From Methylotenera sp. (lineage in GTDB: Bacteria > Pseudomonadota > Gammaproteobacteria > Burkholderiales > Methylophilaceae), in assembly GCF_029946165.1 (NCBI RefSeq), contig NZ_JAQSDZ010000011.1, forward strand, positions 62,001 to 126,000: a stretch of 64,000 bases of DNA, in the 5' to 3' direction. Each line of letters starts with the position of its first letter. The first letter of the stretch is position 1. The position numbers and the translations under genes are program-made. The notes below the pieces were generated by a model. That model was not told the origin of the DNA, searched no databases, and saw only the letters and a list, made by a program, of their open reading frames with translations. Shown here piece after piece: positions 1-64,000 of this stretch.

Positions 1-1569
1 TACAGAATTCCTAATGTGCCTCCATCACTTAACAACACAACCTCAATTTGACGAACATCTTTATTTGCTAATACAAGTACCTTTTGACCAATTAGATTCC
101 CATGTAATGATAAGCCAGCACCAAAGTATCTTGCATTCTTCCACCTTACGACTGGTTTCCCCCTATCTTGACCAATTACAGCCTCATCAAAAATAGAGTA
201 TTGAATACACTTATCCCTATTTTTAATAGGGATCCTCCGATAAATATCAGTTTCTCGCATCACTGCACGCCTCAAAACTTCATTTCTGCTAATCGTAGTA
301 CCTGGAGCTATGCTGGTGTTATATCGCACAATAAGTAGATCTATCAAATCAAGTAATGTTTCTAACTTTAGCGCATACTTTGCATCCTTTGCTCTTCGAA
401 GGTCTTTTGAATTTGAGCCTGTAGTACCATCTAAACAATGAATTCCTGCTTCTTCTAACAAATCAAATAGAAGTTCAATTTTTGGCCTAACATTTGGCGA
501 TGCTTTTGGACCAAAAACTGGTACGGCATTTACTGTTCTTTCAAGCATCGTCATGAATAAGGCGCTTAAGTGACTTTTTGCATTATCAATCCATAATTCT
601 TCGTAACACATGTACGCTAGCTCTGGAATTAATGCATTTGGTAAGCACTCATCCGGCTTATAGGAAATGGTTGTAATTGATAGGTTTCTAGGTTCCCAAG
701 GGACAAGACTACTTCTAACAGCTTCTGCTAAATCTGACGCGTTGTAATTCTTACCTAAGGAAATACTGTAACCCAACACAGCACCACTTTTATCCTCAAG
801 TAATGCAAGCAGCCATAATCTCGAAACTTTGCAATAAATAGACCCCTCTCCATTTAAACCAGGTACCTCTAATGTCCAATTCACGTCTAGAAAGTGACCA
901 TCGGCTTCAACTCTTTGATAGCATTTGGAAGGAGCCCTTGTTAGGTTGAAATCAACATTGGCACTATATCTATTCGCACTGTCTGCCTCTTTTCGCTCCA
1001 GTAGACGCTTACCCCATGTTACGAGCGAAGATTTTCCTTTAGATTCACTGCAAAATGGATAGGATGGTGATCTAATATTTTGAGTTTCACATTCATCAAG
1101 AAAAATCCTGTGAATGTGATCCCAAGTAAGTCGTGAATTTTTATTTTTAGATTGCGGCAAAACCCCTTCAATAATTAACTTTTTCATTGTTATCTTAAGA
1201 TCAGGGTATTTTAAGAATAAAGCTTGAAGTGAACCTGCGGTGGGTTTTCCTGAATTTAAATTGAAAGTTGATACCACTCTTGAACCGACTTGCTTACCTT
1301 TAATTAATCCGAAATAGCCTACTATTTCACCCTTTTCATCCATCTGAGTACATCTTTTTAAAAGATACGAGATTAATTGACGGTTAATTCCTGTGTTTTT
1401 GAGTATTTCAGAATTTTTAACACCATTCATGTATTGGTCAATGGCACTTTTTCTAGTCTCAAAATTTGCCCGTTTTTGAGCATCTAGGGCATAGATATTT
1501 GGAAATGGCCAAGAGTCATAATTTTCAAAGCCTGGTTGAATACGACGATTATTTTTTAGAGAATTCATG
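1..1569 (-). CDS. tnsB: TnsB/TniA/MuA-type DDE transposase (rve integrase core + Mu C-terminal domain), truncated at the window edge
   Basis: Hand translation from ATG at 1569 (MNSLKNNRRIQPGFENYDSWPF...) is open to position 1. Not in the ORF track because no stop is in the window. Candidate DDE residues: VEADGHFLD, LWIDNAKSH, PKIELLFDLLE; C-terminal beta-barrel-like RRIPIKNRD...GQKVLVLANKDVRQIEVV. Confidence 0.85.
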
Positions 1570-2253
1570 ATAAACCGAAACCTCAGTTAACATGCTTAAA
1601 GGCGACAAACTAATGTCTGAAAAAATTTTGCGATTAATGATTAGTCTTGATAAAGCAACTTTTATTAGTTCAGGATCGCTTTGTGGAAAGTACTCAATTA
1701 CTTTTAAGTAAATAGTTTTTTTAACATTTCTTAGCTCATCAAGAATTGAATTTTCAATGTCGTTATTGACTTCCAATCCAGCAAAACTAGTGAATCTTAA
1801 CAATCTCTTTAAATTAGCTAATTCAATAGCATTGGCATTGATTTTTTTTGAATTCCATAACTGATGTTTAAAATTATTATTAGAACAATACTTTCCCCAT
1901 GCTTCTATTTTTAGATTTGTTCCAGTCTCAGATTCCGACTCATCAGTATTTATAATATTATGAATAACAACTGATTTATCAAAACCTAATGTAACAAAGC
2001 TTGGAGTTGCATTGAATGCTTGGCCATTAACAGACGCAATTGGGACTTTAGCAACTCTTTCGTTAAATTTGGAAACTTCAGTATCTGTTTCCAAAAGTAC
2101 CCACAAATCATATCGATGATGACTAAATAGGTTTACTTGACGATGAAGTTTAATTGAATAAGGTCTATATAGATGGGCAGTATAATCTTCCCGCTTAAAT
2201 GGAAGTGGAGTAAGTAAATCATTGACAGACATAGCTATATCAATAGTATCCAT
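1549..2253 (-). CDS. tnsA: TnsA-like protein (heteromeric transposase endonuclease-type subunit), catalytic motif degenerate
   Basis: 234 aa immediately upstream of and overlapping (21 bp) the tnsB-like ORF; LLETDTEVSKFNER...NATPSFVTLGFDKSVVIHNI resembles the TnsA N-terminal endonuclease layout, but the expected PD...(Q/E)xK residues are absent. Confidence 0.6.
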   Translation of the reverse strand: MDTIDIAMSVNDLLTPLPFKREDYTAHLYRPYSIKLHRQVNLFSHHRYDLWVLLETDTEVSKFNERVAKVPIASVNGQAFNATPSFVTLGFDKSVVIHNIINTDESESETGTNLKIEAWGKYCSNNNFKHQLWNSKKINANAIELANLKRLLRFTSFAGLEVNNDIENSILDELRNVKKTIYLKVIEYFPQSDPELIKVALSRLIINRKIFSDISLSPLSMLTEVSVYHEFSKK

Positions 2254-2290
2254 AATTACATACTGAACCTAAATTGAATTCAGTGCAATA

Positions 2291-2366
2291 TGTCAGGACT
2301 TATCTTATTGAATTTACATAGATGTCAGGACTTACCCTGTTAAAAAGCTATAGATAAGTCCTGACG
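2291..2366. repeat. Cluster of three 14-bp motifs TGTCAGGACTTATC (two direct, one inverted); candidate TnsB-binding sites/transposon end
   Basis: 2291-2304 TGTCAGGACTTATC; 2323-2336 TGTCAGGACTTACC; 2353-2366 GATAAGTCCTGACG (inverted copy). Located directly upstream of tnsA. Confidence 0.6.
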
Positions 2367-2449
2367 GATTATTTAATAATTTAAAAAATTCAAATACTTA
2401 TAAATTTAAATTGTAATAAGGTTATCTTACCCACGCGGCGGTTCTTTTA

Positions 2450-2728
2450 TTAATCACCAGTCCACACATGCTTAGACATGGTTTCCTCATCTGCGACCTT
2501 TTCACGCTTAGTTTTCTTTATTAAATATATATTCCAATCAGCTCGGTCCTTTAAAATATTTCGAGCTAGTTTGACGAAAATGTAAGAAAGTAAAAGCATT
2601 GCCGTTAGGAAACAAATACCCCAAAATCTAGCACAACCTATAGTTTGCAATGGCTTGGCGTAACAAAATGCAGATGTTACAAAAAGACTATTTAAGTATT
2701 CAAGAAATTCCGTAAAAGTCTTTAACAT
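2450..2728 (-). CDS. Small hypothetical membrane protein
   Basis: 92-aa ORF with hydrophobic stretch IGCARFWGICFLTAMLLLSYIFVKLA; no family recognised. Confidence 0.45.
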   Translation of the reverse strand: MLKTFTEFLEYLNSLFVTSAFCYAKPLQTIGCARFWGICFLTAMLLLSYIFVKLARNILKDRADWNIYLIKKTKREKVADEETMSKHVWTGD

Positions 2729-2943
2729 GAATCCCCCATTATTTTAAATATTAATCAGATTTATAGAACATTTAAAAGCTTTAGTGACATCTAATATTAC
2801 AATCATAAGTTGTCTTATATCGATGTTCAAGGTCAGATTTTTAATATTTCTAAAGCATGCAAACAAAATCAAAATCCTTATTTGTATTTTAATTTCCTTA
2901 GGGAAAAAGTGTTTGATTTGATAATGGTTTAAATTGCATCAAT

Positions 2944-5427
2944 TTACTTTTCTGTAGCAGCTGCCATGGTACTGCTAAGCATTGCCATAGCAGCAATACT
3001 GATATCAGCAACAAGGATTGATTCTAACCCTCCCATCTGGTTGAGAATAGGCAACGATACCGTCAAACAAAAGTCTTCAGTCGCTGTCGAGAGGTAAATA
3101 TTTGATATATATGGCTTAAGCGTTTCATACGCGGCATAGTAATAAGCTTGTGGACTGCGATCAACGCCCCCTCCTCCTGCTTTAATTTTGCCGTACATGT
3201 TTGGATTAATCCAGTTAGGATATCGTTGTATACCGTTGGCATTAAGTTCAAATATCACCTCAAAGAATGGATAGTCATTGAAGCAGCTATCCATGCAATG
3301 TGAGCCTTCGGAGCGACGATATTTAAGTAGGGATTGCAACGCCTCTAGTGCGCGCGCTTGCCAATCGGAATGAACTTCATGTACCGGTAGTACAAGTCTA
3401 GGAGTAGTATCTTCCACCACAATGATGCTGCCAATATTGGATTTACCTATCTTTTTCAGGTAAGCCGCACGTTCAGCTGCGGCCACACTATTGGATAATA
3501 CGCCTTGGCTGCCATTGACGATTGCGATTGAAATACTGGCAACGGGATGTTCGCCGCCATCTTCTGTGGTAAAGAACCCTCGTTCTAGGTCTGATGCGTC
3601 ATATAAGTGGCTGGCGAGGTCTTGAAAACGATAAATCACATCCAGCAACTTGTCTTCAAGATAGGTATTGATATGATCTAGTATCAATACAAAATCATCA
3701 CCTCCAATGTGGCCAACCAATATCCCTGCGGCGCCAAGAAATTCCTGCCTAACAATTTCTGATAACAGGCGAATCATGGCATCGCCACGTATGAATCCGT
3801 ACCGGTCGTTATAGGCTTTAAAGTGGTCAAGGTCGATATAGACCAATATCGTGTTGGGGTTATTGCGCAAGCTGACATCCAAGGATTGCCGTAATGTTGG
3901 CCCAGTGGTCAACTGACTCAGAGGGTGAAGACTGCCAGTACTCATCTTGCGGCTGATTAACTGTGCCATAATTTCAACCGGCTGTAAAATTCCTATATAG
4001 ATACCATCATCGCCCACCATGACCCAGGGCTCAGCATCGCCACGCTCTAGGTAGAGACCACGTGCCAATAATGATGATGGAGTACGACTGGTAATCATCT
4101 TTGGCAATGCATCGCAATAAGCGCCAAGGGAGTTACTACGTTGGGTAAATACCTTGCCGCGCTTGAGCAAACCGATAGGTCGCAAATTATCCAATACCAC
4201 TGCAACTTCTGTATCAAGGTTCTTCTTAAAAATCGCTCGTGCCTCTTCAATAGAAGTATTCACCTCAATCGTAACCCCGCGCATCACAAATTCTCCAATT
4301 CGGAACTCATCAGGAACATGTGAGCGATGCGCCTCATCCTGCTTAGGCAATTCTGTCACCGAACGTGTCGGCTTTCTTTCAGGTTTTGCAAAATAGTAGC
4401 CCTGTGCATATGCAAGCCCCATATCTAAGCAGAAATTGATGTCTTCTACACGTTCCAAGCCCTCTGCCACAACCGTGCAGCCAAGTCTTTGCGCCATTGA
4501 AATAATCGCTTCCAGCAATACGGTGCGTACACGGCTACCTTGTGCTTCGTGGACAATCGCACGATCTATTTTGATATAGTCTGCACGAACAGCAGCCAAG
4601 GTACGCAAACCATTAAATCCTGAGCCCATGTCATCAAGTGCTATACGCAGGCCCTGAGCACGAATTTGATCACAGCATTCAGCTAAAAGCTCGGGTGATA
4701 CTTTTTCACTCTCAATAATTTCAATGACGACTTCACGTGGCTCAATACCATATTTGCCGATAGTATCCAGCATAAAATTAAGCCAGCGTTTTTTCATGAT
4801 GGTTTGAGGCAGTACATTAATGAAAATGGGCGTTCCTGGTGCAATCGAATTCGCTTTCCCAACCAACGCGCTTTGCTGACAGGCGATATCCAATTCTTCG
4901 CTACATTTAAGCTGACTAGCCAGCTTAAATGACTCCTCGCCATCCAATAATCTTCCAGATGGATTCTCTATTCGGCACAAGGCCTCATACCCAAAAATTT
5001 TGCCGTTTTGTGTGAAATCGACAATAGGCTGGAAATATATCTGCACGTGGGAACTAATATCTTTTAACAACCATGAATGCAGACGTCTGGCATAAAAAGT
5101 GTTGAATGGCATAGTGCCCGCAATCGTCTCTGCAGGATCCATTGCGTTAGTATCTTTTGTGACCGTCACATAAGACTCATCAAGAAGCTGTTCTGGCAAT
5201 AGCTCCGCGAGTCGGTTGAGTATATGAGTCAACGATTTTTCATCATCAAAGTCGAAAATAAAAACAGATTTTTCGGGGTTATGCACATGCTTCAGATCAA
5301 TACTGGAAAACGCAAATGTCTGATCTAATGTATTTAAATATAATTTCATATGCTGGTTTTTCTTCTCTATTGAAATATAGTCTAAGCAGAACCAAGCAAG
5401 ACCTATGCCAATATTGATAGAGAGCAT
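2944..5427 (-). CDS. EAL-CBS-GGDEF c-di-GMP signalling protein with C-terminal Cache/PDC-like sensory region
   Basis: EAL motifs GYEALCRI, EVVIEIIES, DDMGSGFNGL, VAEGLERVED; CBS-like middle; GGDEF-type ILVGHIGGDDFVLIL. An internal Met at 5349 (MKLYLNTLDQ) is a plausible alternative start. Confidence 0.88.
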   Translation of the reverse strand: MLSINIGIGLAWFCLDYISIEKKNQHMKLYLNTLDQTFAFSSIDLKHVHNPEKSVFIFDFDDEKSLTHILNRLAELLPEQLLDESYVTVTKDTNAMDPAETIAGTMPFNTFYARRLHSWLLKDISSHVQIYFQPIVDFTQNGKIFGYEALCRIENPSGRLLDGEESFKLASQLKCSEELDIACQQSALVGKANSIAPGTPIFINVLPQTIMKKRWLNFMLDTIGKYGIEPREVVIEIIESEKVSPELLAECCDQIRAQGLRIALDDMGSGFNGLRTLAAVRADYIKIDRAIVHEAQGSRVRTVLLEAIISMAQRLGCTVVAEGLERVEDINFCLDMGLAYAQGYYFAKPERKPTRSVTELPKQDEAHRSHVPDEFRIGEFVMRGVTIEVNTSIEEARAIFKKNLDTEVAVVLDNLRPIGLLKRGKVFTQRSNSLGAYCDALPKMITSRTPSSLLARGLYLERGDAEPWVMVGDDGIYIGILQPVEIMAQLISRKMSTGSLHPLSQLTTGPTLRQSLDVSLRNNPNTILVYIDLDHFKAYNDRYGFIRGDAMIRLLSEIVRQEFLGAAGILVGHIGGDDFVLILDHINTYLEDKLLDVIYRFQDLASHLYDASDLERGFFTTEDGGEHPVASISIAIVNGSQGVLSNSVAAAERAAYLKKIGKSNIGSIIVVEDTTPRLVLPVHEVHSDWQARALEALQSLLKYRRSEGSHCMDSCFNDYPFFEVIFELNANGIQRYPNWINPNMYGKIKAGGGGVDRSPQAYYYAAYETLKPYISNIYLSTATEDFCLTVSLPILNQMGGLESILVADISIAAMAMLSSTMAAATEK

Positions 5428-5503
5428 ATAAAATTTAAGCCAGTGAATCTAGTGTAAGCACTTTCCCTTAAGTACTTTCCCTTAATAAGTTTAGTAACAC
5501 CAA

Positions 5504-7243
5504 TCATTCAAGAGTGTTTAGCTTATATGTTTCTGGGTTGTGTGCTTTTAAAAATTTTGCAAAGTCATGGGGCGATAATGATTGGGAAAACAGAAAGCCT
5601 TGCAACATATCAGCACCATACTCTTGACACAATCTAGCCTGTTCAGCAGTTTCCACACCTTCGACAATTACCTCGAGACCAAGGCTTTTCGCCATAATAA
5701 TGATTGCCTTTAATACGCGACAATCTGCTTGGCTTTCTGGCACATTTTGCACAAAAGAGCGGTCAACTTTTAATATAGTCGCTGGTAGCCATTTCAAATA
5801 GGCCATTGATGAGTATCCTGTACCAAAATCATCAATCGCGACTTTCACTCCAAATGCTTTTATACGATTCAAGAATGCGGATGTTTTCTCGAAATCTGAA
5901 ACTAGTACACTTTCAGTCACCTCTATTGATAGACATTCGCCAGGAAGGCCTGCAGCAGCCATATCCTTCTGAATCTCATTAGGCACATTTTCTTGCCGCA
6001 ATAACGATTCACTTACATTGACTCCTAATACGAACTGATCATCTACAAGGCCTATGCTGCGCCAAAGTGCTAGCTGATTACATGCTAGTTGCCTATTTTT
6101 TGTATCAATGGCATCTAAAAACCCAAGCTCCTCTACAACCCCAATAAATTCACCTGGGAGTAGTAGCCCTCTTGTTGGATGATCCCAGCGCATGAGCATT
6201 TCGGCCCCGCAAACCTGAAGATTTTTTGCGTTAATGATAGGTTGATAATGTTGCACTATCTGACTTTGCAAGCGCTGTGAGCGCAGCTCATCCTCAAGCA
6301 TAATCCTATGTAGAACCTGCTCCTTTAGTGCTCCAGTAAAGAAATGAAACCCATCTCGCCCTTCACGTTTTACTTGATACATGGCGAGATCTGCATTTTT
6401 AAGCATATCCTCCGCCGTCATAGCGCATCTAGGGTAAGTGGCAATTCCTATACTGCAAGTCACAAAATGCTCTGTATTATTGATAGTGATGGGCAAGCGC
6501 AGGTTTTCGATAATTCGCTGCGCCAAAATTCCAGATGAAGTCTCAGCATCTAAACCGTGAACAATGATTGCAAATTCATCGCCCCCAAGGCGACAAACAA
6601 CATCACCCTCTCTAACCACCTCCAACAATCGTTGTGCGATCTTTTGCAGCAATTGATCACCTGAATCGTGGCCTTTACTGTCATTAACTAACTTAAAGTT
6701 GTCTATATCCAGATAAATTAAGCCAAGTTGAATATTGAAACGTTGAGCGCGCTGAATGGACCCATGCAAATGCTCTTCAAAATAGTAACGATTTGATAAC
6801 CCTGTCATGGGGTCATTTTCAGCCAGATATTTTAAACGCTTATGTGTTTCAAGAAGCTGGTTATTAAGCTCATGTCGAGCTTGCGCATGTACCAAAGCCT
6901 TAGTCAAGTGTCGTTCTGAAAGCTCTTTCTTAAGTAAAAAGTCCTGCGCCCCTGCGACTATGCAGGTTCTTTCTATGACCGCATTATCTTCCATGCCAGT
7001 TAAGATCACTACGGCTGCATGTTTCTCTGTATGTTGTGTTAATTGGCTTAATACATCGAGACATTCCATATCAGGTAAAAGATAATCAAGAAGCACAATA
7101 TCAAATGTACTTTCATCATAAAGTTTTAGGGCACTGACAGCGGTACTTGCATGCACAATGTCTTTGACCAGATTGGGATTATGCAAGACGCGAACCACGG
7201 CCATTCGATCTAGTTCATCATCATCAACAAGTAGCAGTCGCAT
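5504..7243 (-). CDS. Response regulator REC-GGDEF-EAL (bifunctional-type diguanylate cyclase/phosphodiesterase)
   Basis: MRLLLVDDDELDRMAVV receiver; REGDVVCRLGGDEF (canonical GGDEF with upstream RxxD); EAL-type AIDDFGTGYSSMAYLKWLPATILKVDRSFV. Confidence 0.93.
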   Translation of the reverse strand: MRLLLVDDDELDRMAVVRVLHNPNLVKDIVHASTAVSALKLYDESTFDIVLLDYLLPDMECLDVLSQLTQHTEKHAAVVILTGMEDNAVIERTCIVAGAQDFLLKKELSERHLTKALVHAQARHELNNQLLETHKRLKYLAENDPMTGLSNRYYFEEHLHGSIQRAQRFNIQLGLIYLDIDNFKLVNDSKGHDSGDQLLQKIAQRLLEVVREGDVVCRLGGDEFAIIVHGLDAETSSGILAQRIIENLRLPITINNTEHFVTCSIGIATYPRCAMTAEDMLKNADLAMYQVKREGRDGFHFFTGALKEQVLHRIMLEDELRSQRLQSQIVQHYQPIINAKNLQVCGAEMLMRWDHPTRGLLLPGEFIGVVEELGFLDAIDTKNRQLACNQLALWRSIGLVDDQFVLGVNVSESLLRQENVPNEIQKDMAAAGLPGECLSIEVTESVLVSDFEKTSAFLNRIKAFGVKVAIDDFGTGYSSMAYLKWLPATILKVDRSFVQNVPESQADCRVLKAIIIMAKSLGLEVIVEGVETAEQARLCQEYGADMLQGFLFSQSLSPHDFAKFLKAHNPETYKLNTLE

Positions 7244-7245
7244 AT

Positions 7246-7689
7246 TTACTCCTTTGTTACTGGCAGCTCAACCAGTCTCCAATAATGTTCAACCAAACCA
7301 ATAACTTCTAGGAAGTCCCTATCCATATGTTGCTTAAATACATACCCGGCGACATGCTTGCGATATGCCGCAACCAAATCTTCATCAGATTTTGAGGTAG
7401 TCAGAACAAATACAACAGCATGTGTCAGCATAGGGTCAATACGTAGTGCTTCTAAAAACTCCAATCCATTCATGCGTGGCATATTAAGATCTAGCAAGAT
7501 GATGAAAGGGGCTGGAATCTCACCTGCGCGCAACAAGTCCAATGCCTCCTGCCCATCACGAGCGCGACGCACAGTATTAAGCAGTCGAAGTTTCCGTAGC
7601 GCTCGTTCCAAAGCGATGGCGTCAATATCATCATCATCGACTATAAACAAAGTCACTTCTTTATAGCTTTGCTTATCAGGTGTTTGCAA
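7246..7689 (-). CDS. Single-domain response regulator (Rcp1/CheY-like)
   Basis: VTLFIVDDDDIDAIALERALRK...ILLDLNMPRMNGLEFLEALR. Confidence 0.92.
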   Translation of the reverse strand: MQTPDKQSYKEVTLFIVDDDDIDAIALERALRKLRLLNTVRRARDGQEALDLLRAGEIPAPFIILLDLNMPRMNGLEFLEALRIDPMLTHAVVFVLTTSKSDEDLVAAYRKHVAGYVFKQHMDRDFLEVIGLVEHYWRLVELPVTKE

Positions 7690-9172
7690 TTTGAACCCTT
7701 CCCTCCATTCTTATAGGCCAAGTAAAGCTAATACTTGAGCCACGCGAGCCATCGGACACTATATTGACGCTACCTCCATAGGTTTCAACGATCTTTTTAA
7801 CCAACGCCAATCCCATGCCACTACCCTCTACCTCATCACGCGGCCTCAGTGTTTGAAACATAATAAAAACGCGATCGTGGTACTTTTGAGGAATGCCTGG
7901 GCCATCATCGGTAACGCTAAATTCGTAATAATCTTTATTGGTGGTAGACCAATTCAGTTTTATGCAACCTGTATCACGGTCGTGGTGTTTAATTGCATTG
8001 CTAAATAAGTTTCTGAGTACTTGTTCCAAAGGTGTAGCGAGCGTTGTAAAAGTCGGTAAGTCGTCAGCTACTTCAAGGGTAAAGCCATCGGGAGGGGCTT
8101 GCATCTCAAATATATTTTTGGCAAGCGTCCCAAGCTCTATCTGACTGATACTGCCCTCGTGCCGCCCAGCACGCGAATAAGCCAGCAAATCATCGAGCAG
8201 ATGCTCCATGCGGCGAAGGCGCCCACGCAATAGCTCCATGTGCTTTGGAATGGATAAAGTATCGCCGCTCTGTAGATCTTCTTCAATCCATTGTGATATC
8301 TGGAAAATACCACGTAATGGCGATTTCAGGTCATGCGACGCCACATAAGCAAATGTTGCTAATTCTTTATTACTACGCTCTAATTCATTACGGTGTTCAG
8401 CCAGCCTTTCGCTAGCTTTTACTCGCGCTGAAATATCAGTAATTGCCGACAAGACCTTAACGCCCTCCTCGGTTTCGATTGGGTTAAGCCCCACCTCAAC
8501 TGGAAACTCGCTACCATCTTTGCGGCGACCATACAAATCACGGCCAGCGCCCATAGCACGTGGGTGAAGATCAGAAAAAAATGAGTCCCTATGTTGTGGA
8601 TGCTGATGATGAAATCGCGTCGGCAACAACATATCTACCGTGTTTCCTAGCAATTCAGCTCTGGAATAACCAAAAATATTCTCAGCCTGAGTATTAACCA
8701 TTTCAATAATGCCGGCTTTATCTACCATCACCATTGCGTTGGGGGCGGCTTCTACAACTTGGCGAAAGCGCTCTTCCATTCGTTTACGCGCTGAAATATC
8801 AGTAATTGCCGACAAGACCTTGATGCCATCCTCGGTTTCGATTGGATTAAGCCCCACCTCAACTGGAAATTCGCTACCGTCTTTACGACGACCAAACAAG
8901 TCACGGCCTGTTCCCATAGCGCGCGGATGTAAATCAGAGAAAAATGAGGCTCGATGATGTGGATGTTGGTGACGGAATCGCTCAGGTAAGAGTATATCGA
9001 TGGACTGACCTAAGAGTTCGGTGCGACTATAGCCGAAAATTTTCTCTGCCTGAGTATTCACCATTTCAATGGTGCCAGTTTTATTGACCATTACCATTGC
9101 GTTTGGAGCAGCCTCTACTACTTGGCGGAAGCGTTGATTCGCTCGATCAATGTCTCCAGTATAGTCACCCAT
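7676..9172 (-). CDS. PAS-PAS sensor histidine kinase
   Basis: Two near-identical PAS domains, HisKA (ASHDLKSPLRGI), HATPase (LRNLFSNAIKHHD, DDGPGIP, GSGMGLALVKKIV). Overlaps the downstream receiver gene by 14 bp. Confidence 0.93.
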   Translation of the reverse strand: MGDYTGDIDRANQRFRQVVEAAPNAMVMVNKTGTIEMVNTQAEKIFGYSRTELLGQSIDILLPERFRHQHPHHRASFFSDLHPRAMGTGRDLFGRRKDGSEFPVEVGLNPIETEDGIKVLSAITDISARKRMEERFRQVVEAAPNAMVMVDKAGIIEMVNTQAENIFGYSRAELLGNTVDMLLPTRFHHQHPQHRDSFFSDLHPRAMGAGRDLYGRRKDGSEFPVEVGLNPIETEEGVKVLSAITDISARVKASERLAEHRNELERSNKELATFAYVASHDLKSPLRGIFQISQWIEEDLQSGDTLSIPKHMELLRGRLRRMEHLLDDLLAYSRAGRHEGSISQIELGTLAKNIFEMQAPPDGFTLEVADDLPTFTTLATPLEQVLRNLFSNAIKHHDRDTGCIKLNWSTTNKDYYEFSVTDDGPGIPQKYHDRVFIMFQTLRPRDEVEGSGMGLALVKKIVETYGGSVNIVSDGSRGSSISFTWPIRMEGRVQIANT

Positions 9173-9420
9173 TGAAGCATCCTTTTTGACCAGACAGAAC
9201 TTGTCGGGTAATAAATATTCAAAAAAATTATAACCTTTTTTATACTTTTTAATTAGTAATTACTTAATCTAATACTCTTTTAAATAGTCACAAAAGTTAT
9301 TGAACTTTTACATAAAAATCTTAGGTTGCCACTCTTTAGGAAACGGAAATAATCAATTGGTGAGAAGTTTGCAGAAATATTTAAGCTGCATAAGCTCGCA
9401 TCTTGATGCGATAATATTCC

Positions 9421-11640
9421 ATGGTTTCTATAAACAACTCAGCTTCTGCTTTACTCGCCTCAAGTGAGAGTGACGTTTCTTCATGGATTGAATCTTTAGG
9501 GAAGCATTTCTCGCCCACTGATGTGGAGTTAGTCCGTCAAGCCTGCGATTTAGCTGCCCCACTGTATGCTGGTCACACTCAACTGGCGAGCACACCATTG
9601 TTGCAGCATGCGTTAGGTGCGGCGACAATCTTAATCGATATGAACATGGATGTAGACACGATTGCAGCTACAATATTGCATGCAGTGCCAGAGCACCTTG
9701 TTGATTGGCGTACAACGCTAGAAACTCATTTCGGTACCAATATTGTTGGTTTAGTCGAAGGTATTTCACGTATGGAGCAAATCCAAGCATTCAGTGAAAT
9801 TGAAGGCATGCACGACCCCGACCTGAAAAATACCGACCATACACAGCAGGTAGAGAGTTTGCGCAAAATGCTCTTGGCTATGGTGCAAGACATCCGCGTG
9901 GTGTTAATCAAGCTTGCCGAGCGTACGCAAACCTTACGTTGCTTGTCTGGCGCTAGTCTTAGTCAGCAAAAACGAATTGCACAGGAAAGTAAGGGAATCT
10001 TTGCGCCGCTGGCTAACCGTCTTGGCGTATGGCAGATTAAATGGGAGTTGGAAGACCTCTCGCTGCGTTATCTAGAGCCGCAACTCTACAAAGATGTTGC
10101 AAAAATGTTGGACGAGCGCCGTGTCGATCGTGAGCAATACATCATTGATGTGGTTAACCAACTTAAATATGAGTTAACCCAAGCTGAAATCAAGGGGGAC
10201 GTCACTGGACGCCCTAAACACATTTATAGCATCATCAAGAAGATGAAGAGTAAACACCTTGATTTTAATGAACTTTATGACGTGCGTGCGGTGCGAATTT
10301 TGGTTGATGACATTAAGGACTGTTACACCGCGCTTGGTCTGATTCATAATCTATGGCAACCAATCCCTGGTGAATTTGATGATTATATCGCCCGACCTAA
10401 GAGCAATAATTACCGTTCGTTGCATACTGCCGTTATTGGACCACGTGGTTTAGCGTTAGAGGTTCAGATTCGTACTGTTGAAATGCATCAACACTCTGAA
10501 CTAGGCGTAGCAGCACATTGGCGCTATAAAGAAGGTGGTAAATCTGATGCGAAATTCGATGAAAAAGTCGCGTGGCTGCGTCAGATATTGGCATGGAAGG
10601 ACGAAGTTGCAGACAGCGGCGATCTTCTCGAGCAATTTAAAAGTGAACTGTTTCAAGATAAAGTTTACGTACTCACGCCGCAGGGAAAAGTGATTGACTT
10701 ACCTACAGGCGCCACCCCTATTGATTTTGCTTATACATTGCATACTGATTTGGGGCATCGCACACGCGGAGCAAAGGTGGATGGAAGCATAGTGCCTCTC
10801 AATACCAAATTGCAAAATGGTCAGCGTGTGGAAATTCTAACGTCGAAAATTGGCTCGCCTAGTCGCGACTGGCTCAACGCCACGCTTGGTTACTTGCAAA
10901 GCCCAGGCGCTCGTGCCAAAGTTAGGCATTGGTTCAAATATCAACATTTCGAGGAAAACGTAGCTCAAGGTCGTGCAAAGCTGGATCGCGAGCTACATCG
11001 TGCCGGCGTTGGTGCAATCAATCAGGAAAAAATTGCGCATAAGCTTCAATTTCAGAAACTTGAGGATTTTCTAGCAGCTATTGGGCGCGGAGATATTAGT
11101 GAGCATCAAATTGCTCTGACTATTCAAGATGAAGTGGCCCCAAAACAAGAGCAAGCTGCCAAACCAGTCACCACAAAACGCGCCACCACTCTAAAATCTC
11201 AGACTGAGGTGGTAATTGAAGGCATAGGCAACCTGCAAACCAGCACAGCCAAATGCTGCAAACCGATGCCGCAAGATACAATTGTTGGCTACCTCACGCG
11301 TGATCATGGGGTGACGATTCACCGCAAAACCTGCACTTTCATCGCTCGTTTGCCTGATGAACGGCGGGATCGCGTTCTTAACGCTCAGTGGGGTGAATAT
11401 CAAAGCGTCCGTGCTGAAGTAGATATCGAAATAGAAGCGCACGACCGCCAAGGTCTGTTACGAGATATTAGCGACTTATTTGTACGCGAAAAGGTGAATG
11501 CTACTAAAGCCAATACCATGAGTAGGAGTAACTTAGCGTTAATGCAATTTTCGATTGAGTTATCAGACTTAGAACAACTCGGCCGACTCTTGGCATTGAT
11601 ACAGAAAGTGCCAAATGTGATTGAAGCACGTCGTCGATAA
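9421..11640 (+). CDS. relA: RelA-type (p)ppGpp synthetase (RSH protein) with degenerate HD hydrolase domain
   Basis: Synthetase region LYDVRAVRILVDDIKDCYTALG...PGEFDDYIARPKSNNYRSLHTAVIGPRG (EFDD = RelA-class EXDD), TGS, ACT; HD pair replaced (AATILHAVPE). Confidence 0.95.
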   Translation: MVSINNSASALLASSESDVSSWIESLGKHFSPTDVELVRQACDLAAPLYAGHTQLASTPLLQHALGAATILIDMNMDVDTIAATILHAVPEHLVDWRTTLETHFGTNIVGLVEGISRMEQIQAFSEIEGMHDPDLKNTDHTQQVESLRKMLLAMVQDIRVVLIKLAERTQTLRCLSGASLSQQKRIAQESKGIFAPLANRLGVWQIKWELEDLSLRYLEPQLYKDVAKMLDERRVDREQYIIDVVNQLKYELTQAEIKGDVTGRPKHIYSIIKKMKSKHLDFNELYDVRAVRILVDDIKDCYTALGLIHNLWQPIPGEFDDYIARPKSNNYRSLHTAVIGPRGLALEVQIRTVEMHQHSELGVAAHWRYKEGGKSDAKFDEKVAWLRQILAWKDEVADSGDLLEQFKSELFQDKVYVLTPQGKVIDLPTGATPIDFAYTLHTDLGHRTRGAKVDGSIVPLNTKLQNGQRVEILTSKIGSPSRDWLNATLGYLQSPGARAKVRHWFKYQHFEENVAQGRAKLDRELHRAGVGAINQEKIAHKLQFQKLEDFLAAIGRGDISEHQIALTIQDEVAPKQEQAAKPVTTKRATTLKSQTEVVIEGIGNLQTSTAKCCKPMPQDTIVGYLTRDHGVTIHRKTCTFIARLPDERRDRVLNAQWGEYQSVRAEVDIEIEAHDRQGLLRDISDLFVREKVNATKANTMSRSNLALMQFSIELSDLEQLGRLLALIQKVPNVIEARRR

Positions 11641-11686
11641 TCAATATTGAGTTTATATTTTCAACATTATTAGCTCAATATTGATT
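11639..11686. terminator. Inverted repeat between convergent relA and response-regulator genes (possible bidirectional terminator)
   Basis: AATCAATATTGAG (11639-11651) and CTCAATATTGATT (11674-11686), 13-bp perfect arms, AT-rich. Confidence 0.4.
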
Positions 11687-12653
11687 ACTTTATAGTACGA
11701 ATCTTACTAGAAGCTAAAGCCGCAGCGGCCGTTCTTGTTTCTACGCCCAATTTAACAAACACATGCTCTAAGTGTTTATTTACGGTGCGGGGACTTGAAC
11801 CAAGTATGTCACCAATATCGCGACTGGTTTTACCCTTGGTGGCCCAGTACAACACTTCTGATTCGCGTATGGTTAATTTAAATATGGTCATCAATGCTTC
11901 TATCTGAGCGGCATCAGACTCTTCCCGGAGTAATATTACCCACTGCTCACTGTCATTAAGTTCTGCGGGAATAAAGTTTAAACGCCCTCTTCCTGAAACA
12001 ATCATCAAAGTGGATATGTCAGATTGTACTTCGTGAGCAAGTTTAACTTTTTCAATCCAAGATAATACTTGTGGCGGCGTTTTTGATTGAATTTGTGCGT
12101 AATGTTCAGGGAAGTAGCGCTGCATCCATTCCCTTGCAAGAGGTGTTTGCCAAACAATTTTTCCATTATGCGGTGTTATGGCAATTGCCGCTTGGCCAAA
12201 GGCATCTAAGGCACCACGCGCCTGATGCATTAAGCGCGAAGTTTGCATGTGTGCATCTATTCTCGCCAGCACTTCTATAGCTCGTATGGGCTTAGTAACA
12301 TAATCGGTTCCACCCGCCTGAAACGCTGCTACCACATGCTCTGACTCAGTCAAACCCGTCATAAAAATAATTGGAATATGACGCGTATTAATATCTGCTT
12401 TTAGCTTTCTACATACTTCAAAACCATCCATGCCAGGCATGATGGCATCGAGTAAAATAATCCCAGGCTGCGCTTCTAATGCGGCCACTAAGGCAGCTTC
12501 ACCATTATTAGCGACTAACACAGTAAAACCTGATTCATCCAATGCGTCATGTAGTACCGCCAAATTATCGGGCACATCATCGACAATCAGGACAATAGAA
12601 GCATCCTCTCGGCTTGGTTTTAAATTACTCATCAGTATTAATCTCTTCCACAA
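11685..12653 (-). CDS. Response regulator REC + LuxR-type HTH; likely start MSNLKPS at 12632
   Basis: SIVLIVDDVPDNLAVLHDALDESG...IILLDAIMPGMDGFEVCRKL; HTH LTIRESEVLYWATKGKTSRDIGDILGSSPRTVNKHLEHVFVKLGVETRTAAA. Overlaps the stop of the upstream hybrid kinase. Confidence 0.93.
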   Translation of the reverse strand: MWKRLILMSNLKPSREDASIVLIVDDVPDNLAVLHDALDESGFTVLVANNGEAALVAALEAQPGIILLDAIMPGMDGFEVCRKLKADINTRHIPIIFMTGLTESEHVVAAFQAGGTDYVTKPIRAIEVLARIDAHMQTSRLMHQARGALDAFGQAAIAITPHNGKIVWQTPLAREWMQRYFPEHYAQIQSKTPPQVLSWIEKVKLAHEVQSDISTLMIVSGRGRLNFIPAELNDSEQWVILLREESDAAQIEALMTIFKLTIRESEVLYWATKGKTSRDIGDILGSSPRTVNKHLEHVFVKLGVETRTAAAALASSKIRTIK

Positions 12654-15600
12654 ACTTCTTCATGGCAGCTAGCTGAAATTGCTGTGCGAACTTTCTCATA
12701 GCGATAGCAAATACTTTATATTCAACATCTAAGCTTTCTATTTCATCTATTTTTTTAGAAATACCACGTACATATCCAATTTTCATTAGCGCTAACAACT
12801 CATCCAAATAAACTTTGGGTGGCGCAACTAAAATGGGTAAGAGGCTGGACTCTTCGGTTGGCAACGGCAGATTTTCTGACCCGGTAATCCATTCTAGATT
12901 AAGCTGTTTACCCAGCCAATCCAGCAATTCAGACAGCTCTACAGGTTTTAATATAAAGTCCGCCGCACCTATGCCTGCTGTATTTTCTAAGCCTTTATCG
13001 AAAGCATTTGCCGATACAATACCAATCGGCACATCAGATTGCCGCACCTTACGTATGACATAACTAGCCTCCCAGCCATCCATCATAGGCATCGCAAGAT
13101 CCATTAAAATTAGATCAGGATTGAATAATGTATGTTGTTCAAGACACTCTAGACCATTGGCGGCTTCAGCCATTTCAAACCCAAGCGGCTGAAGAAGGGT
13201 AACTAACATTTCCCTATCAATATATTCATTATCTACCACTAGTATTTTTTTTCTTGCGCCAATATAGCCAATACGCTGGGCAGCTAACACGGCTTCTATT
13301 TCTTGAGTTTTATGAATTTGTGGTAAAAATAATTTAATTTTGAATAGGGTTCCCTTCCCTACTACGCTGCTTACACTAATCTCGCCACCCATTAATTGCG
13401 TTAACAATTTACTAATGGTGAGGCCTAACCCCGTGCCGCCTATTCTATCGTTAGCTGCTGCGCTTCCTCTTGCAAATGGCTCAAATACCGTATCAATTTC
13501 ACTGGCTTGTATCCCAGGGCCCGTATCTTCAATCTCAATTTGCACAAGCTCACGTGCATATTGCACCCGAAAAACCACGCCTCCATGCTGGGTAAACTTG
13601 ACGGCGTTACCCAATATATTAATGAGTATTTGGCTTAAGCGCTTTTGGTCAGCGCGCACCATTTTTGGTAATTCACTCGTCACTTCATAGGCAAAATTAA
13701 TTCCTTTATTGCGCGCCTGCAACTCAAACATACTCACAATTTGCTTAATAAATTCTGGAAATCTTAACGGTTTGATATCAAAAGTGAGTTTGCCGCCTTC
13801 AATACGTGCAATATCGAGTGTGCCCTCAATGAGTGAGAGCAGGTGTTCCCCGCTACGCCGTATTACACGAATCGCTTGTAAACGACTATCTGGAATAGAC
13901 GTATCGTTATCTAATAATTGTGCATAACCTAAAATGCTATTTAATGGTGTACGCAGTTCGTGACTAATGCCAGTAATATAGCGGCTTTTGGCTTGGTTAG
14001 CTTGCTCTGCAATTTTACGTGCAAGCTGGAGCTCTGCATCGGTTTTCTGATGAAGCTCGATTTCACGTTGTAATAAACCTGTCTGACGATTAGATTCCTC
14101 TTGCGCTACTCGCCTGCTTTGCCCCGTTAATACCAACCACCAAGCAATAATAGCGCTTGCAAATACAAGTGCAGAAAATATCTTCAGATAGCCAGAACGT
14201 AATTGTGGCAATAAGCTGGCGGCGGTTTGCGCCAGCACTTGACTTTCATGGTAGTAAATTAACCATAGTAATGTACCTAAAAAAGTTAAGGTGACACTCA
14301 TCAGCAGTAAATAGGCACTTAAGCCCGAGTTTAAATACACCCATAAAGTTTTAGGCAATAGCTTTTTTAACGTAGTTTCCCATTGAACGGAAAACTTAGC
14401 GTCTGGTTTACAGGCATCGTTACAACGAGCGTCCAAACAACAACACAGCGAACAAATAAAGCCTTGATAAGCTGGGCAATGCGCCATATCTGGCGTTTCG
14501 TACTCACGCTCACAAACTGTGCATTTAGCGACTCGAGTTGTTGGACTGAATTTAATTGCCTGGCGGGCAATATAATATTTACCTTTAGTGAGCCAAGCAA
14601 TAATAGGCGAAGCGATCAATGCAGTAAATAATGCGATAAAAGCCGAAAACGCCTGTGGAACAGCGCCTAAAACGCCAGAAAATGCTGTGATAGAAAGCAT
14701 AGAAGCCAATAACATGGCACCCACGCCAACGGGGTTGATGTCATATAAATATGCGCGTCTAAACTCAATGCCTTTAGGGCTTAAACCAAGAGGCTTATTG
14801 ATGACTAAATCGGCCACAACGGCAGCAATCCATGCAATAGCTATATTTGAATATAAAGCCAATACCTGCTCTAAGGCTTTAAATACATCTAGCTCCATTA
14901 AAATCATTGCGATGCTGGCATTGAATACCACCCAAACCACGCGTCCAGGGTGGCTATGTGTTAACCGAGCAAAAAAGTTAGACCATGCCAATGAACCTGC
15001 ATAAGCATTTGTCATATTGATTTTAACTTGCGAGATGACAACAAATAACGCTGTCATGCCCAAGGCTAATTCTTTTGAGCTAAATAAATATTGATAGCCC
15101 ACTAAATACATTTGCGTGGGGTTGGTCGCCTGCAAAAATGACATATCACTTTGAATCACCAGATACGCCAATAAAACGCCTGCTGACATTTTTATCATGC
15201 CTAAAAATACCCAACCAGGGCCTGCAGTTAGTACGCCTAAGTTCCATCGCCAACGATTTTCAGGTGTCTTTTCTGGCATAAAGCGAAGAAAGTCGACTTG
15301 TTCACCAATTTGGGGAATTAAGGCCACACCAACCGCAGTTGCAGCACCAAAAAGAAGCAGGTTGAACTCACCCCGCTCGCCAGATGCACCTGCAAACAGC
15401 ATCATGCGTGAGATTATTTCTGGGTCTTGATGCAAGATAGCAAGAAAAGGCATGCACATGAGGATCAACCAAACAGGTTGTGTATACATCTGAATTCGAT
15501 TAATTAATGTAACGCCATGAATTACAAAAGGAATGACGATCAGAGCACTTACTAAGTAACCAATGTAAAGAGGTAGGTGAAAATACAGCTCTAACGCATA

Positions 15601-16074
15601 CGCCATAATGGCGGCTTCTAAGGCAAATAAAATAAATGTGAAAGAGGCGTAAATAAAAGATGAAATAGTAGAGCCTATATAGCCAAAGCTTGCGCCACGA
15701 GTGAGCAAATCCATGTCTAAGCCATACTTAGCCGCATAAAAGCTAATGGGCAGTGCGGTCAGAAAAATAATAACGCCCACAGCCAAAATTGCCCATAGCG
15801 CATTAATTGCCCCGTAATTCACCGCGATTGTGCCACCGATAGCTTCTAAAACTAGGAAAGAGATGGCACTTAAAGCGGTATTTGAAACACGGAAAATTGA
15901 CCACTTACGAAATGATCTGGGGGTGAAGCGTAGCGCGAAATCCTCAATAGATTCATTCGCCACCCACGTGTTGTAGTCACGGCGTATTTTAATGATACTC
16001 TGAGTTGGCTTGGCGTTTTCCAATAGCGCCAATGACAAATGATTAGGGTTCAATTCAACATCCGATTGCATCAA
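12625..16074 (-). CDS. NCS1-family permease - Cys-rich segment - hybrid sensor histidine kinase/receiver fusion
   Basis: N-terminal ~500 aa NCS1 (cytosine/purine/allantoin permease)-like: FTPRSFRKWSIFRVSNTALSAISFLVLEAIGG...LLTRGASFGYIGS; Cys cluster at residues 518-555; HisKA GISHELRTPLNSILGYAQLL; HATPase ILGNAVKFTQHGG, DTGPGIQ, GTGLGLTISK; REC ILVVDNEYIDREML...LILMDLAMPMMDGWEA. Confidence 0.92.
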   Translation of the reverse strand: MMQSDVELNPNHLSLALLENAKPTQSIIKIRRDYNTWVANESIEDFALRFTPRSFRKWSIFRVSNTALSAISFLVLEAIGGTIAVNYGAINALWAILAVGVIIFLTALPISFYAAKYGLDMDLLTRGASFGYIGSTISSFIYASFTFILFALEAAIMAYALELYFHLPLYIGYLVSALIVIPFVIHGVTLINRIQMYTQPVWLILMCMPFLAILHQDPEIISRMMLFAGASGERGEFNLLLFGAATAVGVALIPQIGEQVDFLRFMPEKTPENRWRWNLGVLTAGPGWVFLGMIKMSAGVLLAYLVIQSDMSFLQATNPTQMYLVGYQYLFSSKELALGMTALFVVISQVKINMTNAYAGSLAWSNFFARLTHSHPGRVVWVVFNASIAMILMELDVFKALEQVLALYSNIAIAWIAAVVADLVINKPLGLSPKGIEFRRAYLYDINPVGVGAMLLASMLSITAFSGVLGAVPQAFSAFIALFTALIASPIIAWLTKGKYYIARQAIKFSPTTRVAKCTVCEREYETPDMAHCPAYQGFICSLCCCLDARCNDACKPDAKFSVQWETTLKKLLPKTLWVYLNSGLSAYLLLMSVTLTFLGTLLWLIYYHESQVLAQTAASLLPQLRSGYLKIFSALVFASAIIAWWLVLTGQSRRVAQEESNRQTGLLQREIELHQKTDAELQLARKIAEQANQAKSRYITGISHELRTPLNSILGYAQLLDNDTSIPDSRLQAIRVIRRSGEHLLSLIEGTLDIARIEGGKLTFDIKPLRFPEFIKQIVSMFELQARNKGINFAYEVTSELPKMVRADQKRLSQILINILGNAVKFTQHGGVVFRVQYARELVQIEIEDTGPGIQASEIDTVFEPFARGSAAANDRIGGTGLGLTISKLLTQLMGGEISVSSVVGKGTLFKIKLFLPQIHKTQEIEAVLAAQRIGYIGARKKILVVDNEYIDREMLVTLLQPLGFEMAEAANGLECLEQHTLFNPDLILMDLAMPMMDGWEASYVIRKVRQSDVPIGIVSANAFDKGLENTAGIGAADFILKPVELSELLDWLGKQLNLEWITGSENLPLPTEESSLLPILVAPPKVYLDELLALMKIGYVRGISKKIDEIESLDVEYKVFAIAMRKFAQQFQLAAMKKFVEEINTDE

Positions 16075-16172
16075 TATTTATCAAGTATATTGTTGTAAGC
16101 AACAAACGTACCTTGAGCCAATGAAACTTAAGAATTTTAAATTCTATAAATTTATTTCCGATAAATATCCGA

Positions 16173-16739
16173 CTAACTCAATAATAAGTAGCTACCCGCA
16201 AGCACCAGTAGCCAAGCAAAAGAGTTGTTAATCCAGCAACCAATTTTAATGCGTTGACTAGCCATCATAAAACCTACGCCATGCAGCATAGTCGTTGCGA
16301 AAAGCATCCCTCCAAGGATAGCGAAGTTGGATTGTGACTGAAGTTCTACACCATGCGCCAACCCGTGAAATAAAGCGAATACTGCGGTAAGGCTCAACTG
16401 CATAACCTTATTTATAGGTAAACTAATCATCAATAGGACACCCATCGCCATTACGCTGGCAGTAACAGCCATTTCTACACTTGGTAAATTTAAGCCTAAG
16501 AAACCTAACGCAGCGCCTATCGTCATGATGACAATAAAAGTTGCAGGTAACTGCCAACGCGCTTTGCCACCTAGCTTAGCGGCCCAAAAGCCAATTGCCA
16601 GCATCACCATTAAATGATCCCAACCTGTGAGAGGGTGCATAAAACCTGCATATGCATTACCTAAACCATGCCCAGGATGAGCAATAGCCATACTGGAAAA
16701 CAGTGAAAATAAAGTTGCTAATGTGATTTGTTTTTTCAT
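16173..16739 (-). CDS. ureJ: HupE/UreJ family protein
   Basis: HPGHGLGNAYAGFMHPLTGWDHLMVMLAIGFWAAKLGG signature; downstream of ureG. Confidence 0.9.
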   Translation of the reverse strand: MKKQITLATLFSLFSSMAIAHPGHGLGNAYAGFMHPLTGWDHLMVMLAIGFWAAKLGGKARWQLPATFIVIMTIGAALGFLGLNLPSVEMAVTASVMAMGVLLMISLPINKVMQLSLTAVFALFHGLAHGVELQSQSNFAILGGMLFATTMLHGVGFMMASQRIKIGCWINNSFAWLLVLAGSYLLLS

Positions 16740-16749
16740 ATCTTTGCTC

Positions 16750-17385
16750 CTAAAGCATCAAGCCTTGTTTTTCAATAAATTTAACAATTTCTTCTAAGCC
16801 TTGCCCAATTTTTAGGTTTGTAAAAATAAATGGGCGTTCGCCACGCATACGTTTGGCATCTCTATCCATTACTTCCAAGGATGCACCTACCATTGGCGCT
16901 AAATCTATTTTATTGATTATAAGTAAGTCAGATTTAGTAATGCCTGGTCCGCCCTTGCGAGGAATCTTTTCACCTGCAGCAACATCAATCACATAGATAG
17001 TTAAGTCTGAAAGTTCTGGGCTAAAAGTTGCGGCAAGATTATCGCCACCGCTTTCAATAAAGACAATATCTAAGGCCTCAAAACGGGCGCATAGCTGCGA
17101 AACGGCCTCGAGGTTCATCGATGCATCTTCTCTAATTGCCGTATGCGGGCATCCACCAGTTTCCACCCCAATAATACGGTCTGGTGTCAGTGCTTCATTA
17201 CGTGTTAAAAACTCGGCATCCTCTTTGGTATAAATATCATTGGTCACTACCGCAATGTTATAGACCTCGCGCAAACGCAGACAAAGCGCCAAGGTTAAGG
17301 CTGTTTTACCCGAGCCGACCGGCCCGCCGATGCCGACACGTAAGGGTTCTGTTTGAGTATTAGGCTTTAGCTTTGTAGAATTCAT
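16750..17385 (-). CDS. ureG: Urease accessory GTPase UreG
   Basis: [45 protein letters not shown]. Confidence 0.97.
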
Positions 17386-18071
17386 GATCTAAATAATCGA
17401 CTATATTGGGTTTCATGGCGACACCCAGCAACGCTGAGGCCAGGGACAAAATTACTAATGGCAACATTTTCTATACGCATTGCCTGTGCTACACAACTTG
17501 GCAAACTTTCACCTATTTCCAATAAGATTTTTTGACCTGCAACTTGACCAAGTGGAACAGCTTTCATAGCTGCGCTGACTTGGTTTTCTACCCAAGACCA
17601 AGCATAGGCATGCAACATATCTTGAACAGGAATTTCCCACTCATGGGCGATACCTGCGTAAACCGTAGGAAAAGCAGGCGCTTCAAGCGCATTCATTTTA
17701 GCCATAAACTCTGCTGGCAACGTACCAACGTCATTGAGTAAACGTCGGAGTGAATAGCCCATCTGACGGCTTTCTGCTAAAGACTCCGCAGTATCACGCC
17801 CTGCTTGAAACTTTACATCCCAATCAATGATCGTGTCCATGTCTCCGACTTGCCAGGCTTGAAACATGCGATAAAGTATCGGCAGCTCGTAACGTCCTTG
17901 ATAAAGGTCTAGCACGTCAATTATCCAATTTTTAGCGCTCGCTTGATGATGCACATCGCCGCATTCAATAGCCCATTCTAAACCTTGAGAATAACTATAT
18001 GCACCGACAGGCAACATCGGGCTAGCAAGTTGCAATAATCGACTGAGCGCGATGTTAGATTGCTTGAGCAT
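17382..18071 (-). CDS. ureF: Urease accessory protein UreF
   Basis: [27 protein letters not shown]. Confidence 0.95.
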
Positions 18072-18561
18072 GCGGCATTAACCTTTTAGATGGCAGTTTA
18101 TGATAATTGTCGTCATCGCCACCATGTCGATGACCACCGCCATAGGCACCGGCTTCTGGCTCGAAAGGTGCACTTTGGTTAATGGTAGTCATGCCTAGAC
18201 CAATTAGCATTTCATTTAATACGTGATCTTGCTCTAATCGCAACCAGCCATCGCCGACTTGCAAAGGTACATGACGATTACCTAGGTGATAAGCGGCACA
18301 CATGAGCGCCTGCGATGTTTTTGCGGTCACGTCAGTGACAGCTTGTGGCGCAGCAATAATCTCAACAATTCGACCATCATCAGCTTCAAGTAGGTCACCA
18401 CCGCGTAATATTGTGCCACGTTCAAGCATTAAGGCCGCTTCCAGCCCAGATTCCAGAGTCACACGCAGGCGACTTTTTTGCCGTAAATCAAAGGGTAGTA
18501 CCAATTGGTCACTTACTTTAATTTGAGAAGATGGGTCAAGACGCTTGTTAATATTAATCAT
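18055..18561 (-). CDS. ureE: Urease accessory protein UreE (His-rich C-terminus)
   Basis: AAYHLGNRHVPLQV; GGGHRHGGDDDNYHK tail; position in ure operon. Confidence 0.95.
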   Translation of the reverse strand: MININKRLDPSSQIKVSDQLVLPFDLRQKSRLRVTLESGLEAALMLERGTILRGGDLLEADDGRIVEIIAAPQAVTDVTAKTSQALMCAAYHLGNRHVPLQVGDGWLRLEQDHVLNEMLIGLGMTTINQSAPFEPEAGAYGGGHRHGGDDDNYHKLPSKRLMPHAQAI

Positions 18562-18573
18562 ATAAGTTCATGC

Positions 18574-20277
18574 CTAAAACAAGAAGTAACGTTGTGCCAT
18601 TGGCAATACACTCGCTGGCTCACAGGCTAATAAAATTCCGTCTGCACGCACAATATAAGTTTCAGGGTCTACATCAATTTTAGGCATATATCCGTTATGA
18701 ATCATGTCTGCTTTTCTGACGATGCGAGTGCCACGAACAGGCACTAGGGTTTTATTTAAATTAAGCGCCGCCACAGCAGGATTATGCAAAGCTGCTTGTG
18801 AAACAAACGTGACTGAAGTTTTAAGTCCGCCCCCATAAGCGCCAAACATATGGCGATAATGCACTGGTTGCGGTGTTGGAATAGAGGCGTTTGGGTCGCC
18901 CATTGCGGCTGCGGCAATCATGCCGCCTTTTAGAATAGTCGATGGTTTCACGCCAAAGAATGCTGGTCGCCATATCACTAAGTCAGCTAATTTTCCTACC
19001 TCAATTGAACCTACTGTATCAGCAATGCCATGTGTTAGCGCAGGGTTAATTGTATATTTGGAAATATACCGTTTCACGCGAAAGTTATCATTGTTAGCAG
19101 AATCTTCAGCTAAAGCGCCACGTTGCACTTTCATTTTATGCGCGGTTTGCCATGTGCGGATAATTACTTCACCTACGCGCCCCATCGCTTGCGAGTCAGA
19201 TGACATCATAGAAAATGCGCCTAAATCATGCAAAATATCTTCTGCGGCAATGGTTTCGCGACGAATGCGGCTTTCAGCAAAAGCAATGTCTTCCGCAATT
19301 GCAGGGTCTAGGTGATGGCAAACCATGAGCATATCCAAATGCTCATCGATAGTATTGACGGTAAATGGACGTGTAGGATTTGTCGATGATGGCAATACAT
19401 TGGCGTAACCTGCCGCTTTAATAATGTCTGGCGCGTGCCCGCCGCCCGCACCTTCGGTATGAAAGGTATGAATAGTACGGTCTTTGAATGCTGCAATCGT
19501 TGTTTCTACAAAGCCAGATTCATTCAAAGTGTCAGAGTGAATCGCCACTTGAATGTCCATTTCCTCGGCTACATTCAAACAATTATCAATGGCGGCAGGC
19601 GTTGTACCCCAGTCTTCGTGTAGCTTTAATCCAATCGCGCCCGCTTCAACTTGCTCACGCAAAGGCTCAGGTAGACTCACATTACCTTTACCTAGAAAAC
19701 CTAAGTTCATTGGGAATGCATCAGCCGATTGCAACATACGATGAATATGCCAAGGACCTGGCGTGCAAGTGGTCGCAAATGTGCCCGTGGCTGGCCCAGT
19801 GCCGCCGCCTAGCATAGTTGTCACGCCAGACATCAGTGCTTCTTCTATCTGTTGCGGGCAAATAAAATGGATATGCGTATCAACCCCCCCAGCGGTCACT
19901 ATCATGCCTTCACCTGCAATAATCTCGGTACCTGCACCAATCGCAATGGTTATCGCAGGTTGAATATCAGGGTTGCCTGCTTTACCAATGGCAGAAATAC
20001 GTCCGTTTTTAATCCCAATATCCGCTTTAACAATTCCCCAGTGGTCAATAATTAGGGTATTCGTAATCACCGTATCAGCGACATCTTTAGCACATAACTG
20101 GCCTTGACCCATGCCATCACGAATCACTTTGCCGCCGCCGAATTTAACTTCCTCACCATATAGCGTGTAGTCTTTTTCTACTTCAATCCAAAGCTCGGTA
20201 TCGGCTAAACGCACTTTGTCGCCAACGGTTGGGCCAAACATCTCTGCGTAGGCTTGCTTGTCTATTTTCACGCTCAT
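18574..20277 (-). CDS. ureC: Urease subunit alpha
   Basis: [30 protein letters not shown] (carbamylated Lys motif); [15 protein letters not shown]. Confidence 0.98.
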
Positions 20278-20582
20278 TTGAGTGCTCCCATGACCTTGCC
20301 CGCAAAGCCATATACTTTCCTATCGCCAGCCAGCGCTACCAACTCTACGGTACGTGTTTGACCGGGCTCAAAACGCACAGCAGTGCCTGATGCAATATTT
20401 AACCTAAATCCATAAGCCGCTTGCCTATCAAAACTTAAAGCTTCATTAGTTTCAAAAAAGTGATAATGCGAACCTATTTGTATTGGGCGGTCACCTTTGT
20501 TTGATACATCTATAGTCACTGTGGCTCTTCCGACGTTAAGGCTAATATCACCCTTTGCTATTTTCATTTCACCTGGAATCAT
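20274..20582 (-). CDS. ureB: Urease subunit beta
   Basis: [19 protein letters not shown]...[17 protein letters not shown]. Start chosen at 20582 (AAAGG upstream); the ORF track extends to 20600. Confidence 0.96.
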
Positions 20583-20596
20583 AACTACCTTTCTGA

Positions 20597-20722
20597 GCAA
20601 AAATGGTCAGCATTAAGCCAGACAAGGCGCGCGTAAAAAAAGTACATCGCGGCGTATAACAAATATGTAAGGAGTGTTTTTTTATAAGCAACGCAGTATG
20701 GCAACATGGCGATCATTTTTTA
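20597..20722. repeat. Imperfect palindromic repeat-like insertion between ureA and ureB
   Basis: Outer arms AAAAATGGTCAGC...GCCAGACAAGGCGC and RC AAAAATGATCGCC...GCCATACTGCG; the only gap of this size among the ure structural genes; right arm reaches the ureA stop codon. Confidence 0.5.
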
Positions 20723-21022
20723 TGGAATTGGGTGGTGAACAGTGACAAGCTTTGTCCCATCGGGAAAGGTTGCCTCAATCTGAATATCAGGGATCATTTC
20801 TGCAATGCCTTCCATGACATCATCACGCGTCAGCAAAGTTGTACCGTAGCTCATAAGTTCAGCCACTGTTCTACCGTCACGCGCACCTTCCATAATGGCG
20901 GCTGAAATAAGCGCGATAGATTCTGGATAATTAAGCTTTAAACCACGCGCCTTGCGACGTTCTGCAAGTAAGCCAGCAGTAAAAATAAGTAGCTTATCTT
21001 TCTCTCTAGGGGTTAATTCCAT
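20720..21022 (-). CDS. ureA: Urease subunit gamma
   Basis: [34 protein letters not shown]; start chosen at MELTPREK (ORF track begins 21040). Confidence 0.97.
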
Positions 21023-21065
21023 ACAGTTAATTCCATTCAAACACTTTCTTTTAAATTTTAACTAT

Positions 21066-21959
21066 TTACGTGTTCCAGATTCTAGGTCTTGTGACTTCTA
21101 GCCCTGCATACCAAGGGCGCAAAATTTGCCATAACAACTCAAAATATTGTCGTGCACATTGCGCAGATTGACCAATATATCTTGCAGAAAATATCTCTGG
21201 CATCGCAGTCACACCATATTTAGCCTGCATATCCAAGGCTAATTTTGGCTGTATTTCTCTACATGCCGCTAATACTTCATCTGGCACTTTACCAGCAGCA
21301 ATTACAAAACTTGCTGAGACTGCATTGCCATGTAAACCCACTATCGACTGCATCACTTTATGATCTGGCTCCAAAAATCCCAGCTCATTCCATATCAGCT
21401 TATTATTTCGCCGAATACTCAAACCTTGATGCAAGCTACCTGTTTGCCAAAGCTCTTTTTGCGCTTGGCGACCAAAACAAAGCACTTCCCATCCCGCATA
21501 TTTGGCCTCTGCTTCCAAATTTACTTCTGAGCTAAACTTAACTTGGGCACCATCAAACAAAATATTTTCTTGTGGCAACCACTCAAAACAAGTATTTTTC
21601 CCCAAATTAAATTTCAAGTACTGGCAGGCTTGCTGACCATTAGCTTTATACCATTTACCTGCACCTGGCGTAGTGAGCAAGGCATATGCGTTCTGATTAA
21701 GACTCACATTAAGTGTGAGTGAATCTCCACCCGCTACGCCACCAGGTGGATGCACCACAACCCCATGACAAACCGCATCACCTTCTGGGTGAAGTGATTT
21801 CTGCAACACCAAAGGACCTATATGCACATTTTTCGCTAAATAACTCCGCTGAAGTCGTTTTGAAAAATTCAAATTTAAGCATGCTTCCCAGCGCTTAAGT
21901 GCAGGTGTGTCCTGAGCTACAGGGCTGTTGCTTGGTCGTGTGCTTGAATCATCCATCAC
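21066..21959 (-). CDS. ureD: Urease accessory protein UreD
   Basis: VVHPPGGVAGGDSLTLNVSLNQNAYALLTTPGAGKWYKANG. Confidence 0.95.
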   Translation of the reverse strand: MMDDSSTRPSNSPVAQDTPALKRWEACLNLNFSKRLQRSYLAKNVHIGPLVLQKSLHPEGDAVCHGVVVHPPGGVAGGDSLTLNVSLNQNAYALLTTPGAGKWYKANGQQACQYLKFNLGKNTCFEWLPQENILFDGAQVKFSSEVNLEAEAKYAGWEVLCFGRQAQKELWQTGSLHQGLSIRRNNKLIWNELGFLEPDHKVMQSIVGLHGNAVSASFVIAAGKVPDEVLAACREIQPKLALDMQAKYGVTAMPEIFSARYIGQSAQCARQYFELLWQILRPWYAGLEVTRPRIWNT

Positions 21960-21993
21960 TCCATGATTCCATAAATCTTTTGCATACTAAATT

Positions 21994-22683
21994 TCAAACT
22001 GATAAATAACCTTTAATTTTCGCAGCGTCTACATTTTCTCGTGTATCTTCATGAATGAACTTGCCTTTATCAATGACAATAATCCGATCTGCAATTTCCA
22101 TGGTAAAACTCAACACTTGCTCTGAAACAATAATGGTAATTTCTCGCATTTTGCGAATCTCATTTAATACTTTAGCAATATCTTTGATGATAGATGGCTG
22201 AATACCTTCTGTTGGTTCATCTAGTAACAAGACCTTAGGGTTAGTCACTAACGCACGAGCAATGGCGAGTTGCTGCTGTTGACCGCCAGATAAGTTACCA
22301 CCCTTGCGTTTACGCATGTCGTACAACACAGGAAAAAGTGCATAAATATCTTCTGGGATTTCACGTGTTTTAGATTTTTCCAAGCCTGTTTCTATGTTTT
22401 CCTGTACGGTCATATTTGGAAAAATCATACGACCTTGCGGCACATAGGCTAAACCTTTTGCTACACGTTGATAGCTATCATCACCTTCTAAACTAACGCC
22501 ATCAACAACGGCTTTTGTCGTTTTGCTGGGCAAAATACCCATGAGTGATTTAAATAGCGTGGTTTTACCCATGCCGTTACGACCCATGATTGCAAGCGTC
22601 TCATTTTTATTAGCTGTAAAGTTAAGCCCTTGTATCACTTGGCTTTGACCATAACTTACTTGCAGATTTTCAATTTCAAACAT
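21994..22683 (-). CDS. urtE: Urea/amide ABC transporter ATP-binding protein UrtE
   Basis: Walker A GRNGMGKTT, signature LSGGQQQQLAIARAL, LLLDEPTEGIQPSII (LivF/UrtE type). Confidence 0.93.
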   Translation of the reverse strand: MFEIENLQVSYGQSQVIQGLNFTANKNETLAIMGRNGMGKTTLFKSLMGILPSKTTKAVVDGVSLEGDDSYQRVAKGLAYVPQGRMIFPNMTVQENIETGLEKSKTREIPEDIYALFPVLYDMRKRKGGNLSGGQQQQLAIARALVTNPKVLLLDEPTEGIQPSIIKDIAKVLNEIRKMREITIIVSEQVLSFTMEIADRIIVIDKGKFIHEDTRENVDAAKIKGYLSV

Positions 22684-22718
22684 ATCAAGTCTCCTAATGG
22701 GCGGGTTATTGGTTGAAC

Positions 22719-23462
22719 TTAATGTCCAAGATAAACCTCAATTACTTTTTCATCTTCTTGCACTTGGTCCATAGGCCCTTCAGCTAAGATTTTTCCTTGG
22801 TGCAATACGGTAACTTTGTGAGCAATTTTCTTTACAAATTCCATATCATGCTCAATCACCAGTACTGAACGATTATTACTTATTTTGTTGAGCAACTCAG
22901 CTGTTTGATCGCGCTCTTTTGCACTCATCCCAGCCACAGGCTCATCAAGCATTAATAGCTGAGGGTCTTGCATCAGTAGCATACCAATCTCTAACCATTG
23001 CTTTTGACCATGGCTCAATAAGGCAGCTTCCATGTCTAAGAAATTAGTTAACATGATTTCTTCGGCGATTTTTAACACTTGCTCTTTCACTTCTGCCGTA
23101 CGCTTAAAGAATAAGCTCCCCCAAACACTGCGACCTTTAGGGTAAGAGACTTCTAAATTTTGATACACCGAAAGGTTTTCATAAATTGACGGTGTTTGAA
23201 ATTTACGCCCCACGCCTTCGCGCACAATTTCATGTTCTGAAAGTTTAGTGAGTTCATGGTTCATAAACTTAATCGAGCCGTTTGTCGATTTAGTTTTGCC
23301 ACAGATTAAATCTAATACGGTGGTTTTGCCTGCGCCATTTGGGCCAATGACAACCCTCAACTCATTTTTATCGATATACATTGTCAGGTTATCTACGGCC
23401 TTAAATCCATCAAACGAAACCGTTAAATCTTCAATGGCTAGCACAAAGTCTGTATTACTCAT
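22719..23462 (-). CDS. urtD: Urea/amide ABC transporter ATP-binding protein UrtD
   Basis: GPNGAGKTTVLDLICGKTK; LSHGQKQWLEIGMLLMQDPQLLMLDEPVAGM (LivG/UrtD type). Confidence 0.93.
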   Translation of the reverse strand: MSNTDFVLAIEDLTVSFDGFKAVDNLTMYIDKNELRVVIGPNGAGKTTVLDLICGKTKSTNGSIKFMNHELTKLSEHEIVREGVGRKFQTPSIYENLSVYQNLEVSYPKGRSVWGSLFFKRTAEVKEQVLKIAEEIMLTNFLDMEAALLSHGQKQWLEIGMLLMQDPQLLMLDEPVAGMSAKERDQTAELLNKISNNRSVLVIEHDMEFVKKIAHKVTVLHQGKILAEGPMDQVQEDEKVIEVYLGH

Positions 23463-24652
23463 GCTTTCGCTCCTTCAATGTTAGTCACACCAATATCATT
23501 TGCCATTTTTTTATCAGCGTCTTTCTTAGTAATATCACTTGGCATTTCAGCTACTATCACACTAGACTTTTTTTTAAAGAAGTTAAGTTTATGGCTGTAT
23601 TTAGCCCAAATGCCAGCTAGTCCGTCAGGAAAGAACATCACAACAGCAATAAACAACCCACCCATAATGAAAAGCCAGAGCTCTGGGTAACTTTCTGAAA
23701 AAAATGTTTTACCGAAATTAACAAATAGGGTACCGTACACCGCACCAATTAAGGAAGCGCGACCACCCACTGCACAGAAAATGACCATTTCAATGGATGG
23801 CACAATACCTACAAAAGATGGCGACATGAAACCAACTTGTAGTGTAAACATGGCACCACCAACTGCTGAAATCATGGCTGCTAGACAGAAAATGAAAATC
23901 TTGAAATTTGATACGTCATAGCCAGAAAAACGCACGCGTTCTTCTTTATCACGCATCGCTAGTAACAACATACCGAACTTACTATTCAACACATATTTAG
24001 AAAGTAAGATTGCACCAAACAATAGAAAGCCATTGAGATAGTACAAAATGTATTTCGCGCTGTCGTTACGTGTATCCCATCCCCACACTGTTTTAAGGTC
24101 GGTAATTCCGTTAACACCACCTGTAAAACCTTGTTGACCCACAATCAAAATACTTAATATCAGTGCAATGGCTTGCGTGATAATTGCGAAGTAAACACCG
24201 CCTACACGACGTTTAAACATGGCAAAGCCAATTAAGTAAGCAAATAAAGCGGGGATTGTTAATATGATTAATATTGTTAAAGGCAAACTCTTGAACGGCT
24301 CCCAGAACCAAGGTAATGAGGTGATTTGGTTCCAGTCCATAAAGTCTGGAATGCCAGGCGTGGTTTGTATTTTGGTGGTTATAGGATCTGAGGCTTCAAG
24401 CTTCATAAACATTGCCATGCCATAACCGCCTAAACCAAAGAATATACCCTGCCCTAAGCTTAAAATACCGCCATTACCCCATAACAATACCAAGCTCACG
24501 GCTACAAATGCGTAAGTGAGGTATTTTCCAACCAAATTTAATCTAAAAATATCAACACCTAGCGGCAACACTACAAAGATAATCGCGGCAAGTACAGCTA
24601 AGCCAACCAACCCCTCTTTGCCACCAACCAATTTACTTAAGGATGTGTTCAT
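23459..24652 (-). CDS. urtC: Urea/amide ABC transporter permease UrtC
   Basis: LivM-like; GNGGILSLGQGIFFGLGGYGMAMFMKLE. Confidence 0.93.
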   Translation of the reverse strand: MNTSLSKLVGGKEGLVGLAVLAAIIFVVLPLGVDIFRLNLVGKYLTYAFVAVSLVLLWGNGGILSLGQGIFFGLGGYGMAMFMKLEASDPITTKIQTTPGIPDFMDWNQITSLPWFWEPFKSLPLTILIILTIPALFAYLIGFAMFKRRVGGVYFAIITQAIALILSILIVGQQGFTGGVNGITDLKTVWGWDTRNDSAKYILYYLNGFLLFGAILLSKYVLNSKFGMLLLAMRDKEERVRFSGYDVSNFKIFIFCLAAMISAVGGAMFTLQVGFMSPSFVGIVPSIEMVIFCAVGGRASLIGAVYGTLFVNFGKTFFSESYPELWLFIMGGLFIAVVMFFPDGLAGIWAKYSHKLNFFKKKSSVIVAEMPSDITKKDADKKMANDIGVTNIEGAKA

Positions 24653-24699
24653 GCGTATTCTCCTGTCTGTTTACTTAAACTATCTATATGCCAAATCAT

Positions 24700-25617
24700 T
24701 TACTTACGAAGTTTTGAAGCAAACAAGCCTTCTGGTTTCATCATTAAGATGCCAACAATGACCAACAACGTAGAGACCTTACCCATAGAGCTAGTCATAA
24801 AGAACTGCAAGATAGATTGAGCTTGTGCGATACCAAAAGCCGAGGCAATCGTACCCATCAAACTAGCAGCACCACCAAACACCACCACCATAAAGCTATC
24901 TACAATATAAAGCGTACCTGTGGTTGGCCCAGTAGAGGCAATCGTGGTAAATGCAGCTCCTGCAATCCCAGCAATTCCACAACCTAAGGCAAACGTTACA
25001 CGGTCCACTTTTTGCGTATTGATACCAACAGCGCCAGCCATCACACGATTTTGTACCGTTGCGCGTACTCTTAAGCCCCAGCGTGAGCGGTACATAAACA
25101 TGTAAACACCAGCAGTCACTAACAAGGCAAGTATCATCACAAATACACCGTTAATCGGTATGTCGATATCGGGTGTTGGTTTGAATGAACCCAACATCCA
25201 TTCAGGTAATTCAGCACTAACTTCTTTTGCGCCAAAAGTCGAACGAAATGATTGCTGCATCACTAAACTCAACCCCCATGTCGCTAATAGCGTGTCTAAG
25301 GGGCGTTTATAGAGATGCCGAATCATAATAAATTCAATAAAATATCCCAACGCGAACGCTAGAATAAAGGCCAAAATAATGGCAAAAACAAAGTAATAAT
25401 TAACAAAACCATAAGTCGTTGCAACTTTAGAAAGCATCACTGTGGTGTAAGCACCGATGGTCATAAACTCACCGTGCGCCATATTGATTACGCCCATTTG
25501 CCCAAAAATAATGGCTAGGCCAAGTGCCATTAGCAACAATACGGTAAACATACTCAGGCCTGAAAAGCCTTGCATTACCATGATATTGCCTATATCTGCC
25601 ATCGAATATCCAAACAT
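24700..25617 (-). CDS. urtB: Urea/amide ABC transporter permease UrtB
   Basis: LivH-like; GLAIIFGQMGVINMAHGEFMTIGAYT. Confidence 0.93.
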   Translation of the reverse strand: MFGYSMADIGNIMVMQGFSGLSMFTVLLLMALGLAIIFGQMGVINMAHGEFMTIGAYTTVMLSKVATTYGFVNYYFVFAIILAFILAFALGYFIEFIMIRHLYKRPLDTLLATWGLSLVMQQSFRSTFGAKEVSAELPEWMLGSFKPTPDIDIPINGVFVMILALLVTAGVYMFMYRSRWGLRVRATVQNRVMAGAVGINTQKVDRVTFALGCGIAGIAGAAFTTIASTGPTTGTLYIVDSFMVVVFGGAASLMGTIASAFGIAQAQSILQFFMTSSMGKVSTLLVIVGILMMKPEGLFASKLRK

Positions 25618-25716
25618 ACGGCCTCCTACATAATCGCTACTAAAAATAAAAACTTATTTATGCTTAGATTGCAGCAACTTATTGCTAAGTTGCTGCATCT
25701 TCAAACTAAGCTAATA

Positions 25717-26961
25717 CTATTGATAACCTTTTGGGAATGGATCTGGTTTGATGTAGCCAGAGGTGTATACCACTTTTGCTTGACCATCTTTGCCCCATTG
25801 ACCAATACGTAACTTGGTTGTTAAGTGATGGTTTTTCTCAACAGTCACAGAACCTTCTGGTGCGTCTTTGAACACATAACCTGGTAATGCTGCTTGTACT
25901 TTATCTACATCAAAGCTACCAGCACGTTCAACTGCTGCTTTATATAACCATGGGCCTAAATACGCGGCTTGTGTTACATCGCCAATCACGGATTTTTCGC
26001 CGTATTTTGCTTTGAATGCAGTTACAAATTTCTTGTTTTCTGGATTATCCTGAGATTGAAAGTACTTCATGGCTGAGTAGAAACCAGCTAAGTTTTCACC
26101 ACCAATACCTAATACCTCGTCCTCTGTGACAGAAATCGTTAACATTGTTTGTTTCGTTGAATTTAAGCCTGCTGCATTCAACTGTTTAAACCATGCAACG
26201 TTACTACCACCCACCACAGCCGCGTAAATGACGTCTGGTTTTTTAAGTTTGATTTTGTTAATCACAGAACCAAATTGTGTATCCCCCAAAGCAATGTACT
26301 CTTCACCAACTACTGAGCCATGCAAATGCTGCTCAATATGTTTACGTGCGATTTTCATTGAAGTACGTGGCCAAATATAGTCAGAACCAATGAGGTAGAA
26401 AGTTTTAGCTTTTTTCTCTTTAGCAATCCAGTCCAAACCAGCTAGAATTTGCTGTGTTGCTTCTTGGCCTGTGTAGAACACGTTTTTAGATTGCTCTAAA
26501 CCTTCATAGAACGTTGGGTAAAAAAGCAAACCATTTTCTTTTTCAAATACTGGAAGTGCCGCTTTACGTGATGCTGATGTCCAGCAACCCATCACCGCTG
26601 CCACTTTATCTGAGGCAAGTAATTTTTTTGCTTTTTCAGCAAAAGTTGGCCAGTCTGACGCGCCATCTTCTTGAATCACTTCAATCTTACGACCCAAAAT
26701 ACCACCCATGGCGTTAATTTGCTCAATCGCTAATTTCTCAGCCTGAATAGAGCCAGTTTCACTGATTGCCATCGTGCCTGTAGCTGAATGTAAGATACCA
26801 ACTTTAACAGTTGTGTCTGTTACAGCTAGACCTGTAGTCATTACCTTAGCTGTTGAGGTGTCAGCAGCAAAAGCAGTATTAGTTAAAATACCGGCCGAAA
26901 GAAGTGCAGCAGCTAAAGCGCCACCAACTCTCATAAAGTTACGCCTATTTAAATTACTCAT
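25717..26961 (-). CDS. urtA: Urea/amide ABC transporter substrate-binding protein UrtA (FmdD-like)
   Basis: Signal peptide; VKVGILHSATGTMAISETGSIQAEKLAIEQINAMGGILG; GGAG-type RBS supports ATG at 26961. Confidence 0.93.
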   Translation of the reverse strand: MSNLNRRNFMRVGGALAAALLSAGILTNTAFAADTSTAKVMTTGLAVTDTTVKVGILHSATGTMAISETGSIQAEKLAIEQINAMGGILGRKIEVIQEDGASDWPTFAEKAKKLLASDKVAAVMGCWTSASRKAALPVFEKENGLLFYPTFYEGLEQSKNVFYTGQEATQQILAGLDWIAKEKKAKTFYLIGSDYIWPRTSMKIARKHIEQHLHGSVVGEEYIALGDTQFGSVINKIKLKKPDVIYAAVVGGSNVAWFKQLNAAGLNSTKQTMLTISVTEDEVLGIGGENLAGFYSAMKYFQSQDNPENKKFVTAFKAKYGEKSVIGDVTQAAYLGPWLYKAAVERAGSFDVDKVQAALPGYVFKDAPEGSVTVEKNHHLTTKLRIGQWGKDGQAKVVYTSGYIKPDPFPKGYQ

Positions 26962-27046
26962 CACTCTGTCTCCTAAATTTAAAAAATAAAAAAACCACAA
27001 CTAAACTCATTTACTTCTTCTAACATTTACATCATTTTTTAGTGCT

Positions 27047-27385
27047 TTAATGCGATAACATCCAAGGTCTTGCTGTCTTTTTGGTTTGCATTTGCAACGC
27101 CGCTTTGCCTGTTTCTGGGTTTACCTTTGTGCTTGTTTTGCACGTGTGTGAACCAGCACAGCCACAGCTTGAACGTTTTGCTACTTTCGGATCATGCGCA
27201 GATTTTTCATTCCGTTCATGTGCTACACGCTGCGTTCTATCCATGACGGATAAGCGAGGTGCTGAAAGAATGCGCGGACTTTCGCAACCGCATTCATCAC
27301 ATAACGCAGGCTCACTAGATTCGCTCATTTTTCTAAGTGCAGTAAAAACGCCGCAGGTATCACATTCATATTCATAAACTGGCAT
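27047..27385 (-). CDS. fmdB: FmdB family zinc-ribbon protein
   Basis: MPVYEYECDTCGVFTALRKMSESSEPALCDECG; adjacent to formamidase. Confidence 0.92.
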   Translation of the reverse strand: MPVYEYECDTCGVFTALRKMSESSEPALCDECGCESPRILSAPRLSVMDRTQRVAHERNEKSAHDPKVAKRSSCGCAGSHTCKTSTKVNPETGKAALQMQTKKTARPWMLSH

Positions 27386-27412
27386 GCAAATACTCCTTAT
27401 TCGGTCTTTGGC

Positions 27413-28642
27413 TTAGCTGGTTTTAGCAGTATCAATGCCTTGTTTCACCATCACTTTTGGCCCATCCGCATTTGGCTTCATATCGAAATCAAAAATCTCA
27501 GTTGGTAACCATAAAGTAGCGCAGGCATTAGGAATATCTACAATGCCGCTGATATGACCTTCGATAGGTGCTGTGCCTAAAATAGAGAGCGCTTGCGCAC
27601 CGGTGTAACCAAATTTCTTCATATACTCAATGGCATTCAAACAAGCTTGGCGATAAGCTTCATTCACATCTAAGTAGAGCTGCTTGCCTTGCTCATTGAC
27701 CGAAATACCTTCAAAAATGATGTAGTCTTTATAAGTTGGCGTGAGCACACTTGGTTCAAAAATAGGGTTTTTAATGCCGTATTTCTTCACGCCGTCTTTG
27801 ATTAAGCTGACTTTGATGTCTAAATAACCAGCCATTTCAATAGCACCACAGAAAGTGATTTCGCCATCGCCTTGTGAGAAGTGAAGGTCACCCATAGAGA
27901 GACCGCCATCTTTCACATACACAGGGAAATAAACCTTTGAACCTTTGGTTAGATTTTTAATATCGCAGTTGCCACCATGTTCACGTGGCGGCACTGTACG
28001 TGCGCCTTCCATAGAAGCTTTTTTCGCAGCCTCACCAGTTAATTTACCCATGACTGCAGAAGATGGGTTAGGTGGCAATGCCAGCGCAGGAACACGGTCA
28101 GGTTCTGTAGCAATCAAATCACCTTCACGTTGATTCCATTTCTCCAATAACTCTTTTGAAGGTAAGCAGCCGATTAAACCTGGGTGCATAATGCCGGCGA
28201 ATCTAACGTTTGGCACGTGGCGTGATGTGGTATAAATGCCATGAAAATCCCAAATAGATTTACGTGCTTCAGGATATTGATCAACTAAAAATCCGCCGCC
28301 ATTTTCCTTAGCGAAAATGCCGTTGAAACCCCACTGACTATCTTCAAAAGTGCCTACATCTAAAATTTCAACCACCATTAAATCGCCAGGTTCAGCACCT
28401 TCTACGCCAATTGGGCCACTTAAGTAATGTACTTGTGTTAAATCTACATCGCGTACGTCATTGGCGCTGTCATTGTTGCCAATTTGGCCGCCTGTCCAGT
28501 CCATGCACTCAACACGAAACTCATCGCCAGGTTTAACCATGGCAATCATAGGTAAATCAGGATGCCAACGATTATGAATTTGGCCTTCCTGCTCCCAAGG
28601 TTTTTTGTCTAAATCTAATTTAACTAACGTTTTCATTGGCAT
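27413..28642 (-). CDS. fmdA: Formamidase (acetamidase/formamidase family)
   Basis: DFHGIYTTSRHVPNVRFAGIMHPGLIGCLPS; FSQGDGEITFCGAIEMAGYLDIKVSL. Confidence 0.95.
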   Translation of the reverse strand: MPMKTLVKLDLDKKPWEQEGQIHNRWHPDLPMIAMVKPGDEFRVECMDWTGGQIGNNDSANDVRDVDLTQVHYLSGPIGVEGAEPGDLMVVEILDVGTFEDSQWGFNGIFAKENGGGFLVDQYPEARKSIWDFHGIYTTSRHVPNVRFAGIMHPGLIGCLPSKELLEKWNQREGDLIATEPDRVPALALPPNPSSAVMGKLTGEAAKKASMEGARTVPPREHGGNCDIKNLTKGSKVYFPVYVKDGGLSMGDLHFSQGDGEITFCGAIEMAGYLDIKVSLIKDGVKKYGIKNPIFEPSVLTPTYKDYIIFEGISVNEQGKQLYLDVNEAYRQACLNAIEYMKKFGYTGAQALSILGTAPIEGHISGIVDIPNACATLWLPTEIFDFDMKPNADGPKVMVKQGIDTAKTS

Positions 28643-28782
28643 CCTCCAGCTTATATTTCAGATAAACTCACAAGTAAAAATCAACAAAATATGCATGTTT
28701 GCATGCATCAATCAATACCAACTTGCAGAGATATAGCGTTTTGCAATGGTGTTAGATTAAGGGCTTGGATGATGGAATGAAA

Positions 28783-28798
28783 TACGTCAAATTGCGTA
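28783..28798. promoter_or_regulatory. Candidate operator TACGTCAAATTGCGTA upstream of fmdA
   Basis: Imperfect palindrome in a block shared with the porin upstream region (see 30675-30690); ~140 bp upstream of the fmdA ATG. Confidence 0.55.
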
Positions 28799-28872
28799 GG
28801 TGATAAACACTTTTAAAAGAGATTTTTGTGCTAATTTAATACCAATACTTTAGTGCGGAATGATTCAACTCT

Positions 28873-29289
28873 ATGATTAAAAAACAACTTCTAATGGGTG
28901 CTGTTTTACTCACAATATCCATCAATGTAATGGCAGTGGAATGGGATTCCATTATTAAGAAAGCCGATTATGAAATTTTTGTCGACATTGATTCTTACAA
29001 TGTTGCAAATGGCTTTCCCTATTTTTTAACTAAAACTATATTTAAGAAAAGTCAGTCATTGACTAACAAGAAAAAATTAATGACTTATCAATATGTAGTA
29101 AAAAATACGCAGTTCAATTGCAATCAACCTCTGTATAAAGTCACGTCATTGGATTTTTATAGCACGACAAATAAATTATTGATGTCGGAAAAATTAATGA
29201 ATGATTTCACAGCTTTAAAATCAGGCACAGATGAATACTCAATCGCCCAACTTGCTTGCCAAGTTCATAAAATGTTAGGTGGTAAATAA
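28873..29289 (+). CDS. Secreted protein resembling the surface-adhesin E family
   Basis: Signal peptide MIKKQLLMGAVLLTISINVMA; EIFVDIDSYNVANGFPYFLTKTIF...; two C-terminal Cys. Confidence 0.65.
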   Translation: MIKKQLLMGAVLLTISINVMAVEWDSIIKKADYEIFVDIDSYNVANGFPYFLTKTIFKKSQSLTNKKKLMTYQYVVKNTQFNCNQPLYKVTSLDFYSTTNKLLMSEKLMNDFTALKSGTDEYSIAQLACQVHKMLGGK

Positions 29290-29332
29290 ATCGAATTTTT
29301 TAAGATTCATTAACATTAACTTGACAAAAAAA

Positions 29333-29362
29333 GGCGCAGCAACATTTAAATGTTACTGCGCC
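29333..29362 (-). terminator. Rho-independent terminator downstream of the porin gene
   Basis: GGCGCAG-c-AACAT..ATGTT-a-CTGCGCC hairpin followed on the minus strand by TTTTTTT. Confidence 0.8.
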
Positions 29363-29392
29363 AAAGTGTTATCTTAGGAGATAAATACTGGT

Positions 29393-30538
29393 TTAGAACT
29401 GGAATTGCATTGAAACATTAATGGCATTGTTACTGTCTGAGCCAGACACTTTAGTATCTGAATAAGCCGCTGTCAGTAACGCATTGTAAGGAGCAATCAC
29501 GTAGTTAGTACCAATTTCCCATTTTTTGGTTGTATCAGCAGTTGTTGCATCAGACTCAAACTTTTGATAGCGTGCAAATGGCATAAACTTGCCCCAACCG
29601 ACAGCTTGGTTAAATAAATAAGCCGCACCTGCTGAATATGCTTTACCTTGCTCGCTTAAAAAGACATCATCGGTATCATAATCATAGTAAGCAGCCTCTG
29701 CGGAAACCGTACCTAGCCCAACGTCTTTTTTCTCCATTAAGAAATCTACGCTGTATGAGCTGTAGTCACCTGCTTTAGTTAAGCTAATAGCACCATCAGA
29801 CTTTTGTCTGCCCGCAATACCAATAGCTAAAATATCTGCTGCTCCAAAGTAATTGCCCGTACCATAGTAGCCTGGCTCTGCGTCCCAAAAGTCAACTTGA
29901 AGTCTGCCTGCGTACATTAATTTATCATCTGCATTCGTGGCTTTTGCAGCAGTGCTAGATTGTGATTGTGCATTTACACCACTAAATCTGAAAATGTTTT
30001 GGCCTTCAAATGCACCAAATGAATAACCAATTTTGTTATCCATTGCGCTACCAACAATTGCTACACCTTCATCGCGACCAATAATACCGCCATTCCAGCC
30101 GTAACGTGATGCGATATTAGACCAATACCCACCACCCATTGAGTAGTATGGGCCAGCCATGTTTGCGCGATCACTTGGAGATAAGAATCTACCTGCCCAA
30201 ATAGCGATTTCTGGTGTCATTTGCAATTGCACGTTAGCATCAATAATTTCCCAGCTTTCGCCATTACTTTTTTCTGTATTCAACATACCCTTGATGTATT
30301 TATTAAATGAACCTGATAGATACAGCCGCGCACTTTCCAAAGCAAAGTCGTTTGATCTACTTCCATCAGCAGCAGCATCTTCAACTGAGCTATAACCCCC
30401 ACGCATGCCAAAACCAACACTCACTGACTTATCATCTCCAAATGAAATTGTTCCGCCTGCCTGTGCACTCATTGCCGGTAACAACAGCATAGAACTTACA
30501 GCAGTTGCTAATAGGCTTTTCTTAAGTTTAAATGTCAT
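29393..30538 (-). CDS. fmdC: Outer-membrane porin (FmdC-like short-chain amide/urea porin candidate)
   Basis: Signal peptide ...SAQAGG; beta-barrel-like, terminal aromatic ...AINVSMQFQF; next to fmdA/fmdB/urt as in the Methylophilus fmd cluster. Confidence 0.75.
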   Translation of the reverse strand: MTFKLKKSLLATAVSSMLLLPAMSAQAGGTISFGDDKSVSVGFGMRGGYSSVEDAAADGSRSNDFALESARLYLSGSFNKYIKGMLNTEKSNGESWEIIDANVQLQMTPEIAIWAGRFLSPSDRANMAGPYYSMGGGYWSNIASRYGWNGGIIGRDEGVAIVGSAMDNKIGYSFGAFEGQNIFRFSGVNAQSQSSTAAKATNADDKLMYAGRLQVDFWDAEPGYYGTGNYFGAADILAIGIAGRQKSDGAISLTKAGDYSSYSVDFLMEKKDVGLGTVSAEAAYYDYDTDDVFLSEQGKAYSAGAAYLFNQAVGWGKFMPFARYQKFESDATTADTTKKWEIGTNYVIAPYNALLTAAYSDTKVSGSDSNNAINVSMQFQF

Positions 30539-30674
30539 TACAACTCTCCATTAATAAAAATATTGTCAGTCATACAAAAAAATCATTTGTTTTTATTTGT
30601 AGTTTTGGTGGAATAATTCAACATCACCTTTAAAAACATGTTGCTAGATTAACGAGACTCTAGTGACTGTGAAA

Positions 30675-30690
30675 TACGCAATATTGCGTA
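30675..30690. promoter_or_regulatory. Candidate operator TACGCAATATTGCGTA upstream of the porin
   Basis: Perfect 16-bp palindrome ~137 bp upstream of the porin ATG, in a block shared with the fmdA upstream region. Confidence 0.6.
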
Positions 30691-30780
30691 GGCATAAACT
30701 AAGTGTTTCTTGGAAAAATGTGCTAACTTTGCAAACAATTAAAGTTGTTCAAATTGTTTATCAGTGAGGGTTTAGCAGAG

Positions 30781-31335
30781 ATGAAACATAATGAGGCAAG
30801 CAGATGGATTCAGACGAGTGTTCTACTGACCGCGTTACTACTGAGTGCTTGTAGCGAGATTGCCTATAAAAGAGGCGCTACAGCCAGTGATTTAGCCGCC
30901 ATGAAAAAAAATTGTACAGCGAAAGACTCTACAAAAGAGGCTATTGCAAAATGTATGGCTGATAACGGGTGGACTATTCAAAACTTAGACGGCGAAGAAA
31001 CTATAGCTTCAATGCAAAATGAGCCTGACCCTGTAATAGAAGCAACTGAAAATGCTGATAATCGGCAAATAGGAAAACCTGTGGTTGCAACTAAAACGAC
31101 CTCTACAGAGAAATCCTTTTCACAAAAGAAACTCACTGACCCTATGGACATGTTCCAAATAAGTTCGTGGTGGAAGTTAGGCGGTAGCCCTGATAATCTA
31201 AAGAGCTCAATCCAAGAATGCGTCAACTCACTAGGGGAGGCTCATGAGCCCGGTATACAAAGCAAAAAGGTGACTAGAGGCTTATTGCTATGTATGCAAA
31301 AAAAAGACTGGCACGGCTTACGCGAAAAACCATAA
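30781..31335 (+). CDS. Putative lipoprotein of unknown function
   Basis: MKHNEASRWIQTSVLLTALLLSACSE lipobox; ORF track begins upstream at 30745; two internal Cys/CM..W motifs. Confidence 0.7.
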   Translation: MKHNEASRWIQTSVLLTALLLSACSEIAYKRGATASDLAAMKKNCTAKDSTKEAIAKCMADNGWTIQNLDGEETIASMQNEPDPVIEATENADNRQIGKPVVATKTTSTEKSFSQKKLTDPMDMFQISSWWKLGGSPDNLKSSIQECVNSLGEAHEPGIQSKKVTRGLLLCMQKKDWHGLREKP

Positions 31336-31344
31336 TTAAAAACG

Positions 31345-31374
31345 AATAAAGCCGAGAATTATCTCGGCTTTATT
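31345..31374 (+). terminator. Rho-independent terminator
   Basis: AATAAAGCCGAGA-attA-TCTCGGCTTTATT perfect stem after the lipoprotein stop; A/T tracts on both sides, could be bidirectional. Confidence 0.8.
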
Positions 31375-31415
31375 TAAAAATAACCCTAGGCAATAATTTA
31401 TATATTTACTTGCTG

Positions 31416-31802
31416 TTATCTATTATTAAAAAAAGCAATATTCATGACCTTGTCATTTACGAAAGTAATTTCTGTTTCTTTGTAAGTATGTTTTGGATCA
31501 TATTTTACTATGTTTTTGTAGTACCACATCTCTACGTTAACACGTTTTGACCCTTTGTCATCAGCACCTACTTTGCCTAGAAAACCTGAAGCCCCAGCTG
31601 GTTTAACTGATAGTTCTTTTTTAAACGGCGCACCTAACTTTTCAGAAATCACCTTTTTTGTTTTACCGCTGAATGAATTAAGAAATTGATCTTCGGTATA
31701 TGTTTTGCCAGCAGATGCTGCATTAACTTGACTGAAACTTACTGCAACTAACATTGCAGCAGATAGTAATACTTTTACAGTTTTATTGATGGTGAATTGC
31801 AT
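31416..31802 (-). CDS. Small secreted protein, possibly SmpA/BamE-like fold
   Basis: Signal peptide; FSGKTKKVISEKLGAPFKKE...VEMWYYKNIV...ITFVNDKVMNIAFF pattern. Confidence 0.55.
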   Translation of the reverse strand: MQFTINKTVKVLLSAAMLVAVSFSQVNAASAGKTYTEDQFLNSFSGKTKKVISEKLGAPFKKELSVKPAGASGFLGKVGADDKGSKRVNVEMWYYKNIVKYDPKHTYKETEITFVNDKVMNIAFFNNR

Positions 31803-31902
31803 TGATTAAATCTCCTAAACGACTTTTAATTATCTCACTTATAGCATTTTTACGCACTAATTGAACATTAATGTTTAACGTGCGATAAAGACTTTCGCTG
31901 AC

Positions 31903-32667
31903 TCAAGCAGCAAATACTTTTAATCCATCGTAACCAACAAACACATTTTTTGGCAATTGCTCGCTTAAAGCACTGTATTCAAGCTCATGCGTCATATGAA
32001 TTAAATAGGTAGATTCAGCTTGAATCAGACTGGCGTAGTGCAAACTTTGTTCCAGATTAATGTGTGTATAGTGCGTTGTATATCTTAGACAATCTAATAA
32101 AAGAACTTTTAAACCTTGTAATAACGTCAGCGAAGTTTCAGGAATACTCGAAACGTCCGTCAGATAGGCAATGTCACCAATTCTATAGCCATAAATATCA
32201 CTGTTTCCGTGCTTGAGTGGAATTGGTGTAACGGTCTGCTCGAAAAGCTGAAATGGTGCGTTGATTACATGCGTTTTTAATACGGGTAAATCCCAAAAAT
32301 TACTGGGTTCACGCAAGGTATAGCCGAATTTATCGGCGATATGTTGCATAGCCTCTTGGCTACCATACAGAGGGATTTGCTTACGCTGAATTTGACAAAA
32401 CGCGCGCAAATCATCAATACCATGCAGGTGGTCAGCATGGGTATGCGTATATAGTACGGCATCAATGCTCGTTAACCCTTCTCTAAGTGCTTGCTGACGT
32501 AAATCAGGCCCTGTATCGATTATCACGGATTTACCGTTATTCAAATGAATAATGCTGGAGCAGCGTGTGCGATTGTTGCGCAGGTCGGTTGAGGCGCATG
32601 CAGCACATTTGCAACCTATCATAGGCGTTCCAGCGCTTGAACCTACTCCTAACATTGTTAACTGCAT
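31903..32667 (-). CDS. Metallo-beta-lactamase-fold hydrolase (PhnP-like)
   Basis: GSSAGTPMIGCKCAACAS...VLYTHTHADHLHGIDDLRAF...YLTDVSSIPE...LIHMTHELEY. Confidence 0.88.
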   Translation of the reverse strand: MQLTMLGVGSSAGTPMIGCKCAACASTDLRNNRTRCSSIIHLNNGKSVIIDTGPDLRQQALREGLTSIDAVLYTHTHADHLHGIDDLRAFCQIQRKQIPLYGSQEAMQHIADKFGYTLREPSNFWDLPVLKTHVINAPFQLFEQTVTPIPLKHGNSDIYGYRIGDIAYLTDVSSIPETSLTLLQGLKVLLLDCLRYTTHYTHINLEQSLHYASLIQAESTYLIHMTHELEYSALSEQLPKNVFVGYDGLKVFAA

Positions 32668-32683
32668 AGAAAGTTACGCATAG

Positions 32684-33457
32684 CTAGTTGGCTACAGCAT
32701 GCCTAAATAAACGGAAGAAGTTATTAGTGGTTGCTTCTGAAACTTCTTCCAAAGTAATGCCGCGCAAGCGAGCAATCTCTTCTGCCACATGTTTTACGTA
32801 ACTTGGCTGATTAGTTTTGCCACGATATGGCATAGGAGCTAAGTATGGGGAATCTGTTTCTACTAACATTTTATCTAAGGGAACTTGCATTGCAACTTCT
32901 TTAATCGTGAGCGCGTTTTTAAAAGTCACAATGCCTGAAAATGAAATGTAAAAGCCCAATTCAATGGCTTGGCGTGCCACATCTAGGTTTTCAGTAAAAC
33001 AGTGCATTACCCCGCCCACTTGTTGGGCATTTTCCTCACGCATAATACGTAAAGTGTCTTCAGCTGAACTACGGGTATGGATGACTAAGGGCTTGCCACA
33101 AGCAATAGCCGCACGAATATGCGTACGAAAACGTGTGCGCTGCCATTCTAAATCCCCTGTTAATCTAAAGTAATCCAGACCAGTTTCGCCTATAGCAATA
33201 ATTTTCGGATGGTCTGCGAGCCTCAAAAGTTCGTCAACGCTAGGTTCGTCGATATCTTCGTAATCAGGATGTACACCTACGGAGGCATAGAAATTATCAT
33301 TAGTTTCAGCTAAGGCGAGTACTTGTGGGAAGTCTGGCAGCGTGACGGATATGCATAATGCATGCCCTACTTTATTATCTTGCATGGCTTGCTTGATAGC
33401 AGGCAAGTTTTCAAAGAGTTCCGGAAAGTTAAGGTGGCAGTGAGAGTCAACGAGCAT
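32684..33457 (-). CDS. TatD family metal-dependent hydrolase
   Basis: MLVDSHCHLNFPE; IGETGLDYFR; PLVIHTRSSAEDTL; LVETDSPYLAPMPYRGKTNQP. Confidence 0.94.
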   Translation of the reverse strand: MLVDSHCHLNFPELFENLPAIKQAMQDNKVGHALCISVTLPDFPQVLALAETNDNFYASVGVHPDYEDIDEPSVDELLRLADHPKIIAIGETGLDYFRLTGDLEWQRTRFRTHIRAAIACGKPLVIHTRSSAEDTLRIMREENAQQVGGVMHCFTENLDVARQAIELGFYISFSGIVTFKNALTIKEVAMQVPLDKMLVETDSPYLAPMPYRGKTNQPSYVKHVAEEIARLRGITLEEVSEATTNNFFRLFRHAVAN

Positions 33458-33513
33458 GTTTAGTTTTTAAGATTACTTCAGGAATTAAGACACAAATTAC
33501 TCATAACATTTAA

Positions 33514-33885
33514 TTACATTGTATGCGTAGCACGGGATGATTTTAAAGCGCTTCCGAGCAGCCCTTCAATCTTATTTTTAGCTTCAATGCCGCCATCTTT
33601 TTCGCTAAATTGCACACCAACCCCTTGTGGTCTGCCAGCTTGAGTAGCTGGAGTTACCCATACCACGTGACCTACAACTTTTAGTTTCATTGGGTCATCA
33701 ATCAAGCTTAATAGCATAAAAACTTCTTCACCAATTTTAAAAGGTTTGTTAGTGGGAATAAATAAACCGCCACCTTTAACATAGGGCATATATGCCGAAT
33801 ATAGCGCAACCTTTTCTTTAATGGCGAGGGATAAAACCCCTGGTTTTGGAGGGTTAATAGTATTTTCTGCTAATTCTTCAGCCAT
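33514..33885 (-). CDS. pilZ: PilZ domain protein
   Basis: LSLAIKEKVALYSAYMPYVKGGGLFIPTNKPFKIGEEVFMLLSL; between holB and tatD. Confidence 0.88.
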   Translation of the reverse strand: MAEELAENTINPPKPGVLSLAIKEKVALYSAYMPYVKGGGLFIPTNKPFKIGEEVFMLLSLIDDPMKLKVVGHVVWVTPATQAGRPQGVGVQFSEKDGGIEAKNKIEGLLGSALKSSRATHTM

Positions 33886-33949
33886 ATATTGATCTTTATA
33901 AATTTAAATACTGGTGACAAATGTCATGTTATTAAGCTTAAATGAAAAT

Positions 33950-34954
33950 TTAGCTAAAAATTCGAGTGTACTCAAGAAGTAAACTTTCCATCTGCAATTC
34001 ATGGTTTAAAGGATGCAGGGCTAATTTACGCAACGCTTCTATTTTTTTTTGTAGCTGAAATAAGCTGCTCAAGTTTACCTTGTCTGCTAACGCTTGCAAA
34101 GCTTTGCTATGCATAGCATGGTAACGCACTTGGCCTGATAACCGCATTGCAACAATATCATATATCCATTTTTGCAAAGCAACGATGCCAGCTTCTACTG
34201 AATTAGCGATTAGTTTAGGTGCGGCAACATGTGGTTGTAATTTGCTACCAAGGGCTAATAGTCGCCATATTTCAGTTAGTTGTGAGAATTGCATCTGCTC
34301 ATTAAATACCTTAATTGGCGAACCATCTAAGTATGCAAGCTGCTCTTTAGCATTTTGCACACCTTGCTCTCTAAGCCATGCTAATGCCTGTGCATCAGTA
34401 GGAATGGGCATGTTTATTTTTTGACAACGACTAATAATAGTGGGTAATAAACGTTGCAGTTGATGTGCCACCAAAATAAAAATAACGCCTTCTGCAGGCT
34501 CTTCAAGCATTTTAAGTAATGCATTAGCAGAAGCTAAGTTGAGCGCCTCTGCGGGGTGAATAAGCACAATACGCGCCCCATCACTACGGTGGCTAGACAT
34601 GCTTAAAAAGTCACTTAAATCACGAATCTGCGCGACAGAAATTTGTGTTTTTTTCTTAGTTTTTTTTGTTGCGCCCTCTTCGTCCGCATCAGACTCTTGC
34701 TCTGGACTCAACAGACGAAAATCTGGATGACTCTCTTCCTTAAACCAATTACAACTGGAGCAATTTCCGCAAGCGTGACCTGAGCTATCTTGATGTGCAC
34801 ATAAAAGCGACCGGCTGAACTCAAGGGCAAAATCATATTTACCAGTACCAGCTCGACCATGTAATAACATGGCATGCGCTCTTCGTTTGTCTTCTTGGTT
34901 AACAAGTTGCCAAACCTTAGATTGCCACGGATAAATTCTCATGTTACCAGCCAT
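33950..34954 (-). CDS. holB: DNA polymerase III delta' subunit
   Basis: AHAMLLHGRAGTGKYDFALEFSRSLLC; CGNCSSCNW; ALLKMLEEPAEGVIFILVAHQLQRLLPTIISRCQ. Confidence 0.94.
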   Translation of the reverse strand: MAGNMRIYPWQSKVWQLVNQEDKRRAHAMLLHGRAGTGKYDFALEFSRSLLCAHQDSSGHACGNCSSCNWFKEESHPDFRLLSPEQESDADEEGATKKTKKKTQISVAQIRDLSDFLSMSSHRSDGARIVLIHPAEALNLASANALLKMLEEPAEGVIFILVAHQLQRLLPTIISRCQKINMPIPTDAQALAWLREQGVQNAKEQLAYLDGSPIKVFNEQMQFSQLTEIWRLLALGSKLQPHVAAPKLIANSVEAGIVALQKWIYDIVAMRLSGQVRYHAMHSKALQALADKVNLSSLFQLQKKIEALRKLALHPLNHELQMESLLLEYTRIFS

Positions 34955-34969
34955 TAATACATAGATTAA

Positions 34970-35590
34970 TCATAGTGTTGAGATAATATCTTCAACTGAT
35001 TGTTTAACTAAATCTAAAGGCCTATTTGCATCAACCACTCTAAATCTAGCTGGGTTTTCTTTAGCTCGCTGTAAATAAGCATTTCTAATACGTGTGAAGA
35101 AATCTGCATTTTCACGCTCAAATTTATCTGGCTCGCGTGCATTAGCTAGCCTTTGTATGCTCACTTCAACAGGTACATCAAACAGAATTGTTACATCAGG
35201 CTGTAAATCTCCTTGCACCCATTGTTCTAACTGTTGCACCTTACTGGCTTCAATTCCTTTTGCACCACATTGGTAAGCATACGTGGCATCGGTAAATCGG
35301 TCAGAAAGCACATATATACCTCGCGCAAGCGCAGGCTTAATCACACATGCTATATGTTCACTTCTGGCAGCAAACATTAATAAAGTTTCTGTTTCAACAT
35401 GCATATTTTCATGCAGTAAAAGCTCACGTAGTCGTTCACCTAAAGCGGTTCCGCCTGGTTCTCTAGTAGACACAACTTCATGCCCACGACCTTGCAGTGC
35501 AGCAATAATACTGGCGATATGAGTGCTTTTACCTGCGCCATCCATGCCTTCTAGAGTTATAAATTTAGCATTAGTTTGTTGATTGGTCAT
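34970..35590 (-). CDS. tmk: Thymidylate kinase
   Basis: FITLEGMDGAGKSTHIASI; STREPGGTALGE; LSDRFTDATYAYQ. Confidence 0.96.
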   Translation of the reverse strand: MTNQQTNAKFITLEGMDGAGKSTHIASIIAALQGRGHEVVSTREPGGTALGERLRELLLHENMHVETETLLMFAARSEHIACVIKPALARGIYVLSDRFTDATYAYQCGAKGIEASKVQQLEQWVQGDLQPDVTILFDVPVEVSIQRLANAREPDKFERENADFFTRIRNAYLQRAKENPARFRVVDANRPLDLVKQSVEDIISTL

Positions 35591-35599
35591 AAGTAATGG

Positions 35600-36595
35600 T
35601 TATTTTTTTAATTGATACTTCACAACGGCTCGGTTATGTTCTTCTAAGCTGCTTGAAAATGCATGGCTACCATCGCCTTTACCTACAAAATACAAGGCTT
35701 TAGTACTCGCTGGATGCAAAGCTGCTTCAATAGAAGCTATGCCGGGCATTGCTATGGGCGTTGGAGGCAAGCCGTTTCGCGTGTAAGTATTATAAGGCGT
35801 GTCGGCTATTAAATCTTTCTTACGAATGTTGCCGTTATATTGGGCACGCATGCCATAGATCACCGTCGGGTCAGTTTGTAGACGCATACCTATGCGCATT
35901 CTATTGATAAATACCCCTGCAATCATTGGTCGCTCAGAAGCCTTGCCCGTTTCTTTTTCAACAATAGAGGCCATAATCAAAGCTTGATAGCTATTTTTAT
36001 ATGGCAGGCCATTATCACGCTTATTCCATGCGTCATCCAGCTTGGTTTTCATAGCATCATAACTGCGTTGCAGTATCACGATATCAGCCGTGTTGCGATC
36101 AAAATAATAGGTGTCTGGAAAGAATAAACCTTCAGCCACGGAATATTCAGATCCAATTTTTCTTAATATTTCAGATTCAGAGAGTATGCTAACAGTTTGT
36201 TTTACAGCATCATTTTTCTCAAGTTTATTTCGCATTTGCGAAAATGTGCGCCCCTCAATAAACGTCACGCTGCCTTGAGTTGTCTTACCATGATTTAAGG
36301 AAAGCAATAACTGATATGGCGTAATGTTTCTGTTTAAAGTGTAGTCACCCGCTTGCAGATATGATTCTTTATGTAAAACCTTGGCAATGATAATAAATCG
36401 CCAAGGCTCCTTTAATACACCTTGTTGAACTAGCTGATTCGCGATACTTCTTAAGCCGCTTTTGGGTTGAATAGTAATTTCTTGACTGCTTGGCTGTAAC
36501 TTTAGTGATGAAGCTGCATAATATGCCAGCCAGCCAGCTAATCCGAAAGTAACCAAAAAACTCAAAAATAGCCACTTCTTTATTCTTTTAATCAT
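35600..36595 (-). CDS. mltG: Endolytic murein transglycosylase MltG
   Basis: EGLFFPDTYYF; ASIVEKETGKASERPMIAGVFINRMRIGMRLQTDPTVIYG; YNTYTRNGLPPTPIAMPG. Confidence 0.95.
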   Translation of the reverse strand: MIKRIKKWLFLSFLVTFGLAGWLAYYAASSLKLQPSSQEITIQPKSGLRSIANQLVQQGVLKEPWRFIIIAKVLHKESYLQAGDYTLNRNITPYQLLLSLNHGKTTQGSVTFIEGRTFSQMRNKLEKNDAVKQTVSILSESEILRKIGSEYSVAEGLFFPDTYYFDRNTADIVILQRSYDAMKTKLDDAWNKRDNGLPYKNSYQALIMASIVEKETGKASERPMIAGVFINRMRIGMRLQTDPTVIYGMRAQYNGNIRKKDLIADTPYNTYTRNGLPPTPIAMPGIASIEAALHPASTKALYFVGKGDGSHAFSSSLEEHNRAVVKYQLKK

Positions 36596-37413
36596 GCTTT
36601 CAATGCATCTCTAATATTTTTGGCTAAATTCTGTACTGGGAATTTTTTATGACCTATTTTTTTTACTGATAAGGCACCGTATAAGCTATTGCAAATAATA
36701 ACTTCATCCGCTAAAGCCATTTTAGTAAAGGATAATGGTTTAATTTCAATCTTTAAATTAAGCATGCTAGCAAGCCAAATAATACGTTGCCGCGTGATTC
36801 CAGCAACTCCACAATCGCTTAGGTCAGGCGTGATTAAGATATCATCGAAACGTGCAAAAACATTACTCATCGTACATTCAATAACATTGCTTTGTAGGTC
36901 TAACATTAGGCCGTCGAATAAGTTTTCATCATTCCATTCCATACGCGCTAAAACATTCTCTAATCGATTAAGATGTTTAATGCCAGCAAGCTTCTTTTGT
37001 TCAGGTAAGCGAATTTCACATTCATGCAGATCCACACCTTTTATGAAAATATCCGGTCTATATTTAGGCATGGCCGATTTAATGATAACGCGAGTTGGAT
37101 TGGTAATTGCAGGCGGAGCATAGCCACGCGCGCCCTCGCCTCTGGTGATGATGATTTTTGCTACCTCTGGCTGATCAGTCACCGAGAATAACTGTTGCAT
37201 ATCGCTTATTAGTAAATCTGCACTTGGGCAAACGATACCAATCACAGCGCAATCGGCCACAAGTTTTTGATAATGTAGCGGCCAATTATCTGGTTGACCG
37301 TTACGCATTAACATAGTGCGAAATATGCCATCGCCATATGCAAAACCGCGATCTAATGGCGAAATTGTTTGTGTAAAATCACCATTAATCAAATAAATAT
37401 TTTTCTGATTCAT
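36592..37413 (-). CDS. pabC: Aminodeoxychorismate lyase
   Basis: DRGFAYGDGIFRTMLMRNG; KHLNRLENVLARMEW; ECTMSNVFARFDDILITPDLSDCGVAGITRQ. Confidence 0.92.
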   Translation of the reverse strand: MNQKNIYLINGDFTQTISPLDRGFAYGDGIFRTMLMRNGQPDNWPLHYQKLVADCAVIGIVCPSADLLISDMQQLFSVTDQPEVAKIIITRGEGARGYAPPAITNPTRVIIKSAMPKYRPDIFIKGVDLHECEIRLPEQKKLAGIKHLNRLENVLARMEWNDENLFDGLMLDLQSNVIECTMSNVFARFDDILITPDLSDCGVAGITRQRIIWLASMLNLKIEIKPLSFTKMALADEVIICNSLYGALSVKKIGHKKFPVQNLAKNIRDALKA

Positions 37414-37489
37414 AAGCTGTAATTAAACCATAGCAGCCGCTATTTACATAGCAGAAGCTCTCTCACCGAAGACCTGTTAAATATAAAAA

Positions 37490-37515
37490 AGCCTGCGAAA
37501 CTAGTGTCGCAGGCT
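37490..37515 (-). terminator. Rho-independent terminator after fabF
   Basis: AGCCTGCGA-aactagtg-TCGCAGGCT stem; minus-strand U tract TTTTTTATAT. Confidence 0.8.
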
Positions 37516-37556
37516 CATTCATTTTTCGAAAATATCGAAATGCTTAAAAGCTGTAG

Positions 37557-38801
37557 TTATATCTTTTTAAATACCAAGCTACCATTTGTACCGCCAAAGC
37601 CAAAATTGTTCTTTAATGCATAAGTGATTTTCATATCGCGTGCGGTATTGGCGCAATAATCTAAGTCACATTCTGGATCTTGATTAAAGATATTGATAGT
37701 GGGCGGAGATACTTGGTTGTAGATTGAAAGTACGGTAAATACTGACTCTAACCCCCCTGCACCACCAAGCAAATGACCCGTCATTGATTTAGTTGAGTTG
37801 ACAACTAGATTGCTTGAGTGGTCACCAAATGCTGCTTTAATCGCATTAGTTTCGTTAGAATCGCCCAAGGGAGTAGAAGTGCCATGGGCATTAATAAATT
37901 GAACTTCACTAGGGTCAATACCAGCATTATTCATCGCATTACGCATAGATCTGCGTGGCCCATCCATGTTGGGTGCAGTCATATGATAAGCGTCAGCACT
38001 CATACCATAACCACTTAGTTCAGCATAGATTCTAGCGCCACGTGCTTTAGCATGTTCATATTCTTCAAGCACTAATACTCCCGCACCCTCACCGATAACA
38101 AAGCCGTCACGGTCTTTATCCCAAGGACGACTAGCTGTTGCAGGATCGTCATTGCGCGTAGATAAAGCACGTGAAGCTGCAAAGCCACCAACACTTAAAC
38201 GTGTAATAGCGGCTTCTGCACCGCCAGCAATCATGACGTCAGCATCACCATACTCAATCATGCGGGATGCATCGCCAATTGAGTGCGTACCGGTGGTACA
38301 AGCAGTGACAATAGCAACATTAGGCCCTTTTAAGCCAAACATAATCGATAAATTACCTGAAATCATGTTAATAATGGTGCCAGGAATAAAGAATGGTGAG
38401 ATTTTGCGTGGGCCTGATTCTTGATAAAGGATGTCTGTATCTTCAATAAACTGCATACCACCAATGCCAGAGCCAATAGAAACGCCGATACGCTCAGCGT
38501 TTTCTTCTGTCACTTCAAGACCTGAATCTTTAAATGCCTCAATGCCAGCGGCTAAGCCGAATTGAATGAATGTATCCATGCGTCTAGCGTCTTTCGCAGA
38601 GATGAAGTCCTCAGCGTTAAAGTTTTTAACTTCACCAGCTATGGTTGAAGAAAAAGCGCTAGCATCAAATTTGGTAATTTGAGTAATGCCAGATTTACCA
38701 GCAGTAATGTTATCCCAAGCAGTTTTAACACCAATACCCACAGGTGAAACCACACCAAGACCAGTGACAACGACGCGACGTTTATTTGTAACAATAGACA
38801 T
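37557..38801 (-). CDS. fabF: Beta-ketoacyl-ACP synthase II
   Basis: [62 protein letters not shown]. The active-site segment has TACTTG rather than TACATG. Confidence 0.97.
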
Positions 38802-38825
38802 TAGAAAAGTCTCTTAAAAATGATT

Positions 38826-38871
38826 AACCCAGAAATCATTTTACAATTAATTGTAAAGTGGTTTCTGGGTT
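38826..38871 (-). other. Long intergenic hairpin between acpP and fabF
   Basis: AACCCAGAAATCATTTTACAA-TTAA-TTGTAAAGTGGTTTCTGGGTT: 21-bp stem with two wobble positions. Confidence 0.75.
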
Positions 38872-38929
38872 TTGCAGCAATTGCAAGGCGTTAGCCACTA
38901 GTAGCAGTGGGCATAACGTCTATGGGAAT

Positions 38930-39166
38930 TTATTTTAAGTTCGTATTGATGTAATCAATAGCTAGTTGAACTGTAGTGATTTTTTCTGCTTCTTCATCAG
39001 GAATTTCACAGTCAAACTCTTCTTCTAGTGCCATTACAAGCTCAACGGTATCGAGCGAATCTGCACCTAAATCATCAACAAATGATGATGAGTTTTTTAC
39101 ATCAGCTTCATTTGCACCAAGTTGCTCAGTAACAATTTTTTTAACACGTTGTTCGATGTCAGACAT
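38930..39166 (-). CDS. acpP: Acyl carrier protein
   Basis: [38 protein letters not shown]. Confidence 0.98.
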
Positions 39167-39275
39167 CTAAATACCCCTTTAATTAAAAAATAGCTATATA
39201 TAGAATCTATATATAGAAATATAGTACAGCTAAGACAATATTCTACCAAAACTCGAGCAGAATATAAAAAAACTT

Positions 39276-40016
39276 TTACACCATTAACATGCCACCATTC
39301 ACATGAATTGTTTCACCAGTAATATAAGCTGCATTTGGTGAAGCAAGAAATGCTACGGTAGCGGCAATCTCTTTAACATTACCTAGTCGCCCTGCTGGAA
39401 TACGTGCAAGCATTTTAGCAGTCGCTTCTTCAGGTAATTCAGCCGTCATGTCAGTATCAATAAAGCCTGGTGCTACACAGTTTACCGTAATACCTCGGCT
39501 ACCAACTTCTGCGGCCAAAGACTTGGTAAAGCCCGTCATACCCGCTTTTGCAGCTGCGTAATTCGTTTGGCCAGCGTTACCCATATGACCTACTACAGAC
39601 GAAATACTGATAATCCTTCCAGTACGCGCCTTCATCATTGGGCGCAATACAGCTTGGCTCATGCGGAAAACTGAAGTTAGGTTAGTGCTAATAACGTCAT
39701 CCCAATCTTCATCTTTCATGCGCATTAATAGCGTATCACGAGTAATACCAGCATTATTCACTAAAATGCTTACATCGCCATATTTTTCACTAATAGTTTT
39801 TAAGGTAGCAGCTACCTGTTCAGCATCATTCACATTGAGCGCCATGCCTTCGCCTTTGATATTGGCGCTAGTAAAAGTATTGCTGATGGAAGTTGCACCA
39901 TTTTCTGAAGTTGCGGTTCCAATAACAATCGCACCCTGTTCGCCAAGTGCCTGTGCTATAGCAGCACCAATGCCACGACTTGCGCCCGTAACTAAAGCAA
40001 TTTGTCCAGTTAACAT
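39276..40016 (-). CDS. fabG: 3-oxoacyl-ACP reductase
   Basis: ALVTGASRGIGAAIAQALGEQGA; NNAGITRDTLLMRM; YAAAKAGMTGFTKSLAAEVGSRGITVNCVAPGFIDTDMT. Confidence 0.97.
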   Translation of the reverse strand: MLTGQIALVTGASRGIGAAIAQALGEQGAIVIGTATSENGATSISNTFTSANIKGEGMALNVNDAEQVAATLKTISEKYGDVSILVNNAGITRDTLLMRMKDEDWDDVISTNLTSVFRMSQAVLRPMMKARTGRIISISSVVGHMGNAGQTNYAAAKAGMTGFTKSLAAEVGSRGITVNCVAPGFIDTDMTAELPEEATAKMLARIPAGRLGNVKEIAATVAFLASPNAAYITGETIHVNGGMLMV

Positions 40017-40060
40017 GTTAACCCCTTGTATAAATTATATTATTCTGAAATCAATCTATC

Positions 40061-40987
40061 TTAAAGTTGGCTTTGAAACTCTTTTAAAGCTTCATTATTG
40101 GTCAGTGCTACGCATGGCAGTTCGGCTACGATACGCTTGGTTAAACCTGCCAATACTTTGCCTGGACCACACTCAGCAGCTTGGGTAACACCTTGCGCAT
40201 GAATAGCTTGCACTGTTTCGACCCAGCGCACTGGACTGTATAACTGACGCACTAACGCATCTTTTATTTTTTCAGCTTCTTGATAGGCGGTAACGTCTGC
40301 ATTTTGGATTACCGAGATTTGTGGCACATTGACCGTTACATTTTTCAAGTATTCTGAAAATTTTACTGCGGCTGGCTTCATTAGCGCACAATGAGATGGC
40401 ACGCTGACTGGCAATGGTAAAGCGCGTTTAGCGCCCTTCGCTTTTGCTAACTCCATGCCACGCTCTACAGCTGCTTTATTGCCTGCAATCACTACCTGAC
40501 CAGGTGAGTTAAAGTTTACCGCTTCAAGCACTTCATTTTGTGCGGCTTCTGCGCACACTTCACGCACAATATTATCATCTAAACCTAGTATTGCCGCCAT
40601 TGCACCAACCCCAGCTGGAACTGCGCTTTGCATCACCTCGGCACGATAACGAACTAAAGGAAGCGCATCAGTAAATGATATTGCGCCAGAAGCTACCAAA
40701 GCTGTGAACTCACCAAGGCTATGACCAGCCAAAACAGTTGGAAGTTTGTCGGTAGAAGCTTGCCAAGCGCGCCATGTGGCAACTCCAGCAATCAACATGA
40801 TAGGTTGGGTATTAGTCGTTTCGTTGATGGCTTCATTCGGTTCCGTAGCCATAGCCCAGAAATCAAGACCTAGAATATCAGAAGCTTCAGTAAAGGTTTC
40901 GCGGATAATGGCTGATTCGCCAAAACCATTCATCATACCAACTGATTGAGAACCTTGGCCAGGAAATAGAAATGCAAATTTATTCAT
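40061..40987 (-). CDS. fabD: Malonyl-CoA:ACP transacylase
   Basis: FLFPGQGSQSVGMM; LAGHSLGEFTALVASGA. Confidence 0.97.
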   Translation of the reverse strand: MNKFAFLFPGQGSQSVGMMNGFGESAIIRETFTEASDILGLDFWAMATEPNEAINETTNTQPIMLIAGVATWRAWQASTDKLPTVLAGHSLGEFTALVASGAISFTDALPLVRYRAEVMQSAVPAGVGAMAAILGLDDNIVREVCAEAAQNEVLEAVNFNSPGQVVIAGNKAAVERGMELAKAKGAKRALPLPVSVPSHCALMKPAAVKFSEYLKNVTVNVPQISVIQNADVTAYQEAEKIKDALVRQLYSPVRWVETVQAIHAQGVTQAAECGPGKVLAGLTKRIVAELPCVALTNNEALKEFQSQL

Positions 40988-41062
40988 AGATTTTTATTGC
41001 TAATTATTTATATCGTTAATTGTATAGTGATGACTTGAGTCAATATTGCTTATGACATTAAG

Positions 41063-42010
41063 TTAATACTTAATTAATGCTGAACCCCAAGTAAAACCGC
41101 CGCCAAAAGCTTCCATCAAGATTATTTCGCCGCGTTTAATACGGCCATCACGAACAGCTGTGTCTAAAGCTAATGGTATAGAGGCAGCCGAGGTATTGCC
41201 ATGTTTATCCACGGTAACGACTACATTATCCATGCTCATATCTAGTTTTTTGGCAGTCGCTTGCAAAATGCGAATGTTTGCTTGATGCGGCACTAACCAA
41301 TCAATATCAGATTTTTGCATGCCATTTGCTTCTAGCGTTTCATCCACAATGGCATCTAAAGTATTGACTGCAACTTTAAACACGCCATTGCCTTCCATCA
41401 CAACGGTATCGCGACCATTCGGGTCCTCGCTACGAGGCACGTGCAACATTTTTTCATAACTTCCATCTGCATGCAAATGCGTAGAAATAATACCCTGTTC
41501 GTCGCTTGCTTGCAGAATCACAGCACCAGCGCCATCACCCCACAAAATGCAATTACCGCGATTTGTCCAGTCAACAATCCGTGAGAATGATTCAGCGCCA
41601 ATGACTAAAGCGCATTTAGCCGCACCAGATTTTATAAAGTTATCAGCTGTTGCGATTGCATAAACAAACCCACTGCAAACAGCTTGAATGTCAAATGCAG
41701 GGCAACCCGCAATGCCAAGTTTTCTTTGCAATATGACAGCAGTACTAGGGAAAATCTTATCTGGCGTTGTGGTTGCGACGATAATCAAATCAATATCGTT
41801 AACCTGAATACCTGCCGCCTCAATCGCATTAAGTGAAGCATGCAATGCTAAATCACTTGTAGCTTCATCATCAGCCACAATATGGCGCTCACGGATACCT
41901 GTACGTGAGAAAATCCACTCGTCAGTAGTATCAACCATGCTTTCTAAATCAGCATTTGTGAGTATTTTTTCGGGGAGATAGCTCCCTGTTCCTGCAATTC
42001 TGGAATTCAT
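41063..42010 (-). CDS. fabH: Beta-ketoacyl-ACP synthase III
   Basis: [50 protein letters not shown]. Confidence 0.97.
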
Positions 42011-43065
42011 TGTTCGTTATCCGAGCTGTTTGTATTAGCCATAGCAATCTGCTGTGATTGTATATGCTCTATTTCTAATTGTTCTGTAATGCGCTTAAGA
42101 ACGCCACTACGAGACTCCTCAACGGCAGTATGAATAGCATTTAAAAATGCAATGCTATCTGCACCACCGTGACTTTTCACCACAATACCACGTAAACCTA
42201 AAAAACTTGCGCCGTTATAATTGCGCGGATCCATGCGATTCTTAAAAGCTTTTAATACGGGCATTGCAACCAAACCCATTAACTTAGTTAGCCAGTTACG
42301 TTTAAACTCTTGAGAAAGAAAGCGTCCCATCATTTGCGCCAAGCCTTCGGCAGCTTTTAACGTGATATTACCGACAAAGCCATCACAAACAACTACATCA
42401 GTCGTGCCTTTGAAAATATCGTTACCTTCAACGTTGCCGTAAAAATTAAGGTGACTTTTGCGCAGTAACTCACCCGTTTGCTTGACAACTTCATTACCTT
42501 TGATATCTTCTGAGCCAATATTTAACAAGCCTACTGTAGGTTTATCTTTATGCTCCACACATGAAACCAACATACTTCCCATGACAGCAAATTGTAGCAA
42601 TTGTTCAGGCGTGCAATCGGCATTTGCGCCTAAATCCAGTATATACGTTTTACCTTTTTGACTAGGGAATATACCTGCAATCGCAGGCCTATCAATCCCG
42701 GGTAAGGTTTTTAACACAAAACGTGCCGTTGCCATTAATGCGCCAGTATTGCCGGCGCTTACGCAAGCTGAGGCTTCGCCACTTTTAACTAGATTAATGG
42801 CAACTCGCATAGAAGAGTCTTTTTTATTTTTTAGAGCGCTCTGCGGCTGCTCATCCATTGAAATGACTTCGCTAGCATGATGAATACGTAAACGTGAATT
42901 TGTTGTTGCTTTACGTGCCTTCAACTCAGCTTCAATAGCATCTTGCAAACCAACTAATACGATATTTAGCTGATCATCATCTTTAAGCGCTTTAAGCGCT
43001 GCAGGAATGGTTACGTGCGGGCCGTGATCCCCACCCATTGCGTCAATTGCGACAGTTATATCCAT
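42007..43065 (-). CDS. plsX: Phosphate acyltransferase PlsX
   Basis: [52 protein letters not shown]. Confidence 0.97.
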
Positions 43066-43245
43066 AGCTTTACTCAGTTTATAAGAGAATAAATGCGTTA
43101 TACATTGAATTAAAATTCATTTGCGCCACACATACACCAACGCCGCACCAGTTCTGGAGCGGCGTCAATGATATTAATGCACTATTTAACAAATTTATCT
43201 TTTATTTAATCTAAATCGAGACTAAACAAAAATCAAATAGTGTAA

Positions 43246-43425
43246 TTATTCGCCTTTTGATGGCATAACTTTACGACCACGATAGTAGCCGTTTGGGCTG
43301 ATGTGATGACGTAAATGAGCTTCACCTGTTGTAGGCTCTACTGCTAATGCTGGGTTAGTTAGAAAGTCATGTGAACGGTGCATACCGCGTTTAGATGGTG
43401 ACTTTTTGTTTTGCTGAACTGCCAT
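43246..43425 (-). CDS. rpmF: 50S ribosomal protein L32
   Basis: Hand translation [59 protein letters not shown]; 59 aa, absent from the ORF track; between yceD and plsX. Confidence 0.97.
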
Positions 43426-43591
43426 AATAAAACTCCAATAAAATGATTAAAACATCATCTCAATTACATACAAACTGATGCACGAATAATTACTTTACAT
43501 CACTAATTTAAGATTACGTAAAACTTCAAGCCCGCTACTATAATATAAAACCTAGCTTTTGTCAGCTTTTAATATGTGTTTATATGCAGCC

Positions 43592-44149
43592 TTAGGGCTT
43601 AATTAAGCCCTTAAGCACAGCAAATGGATTTGGTTTCTCACCACTTTGCGTTGTTAGCTCGGTACAGCCCTCTTCATGCATGGGCGCAATTGGCATTGCC
43701 ATGATGATTTCATCTTCAATCAACGCGATTAAATCCATCGCTTTATTCGCCTGCTGCAAGTCGTAATCATCACTATTATCAATATCAACCGCTTCCACAT
43801 CCGTATCACTCACTTCGCCGATTAAATAATTAAAATTTAAACTTAGATTAAGCGGCATTGCATTTAAGCAACGCTGACATGCTGTAGTCAGACTGCAAGC
43901 TACCGTTAATTGCAAAATATGTTGACCAACTGCGTCAGTCTTGCCTTGCAGTACGTAGCTAATCAACCCTGTGTAGTTTATTTTTGTAGGGTTTGTTAAG
44001 TTTGAAGAATGCATTAACTCCTCTAACCTAGGAAAGTCTGGAAGAGATAACTCACCTTCTATACGTTCATTTTTTTTAGAAAAAGCAATGTTGTCTATTA
44101 ATAATATATTCTTACTCATTTTACTGGTGCTCAAATTATTGGTGCTCAA
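43592..44149 (-). CDS. yceD: YceD/DUF177 family protein
   Basis: ACQRCLNAMPLNLSLNFNYLI; upstream of rpmF. Confidence 0.9.
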   Translation of the reverse strand: MSTNNLSTSKMSKNILLIDNIAFSKKNERIEGELSLPDFPRLEELMHSSNLTNPTKINYTGLISYVLQGKTDAVGQHILQLTVACSLTTACQRCLNAMPLNLSLNFNYLIGEVSDTDVEAVDIDNSDDYDLQQANKAMDLIALIEDEIIMAMPIAPMHEEGCTELTTQSGEKPNPFAVLKGLIKP

Positions 44150-44245
44150 AATTTATAGTACTCAAAATTTAGTGTTGGGGATTTAGCTCTAACGATACAC
44201 ATGTTACAATTGCTGGGTTTGAGTATCAAATTTAAGGGCTGTAAC

Positions 44246-45664
44246 GTGTTCAAAAAAATTCTTGTAGCTAACCGTGGTGAAATCGCAGTGCGTATTGTAC
44301 GCGCTTGCTCAGAAATGGGCATTAAGTCTGTCGCGATTTATGCGGATGCAGATCGCCAAGCTTTGCATGTTAAAAAGGCAGACGAGGCCTATAACATAGG
44401 TGCAGATCCAGTTGCAGGCTATCTGAACGCGCATAATATTGTTAATCTTGCAGTAGCTTCCGGCTGTGATGCGCTACATCCTGGTTATGGATTTTTATCA
44501 GAAAATCCAGAATTGGCAGAAATATGCGCGCGCCGTGGCATTAAATTTATTGGGCCAAATGCCGCAGTCATTCGCCAAATGGGCGATAAAATCCAAGCTA
44601 GAAATGCCATGACAGGCGCTGGCATTCCCTGCACTCCAGGTAGTGATGGCAATTTAAAAGACTTAAATGAAGCGGTAGCTTTAGCAGCAAAAATTGGCTA
44701 CCCAGTGATGCTAAAAGCCACTAACGGTGGCGGTGGGCGCGGTATTCGTCGCTGCGATAGTGAAAAAGAATTATTAGGTAATTATGACCGCGTGATTTCA
44801 GAGGCAAGCAAGGCTTTTGGTAAGCCTGAAGTATTTTTAGAAAAATGTGTTGTTTCACCACGCCATATTGAAGTACAAATTTTAGCTGACTCACAAGGTA
44901 ACGTGATTCACTTGTTCGAGCGTGACTGTTCAATTCAGCGTCGCAATCAAAAGCTAATTGAAATTGCACCTTCACCACAACTCACTCAAGCGCAACGTGA
45001 ATATATCGGCGGCTTGGCAGTTAAAGCGGCTAAAGCTGTTGGCTATGAAAATGCAGGAACGGTGGAGTTTTTATTAGACTCGGATAACACCTTCTATTTC
45101 ATGGAAATGAACACGCGCTTGCAAGTTGAGCATACTGTGACTGAAACCATTACTGGTATTGATATTGTACAAGAGCAAATTCGTGTTGCTTTCGGCCTGC
45201 CACTTCAATACGAGCAAAAAGAAGTGCAATTTAGAGGTTATGCGATGGAGTTCCGCATCAACGCAGAAGATCCTAAAAATGACTTCCTGCCTAGCTTTGG
45301 TAAAATTACACGCTACTATGCACCCGGTGGGCCTGGTGTGCGTATGGATGCTGCAATATATAGCGGTTATATTATTCCGCCCTATTATGATTCCATGTGC
45401 GCCAAGCTTACTGTTTGGGCGCTAGACTGGGAGAGCGTCATTGAACGCGGCCGTCGTGCGCTGGATGATATGTTGATTTACGGTGTAAAAACGACGATTC
45501 CATATTATCAAGAGATTTTAAAGCATCAAGATTTTAGGGATGCTAACTTTAATACTAGCTTTGTTGAGTCACACCCAGAACTCACAAATTACAAGAATGA
45601 AATTCCACCTGAGATGATTGCTGCAGCAATTTCAGCCGCAATCGCTGCGCATGAAGGTATTTAG
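44246..45664 (+). CDS. pycA: Biotin carboxylase subunit of two-subunit pyruvate carboxylase (PycA-like; AccC homolog)
   Basis: GTG start at 44246 gives VFKKILVANRGEIAVRIVRACSEMG; KATNGGGGRGIRRC; FMEMNTRLQVEHTVTE. ORF track begins 44201. Confidence 0.9.
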   Translation: MFKKILVANRGEIAVRIVRACSEMGIKSVAIYADADRQALHVKKADEAYNIGADPVAGYLNAHNIVNLAVASGCDALHPGYGFLSENPELAEICARRGIKFIGPNAAVIRQMGDKIQARNAMTGAGIPCTPGSDGNLKDLNEAVALAAKIGYPVMLKATNGGGGRGIRRCDSEKELLGNYDRVISEASKAFGKPEVFLEKCVVSPRHIEVQILADSQGNVIHLFERDCSIQRRNQKLIEIAPSPQLTQAQREYIGGLAVKAAKAVGYENAGTVEFLLDSDNTFYFMEMNTRLQVEHTVTETITGIDIVQEQIRVAFGLPLQYEQKEVQFRGYAMEFRINAEDPKNDFLPSFGKITRYYAPGGPGVRMDAAIYSGYIIPPYYDSMCAKLTVWALDWESVIERGRRALDDMLIYGVKTTIPYYQEILKHQDFRDANFNTSFVESHPELTNYKNEIPPEMIAAAISAAIAAHEGI

Positions 45665-45763
45665 TTGATTGATTCCTAATTATTTATAAAACAGGAATGT
45701 TTCATAAAAATACAATCATAAAAACATATAGTTAAACGTATTAATTAAAGTAAAGAGTTAAAT

Positions 45764-47620
45764 ATGAGCCAAACACCAAAAGTATACGTCACCGAGCTTG
45801 TTTTACGCGATGGGCATCAATGCCACATTGCAACGCGCATGCGCACAGAAGATATGTTGCCCATTTGCAGTAAGTTAGATGCGATTGGCTTTTGGTCGCT
45901 AGAGGCATGGGGCGGCGCTACTTTTGATGCCTGCGTACGTTATTTAAAAGAAGATCCTTGGGAGCGCTTACAAAAACTACGTAAAGCACTGCCAAACTCG
46001 CGCATTCAAATGCTTTTGCGTGGTCAAAATTTGCTTGGTTATCGCCATTATTCTGATGATGTAGTACAAGCTTTCGTACAGAAATCTGCTGATAACGGGG
46101 TTGATGTATTCCGCGTTTTTGATGCACTTAACGACACACGTAATTTAGCTGTATCTATACAAGCTGTTAAAAAAGCAGGTAAACATGCTGAAGGTACTAT
46201 TAGCTACACAACAAGCCCTGTGCATGATGTGGCACATTTTGTCGGTATTGCTCAAGAACTTGAAGCGATGGGCTCAGATACCATTGCCATTAAAGATATG
46301 GCTGGACTACTTACGCCACAAGCCACTGTTGATTTGGTAAAAGCGCTGCGTGCGAATGTAAATTTACCGATTCACATCCATAGCCATTCAACAAGCGGCT
46401 TAGCGAGCATGAATATGCTACGTGCACTCGAAAATGGTGCTGTCATGATGGACACCTGTAGTGCAGCATTTTCAGAAGGTGCTAGCCACCCAACAACAGA
46501 AAGCATGATTGCAGCTTTGCAAGGCACTGAGTTTGATACTGGTTTGGATATTGCCGCAGTGCAAGAAGTCACGGCTTATTTCCGTGAAGTACGTAAGAAA
46601 TACTGGCAGTTTGAAAGTGAATTCTCAGGCGTGGATACCCGCGTACTATTGAATCAAGTGCCAGGCGGCATGATTTCAAACTTGAGCAATCAATTAAAAG
46701 AGCAAGGTGCGCTAGACCGCATGGATGCTGTATTGGCCGAAATTCCATTAGTACGTAAAGACCTTGGCTACATTCCATTAGTAACGCCAACTTCACAAAT
46801 TGTAGGTACGCAAGCGGTACTTAACGTAATGACGGGACAACGTTACAAATCCATTACCAATGAAATTAAAAATTACTTCTTAGGGCAATACGGTAAAGCG
46901 CCAAGTGCTGTGAATGAAGAAGTTAAAAAATTGGCCATTGGCGATGCGCAGCCGATTACCTGTAGACCTGCTGATTTGTTAACACCTGAAATGGCGAAAC
47001 TCACCAGTGAATCTGAACGTTTTGCACAGTCTGAAGAGGACGTGCTCACATTCGCAATGTTCCCAGATATCGGCAAAACATTCTTGCAAGAACGTATGGC
47101 TGGCTCGCTAGAACCGGAAGCCTTGCTTGATAAAGATGCAGTAAATGCTTCGGCATCTCGCTTTGCACCAAGTGAATTTAAAGTCACGCTGCATGGTGAA
47201 ACCTTCCATATAAACCTCACAGGCAGTGGTCATGCGGGTGAAGAAAAACGTCCATTTTATGTTTCTATTGATGGGATTGCCGAAGAAGTCATTGTTGAAA
47301 CCTTGAGTGAGATTGAAGTTTCCAGTGGCATTAACAATGGTAATGGCAAGAAAAAAACGACTTCTGACACAGCAAAAAGTGGTCGTCCACGCCCTTCTCA
47401 TGCGGGTCATGTCACTACTTCTATGCCAGGCACAGTAGTTGCTGTTAAGGTTAAAGCTGGCGATAAAGTCAAAGCAGGTGACGGCGTATTGGTGATTGAA
47501 GCCATGAAAATGGAGAATGAAATTCAAGCTGCCGCTACTGGTATAGTGGTTGCAGTACATGTGGTAAAAGGCGATACAGTAACGCCTGATGAGTCATTGC
47601 TTGAAATTCAGCCTGAATAA
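45764..47620 (+). CDS. pycB: Carboxyltransferase/biotin carrier subunit of two-subunit pyruvate carboxylase (PycB/OadA-like)
   Basis: VYVTELVLRDGHQCHIATRMRTEDMLP; IAIKDMAGLLTP; biotinyl motif VIEAMKMENEIQA. Confidence 0.9.
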   Translation: MSQTPKVYVTELVLRDGHQCHIATRMRTEDMLPICSKLDAIGFWSLEAWGGATFDACVRYLKEDPWERLQKLRKALPNSRIQMLLRGQNLLGYRHYSDDVVQAFVQKSADNGVDVFRVFDALNDTRNLAVSIQAVKKAGKHAEGTISYTTSPVHDVAHFVGIAQELEAMGSDTIAIKDMAGLLTPQATVDLVKALRANVNLPIHIHSHSTSGLASMNMLRALENGAVMMDTCSAAFSEGASHPTTESMIAALQGTEFDTGLDIAAVQEVTAYFREVRKKYWQFESEFSGVDTRVLLNQVPGGMISNLSNQLKEQGALDRMDAVLAEIPLVRKDLGYIPLVTPTSQIVGTQAVLNVMTGQRYKSITNEIKNYFLGQYGKAPSAVNEEVKKLAIGDAQPITCRPADLLTPEMAKLTSESERFAQSEEDVLTFAMFPDIGKTFLQERMAGSLEPEALLDKDAVNASASRFAPSEFKVTLHGETFHINLTGSGHAGEEKRPFYVSIDGIAEEVIVETLSEIEVSSGINNGNGKKKTTSDTAKSGRPRPSHAGHVTTSMPGTVVAVKVKAGDKVKAGDGVLVIEAMKMENEIQAAATGIVVAVHVVKGDTVTPDESLLEIQPE

Positions 47621-47639
47621 ATGCTTTAATATTTAAACT

Positions 47640-47670
47640 AAAGCCGACAGCGTAACTCTGTCGGCTTTTT
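47640..47670 (+). terminator. Rho-independent terminator after pycB
   Basis: AAAGCCGACAG-cgtaact-CTGTCGGCTTT followed by TTATTTTT. Confidence 0.88.
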
Positions 47671-47732
47671 ATTTTTCTCGTTACTTAAACCCGAGTCAAT
47701 CATCCATAAAGATCATTTAACACGAATATGCT

Positions 47733-48326
47733 ATGAAAAAAACTTTGAAACAAGCACTGATATTAGCTTCCTCTTCGGAGTTCAGACGCGAGCTTCTGCA
47801 AAAGCTACAAATTCCATTTAGTAGCATTTCACCACGTGTGGATGAAACACCATTGGAAAACGAAAAGCCATATGAAACAGCGTTAAGATTAGCGCAAGAT
47901 AAGGCTAGAAAAATTGGAGCTGAATATCCTCATGCTTTAGTGATTGGTTGCGATCAAGTTGCTACGTTGGATGGCGAGCAACTTGGCAAACCTCTGAATC
48001 ATGTCAATGCCACTAAACAGTTAAAATCCATGCGTGGGCGCGAAGTCACTTTTCACAGTGCACTTTGCTTATACAATGCAGCTACAGATAACATGCAAGC
48101 TGAAGTTGTGCCTTACATAGTGCGTTTCAGGCAATTAAGTGATGAGCAAATCGAAAACTACCTAAACAAGGAACAACCCTACCAATGTGCGGGTAGTGCA
48201 AAATCTGAGGGCTTGGGCATTGCACTGATGGAACGCATGATAGGTGAAGATCCGAATGCGTTAATAGGCTTACCTCTCATCAAGTTGATTAATATGTTAG
48301 AAAATGAAAATATTTCGGTTTTATAA
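47733..48326 (+). CDS. maf: Maf-like nucleotide pyrophosphatase
   Basis: [79 protein letters not shown]. Confidence 0.93.
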
Positions 48327-48423
48327 GTAATTTAAGCCCTTTTGTTACTTGCCGCGTTGTATGACTTATAGCCTTGAACATTAAGTTCACGCTTATTATT
48401 TAACTGATTTTGGAGATTGAAAC

Positions 48424-49887
48424 ATGTCGCTTAAACGCCACCCAATCAAGTACAAGCTTACACTGCTAGCTACGTTATCTACAATTTATACTGTTGCTTT
48501 TGCTACGGAGTTAGATGAAACACGTAGCACCTTAAACGACCAGAAAAATGTAGCTGTCACCATCTACAACGGTGATTTAGCATTGGTCAAAGACACGCGA
48601 CAAGTTAAGCTCAAAACGGGCTTAAATGCCTTAGCATTGCGAGATGTAAGTGCACAAATCCGCCCAGAAACAGCGCTATTACGCAGCATCAACGTCCCTG
48701 GCAGCCTGACTTTGCTTGAGCAAAACTTTGATTTTGATTTATTAACACCGCAAAAACTACTTGAGAAGTATGTAGGTAAATCTGTGAGCGTAGTGAAAAC
48801 TCACCCAACGACAGGTGTGGAAACTACGGAGAAAGCCACCGTGCTTTCTGCCAACAACGGCATAGTGCTGCAAATTGGCAATCGTATTGAAACGGGCATT
48901 CCTGGAAGAATTGTTTATGATGACGTTCCCGAAAACTTACGTGATAGACCAACGCTAGTCACGCAAATCAGTAATAAAGGGGCAACTGACCAAACAGTTG
49001 AGTTAAGTTATCTAACTGGCGGGCTTGGCTGGAAGGCCGATTATGTTGCAGAGTTAAGTCCGAAAGAAGACAGTATTGATTTATCTGGCTGGGTGACGCT
49101 CACCAACACAAGTGGTGCAAGTTACAAAAATGCTAAATTGCAATTAGTGGCTGGCGATGTAAACAGAATCCAACCTCAACAAATATTCCCTATGGCTAAA
49201 TCGATGCGTGGCGATGTGAGGATGGATGAAGCTGCAGCACCGATGGCTGAAGAGTCCTTACTCGAATATCACCTCTATACCTTAGATCGTCCAACCACCA
49301 TTGCTGAGAATCAAACCAAGCAAGTCGCCCTACTCTCTGCTTCGAATGTTCCAGCGCGTAAAGAATTAGTCTTACGGGGTGCAGATTACTACTATCAAAG
49401 TCGTTATGGCGACCTTGGTACTAAAATGAAAGTCGGCGTATTTGTTGAGTTTGAAAATAAAGAAGCATCTAAGCTAGGAATGCCATTGCCCAAAGGCATA
49501 TTGCGTGTTTATAAAAAAGATAACTCAGGCAATGCCCAATTCATAGGTGAAGATAGCATTGACCACACCTCTAAAAATGAAGTCGTACGCTTAAAATTAG
49601 GTGAGTCTTTTGACGTGACTGCCGATAAAAAACAAACGAACTTCAAAGTGCTACCTAATCCACAAAAAGGACATAATGCCTATGAAAGCACTTATGAAAT
49701 TGTATTAAAAAATGCGAAGAAAGAAAAAATGACGGTTATTGTGCAAGAACCTATTTCTGGTGACTGGAGCATTACTTCTGAAAGTCAGCCGCACAAAAAG
49801 GTAAATAGCCAATTAGCGGTTTGGAAAGTTGAAATTCCTGCTGAAAGCAATGTGACCTTGAGCTATAAAGCGGTTGTTAAATACTAA
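48424..49887 (+). CDS. DUF4139 domain-containing secreted protein
   Basis: N-terminal signal; VAVTIYNGDLALVKDTRQVKLKTGLN; LSYLTGGLGWKADYVAELSP; C-terminal WSITSES...LSYKAVVKY. Confidence 0.82.
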   Translation: MSLKRHPIKYKLTLLATLSTIYTVAFATELDETRSTLNDQKNVAVTIYNGDLALVKDTRQVKLKTGLNALALRDVSAQIRPETALLRSINVPGSLTLLEQNFDFDLLTPQKLLEKYVGKSVSVVKTHPTTGVETTEKATVLSANNGIVLQIGNRIETGIPGRIVYDDVPENLRDRPTLVTQISNKGATDQTVELSYLTGGLGWKADYVAELSPKEDSIDLSGWVTLTNTSGASYKNAKLQLVAGDVNRIQPQQIFPMAKSMRGDVRMDEAAAPMAEESLLEYHLYTLDRPTTIAENQTKQVALLSASNVPARKELVLRGADYYYQSRYGDLGTKMKVGVFVEFENKEASKLGMPLPKGILRVYKKDNSGNAQFIGEDSIDHTSKNEVVRLKLGESFDVTADKKQTNFKVLPNPQKGHNAYESTYEIVLKNAKKEKMTVIVQEPISGDWSITSESQPHKKVNSQLAVWKVEIPAESNVTLSYKAVVKY

Positions 49888-49986
49888 ATTAATCTACAAA
49901 GTAAAACTTCCTTCCCCGATATAGGCGGGAGGGAGTTAAATCATAGAAGCAACACTAACCCAAAGAATCACTGTGAAACCAATAAC

Positions 49987-50700
49987 ATGCTAAAACTAGG
50001 AACACTCTACTTAATCCCAGTCACACTCGGGGAAGACAATATCTCTAAAGTATTGCCGCCCGATGTTATTAGCATTGCTCAACAATTAGATACTTTTGTT
50101 GTGGAAAGTGAAAAATCTGCACGGCATTTTTTAAGTACCATTAAAACGGTTAAACCAGTACGTGAGCTCAAGTTAAATCTGCTCAATGAGCATACTGAAG
50201 ACAAAAACTTACCCGATTTATTAAAACCATTATTAGCCGGTAAAGATGTAGGCTTAATGAGCGATGCGGGCTGCCCAGGCGTAGCAGATCCAGGCGCAAA
50301 ATTGGTGGAATTAGCCCATCAAAAAGGTATACGCGTTGTACCATTTGTGGGACCAAGCTCAATTTTATTAAGCATGATGGCTTCAGGTCTTAATGGTCAG
50401 CAGTTTGCGTTTTTAGGTTACTTACCTGTAGACAAAACTCAGCGTAACCAAAAATTAAAAGAAATTGAAAAGCGCTCACTGTCACATAAAGAAACACAAT
50501 TATTTATAGAAACACCCTATCGCAACCAGCACATGCTTGAGGCTATACTTAGTGTCTGCCAGCCAAACACAAGGCTTTGTGTAGCGTGTGATATTAGTTT
50601 AGAAACCGAGATGATAGTGACGAAATCGATAGCTAGCTGGAAAAAATCACCCTTGCCAGATTTGCATAAACGACCAACGGTATTTTTATTATTGGCTTAA
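49987..50700 (+). CDS. Tetrapyrrole-methylase-fold SAM-dependent methyltransferase (RsmI-like)
   Basis: [13 protein letters not shown]...[58 protein letters not shown]. Confidence 0.88.
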
Positions 50701-51273
50701 GCGCCGTACAGGGGCATAGCTAAGTCTGTGTACTGGCGTAATCCCGTGTGCATCCAACATTTCCAAATGAAATGCCGTTGGGTAGCCTTTATGCTTTGCA
50801 AAACCGTATTGCGGATAGATTTTATCTAGTCCATATAACTCAGCATCTCGTGCCACTTTTGCAAGTATTGACGCAGCTGAAATAGCCTGTACTTTGCTAT
50901 CGCCTTTCACTATAGCTTCGCATGGCAGGCTGATTTTTGGACATTTATTACCGTCAACTTGTACTAAATCAGGGGTGATGCCAAACTGTGCTTGCATAGC
51001 CTCAATGGCGCGTTTCATCGCTAATAAGCTAGCTTGTAGGATATTAATTTCATCAATTTCTTGCGCGCTGCAACTGGCTATTGCCCAAGCCAGCGCGTGT
51101 TGCTTGATTTCAACGCTAAGTAAATCTCGTTTTTTTTCAGAGAGTTTTTTAGAGTCAGCCAGTCCAATGATTGGGCGGTTAGGATTTAAGATAACGGCTG
51201 CGGCATAAACTGCACCAGCTAAAGGGCCTCGCCCCGCCTCATCTGCTCCACAAATTAATTGTGTAGTTAACAT
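50689..51273 (-). CDS. rnhB: Ribonuclease HII
   Basis: [35 protein letters not shown]. Confidence 0.97.
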
Positions 51274-52407
51274 TTAAGGGAAATAGGCTAGAATAGCATT
51301 TGCCGCTTTTTCCGCCGTGTTTTGTTTTAAACTGTGATGAATTTTTGTGAACTCAGCTTTAATCTCTGCAATGTTATCAGCATCACTTAATAATTTCATC
51401 GTGACTGCTGCAAGTTTTTCAGGCGTAGATTCGTCTTGTAACAATTCTGGCACTACAAATTTCTCAGCTAATACATTCGGCAAACCTACATAAGGTTGTA
51501 AACGCATGCGCTTAAGAATTTGCCAGCTAAGCTTAGACATTCGGTAAGTAATCACCATTGGTTTTTTTAACAGAGCCGCCTCTAGCGTCGCTGTGCCTGA
51601 AGCGACAATTACAACATCTGCGGCTTCCATAGCATCATGCGCATGACCGAATAGTATTTGTATGGGTAGGCTTTCATTTTCATGAAATATGGCTAACTCA
51701 AAAATCTGTCTAGTTTCTCGCGTAATGAGTGGCACTAGAAATATGGCATTAGGGAAATCTGCGTAGATGAGTTTTGCCGTCTTAACAAACAATTCTGCAT
51801 GTTGCTGCACCTCACTTTGGCGGCTACCAGGTAACATCGCAACAACCAAGGCTGAAGGCTTTAACTTTAAGACTTCACGTGCAGCGGCAGTATCTGGTTC
51901 CATCGGTAATATATCGGCTAACGGGTGGCCAACATAAGTAACAGGTATACCAGCATGCTGATATAACGCAGGTTCAAATGGAAAGAGTGCCAAGATATGT
52001 GACACAGCATGTTTAATTTTCTTAATTCTATTTTTACGCCAAGCCCACACGGATGGACTTACATAATGAATAGCGGTAATACCTTTATTCTTTAATTTCT
52101 TTTCAAGCCAAAAGTTAAAGTCGGGTGCGTCAATCCCTATGAATAAATCAATGCGATTAGCGAGCAGATGATTCAGTAATTGACGACGTAATCTAAGTAG
52201 TCCCCAAAGATGCTTAATGACCTCCACATAACCACGCACGGATAGTCGTTCGATAGGAAAGAGCGATTGAGCGCCCTCACCCATCATTTTTGGTCCTGCT
52301 ATGCCTACAAATTCAATGTCTGAACGTTTTAACTTTAATGCTTGCATAAGATGGCTGCCAAGCAAATCACCTGAAGCTTCTCCAGCTACAATACCTATTC
52401 TCACCAT
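51274..52407 (-). CDS. lpxB: Lipid-A-disaccharide synthase
   Basis: IGIVAGEASGDLLGSHLMQAL; HYVSPSVWAWRKNRIKKI; LPGSRQSEV. Confidence 0.97.
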   Translation of the reverse strand: MVRIGIVAGEASGDLLGSHLMQALKLKRSDIEFVGIAGPKMMGEGAQSLFPIERLSVRGYVEVIKHLWGLLRLRRQLLNHLLANRIDLFIGIDAPDFNFWLEKKLKNKGITAIHYVSPSVWAWRKNRIKKIKHAVSHILALFPFEPALYQHAGIPVTYVGHPLADILPMEPDTAAAREVLKLKPSALVVAMLPGSRQSEVQQHAELFVKTAKLIYADFPNAIFLVPLITRETRQIFELAIFHENESLPIQILFGHAHDAMEAADVVIVASGTATLEAALLKKPMVITYRMSKLSWQILKRMRLQPYVGLPNVLAEKFVVPELLQDESTPEKLAAVTMKLLSDADNIAEIKAEFTKIHHSLKQNTAEKAANAILAYFP

Positions 52408-52415
52408 GATAATAA

Positions 52416-53198
52416 TTAACGGACGATGCCGCGCGTTGAGACATTCAAGAAATCAGTCAGCAAGCTGATTTCGGGAGTTGTTGCTTGCATTGTAGCTAGT
52501 TCAATTTTTGCTTCATCTAAAGTAAGACCATTGCGATATAAAGCTTTATACGCACGTTTGATTTGCAAGATGCTGTCGGCACTAAAGCCGCGACGCTTCA
52601 AGCCCTCAGCATTAATGCCGTGTGGCTTAGCGTCATAACCTGCCGCTGTGACGTAAGGAGGAATATCTTTGAACACAACCGAACCGACAGCAGTAATTAC
52701 ATGCGAGCCAACTTTACAAAATTGGTGAATCAGTGTGAAGCCACCCAATATTGCATGGTCGTGAATATCTACGTGGCCAGCCAGTGATGAGTTGTTCGCG
52801 AGGATCGTGTGATTGCCAACATCACAGTCATGCGCAATATGCACGTAGGCCATAATCCAATTGTCACTGCCAATTTTAGTTGTGCCTTTATCTTGAATTG
52901 TGCCGCGATTAAACGTGCAAAATTCGCGAATAGTGTTGTTATCACCAATCTCTAATAAGGTTGGCTCATCTCGATATTTTTTATCTTGTGGTGCTTCACC
53001 TAGCGATGAGTATTGAAATATGTGATTGTTTTTTCCAATGGTTGTTGGGCCATTAATAATCACATGACCAGCTACACGCGTACCCGAATCAATTCTGACT
53101 TTCGCGCCAATAATAGAATATGGGCCAATTTCTACACTAGAATCAAGTTCTGCCGTGGCATCAATAATAGCCGTTGGATGGATTTTTAATACTGACAT
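52416..53198 (-). CDS. lpxA: UDP-N-acetylglucosamine acyltransferase
   Basis: IHPTAIIDATAELDSSVEIGPYSIIG; IREFCTFNRGT; MAYVHIAHDCDVGNHTILANN. Confidence 0.97.
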   Translation of the reverse strand: MSVLKIHPTAIIDATAELDSSVEIGPYSIIGAKVRIDSGTRVAGHVIINGPTTIGKNNHIFQYSSLGEAPQDKKYRDEPTLLEIGDNNTIREFCTFNRGTIQDKGTTKIGSDNWIMAYVHIAHDCDVGNHTILANNSSLAGHVDIHDHAILGGFTLIHQFCKVGSHVITAVGSVVFKDIPPYVTAAGYDAKPHGINAEGLKRRGFSADSILQIKRAYKALYRNGLTLDEAKIELATMQATTPEISLLTDFLNVSTRGIVR

Positions 53199-53201
53199 CG
53201 C

Positions 53202-53678
53202 TTATTTTTCTTTTTTCTCTATTGCTTTTAAGATACACATCATTTGTGCTTCGGCAACCACTTCACCATCTACACGTGCTACTCCAGAGTACTTCCAAAT
53301 GCCTTTTAATATACGGTCAATCTTAACGTTTAAAATGATTTGGTCACCAGGTGATACTGGCTTTTTAAAGCGCGCACTATCAATACCCGCAAAATAATAA
53401 ACTGAATCATCACTCGGTTTTGCACCCATTGTCTTGAAAGATAATACTGCAGCAGCTTGCGCCATCGCCTCTACGATTAACACGCCGGGCATAACAGGAT
53501 GGTGCGGAAAATGTCCAGGAAAGAAAGGCTCGTTAATAGTCACATTCTTTAACGCGGTGATTTCTTTACCCAATTCCATTGAAACAATACGATCAATTAA
53601 TACAAAAGGATAACGGTGAGGCAGATGTTCAAGGATTTCATGGATATCCATGCTGGTAGATTCGATATTAATTGTCAT
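53202..53678 (-). CDS. fabZ: 3-hydroxyacyl-ACP dehydratase FabZ
   Basis: [44 protein letters not shown]. Confidence 0.97.
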
Positions 53679-53744
53679 TATTGTCTCAACTTACTTCTGA
53701 TGGATTATGCTTCTTAAGAATGAAGATTATATTTCTTATAGTGG

Positions 53745-54782
53745 TTAATTGTTAGATTTTAACAGAGCTAGGGCTTTTTCAAGCTGTTTAATTTTATCTG
53801 ATAGGTCATCTAAATGACGAATTTTTGCTGCCGTATTAAGCCATGCTTTGTGTGTTTGGAATGGCATCAGCGCTGTGTAGGTATCCGCCGTAGTCAATGA
53901 ACGTGTAATCATACTGCCAGGGGAGATTGTGACATGATCTGCAATATCCAAATGTCCCAAAATCATTGCAGCACCGCCAATCTTACAATGCTTACCAATT
54001 TTTGCACTACCAGCGATACCCGTACATCCAGCAATGACCGTGTGTGCACCAATCACGCAGTTGTGGCCAATTTGAATGAGGTTGTCGATCTTAACTCCCT
54101 CTTCAATAACCGTATCATCTAATGCACCACGGTCAATCGTAGTATTGGCGCCTATATCAACATAATCATGAATGATGACCCGCCCAACTTGTGGAATTTT
54201 TAGCCAACGACCAGCTTCTTCTGCATATCCAAACCCATCTGACCCAATCACTGCGCCAGAAAAAATATGACAGTTTTTTCCAATATTACAATGGTGTTTA
54301 ACCGTGACGTTAGGCTCCAAGCGGGTATTATCGGCAATTTTTACGTCATTTTCAATTACGCAACCAATGCCAATGAAAACATTTTCCCCTAGCACCACAT
54401 TGGCACCAATCGCAACTAATGCAGAAACACTACAAGAATCTGGAACAGTAGAACTTGCATCAACAACAGCAGTTGGTGCGATGCCCAATAAGTATTTTAC
54501 AGGTGGATTTAAAAAAGCAGATACCTTAGCAAAGTATGCATAAGGATTTTCCACGATAATTCTTGGCAGTGAAGTTAACTCAGCGTCGTTTTCCCTTAAA
54601 ATAAATGCACTGGCTTGGCTGGCTGCCAGCACTTTTAAATATTTAGCATCATTAATGAAGCAAATATCACCAGAACTGGCATTTTGTAGAGAGGAGACAC
54701 GTGAAATAATGGTCGAATTATCACCGATAATCCGACCACCTAACTCATCAACGATATCACTAAGAGTGTAATTTTTACCCAT
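53745..54782 (-). CDS. lpxD: UDP-3-O-acylglucosamine N-acyltransferase
   Basis: [48 protein letters not shown]; hexapeptide repeats. Confidence 0.97.
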
Positions 54783-54829
54783 AACTATTGCCCTAAAAAT
54801 TACTTATAGTGATCAAAAATTTGATTAAT

Positions 54830-55333
54830 TTATTTTTTACCTAACATCTTTAAAACCTTATCAGTAATGTCAATTTTATCTGCAGCATAAGCCACGCCAC
54901 TGTACATGACTAAATCATAGTTCTCAGCTTTAGCGACTGATTGTACAGCCTTGTTTATGCGATCTTGTAAGCTGCCTAACTCTTCGTTTTTACGTAAATT
55001 GATGTCTTCGCGTAACTCACGTTGCTTACGTTGGAACTCTGTTTTAATGTTTTGCACGTCGCGCTCTTTACTGCGACGATCAGCTTCTGTAATGGTTAAT
55101 CCATCTTTATCAAGTGCAGATTCTAAATCTTTGATTTGTTTAGCCATGCGGTCTAACTCTTGTGAACGCGGACTAAACTCCCTCTCCAACTTTTTACCAC
55201 TTTCAGCTGTTTGTGGTGCCTCTTGTAGAATTTTGTCAACTTGCACATAACCTACCTTTAACTCGGCAGCTTCTACACTCAAAGCAATAGTCATTAGACT
55301 TGCTATCAATAATTTTTTTAAGATACTACTCAC
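54830..55333 (-). CDS. skp: OmpH/Skp family periplasmic chaperone
   Basis: Signal peptide; LKVGYVQVDKILQEAPQTAESGKKLEREFSPRSQELDRM; between lpxD and bamA. Confidence 0.93.
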   Translation of the reverse strand: MSSILKKLLIASLMTIALSVEAAELKVGYVQVDKILQEAPQTAESGKKLEREFSPRSQELDRMAKQIKDLESALDKDGLTITEADRRSKERDVQNIKTEFQRKQRELREDINLRKNEELGSLQDRINKAVQSVAKAENYDLVMYSGVAYAADKIDITDKVLKMLGKK

Positions 55334-55439
55334 TTAAATCTCCTAAAACTGCCACTTTTATTTATTATTAATATTATGCCACAAGGCCTAACAACACTAC
55401 ATCACGATTTTCCAGACTGATAGCTAGAATTCTAATAAC

Positions 55440-57785
55440 TTAGAATTGAGAGCCCAATTGGAACTGTATGCTTTGAGTTGTATCAGTTGGTTTACTGTTC
55501 AATGGTTTAGCATAAATAAGTTTTAGAGGTCCAAATGGTGACAGCCAGCTAATTCCAAGACCAGTTGAATAACGTAAATCGCCCAGATCATAAGCTGTAT
55601 CTGATCCCCATACATTACCACCATCAAAGAAAGCACTTAATCTAAATTGTTTAGAATCTTTTAAACCAGGCACTGGTAGAAACAATTCAGCATTACCTAA
55701 AAGACGTTTCGTGCCACCAAGTGAGAAGTCGCTGCCTGATGTATCAACACCTTTAGGCCCAAGTGATCCATTGTCATAGCCGCGAACTGAATTCACACCA
55801 CCTAAGAAATAATTCTTGAAGAATGGGTAGTTTTTATTACCGTATGAATCAGCATATCCAATTTCACCATTCAACATAAAAGTATAGTCTTTATACACAT
55901 TTTTGAACCATGCTTGTTTATAGTCAAGCTTGTAGTAATTCAAATCTAATACTGGTAATGAAATTTCTGCGGTTAGTTTTTGTAAAACACCATTATTGGT
56001 AAACAAAATACTGTCACGTGTATCGTGCGCCCATCCGCCAGAGGCTACGATGGAGTTGCTCGTACAGCCAGAAGCAGTGCCACAAAAATCTATGTATTGC
56101 TGCGGGCTCTCTGACGTTAAATCAATTTTTGTAAAATCTGCAGCTAATCCAAAGTTAATACCATCACGTTCATTTAATGGAATACCGAATCGAACACCAC
56201 CGCCATAGGATGACGTATTATAAGTTGCGACACTTAACGAACTAGTATTAACGTCTCGGCGATAAATATCGAAGCCTCGACTCACACCATCTGGCGTGAA
56301 ATATGGGTCAGTATAAGAGAGTGAATAGGTAGTATTGACCTTACCTGTATTAACTTGTGCACTTACACGGTTACCTGTGCCCAGAAAGTTATTCTGATTA
56401 ACAGTAATGCCAAATACAACACCTTCATTACTTGATAAGCCAGCACCAAACTGAATGCTACCTGTAGACTTTTCGGTAACGCTAATATTCAAATCGACTT
56501 GATCTGTAGTGCCTGCTACGGCAGGTGTTTCAACATTTACGTCAGAAAAGTAATCTGTACGCACTAAACGCTCTTTTGAACGATTAATCTTATCAGAAGC
56601 ATACCATGCAGACTCTAGCTGACGCACTTCACGACGTAGTACTTCATCACGAGTTCTAATATTGCCAGCGATATTAATACGTCGAACATACACTCGTTTA
56701 CCAGGATCTACGAAAAAGGTAAATGCGGCAGTATGTTCTTCTTTATTGACCTCAGGCACAGGGTTAACATTTGAAAATGCATAACCATCATTGCTTAATC
56801 TATCGCTGATTGCTTTGCTGGATTCTGTAATTTTTTCACGGCTGAATGTATCGCCCTTTTTAACTGTGATTAATTGCTGTATTTCAGTATCAGGCACAAT
56901 GGTATCACCAGCGAGTTTCACTTCTGAAATCGTATACTTTTCGCCTTCAGTCACATTAACTGTAATGTAAATATCTTTTTTGTCTGGGGTAATTGAAACC
57001 TGTGTGGAGTCGATATTAAATTCAAGATAACCGCGATTTAAATAAAAAGAACGAAGTGCTTCAAGGTCTGCGTTAAGCTTTTGTTTGGAATACTGGTCAT
57101 CTTTATTCCACCAACTCATCCAGTTAGGCGTAGTTAGTAAAAACTCAGCGCGTAAATCATCCATGCTAAAAGCTTGATTGCCGATAATATTGATGCTACG
57201 AATCTTAGAAACTGCGCCCTCTTCAATGTCAAAACGCACAGCTACGCGATTACGTTCTAATGGTGAGACAACCGCTTTAACCGTTGCTCCATATTTACCT
57301 TGAGAAAGATATTGACGCTTAATTTCTTGCTCGGCTCGATCTAATTGTGATTTATCAAAAATTTGACCTTCAGCAATACCAATTTGCTTCAAGCCTTCTT
57401 TCATTTTGTCTGTAGGGAATGATTTATTACCACTTAAATCGATTTGTGCAATGGAAGAGCGTTCTTGCACAGTCACAACTAGAACATCACCTTCAGCCTC
57501 AATACGGACATCCTTAAAAAAACCAGTGTTATATAGGGATTTGATCGCCTGTGAAGCAAGGTCATCATCCATAGTTTCGCCAACTTTAACTGGCAGATAA
57601 GTAAATACTGTACCAGCGTCGGTACGTTGCAAACCTTCTACGCGGATATCTTTTACAACAAAGGGTTCAAGTGCCAATGCTGAATTTGCAAACAATCCAG
57701 AAACTAACATTAGAATAGACTTAACTTTAATACTTTTGAAAGTATGGTCTAATTTTTTTGAGTTTTTTAATTTTTTTAATGCCAT
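55440..57785 (-). CDS. bamA: Outer membrane protein assembly factor BamA
   Basis: [34 protein letters not shown] repeats; [14 protein letters not shown]-terminal [10 protein letters not shown]. Confidence 0.97.
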
Positions 57786-57789
57786 GCAA

Positions 57790-59178
57790 TCAGCCTGTTA
57801 TTAATCTGGTTATGTCGTTATAAAATGCTAAGATCATCATACAGCCTAGCAGAAAAAAACCAACTCTTTGCCCAATATTCAAGGCGAAATCAGAAGTCGG
57901 TTTTCCAGTAAAAATTTCAACTATATAATACATCAAATGTCCGCCATCTAATACTGGTATAGGCAATAGATTCAATACCCCAATACTAATGCTAATTAGC
58001 GCTAAAAACCCTAAAAACACATTCAATCCCATTTGAGCACTCTGTCCAGCGTAACTGGCAATTGTTAATGGTCCGCTTACACCTTTTAGTGAGATTTTTC
58101 CTGTGATCATTTGCCCTAACATTTTCAATGTAAACAATGAGATATCCCAAGTTTTTTGAGTGGCTTTAATCAGCGCAGCAGATACACTGTAATGAGTAGT
58201 AACAAAAAGTTTATCCTTTTCAGCTTGATCCAAGCTGAATGCAACTCCGATGCGACCCAGTGTTTTACCCTTTTCAGTAAATGATTCTGGTTCAAGCGAA
58301 AGATTTATCACATTTGCATTTCTTAGAACCTCAACCTCTAATTTTTTATTAGGATTATTCCTTACTACTTGTACAAAATCTTCCCACACGCTGATTTTGG
58401 TTTTATTAACCCTTAACACCAGGTCATCCGCCTTTAAACCAGCCAAATCGGCGATACCGCCTTTAATGACTTCACCTATTTTTGCCGGAATATTTGGTTG
58501 ACTAATCGTGAAGCCGGATGTAGTTAACATATCATTAGCCGCAGCCTCTTGATTAACACCAGATAAATCAAGTAAATGCGTAACAGTTTCTTGACTGCTA
58601 TTTAATGTGGTAACTTCTACAATATTATTTTTCAGAGACTCATTTAAAAGTATCCAGCTGGCGTCTTGCCAAGAAACGACATTTTTTTCATTAATCTTTT
58701 GTATAGTTTCACCATATTGAAATTTTGCAACTGCCGCAGGACTTTCTGCAATCACTTCCCCTAGCGTCGGCTTTATGCCAACGATACCCATCATAAACAA
58801 TATCCAATATAAACTAATGGCTAGCAATAAATTAGCCATTGGCCCAGCCAGCACTATGGCGATTCGCTTAGCTACTGATTGTCGATTGAATGCATGTTTC
58901 AACTCTGCTTCTGAATAGTTTATCGCTGGTGACTCTAAAGTTGACTCGGCAGCCATCTCTCGTTCATCTAACATTTTCACATAACCGCCTAATGGAATTG
59001 CGGCGATCACAAACTCGGTTTTATCTTTTCCAAACGGCTTAGTCCATAGTGGCTTACCAAAACCGACTGAAAATTTTATTATTCTCACACCGCACCACTT
59101 AGCCATTTGATAATGACCGTACTCATGAACCGTCACCAATATACTCATGGTTAACAAAAAGGTAAGCGCCATTATCAT
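57790..59178 (-). CDS. rseP: RIP metalloprotease RseP
   Basis: [29 protein letters not shown] (HExxH); [21 protein letters not shown]. Confidence 0.97.
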
Positions 59179-60392
59179 AATGTGCTAATTTGCTTCCTAG
59201 TTGCCAATCGCGCCAGCGCATCGACAGCCACCAACTGCTCAATCGATTCAACTTGTTCAATACTAGAGGCTGTCAAAACGGCTTCAATGGTGTTAGGAAT
59301 ATCCATAAAGCCAATTTTTTCAGCAAGAAAAGCTTCAACCGCAATTTCATTGGCCGCATTCAAAATTGCTGGCGCAGTGCCGCCCAGATTTAAAGCTTCA
59401 TAGGCGACGCGTAGGCATGGAAACCGAATTAAATCCGGCGCACAGAAATCTAATCTAGCCGTTGTTAACAAATCTAAACTACTCACACCGCTAACAAGTC
59501 GTTCTGGGTAGCCTAAGCCATAGGCAATGGGTGTGCGCATATCAGGATTACCGAGTTGTGCCAGAACACTTCCGTCAACATATTCAACCATAGAATGAAT
59601 CACGCTTTGTGGATGCACCACCACGTCTATTTGATTTGGTAATGCATTGAATAGCCAATGAGCTTCAATTACTTCCAAACCCTTGTTCATCATAGTGGCC
59701 GAATCAATGGAAATCTTAGGCCCCATGACCCAGTTCGGATGATTTAACGCTTGCGCACGAGTCACATTTTTTAGCTCTTGTAAACTCGCATTGCGGAAAG
59801 GTCCGCCAGATGCGGTTAACAAAACACGTTTCACACCTAAGCTGTTTAACGATGCATTTGACAAGTTTTTTGTACGCTGTTGTGGCATTACCTGAAATAT
59901 TGCGTTATGTTCACTATCAATAGGTAATAAACTAGCGCCGCCATCAATCACCGCTTGCATAAATAAATTGCCAGCCATGACTAAGGTCTCTTTATTAGCA
60001 AGCAAAATGCGTTTACCAGCTTTTGCCGCAGCCATCGCTGGGTGCAGGCCTGCCGCGCCTACAATGGCCGCCATGACGATATCTACTTGCTCATGCGCGG
60101 AGATTTCATTTAAAGCAGTTTCACCATGTCTTACAACAGTTTTAGAGTCTATATTTTTTAGTTCTATACTTAACTCTATTGCAGCAGTTTCTTGCAACAT
60201 CACCGCATATTTTGGGGCATATTTATTACATAACGCCAACATTGACTTAACGTTGCTATTAGCAGCTAAAGCAAATACGCTAAACCGTTCTGGATGTTGG
60301 GAAATTACATTTAACGTTTGCAAACCAATCGTGCCAGTCGCTCCTAATATCGTTACATTTTGCATTTGGTGAATTACAGTTTTAGCGTGCAT
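59175..60392 (-). CDS. dxr: 1-deoxy-D-xylulose 5-phosphate reductoisomerase
   Basis: MQNVTILGATGTIGLQTLNVISQHPERF; LANKETLVMAG; DSEHNAIFQ; MMNKGLEVIEAHWLF. Start may be MQNV at 60365. Confidence 0.97.
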   Translation of the reverse strand: MHAKTVIHQMQNVTILGATGTIGLQTLNVISQHPERFSVFALAANSNVKSMLALCNKYAPKYAVMLQETAAIELSIELKNIDSKTVVRHGETALNEISAHEQVDIVMAAIVGAAGLHPAMAAAKAGKRILLANKETLVMAGNLFMQAVIDGGASLLPIDSEHNAIFQVMPQQRTKNLSNASLNSLGVKRVLLTASGGPFRNASLQELKNVTRAQALNHPNWVMGPKISIDSATMMNKGLEVIEAHWLFNALPNQIDVVVHPQSVIHSMVEYVDGSVLAQLGNPDMRTPIAYGLGYPERLVSGVSSLDLLTTARLDFCAPDLIRFPCLRVAYEALNLGGTAPAILNAANEIAVEAFLAEKIGFMDIPNTIEAVLTASSIEQVESIEQLVAVDALARLATRKQISTL

Positions 60393-61209
60393 GAAGTTGT
60401 AGGTTTGAAAACAAAGGGTAATAAATATAGAGCAACACTAATGGCAAGGTTGGGATTAAGCCGTCAATTCTATCGAGAACGCCGCCATGGCCTGGTAATA
60501 AATGACTACTATCTTTAACTCCAGCTTGGCGCTTTAATAGGGATTCGAATAAATCACCCATAACGCTCAGCACGACAATTAACCATAAACCAACTATTAG
60601 CCAGCGACTATAATGCAGGTAATAACAAAGTGCTAAACCGTAAATCGTTGCCGCAAGCACTGCGCCTGCAACGCCTTCCCAAGTTTTCCCTGGGCTAATT
60701 TCAGGAGCTAGTTTATGACGTCCGAAACGTTTACCTGAGAAGTATGCAGCAATGTCTGCTAACCAAACAATTGCTAGTACACCAAGTAACAACCGAGGAT
60801 TGATACTATGTAATCCAATTAATGCCCGCCAAGTCGCCAATAAAAGCACTAAACCTAAAAATGCCATCAATATTTTTTGATTGATCTTTTTTCGTGTAAT
60901 CAACAACATGGGTGAAAATACAATCCAAAATAAAGCAGACAAACTCAATATGCTTAATTCAGTCACATCGTGATACAAAGCGAAAGGTGTATCGATAGTG
61001 AAAATCCACATCAAACCTATTGCTAAAACTGAAACTACATAAATATGCACTTGTTGCTTATTGAGCTTAATGAGTTTAGCCCACTCCCAAACGCCCACTA
61101 GTGTTGCGGCAAGGGTTAAAAAAGTCCAAACCATTTTAGAGGCTAAAAACAATACCATTAAGAAACCAATGGCTAAAATGACTGCTGTGATAACTCTAGT
61201 TTTTAACAT
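60382..61209 (-). CDS. cdsA: Phosphatidate cytidylyltransferase
   Basis: DIAAYFSGKRFGRHKLAPEISPGKTWEGVAGA; SVMGDLFESLLKRQAGVKDSSHLLPGHGGVLDRID. Confidence 0.96.
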   Translation of the reverse strand: MLKTRVITAVILAIGFLMVLFLASKMVWTFLTLAATLVGVWEWAKLIKLNKQQVHIYVVSVLAIGLMWIFTIDTPFALYHDVTELSILSLSALFWIVFSPMLLITRKKINQKILMAFLGLVLLLATWRALIGLHSINPRLLLGVLAIVWLADIAAYFSGKRFGRHKLAPEISPGKTWEGVAGAVLAATIYGLALCYYLHYSRWLIVGLWLIVVLSVMGDLFESLLKRQAGVKDSSHLLPGHGGVLDRIDGLIPTLPLVLLYIYYPLFSNLQLHAR

Positions 61210-61271
61210 AAGGAAAGTTTTGATGGTTGGAATTAGCGCGTTATGGTTTTTTGAAGTTAGATTTGCGTAAC

Positions 61272-62030
61272 TTAAGTTTTAGGTTCAATCAATTGTTCGC
61301 TAGTGCGGCCAAATCGACGTTCACGATTTTGATAAGATTGGATAGCTAAATTGAAAGCCTCTTCATTGAAGTCAGGCCATAATGTATCCGTAAAATATAA
61401 CTCGGTATAAGCTAGTTGCCATAAAAGAAAATTACTAATGCGCGTTTCCCCGCCAGTACGTATAAACAAATCTGGTTCTGGCGCGTAACTCAAGGAAAGA
61501 TACGGAGTAAGGTGGTCTTCTCTATAAAAGCCCGTAAGTTGTGGTGCCGCTAATTGCATCTTGTTAACAGCCTGCAAAACATCCCACCGGCCGCCATAGT
61601 TAGCGGCAATTGTTAATACTAGTCCTGTATTATTTGCAGTTAATTGTTCAGATGCTTCAATTTGAGTAACTAGCTCCGCATCAAAACGACTGCGATCACC
61701 AATCATAATAAGCTTGATATTATTTTGATGTAATTTTGCAACCTCACGCTTAATAGCGTGCATGAACAGCTCCATCAAGTATGAGACTTCTTCTGTTGGT
61801 CTGCGCCAATTCTCGCTACTAAATGCAAAAAGTGTTAAGTATTCAACTTTTAGTGAGATGCAATATTTCACAAGGTCGCGTACTGTTTCTACCCCTCGCT
61901 TATGACCTGCGACTCTAGGTAAAAAACGCTTACGAGCCCAACGACCATTACCATCCATAATAACGGCTATGTGCTTAGGAATTTCACCAGCAGTCGGGAT
62001 AGTTTGTGTCGCGCTAGTAAAAAACCCCAC
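61272..62030 (-). CDS. uppS: Undecaprenyl diphosphate synthase
   Basis: [75 protein letters not shown]. Confidence 0.97.
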
Positions 62031-62099
62031 GGAGGCTCCTGTCGATTCGAGCTAATATCTTAAATTGTAAAGTAGTTTGCAAGGGTATATTCGCTATTC

Positions 62100-62657
62100 T
62101 TAAACAGCCATCAATTCAACTTCTTTTACTTGCAGCATTTTATCAATTTCTGACACAGCTTTATCTGTCGCTTTTTGCACATCATCTTGCGCACGACGCT
62201 CATCATCTTCAGAAATTTCTTTGTCTTTTAGTAACTTTTTCAAAGTGTCATTGGCTTCACGACGAGCATTACGTACAGAAACTTTCGCACTTTCTGCTTC
62301 AGAACGCACAATTTTTGTCATGTCTCGACGGCGCTCTTCCGTAAGCATAGGCATAGGCACACGAATTAAATCGCCATTGGTAGCTGGATTTAAACCTAAA
62401 TCACAATCACGAATGGCTTTTTCAACCTTACCAATCATACTTTTTTCAAAAGGCTGAACGTGAATTGTGCGCGAGTCACCTAAATTCACATTTGCCACTT
62501 GATTGACCGCAACCATAGAGCCGTAATACTCAACCATCACATGATCTAGCAAGCCTGTATGCGCTCTGCCTGTACGTACTTTAGCTAAATCAGTTTTCAA
62601 TGCCTCTAAGGATCTTAGCATTTTCTGATCTACTGTTTTTTTTATATCGTCTAACAT
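62100..62657 (-). CDS. frr: Ribosome recycling factor
   Basis: [54 protein letters not shown] before ATG at 62657; the ORF track start (62702) is upstream. Confidence 0.97.
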
Positions 62658-62748
62658 TTCTTTCTCCAACTTAATACTTATAATTTTTTGTACATTAGCC
62701 ACTATTTCGTAGCTTCAAATCTTTAATAATGCCTGCTGATGTAATGAG

Positions 62749-63465
62749 CTATGGAGTCACCATTGTGCCTTCATCTTCACCCATTACCACTTTTTTAAGC
62801 GCACCTTGCTTGAATATACTAAATACTGATATTGGTAACTTTTGATCGCGGCATAAAGTCAGCGCAGTTGCATCCATCACTTTTAGGTTTTTGTTAATGG
62901 CTTCATCAAAAGTGATGGTTTTATAACGCATTGCCTCTGGATTGGTTTTTGGGTCATCGGTATAAATACCATCAACTTTCGTGGCTTTAATAACGATTTC
63001 TGCATTTATTTCCATACCACGTAAAGCAGCTGCCGTATCAGTAGTGAAGAATGGGTTACCTGTACCGGCACCGAATATCACCACTCGCCCTTCTTCCAAA
63101 TAACGAATAGCTTTACCGCGGATGTAGGGTTCGGCAACTTGTGCAATATTTAATGCACTCTGGACGCGTGCATTTAAACCAATATTTTTCATGGCATCTT
63201 GCAGGGCCATTGCATTCATTACCGTTGCTAGCATCCCCATGTAATCAGCTGTCGCTCGATCCATTCCTTCAGCCGCAGGAGCAACGCCGCGGAATATATT
63301 TCCGCCACCAATCACCACCGCAACCTGAACACCTAAATCAACAACTTCTTTCACTTCCGTTACAATTCGAGTAATGGTGGCACGATTGATACCATATGCA
63401 TCATCGCCCATTAAAGCTTCGCCTGATAGTTTAAGTAAGATGCGTTTGTAGGCTGGTGCGGCCAT
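62749..63465 (-). CDS. pyrH: UMP kinase
   Basis: [59 protein letters not shown]. Confidence 0.97.
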
Positions 63466-63561
63466 AATATTCCTCTTTTTAAAGTTTGCTTATTTAAGCA
63501 TAAAAACTACTTATATTGCGCAATTTAAGCGCAATTATTCTTAATTTTTTGCTAAAAAAAA

Positions 63562-63586
63562 TGGACTAAGCCATTCGCTTAGTCCA
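63562..63586 (-). terminator. Rho-independent terminator after tsf
   Basis: TGGACTAAG-ccattcg-CTTAGTCCA; minus-strand U tract TTTTTTTAGC. Confidence 0.85.
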
Positions 63587-63646
63587 CTATTTTTGAATCT
63601 ACTCATCAATCAAACAGCGTTCTGCAGCTTGATATCATAGGTGGAT

Positions 63647-64000
63647 TTATACTTTTGCAGCCGCTGCAACTTCTGCTGCGTAATCAACAACAGCCTTCTC
63701 AATGCCCTCGCCTACTGTGAACATTGTGAATGATGCGACTGTAGCACCTTTAGACTTAAGTAATTGCTCAATCGTCATTTTGTCATCTTTAACAAAAACT
63801 TGGCTTAACAAAGTCACTTCTTTCAAGAATTTCGCTACTGTACCATCAGCAATTTTTTCTAGCATCGCTTCTGGTTTGCCTGCTTCTTTTGCTTTTTCAA
63901 TCGCAACACGACGTTCCGCTTCAATCAAGCTAGCATCAATACCTGAAGCGTCTAATGATTTTGGTTTAGCTGCAGCAATATGCATTGCAATATCTTTAGC
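63647..64000 (-). CDS. tsf: Elongation factor Ts (C-terminal part; truncated at window edge)
   Basis: [80 protein letters not shown]; open to the right edge. Confidence 0.95.

Follow-up and report, generated by a model that had tools for sequence, protein, structure and literature searches.

The Locus

The DNA analyzed here, a 64,000-nucleotide stretch from Methylotenera sp. (referred to below as the window), contains a run of genes read from the reverse strand in the order porin / fmdA-fmdB-urtABCDE-ureDABCEFG-ureJ-sensor-RR, where RR is a response regulator. The porin gene (29393–30538), which is in the fmdC position, has a weak match to the ExtI porin and occupies the same place in relatives; it is followed by the genes for the formamidase FmdA (27413–28642) and the zinc-ribbon protein FmdB (27047–27385). 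Then come urtABCDE (21994–27000), which encode a urea/amide ABC transporter of the FmdDEF type, the urease genes in the order ureD-A-B-C-E-F-G (16750–21959), and ureJ (HupE/UreJ, 16173–16739), which lies directly before the kinase gene. The penultimate gene (12625–16074) encodes the sensor, an NCS1-like permease fused to a hybrid histidine kinase, and the last (11685–12653), which overlaps the stop of the kinase gene, encodes the cognate RR. According to Pfam, the latter has a receiver and a GerE (LuxR) HTH domain and meets the criteria for a LuxR/NarL-type response regulator on both counts. An initial annotation, made from sequence alone, had claimed such a regulator overlapping the kinase stop and ure, urt, and fmd genes beside the fusion; both claims held, the latter by way of NCBIfam models for the ure, urt, and fmd genes.

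The Fusion Protein

The sensor ORF is open and intact and codes for 1149 aa. It starts with TTG (16074), which is followed by ATG (16071), and it is likely that this second codon is the start of the gene. The order within the protein is an NCS1-like permease, an eight-cysteine linker, two TM helices, HisKA, HATPase, and a receiver. This architecture is shown, and the earlier claim of a 1149-aa ORF that combines NCS1, two TM segments, HisKA, HATPase, and a receiver has held. The two extra TM helices (14125–14313, about aa 588–650, with peaks at about aa 588–606 and 632–650) run into the dimerization helix. Pfam then places HisKA at aa 695–761 (13792–13992, with the phospho-acceptor H705), HATPase_c at aa 809–917 (13324–13650), and the receiver at aa 944–1052 (12919–13245, with D992); H705 and D992, like the other catalytic positions, do not vary across 35 aligned relatives. 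The window protein meets the criteria for a hybrid histidine kinase, namely HisKA, HATPase_c, and a receiver with their catalytic residues. Its C-terminal extension, in which an Hpt domain was looked for, contains no histidine, nor is one conserved there, and an Hpt phosphorelay within the sensor kinase was therefore rejected. The window comes from the genome of a methylotroph close to Methylotenera; the N-terminal part of the protein is 97% identical to Methylotenera sp. MAG003.

Is the Permease Module NCS1?

The sensor module (aa 45–500, 14575–15942 on the reverse strand) is NCS1-like, with a LeuT fold, as judged from AlphaFold2, Foldseek, hhalign, and alignments. The Pfam model for the NCS1 family, PF02133 (Transp_cyt_pur), does not match the N-terminus of the window protein even at E ≤ 10, and matched none of 35 relatives. 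Since this model misses the protein, fold and profile were used to judge membership. The AlphaFold2 model of aa 1–690 is of middling confidence (pLDDT 75, pTM 0.72); used as a Foldseek query against the PDB, it gave Mhp1 and CodB, all NCS1, as the top five matches (best E 1.4e-8, TM to target 0.66–0.79). hhalign matched the fusion family to the PF02133 alignment at 97.9% (E 4e-13, 385 columns), the NCBIfam cytosine-permease model matched aa 45–209 (E 2e-5), and a kinase-less homolog, 44–47% identical, lies above the PF02133 gathering cut-off (31.8 vs. 23.5 bits). PDB sequence searches with the permease domain or its profile matched nothing meaningful. An SLC5 identity was rejected (hhalign 4.2%, no match to PF00474, SSF). 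The fold, the profile, the NCBIfam match, and the kinase-less homolog together lead us to call the module NCS1-like: the fold assignment is shown, and we regard the module as a divergent clade that is not to be filed as a Pfam NCS1 member. The earlier claim that the N-terminus is NCS1 has thus held by fold and profile, but not by PF02133.

The module shares its fold with Mhp1 and CodB, but is only 16–18% identical to them, does not retain the Na+-ligand positions or the stacking Trp, and, unlike them, is joined to a kinase. In Mhp1, W117 and Q121 are substrate residues, and S312 and T313 are Na+ ligands. In alignments with Mhp1 and CodB, Q121 corresponds to the invariant E153 and W117 to L149; S312/T313 are not kept in the window permease, and the invariant K351 aligns with one or the other (the alignments are one residue apart). 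This lysine may be compared with K196 of CbrA, which fills the Na2 site of that protein (PMC13022988); CbrA is proton-coupled (PMC13022988). Candidate pocket residues are E153, Q255, E258/Q259, N353, and N356. It is inferred from the alignment that the pocket is likely to be small and polar and to function without Na+ coupling.

Distribution and Linkage to Urea and Amide Genes

Of 399 sampled Pseudomonadota species genomes, 55 have a match to the fusion family, nearly always in the fused form; these 55 belong to this class and to other classes of the phylum. Plasmid and replicon records add further named alpha-, beta-, and gammaproteobacteria, and the sensor with its urt-fmdA genes is also present on Klebsiella plasmids. 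The RR lies just downstream of the sensor at 53 of the 55 loci (tblastn). Conserved linkage to nitrogen genes had been set beforehand as a test, and in this phylum-wide sample it held: 52 of the 55 loci have urt, ure, or fmdA within a 20-kb stretch (46 urt, 36 fmdA, 12 ure). The three others lack such neighbors by the thresholds set, two of them on short stretches. In 20 shifted control stretches of 20 kb from the same contigs, there was no urt/ure/fmdA cluster, only one UrtE-like ATPase. Within the Methylophilaceae (60 genomes), FmdA is present in 21 of the 26 with the sensor and in none of the 34 without it (Fisher p 8e-12). At two loci, the same permease-linker is attached to a different, non-hybrid kinase, again beside fmdA. 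The linkage is shown; the identity of the ligand, which this neighborhood narrows to urea and short-chain amides over allantoin, hydantoin, or a nucleobase, is inferred.

One objection is that the ligand could be another nitrogen compound (ammonia, allantoin, hydantoin, or a nucleobase), with the urea genes as just one output. In its favor, the substrates of NCS1 relatives include nucleobases, hydantoin, and allantoin, and nitrogen control often senses ammonia. Against it, urt with fmdA, and also ure, recur beside the pair (although the scoring of neighbors took in only genes that the window itself has and would have passed over other recurring ones), and W117 and Q121, which bind substrate in Mhp1, have different counterparts in the window protein, as described above. 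This alternative therefore seems unlikely.

The Eight-Cysteine Linker

Between the permease and the last two TM helices is a linker (14404–14523 on the reverse strand, aa 518–557) with the pattern CxxC-x11-CPAY-x4-CSLCC-x5-C-x3-CK. All 144 sequences compared retain the eight cysteines; several of these cysteines were demanded by the search motif itself, but C533 was not. No domain in Pfam or PHROG matched the linker. A structure model of aa 501–690 (pLDDT 87), from whose alignment one row from a plasmid record was left out, shows a knuckle, two hairpins, and a helix, as in treble-clef/RING fingers. With this model, Foldseek returned RING, LIM, and PHD fingers among its matches, none below E 0.5. 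Given this weak support, the reading of the linker as a treble-clef/RING-like metal finger rests on the predicted AlphaFold2 topology. The position is one where a STAC domain might be expected between transporter and kinase; no STAC-like match was found there, only the cysteine finger and two long helices. In three kinase-less homologs, only the CxxC...CxxC core is kept.

It could be argued that the permease domain is merely an anchor and that the finger is the sensor, of zinc, nickel, or redox state. The invariance of the cysteines (with the above reservation about the search motif) would fit this idea, as would the requirement of urease for nickel. However, most relatives lie beside urt-fmdA without urease (36 fmdA vs. 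12 ure of 55), the pocket residues equal the cysteines in invariance, and the four-cysteine core also exists in kinase-less permeases, so the core is not kinase-specific. We consider this explanation very unlikely.

A Palindrome Shared by the Promoters

A 16-bp palindrome, TACGY-N6-RCGTA, is present in 33 of 45 intergenic regions between urtA and a divergent sensor, where a first-order Markov model predicts 0.065; the other 12 regions all have a 6–7 of 8 match. Neighboring spacings were not found in these regions, only the 8-base spacing, and 400 kb of control stretches contained no palindrome. Across 2.94 Mb of neighborhoods, 92 of 99 sites precede the sensor, urtA, porin, or fmdA by at most 450 bp. 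The motif was spotted by eye in the first set of regions, and material independent of these came from the window, the family genomes, and the plasmid records.

Of the seven copies in the genome, exactly two fall in the window, where 0.07 would be expected. One, TACGCAATTTGACGTA (read on the reverse strand, 28783–28798), stands 141 bp before the start of fmdA, and the other, TACGCAATATTGCGTA (30675–30690), 137 bp before that of the porin gene; both are predicted RR sites without binding data. The palindrome is also 82–139 bp upstream of the porin in all 18 other Methylophilaceae examined, and where there is a separate fmdA site, it is the second one. Elsewhere, the palindrome is found in the gap between sensor and kinase-less permease in Acinetobacter baumannii, in that between sensor and urtA of a Klebsiella plasmid, and, on S. 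meliloti pSymB, 98 bp ahead of urtA; in some relatives, it precedes the sensor or urtA, but not the ure genes. That the fmd, urt, and porin genes have one palindrome in common at their promoters is shown and is newly found here, and this shared site links the sensor/RR pair to them. The initial annotation had overlooked both the palindromes (at 28783 and 30675) and the eight-cysteine stretch (aa 518–555).

It is likely, by inference, that the palindrome is the binding site of the RR, for which there are no RR–DNA binding data. Another regulator could bind it instead, the linkage then reflecting shared nitrogen control only; the lack of binding data and the many LuxR-type regulators that one genome may hold leave room for this. 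However, the regulator found time and again beside the site, in Acinetobacter as well, is the cognate RR, and the site is found upstream of the sensor where the sensor is divergent or separate, which makes this alternative improbable.

Kinase-Less Relatives and the Question of Transport

In the tree of the permease module, which is unrooted because the outgroup is too distant, the kinase-less forms group together, separate from the hybrid kinases. One of them (locus L105) lies directly after ureFG; another, annotated as an "allantoin permease," is the first gene of a complete urease operon carried by an Acinetobacter ursingii plasmid; a third, in A. baumannii, is divergent from the sensor with the palindrome before the permease gene; and at locus L109, a homolog precedes fmdA and again has the palindrome before it. 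Judging by these neighbors, and in the absence of transport data, the whole permease clade would have urea/amide as its substrate.

Such relatives raise the possibility that the fusion is a true transceptor, in which the NCS1-like domain also transports urea or amides and signals from transport and not only from binding. Invariant pocket residues are common to the module and to kinase-less homologs that resemble ordinary permeases in urease operons, and CbrA combines histidine transport with signaling (PMC7096432, PMC13022988). On the other hand, the example of Ks-Amt5 shows that transport can be lost after fusion to a kinase (PMC5764959), at most loci a separate permease or the Urt ABC transporter is present anyway, and there are no transport data; on balance, a transceptor seems rather unlikely. 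The initial proposal of a transceptor for a nitrogenous substrate is supported as regards a urea/amide sensor, while its transport part is inference only.

Proposed Mechanism

The reading that we prefer is that the permease domain senses urea and short-chain amides and, via the RR, induces the porin, fmd, urt, and ure genes; this is likely. In this view, a repurposed NCS1-like permease would be the membrane receptor for these compounds. Ligand in the LeuT-fold pocket would shift the permease domain, the eight-cysteine finger and the two extra helices would relay the movement to the kinase, and H705 would then be phosphorylated. The phosphate would pass to the adjacent LuxR-type RR, either straight away or once the internal receiver has competed for it. 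The phosphorylated RR on TACGY-N6-RCGTA palindromes would activate the fmdC porin as well as fmdA-fmdB-urtABCDE-ureDABCEFGJ and also the sensor/RR pair itself, which ends this run of genes. The signal path and the direction of the effect (activation) are inferred, as are the ligand, transport, and RR–DNA contact, and no experiment joins these parts.

Relation to Known Systems

The SLC5-STAC kinases CbrA, CrbS, and RpuS (PMC13022988, PMC5715377, PMC9100948) likewise have a LeuT-fold transporter fused to a kinase, and CrbS is likewise a hybrid with a LuxR-type RR and an inverted-repeat site. However, these proteins combine SLC5 with STAC, whereas the window protein is NCS1-like with an eight-cysteine finger and no recognized STAC, and the systems differ in DNA motif and substrates. 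Ks-Amt5, an Amt-histidine kinase (PMC5764959), is also a nitrogen-compound transporter repurposed as a kinase sensor, but it has an Amt fold, is a trimer without a linker domain, has a simple kinase, and comes from an anammox bacterium. GrtK, an ammonia-sensing kinase (PMC12918730), was rejected as a relative; it is an unrelated 427-aa, PilS-like, six-TM kinase.

The literature searched, outside which most subscription papers fall, contained no paper on an NCS1-kinase fusion; the initial annotation knew of no characterized member, and no experimental study was found for this widespread group. One genome paper reports an unnamed hybrid kinase and LuxR regulator beside urtABCDE (PMC13296017), likely of the same family as the window sensor, although this is unchecked. 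The closest described operon is fmdCABDEF of Methylophilus methylotrophus, which, as in the window, encodes a porin, a formamidase, a putative regulator, and a urea/amide ABC transporter. It is inducible by formamide and urea, and FmdB has been named as its putative positive regulator (PMC10781810, citing Wyborn 1996 and Mills 1998); no description of a sensor kinase for it was found in the literature searched.

Transporter-kinase fusions have been termed rare (PMC13022988). A bolder reading, which we favor by a narrow margin, is that the window protein is the first urea/short-chain amide receptor of a new transporter-kinase class, and possibly itself a permease, the class being defined by an NCS1-like permease, an eight-cysteine metal finger, and a kinase, and extending throughout the Pseudomonadota and to Klebsiella plasmids with urt-fmdA targets. 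The characterized fusions found use SLC5 or Amt; the window family would add a third transporter family and would bring with it a new linker domain, an apparent ligand class, and a testable predicted operator. Its kinase-less relatives in urease operons suggest an unrecognized family of urea permeases, one member of which passes under the allantoin label. In methylotrophs, the family would supply the missing sensor for the induction of fmdCABDEF by urea and formamide.

Distribution of the Palindrome

Five further copies of the palindrome TACGY-N6-RCGTA, the predicted site of the response regulator, were found outside the window in the genome from which it comes (loci L275-L278 and L281). Within the window, the copy before fmdA sits in the intergenic region that this gene shares with a small, divergent Adhesin_E-type ORF (28873-29289). 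Another ORF of the window (2944-5427) has an unusual domain order: an N-terminal EAL domain is followed by a central GGDEF domain and, at the C-terminus, by a dCache match that is weak and falls short of the Pfam cut-off.

On S. meliloti pSymB (L221), the palindrome is borne by the promoter of urtA, which lies around 8 kb from the sensor/response regulator pair; the pair itself adjoins dctABD. In Acinetobacter baumannii (L218, 10174-15450), the fused sensor and a kinase-less homologue of its permease module are encoded by divergent genes, with one palindrome between them.

Variants of the Sensor and Its Permease

Matches in 342 Klebsiella plasmid records show that the sensor is common on these plasmids, where it carries the annotation "ATP-binding protein" or "ArcB". 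A single one of these records, the K. variicola plasmid NZ_CP127499, was read across the full cassette; in it the NCS1-like sensor kinase is divergent from urtABCDE-fmdA.

At L148 (457-3114) and L158 (469-3153), the permease-linker module is joined to a different, non-hybrid (NtrB-like) kinase. These genes adjoin fmdA, and a search for the palindrome at the two loci found none.

Finally, two kinase-less permeases are encoded in urease operons, at L220 (an Acinetobacter ursingii plasmid, 7950-9557) and L105 (1480-3102). One of them is annotated as "allantoin permease"; both are probably unrecognised urea permeases.
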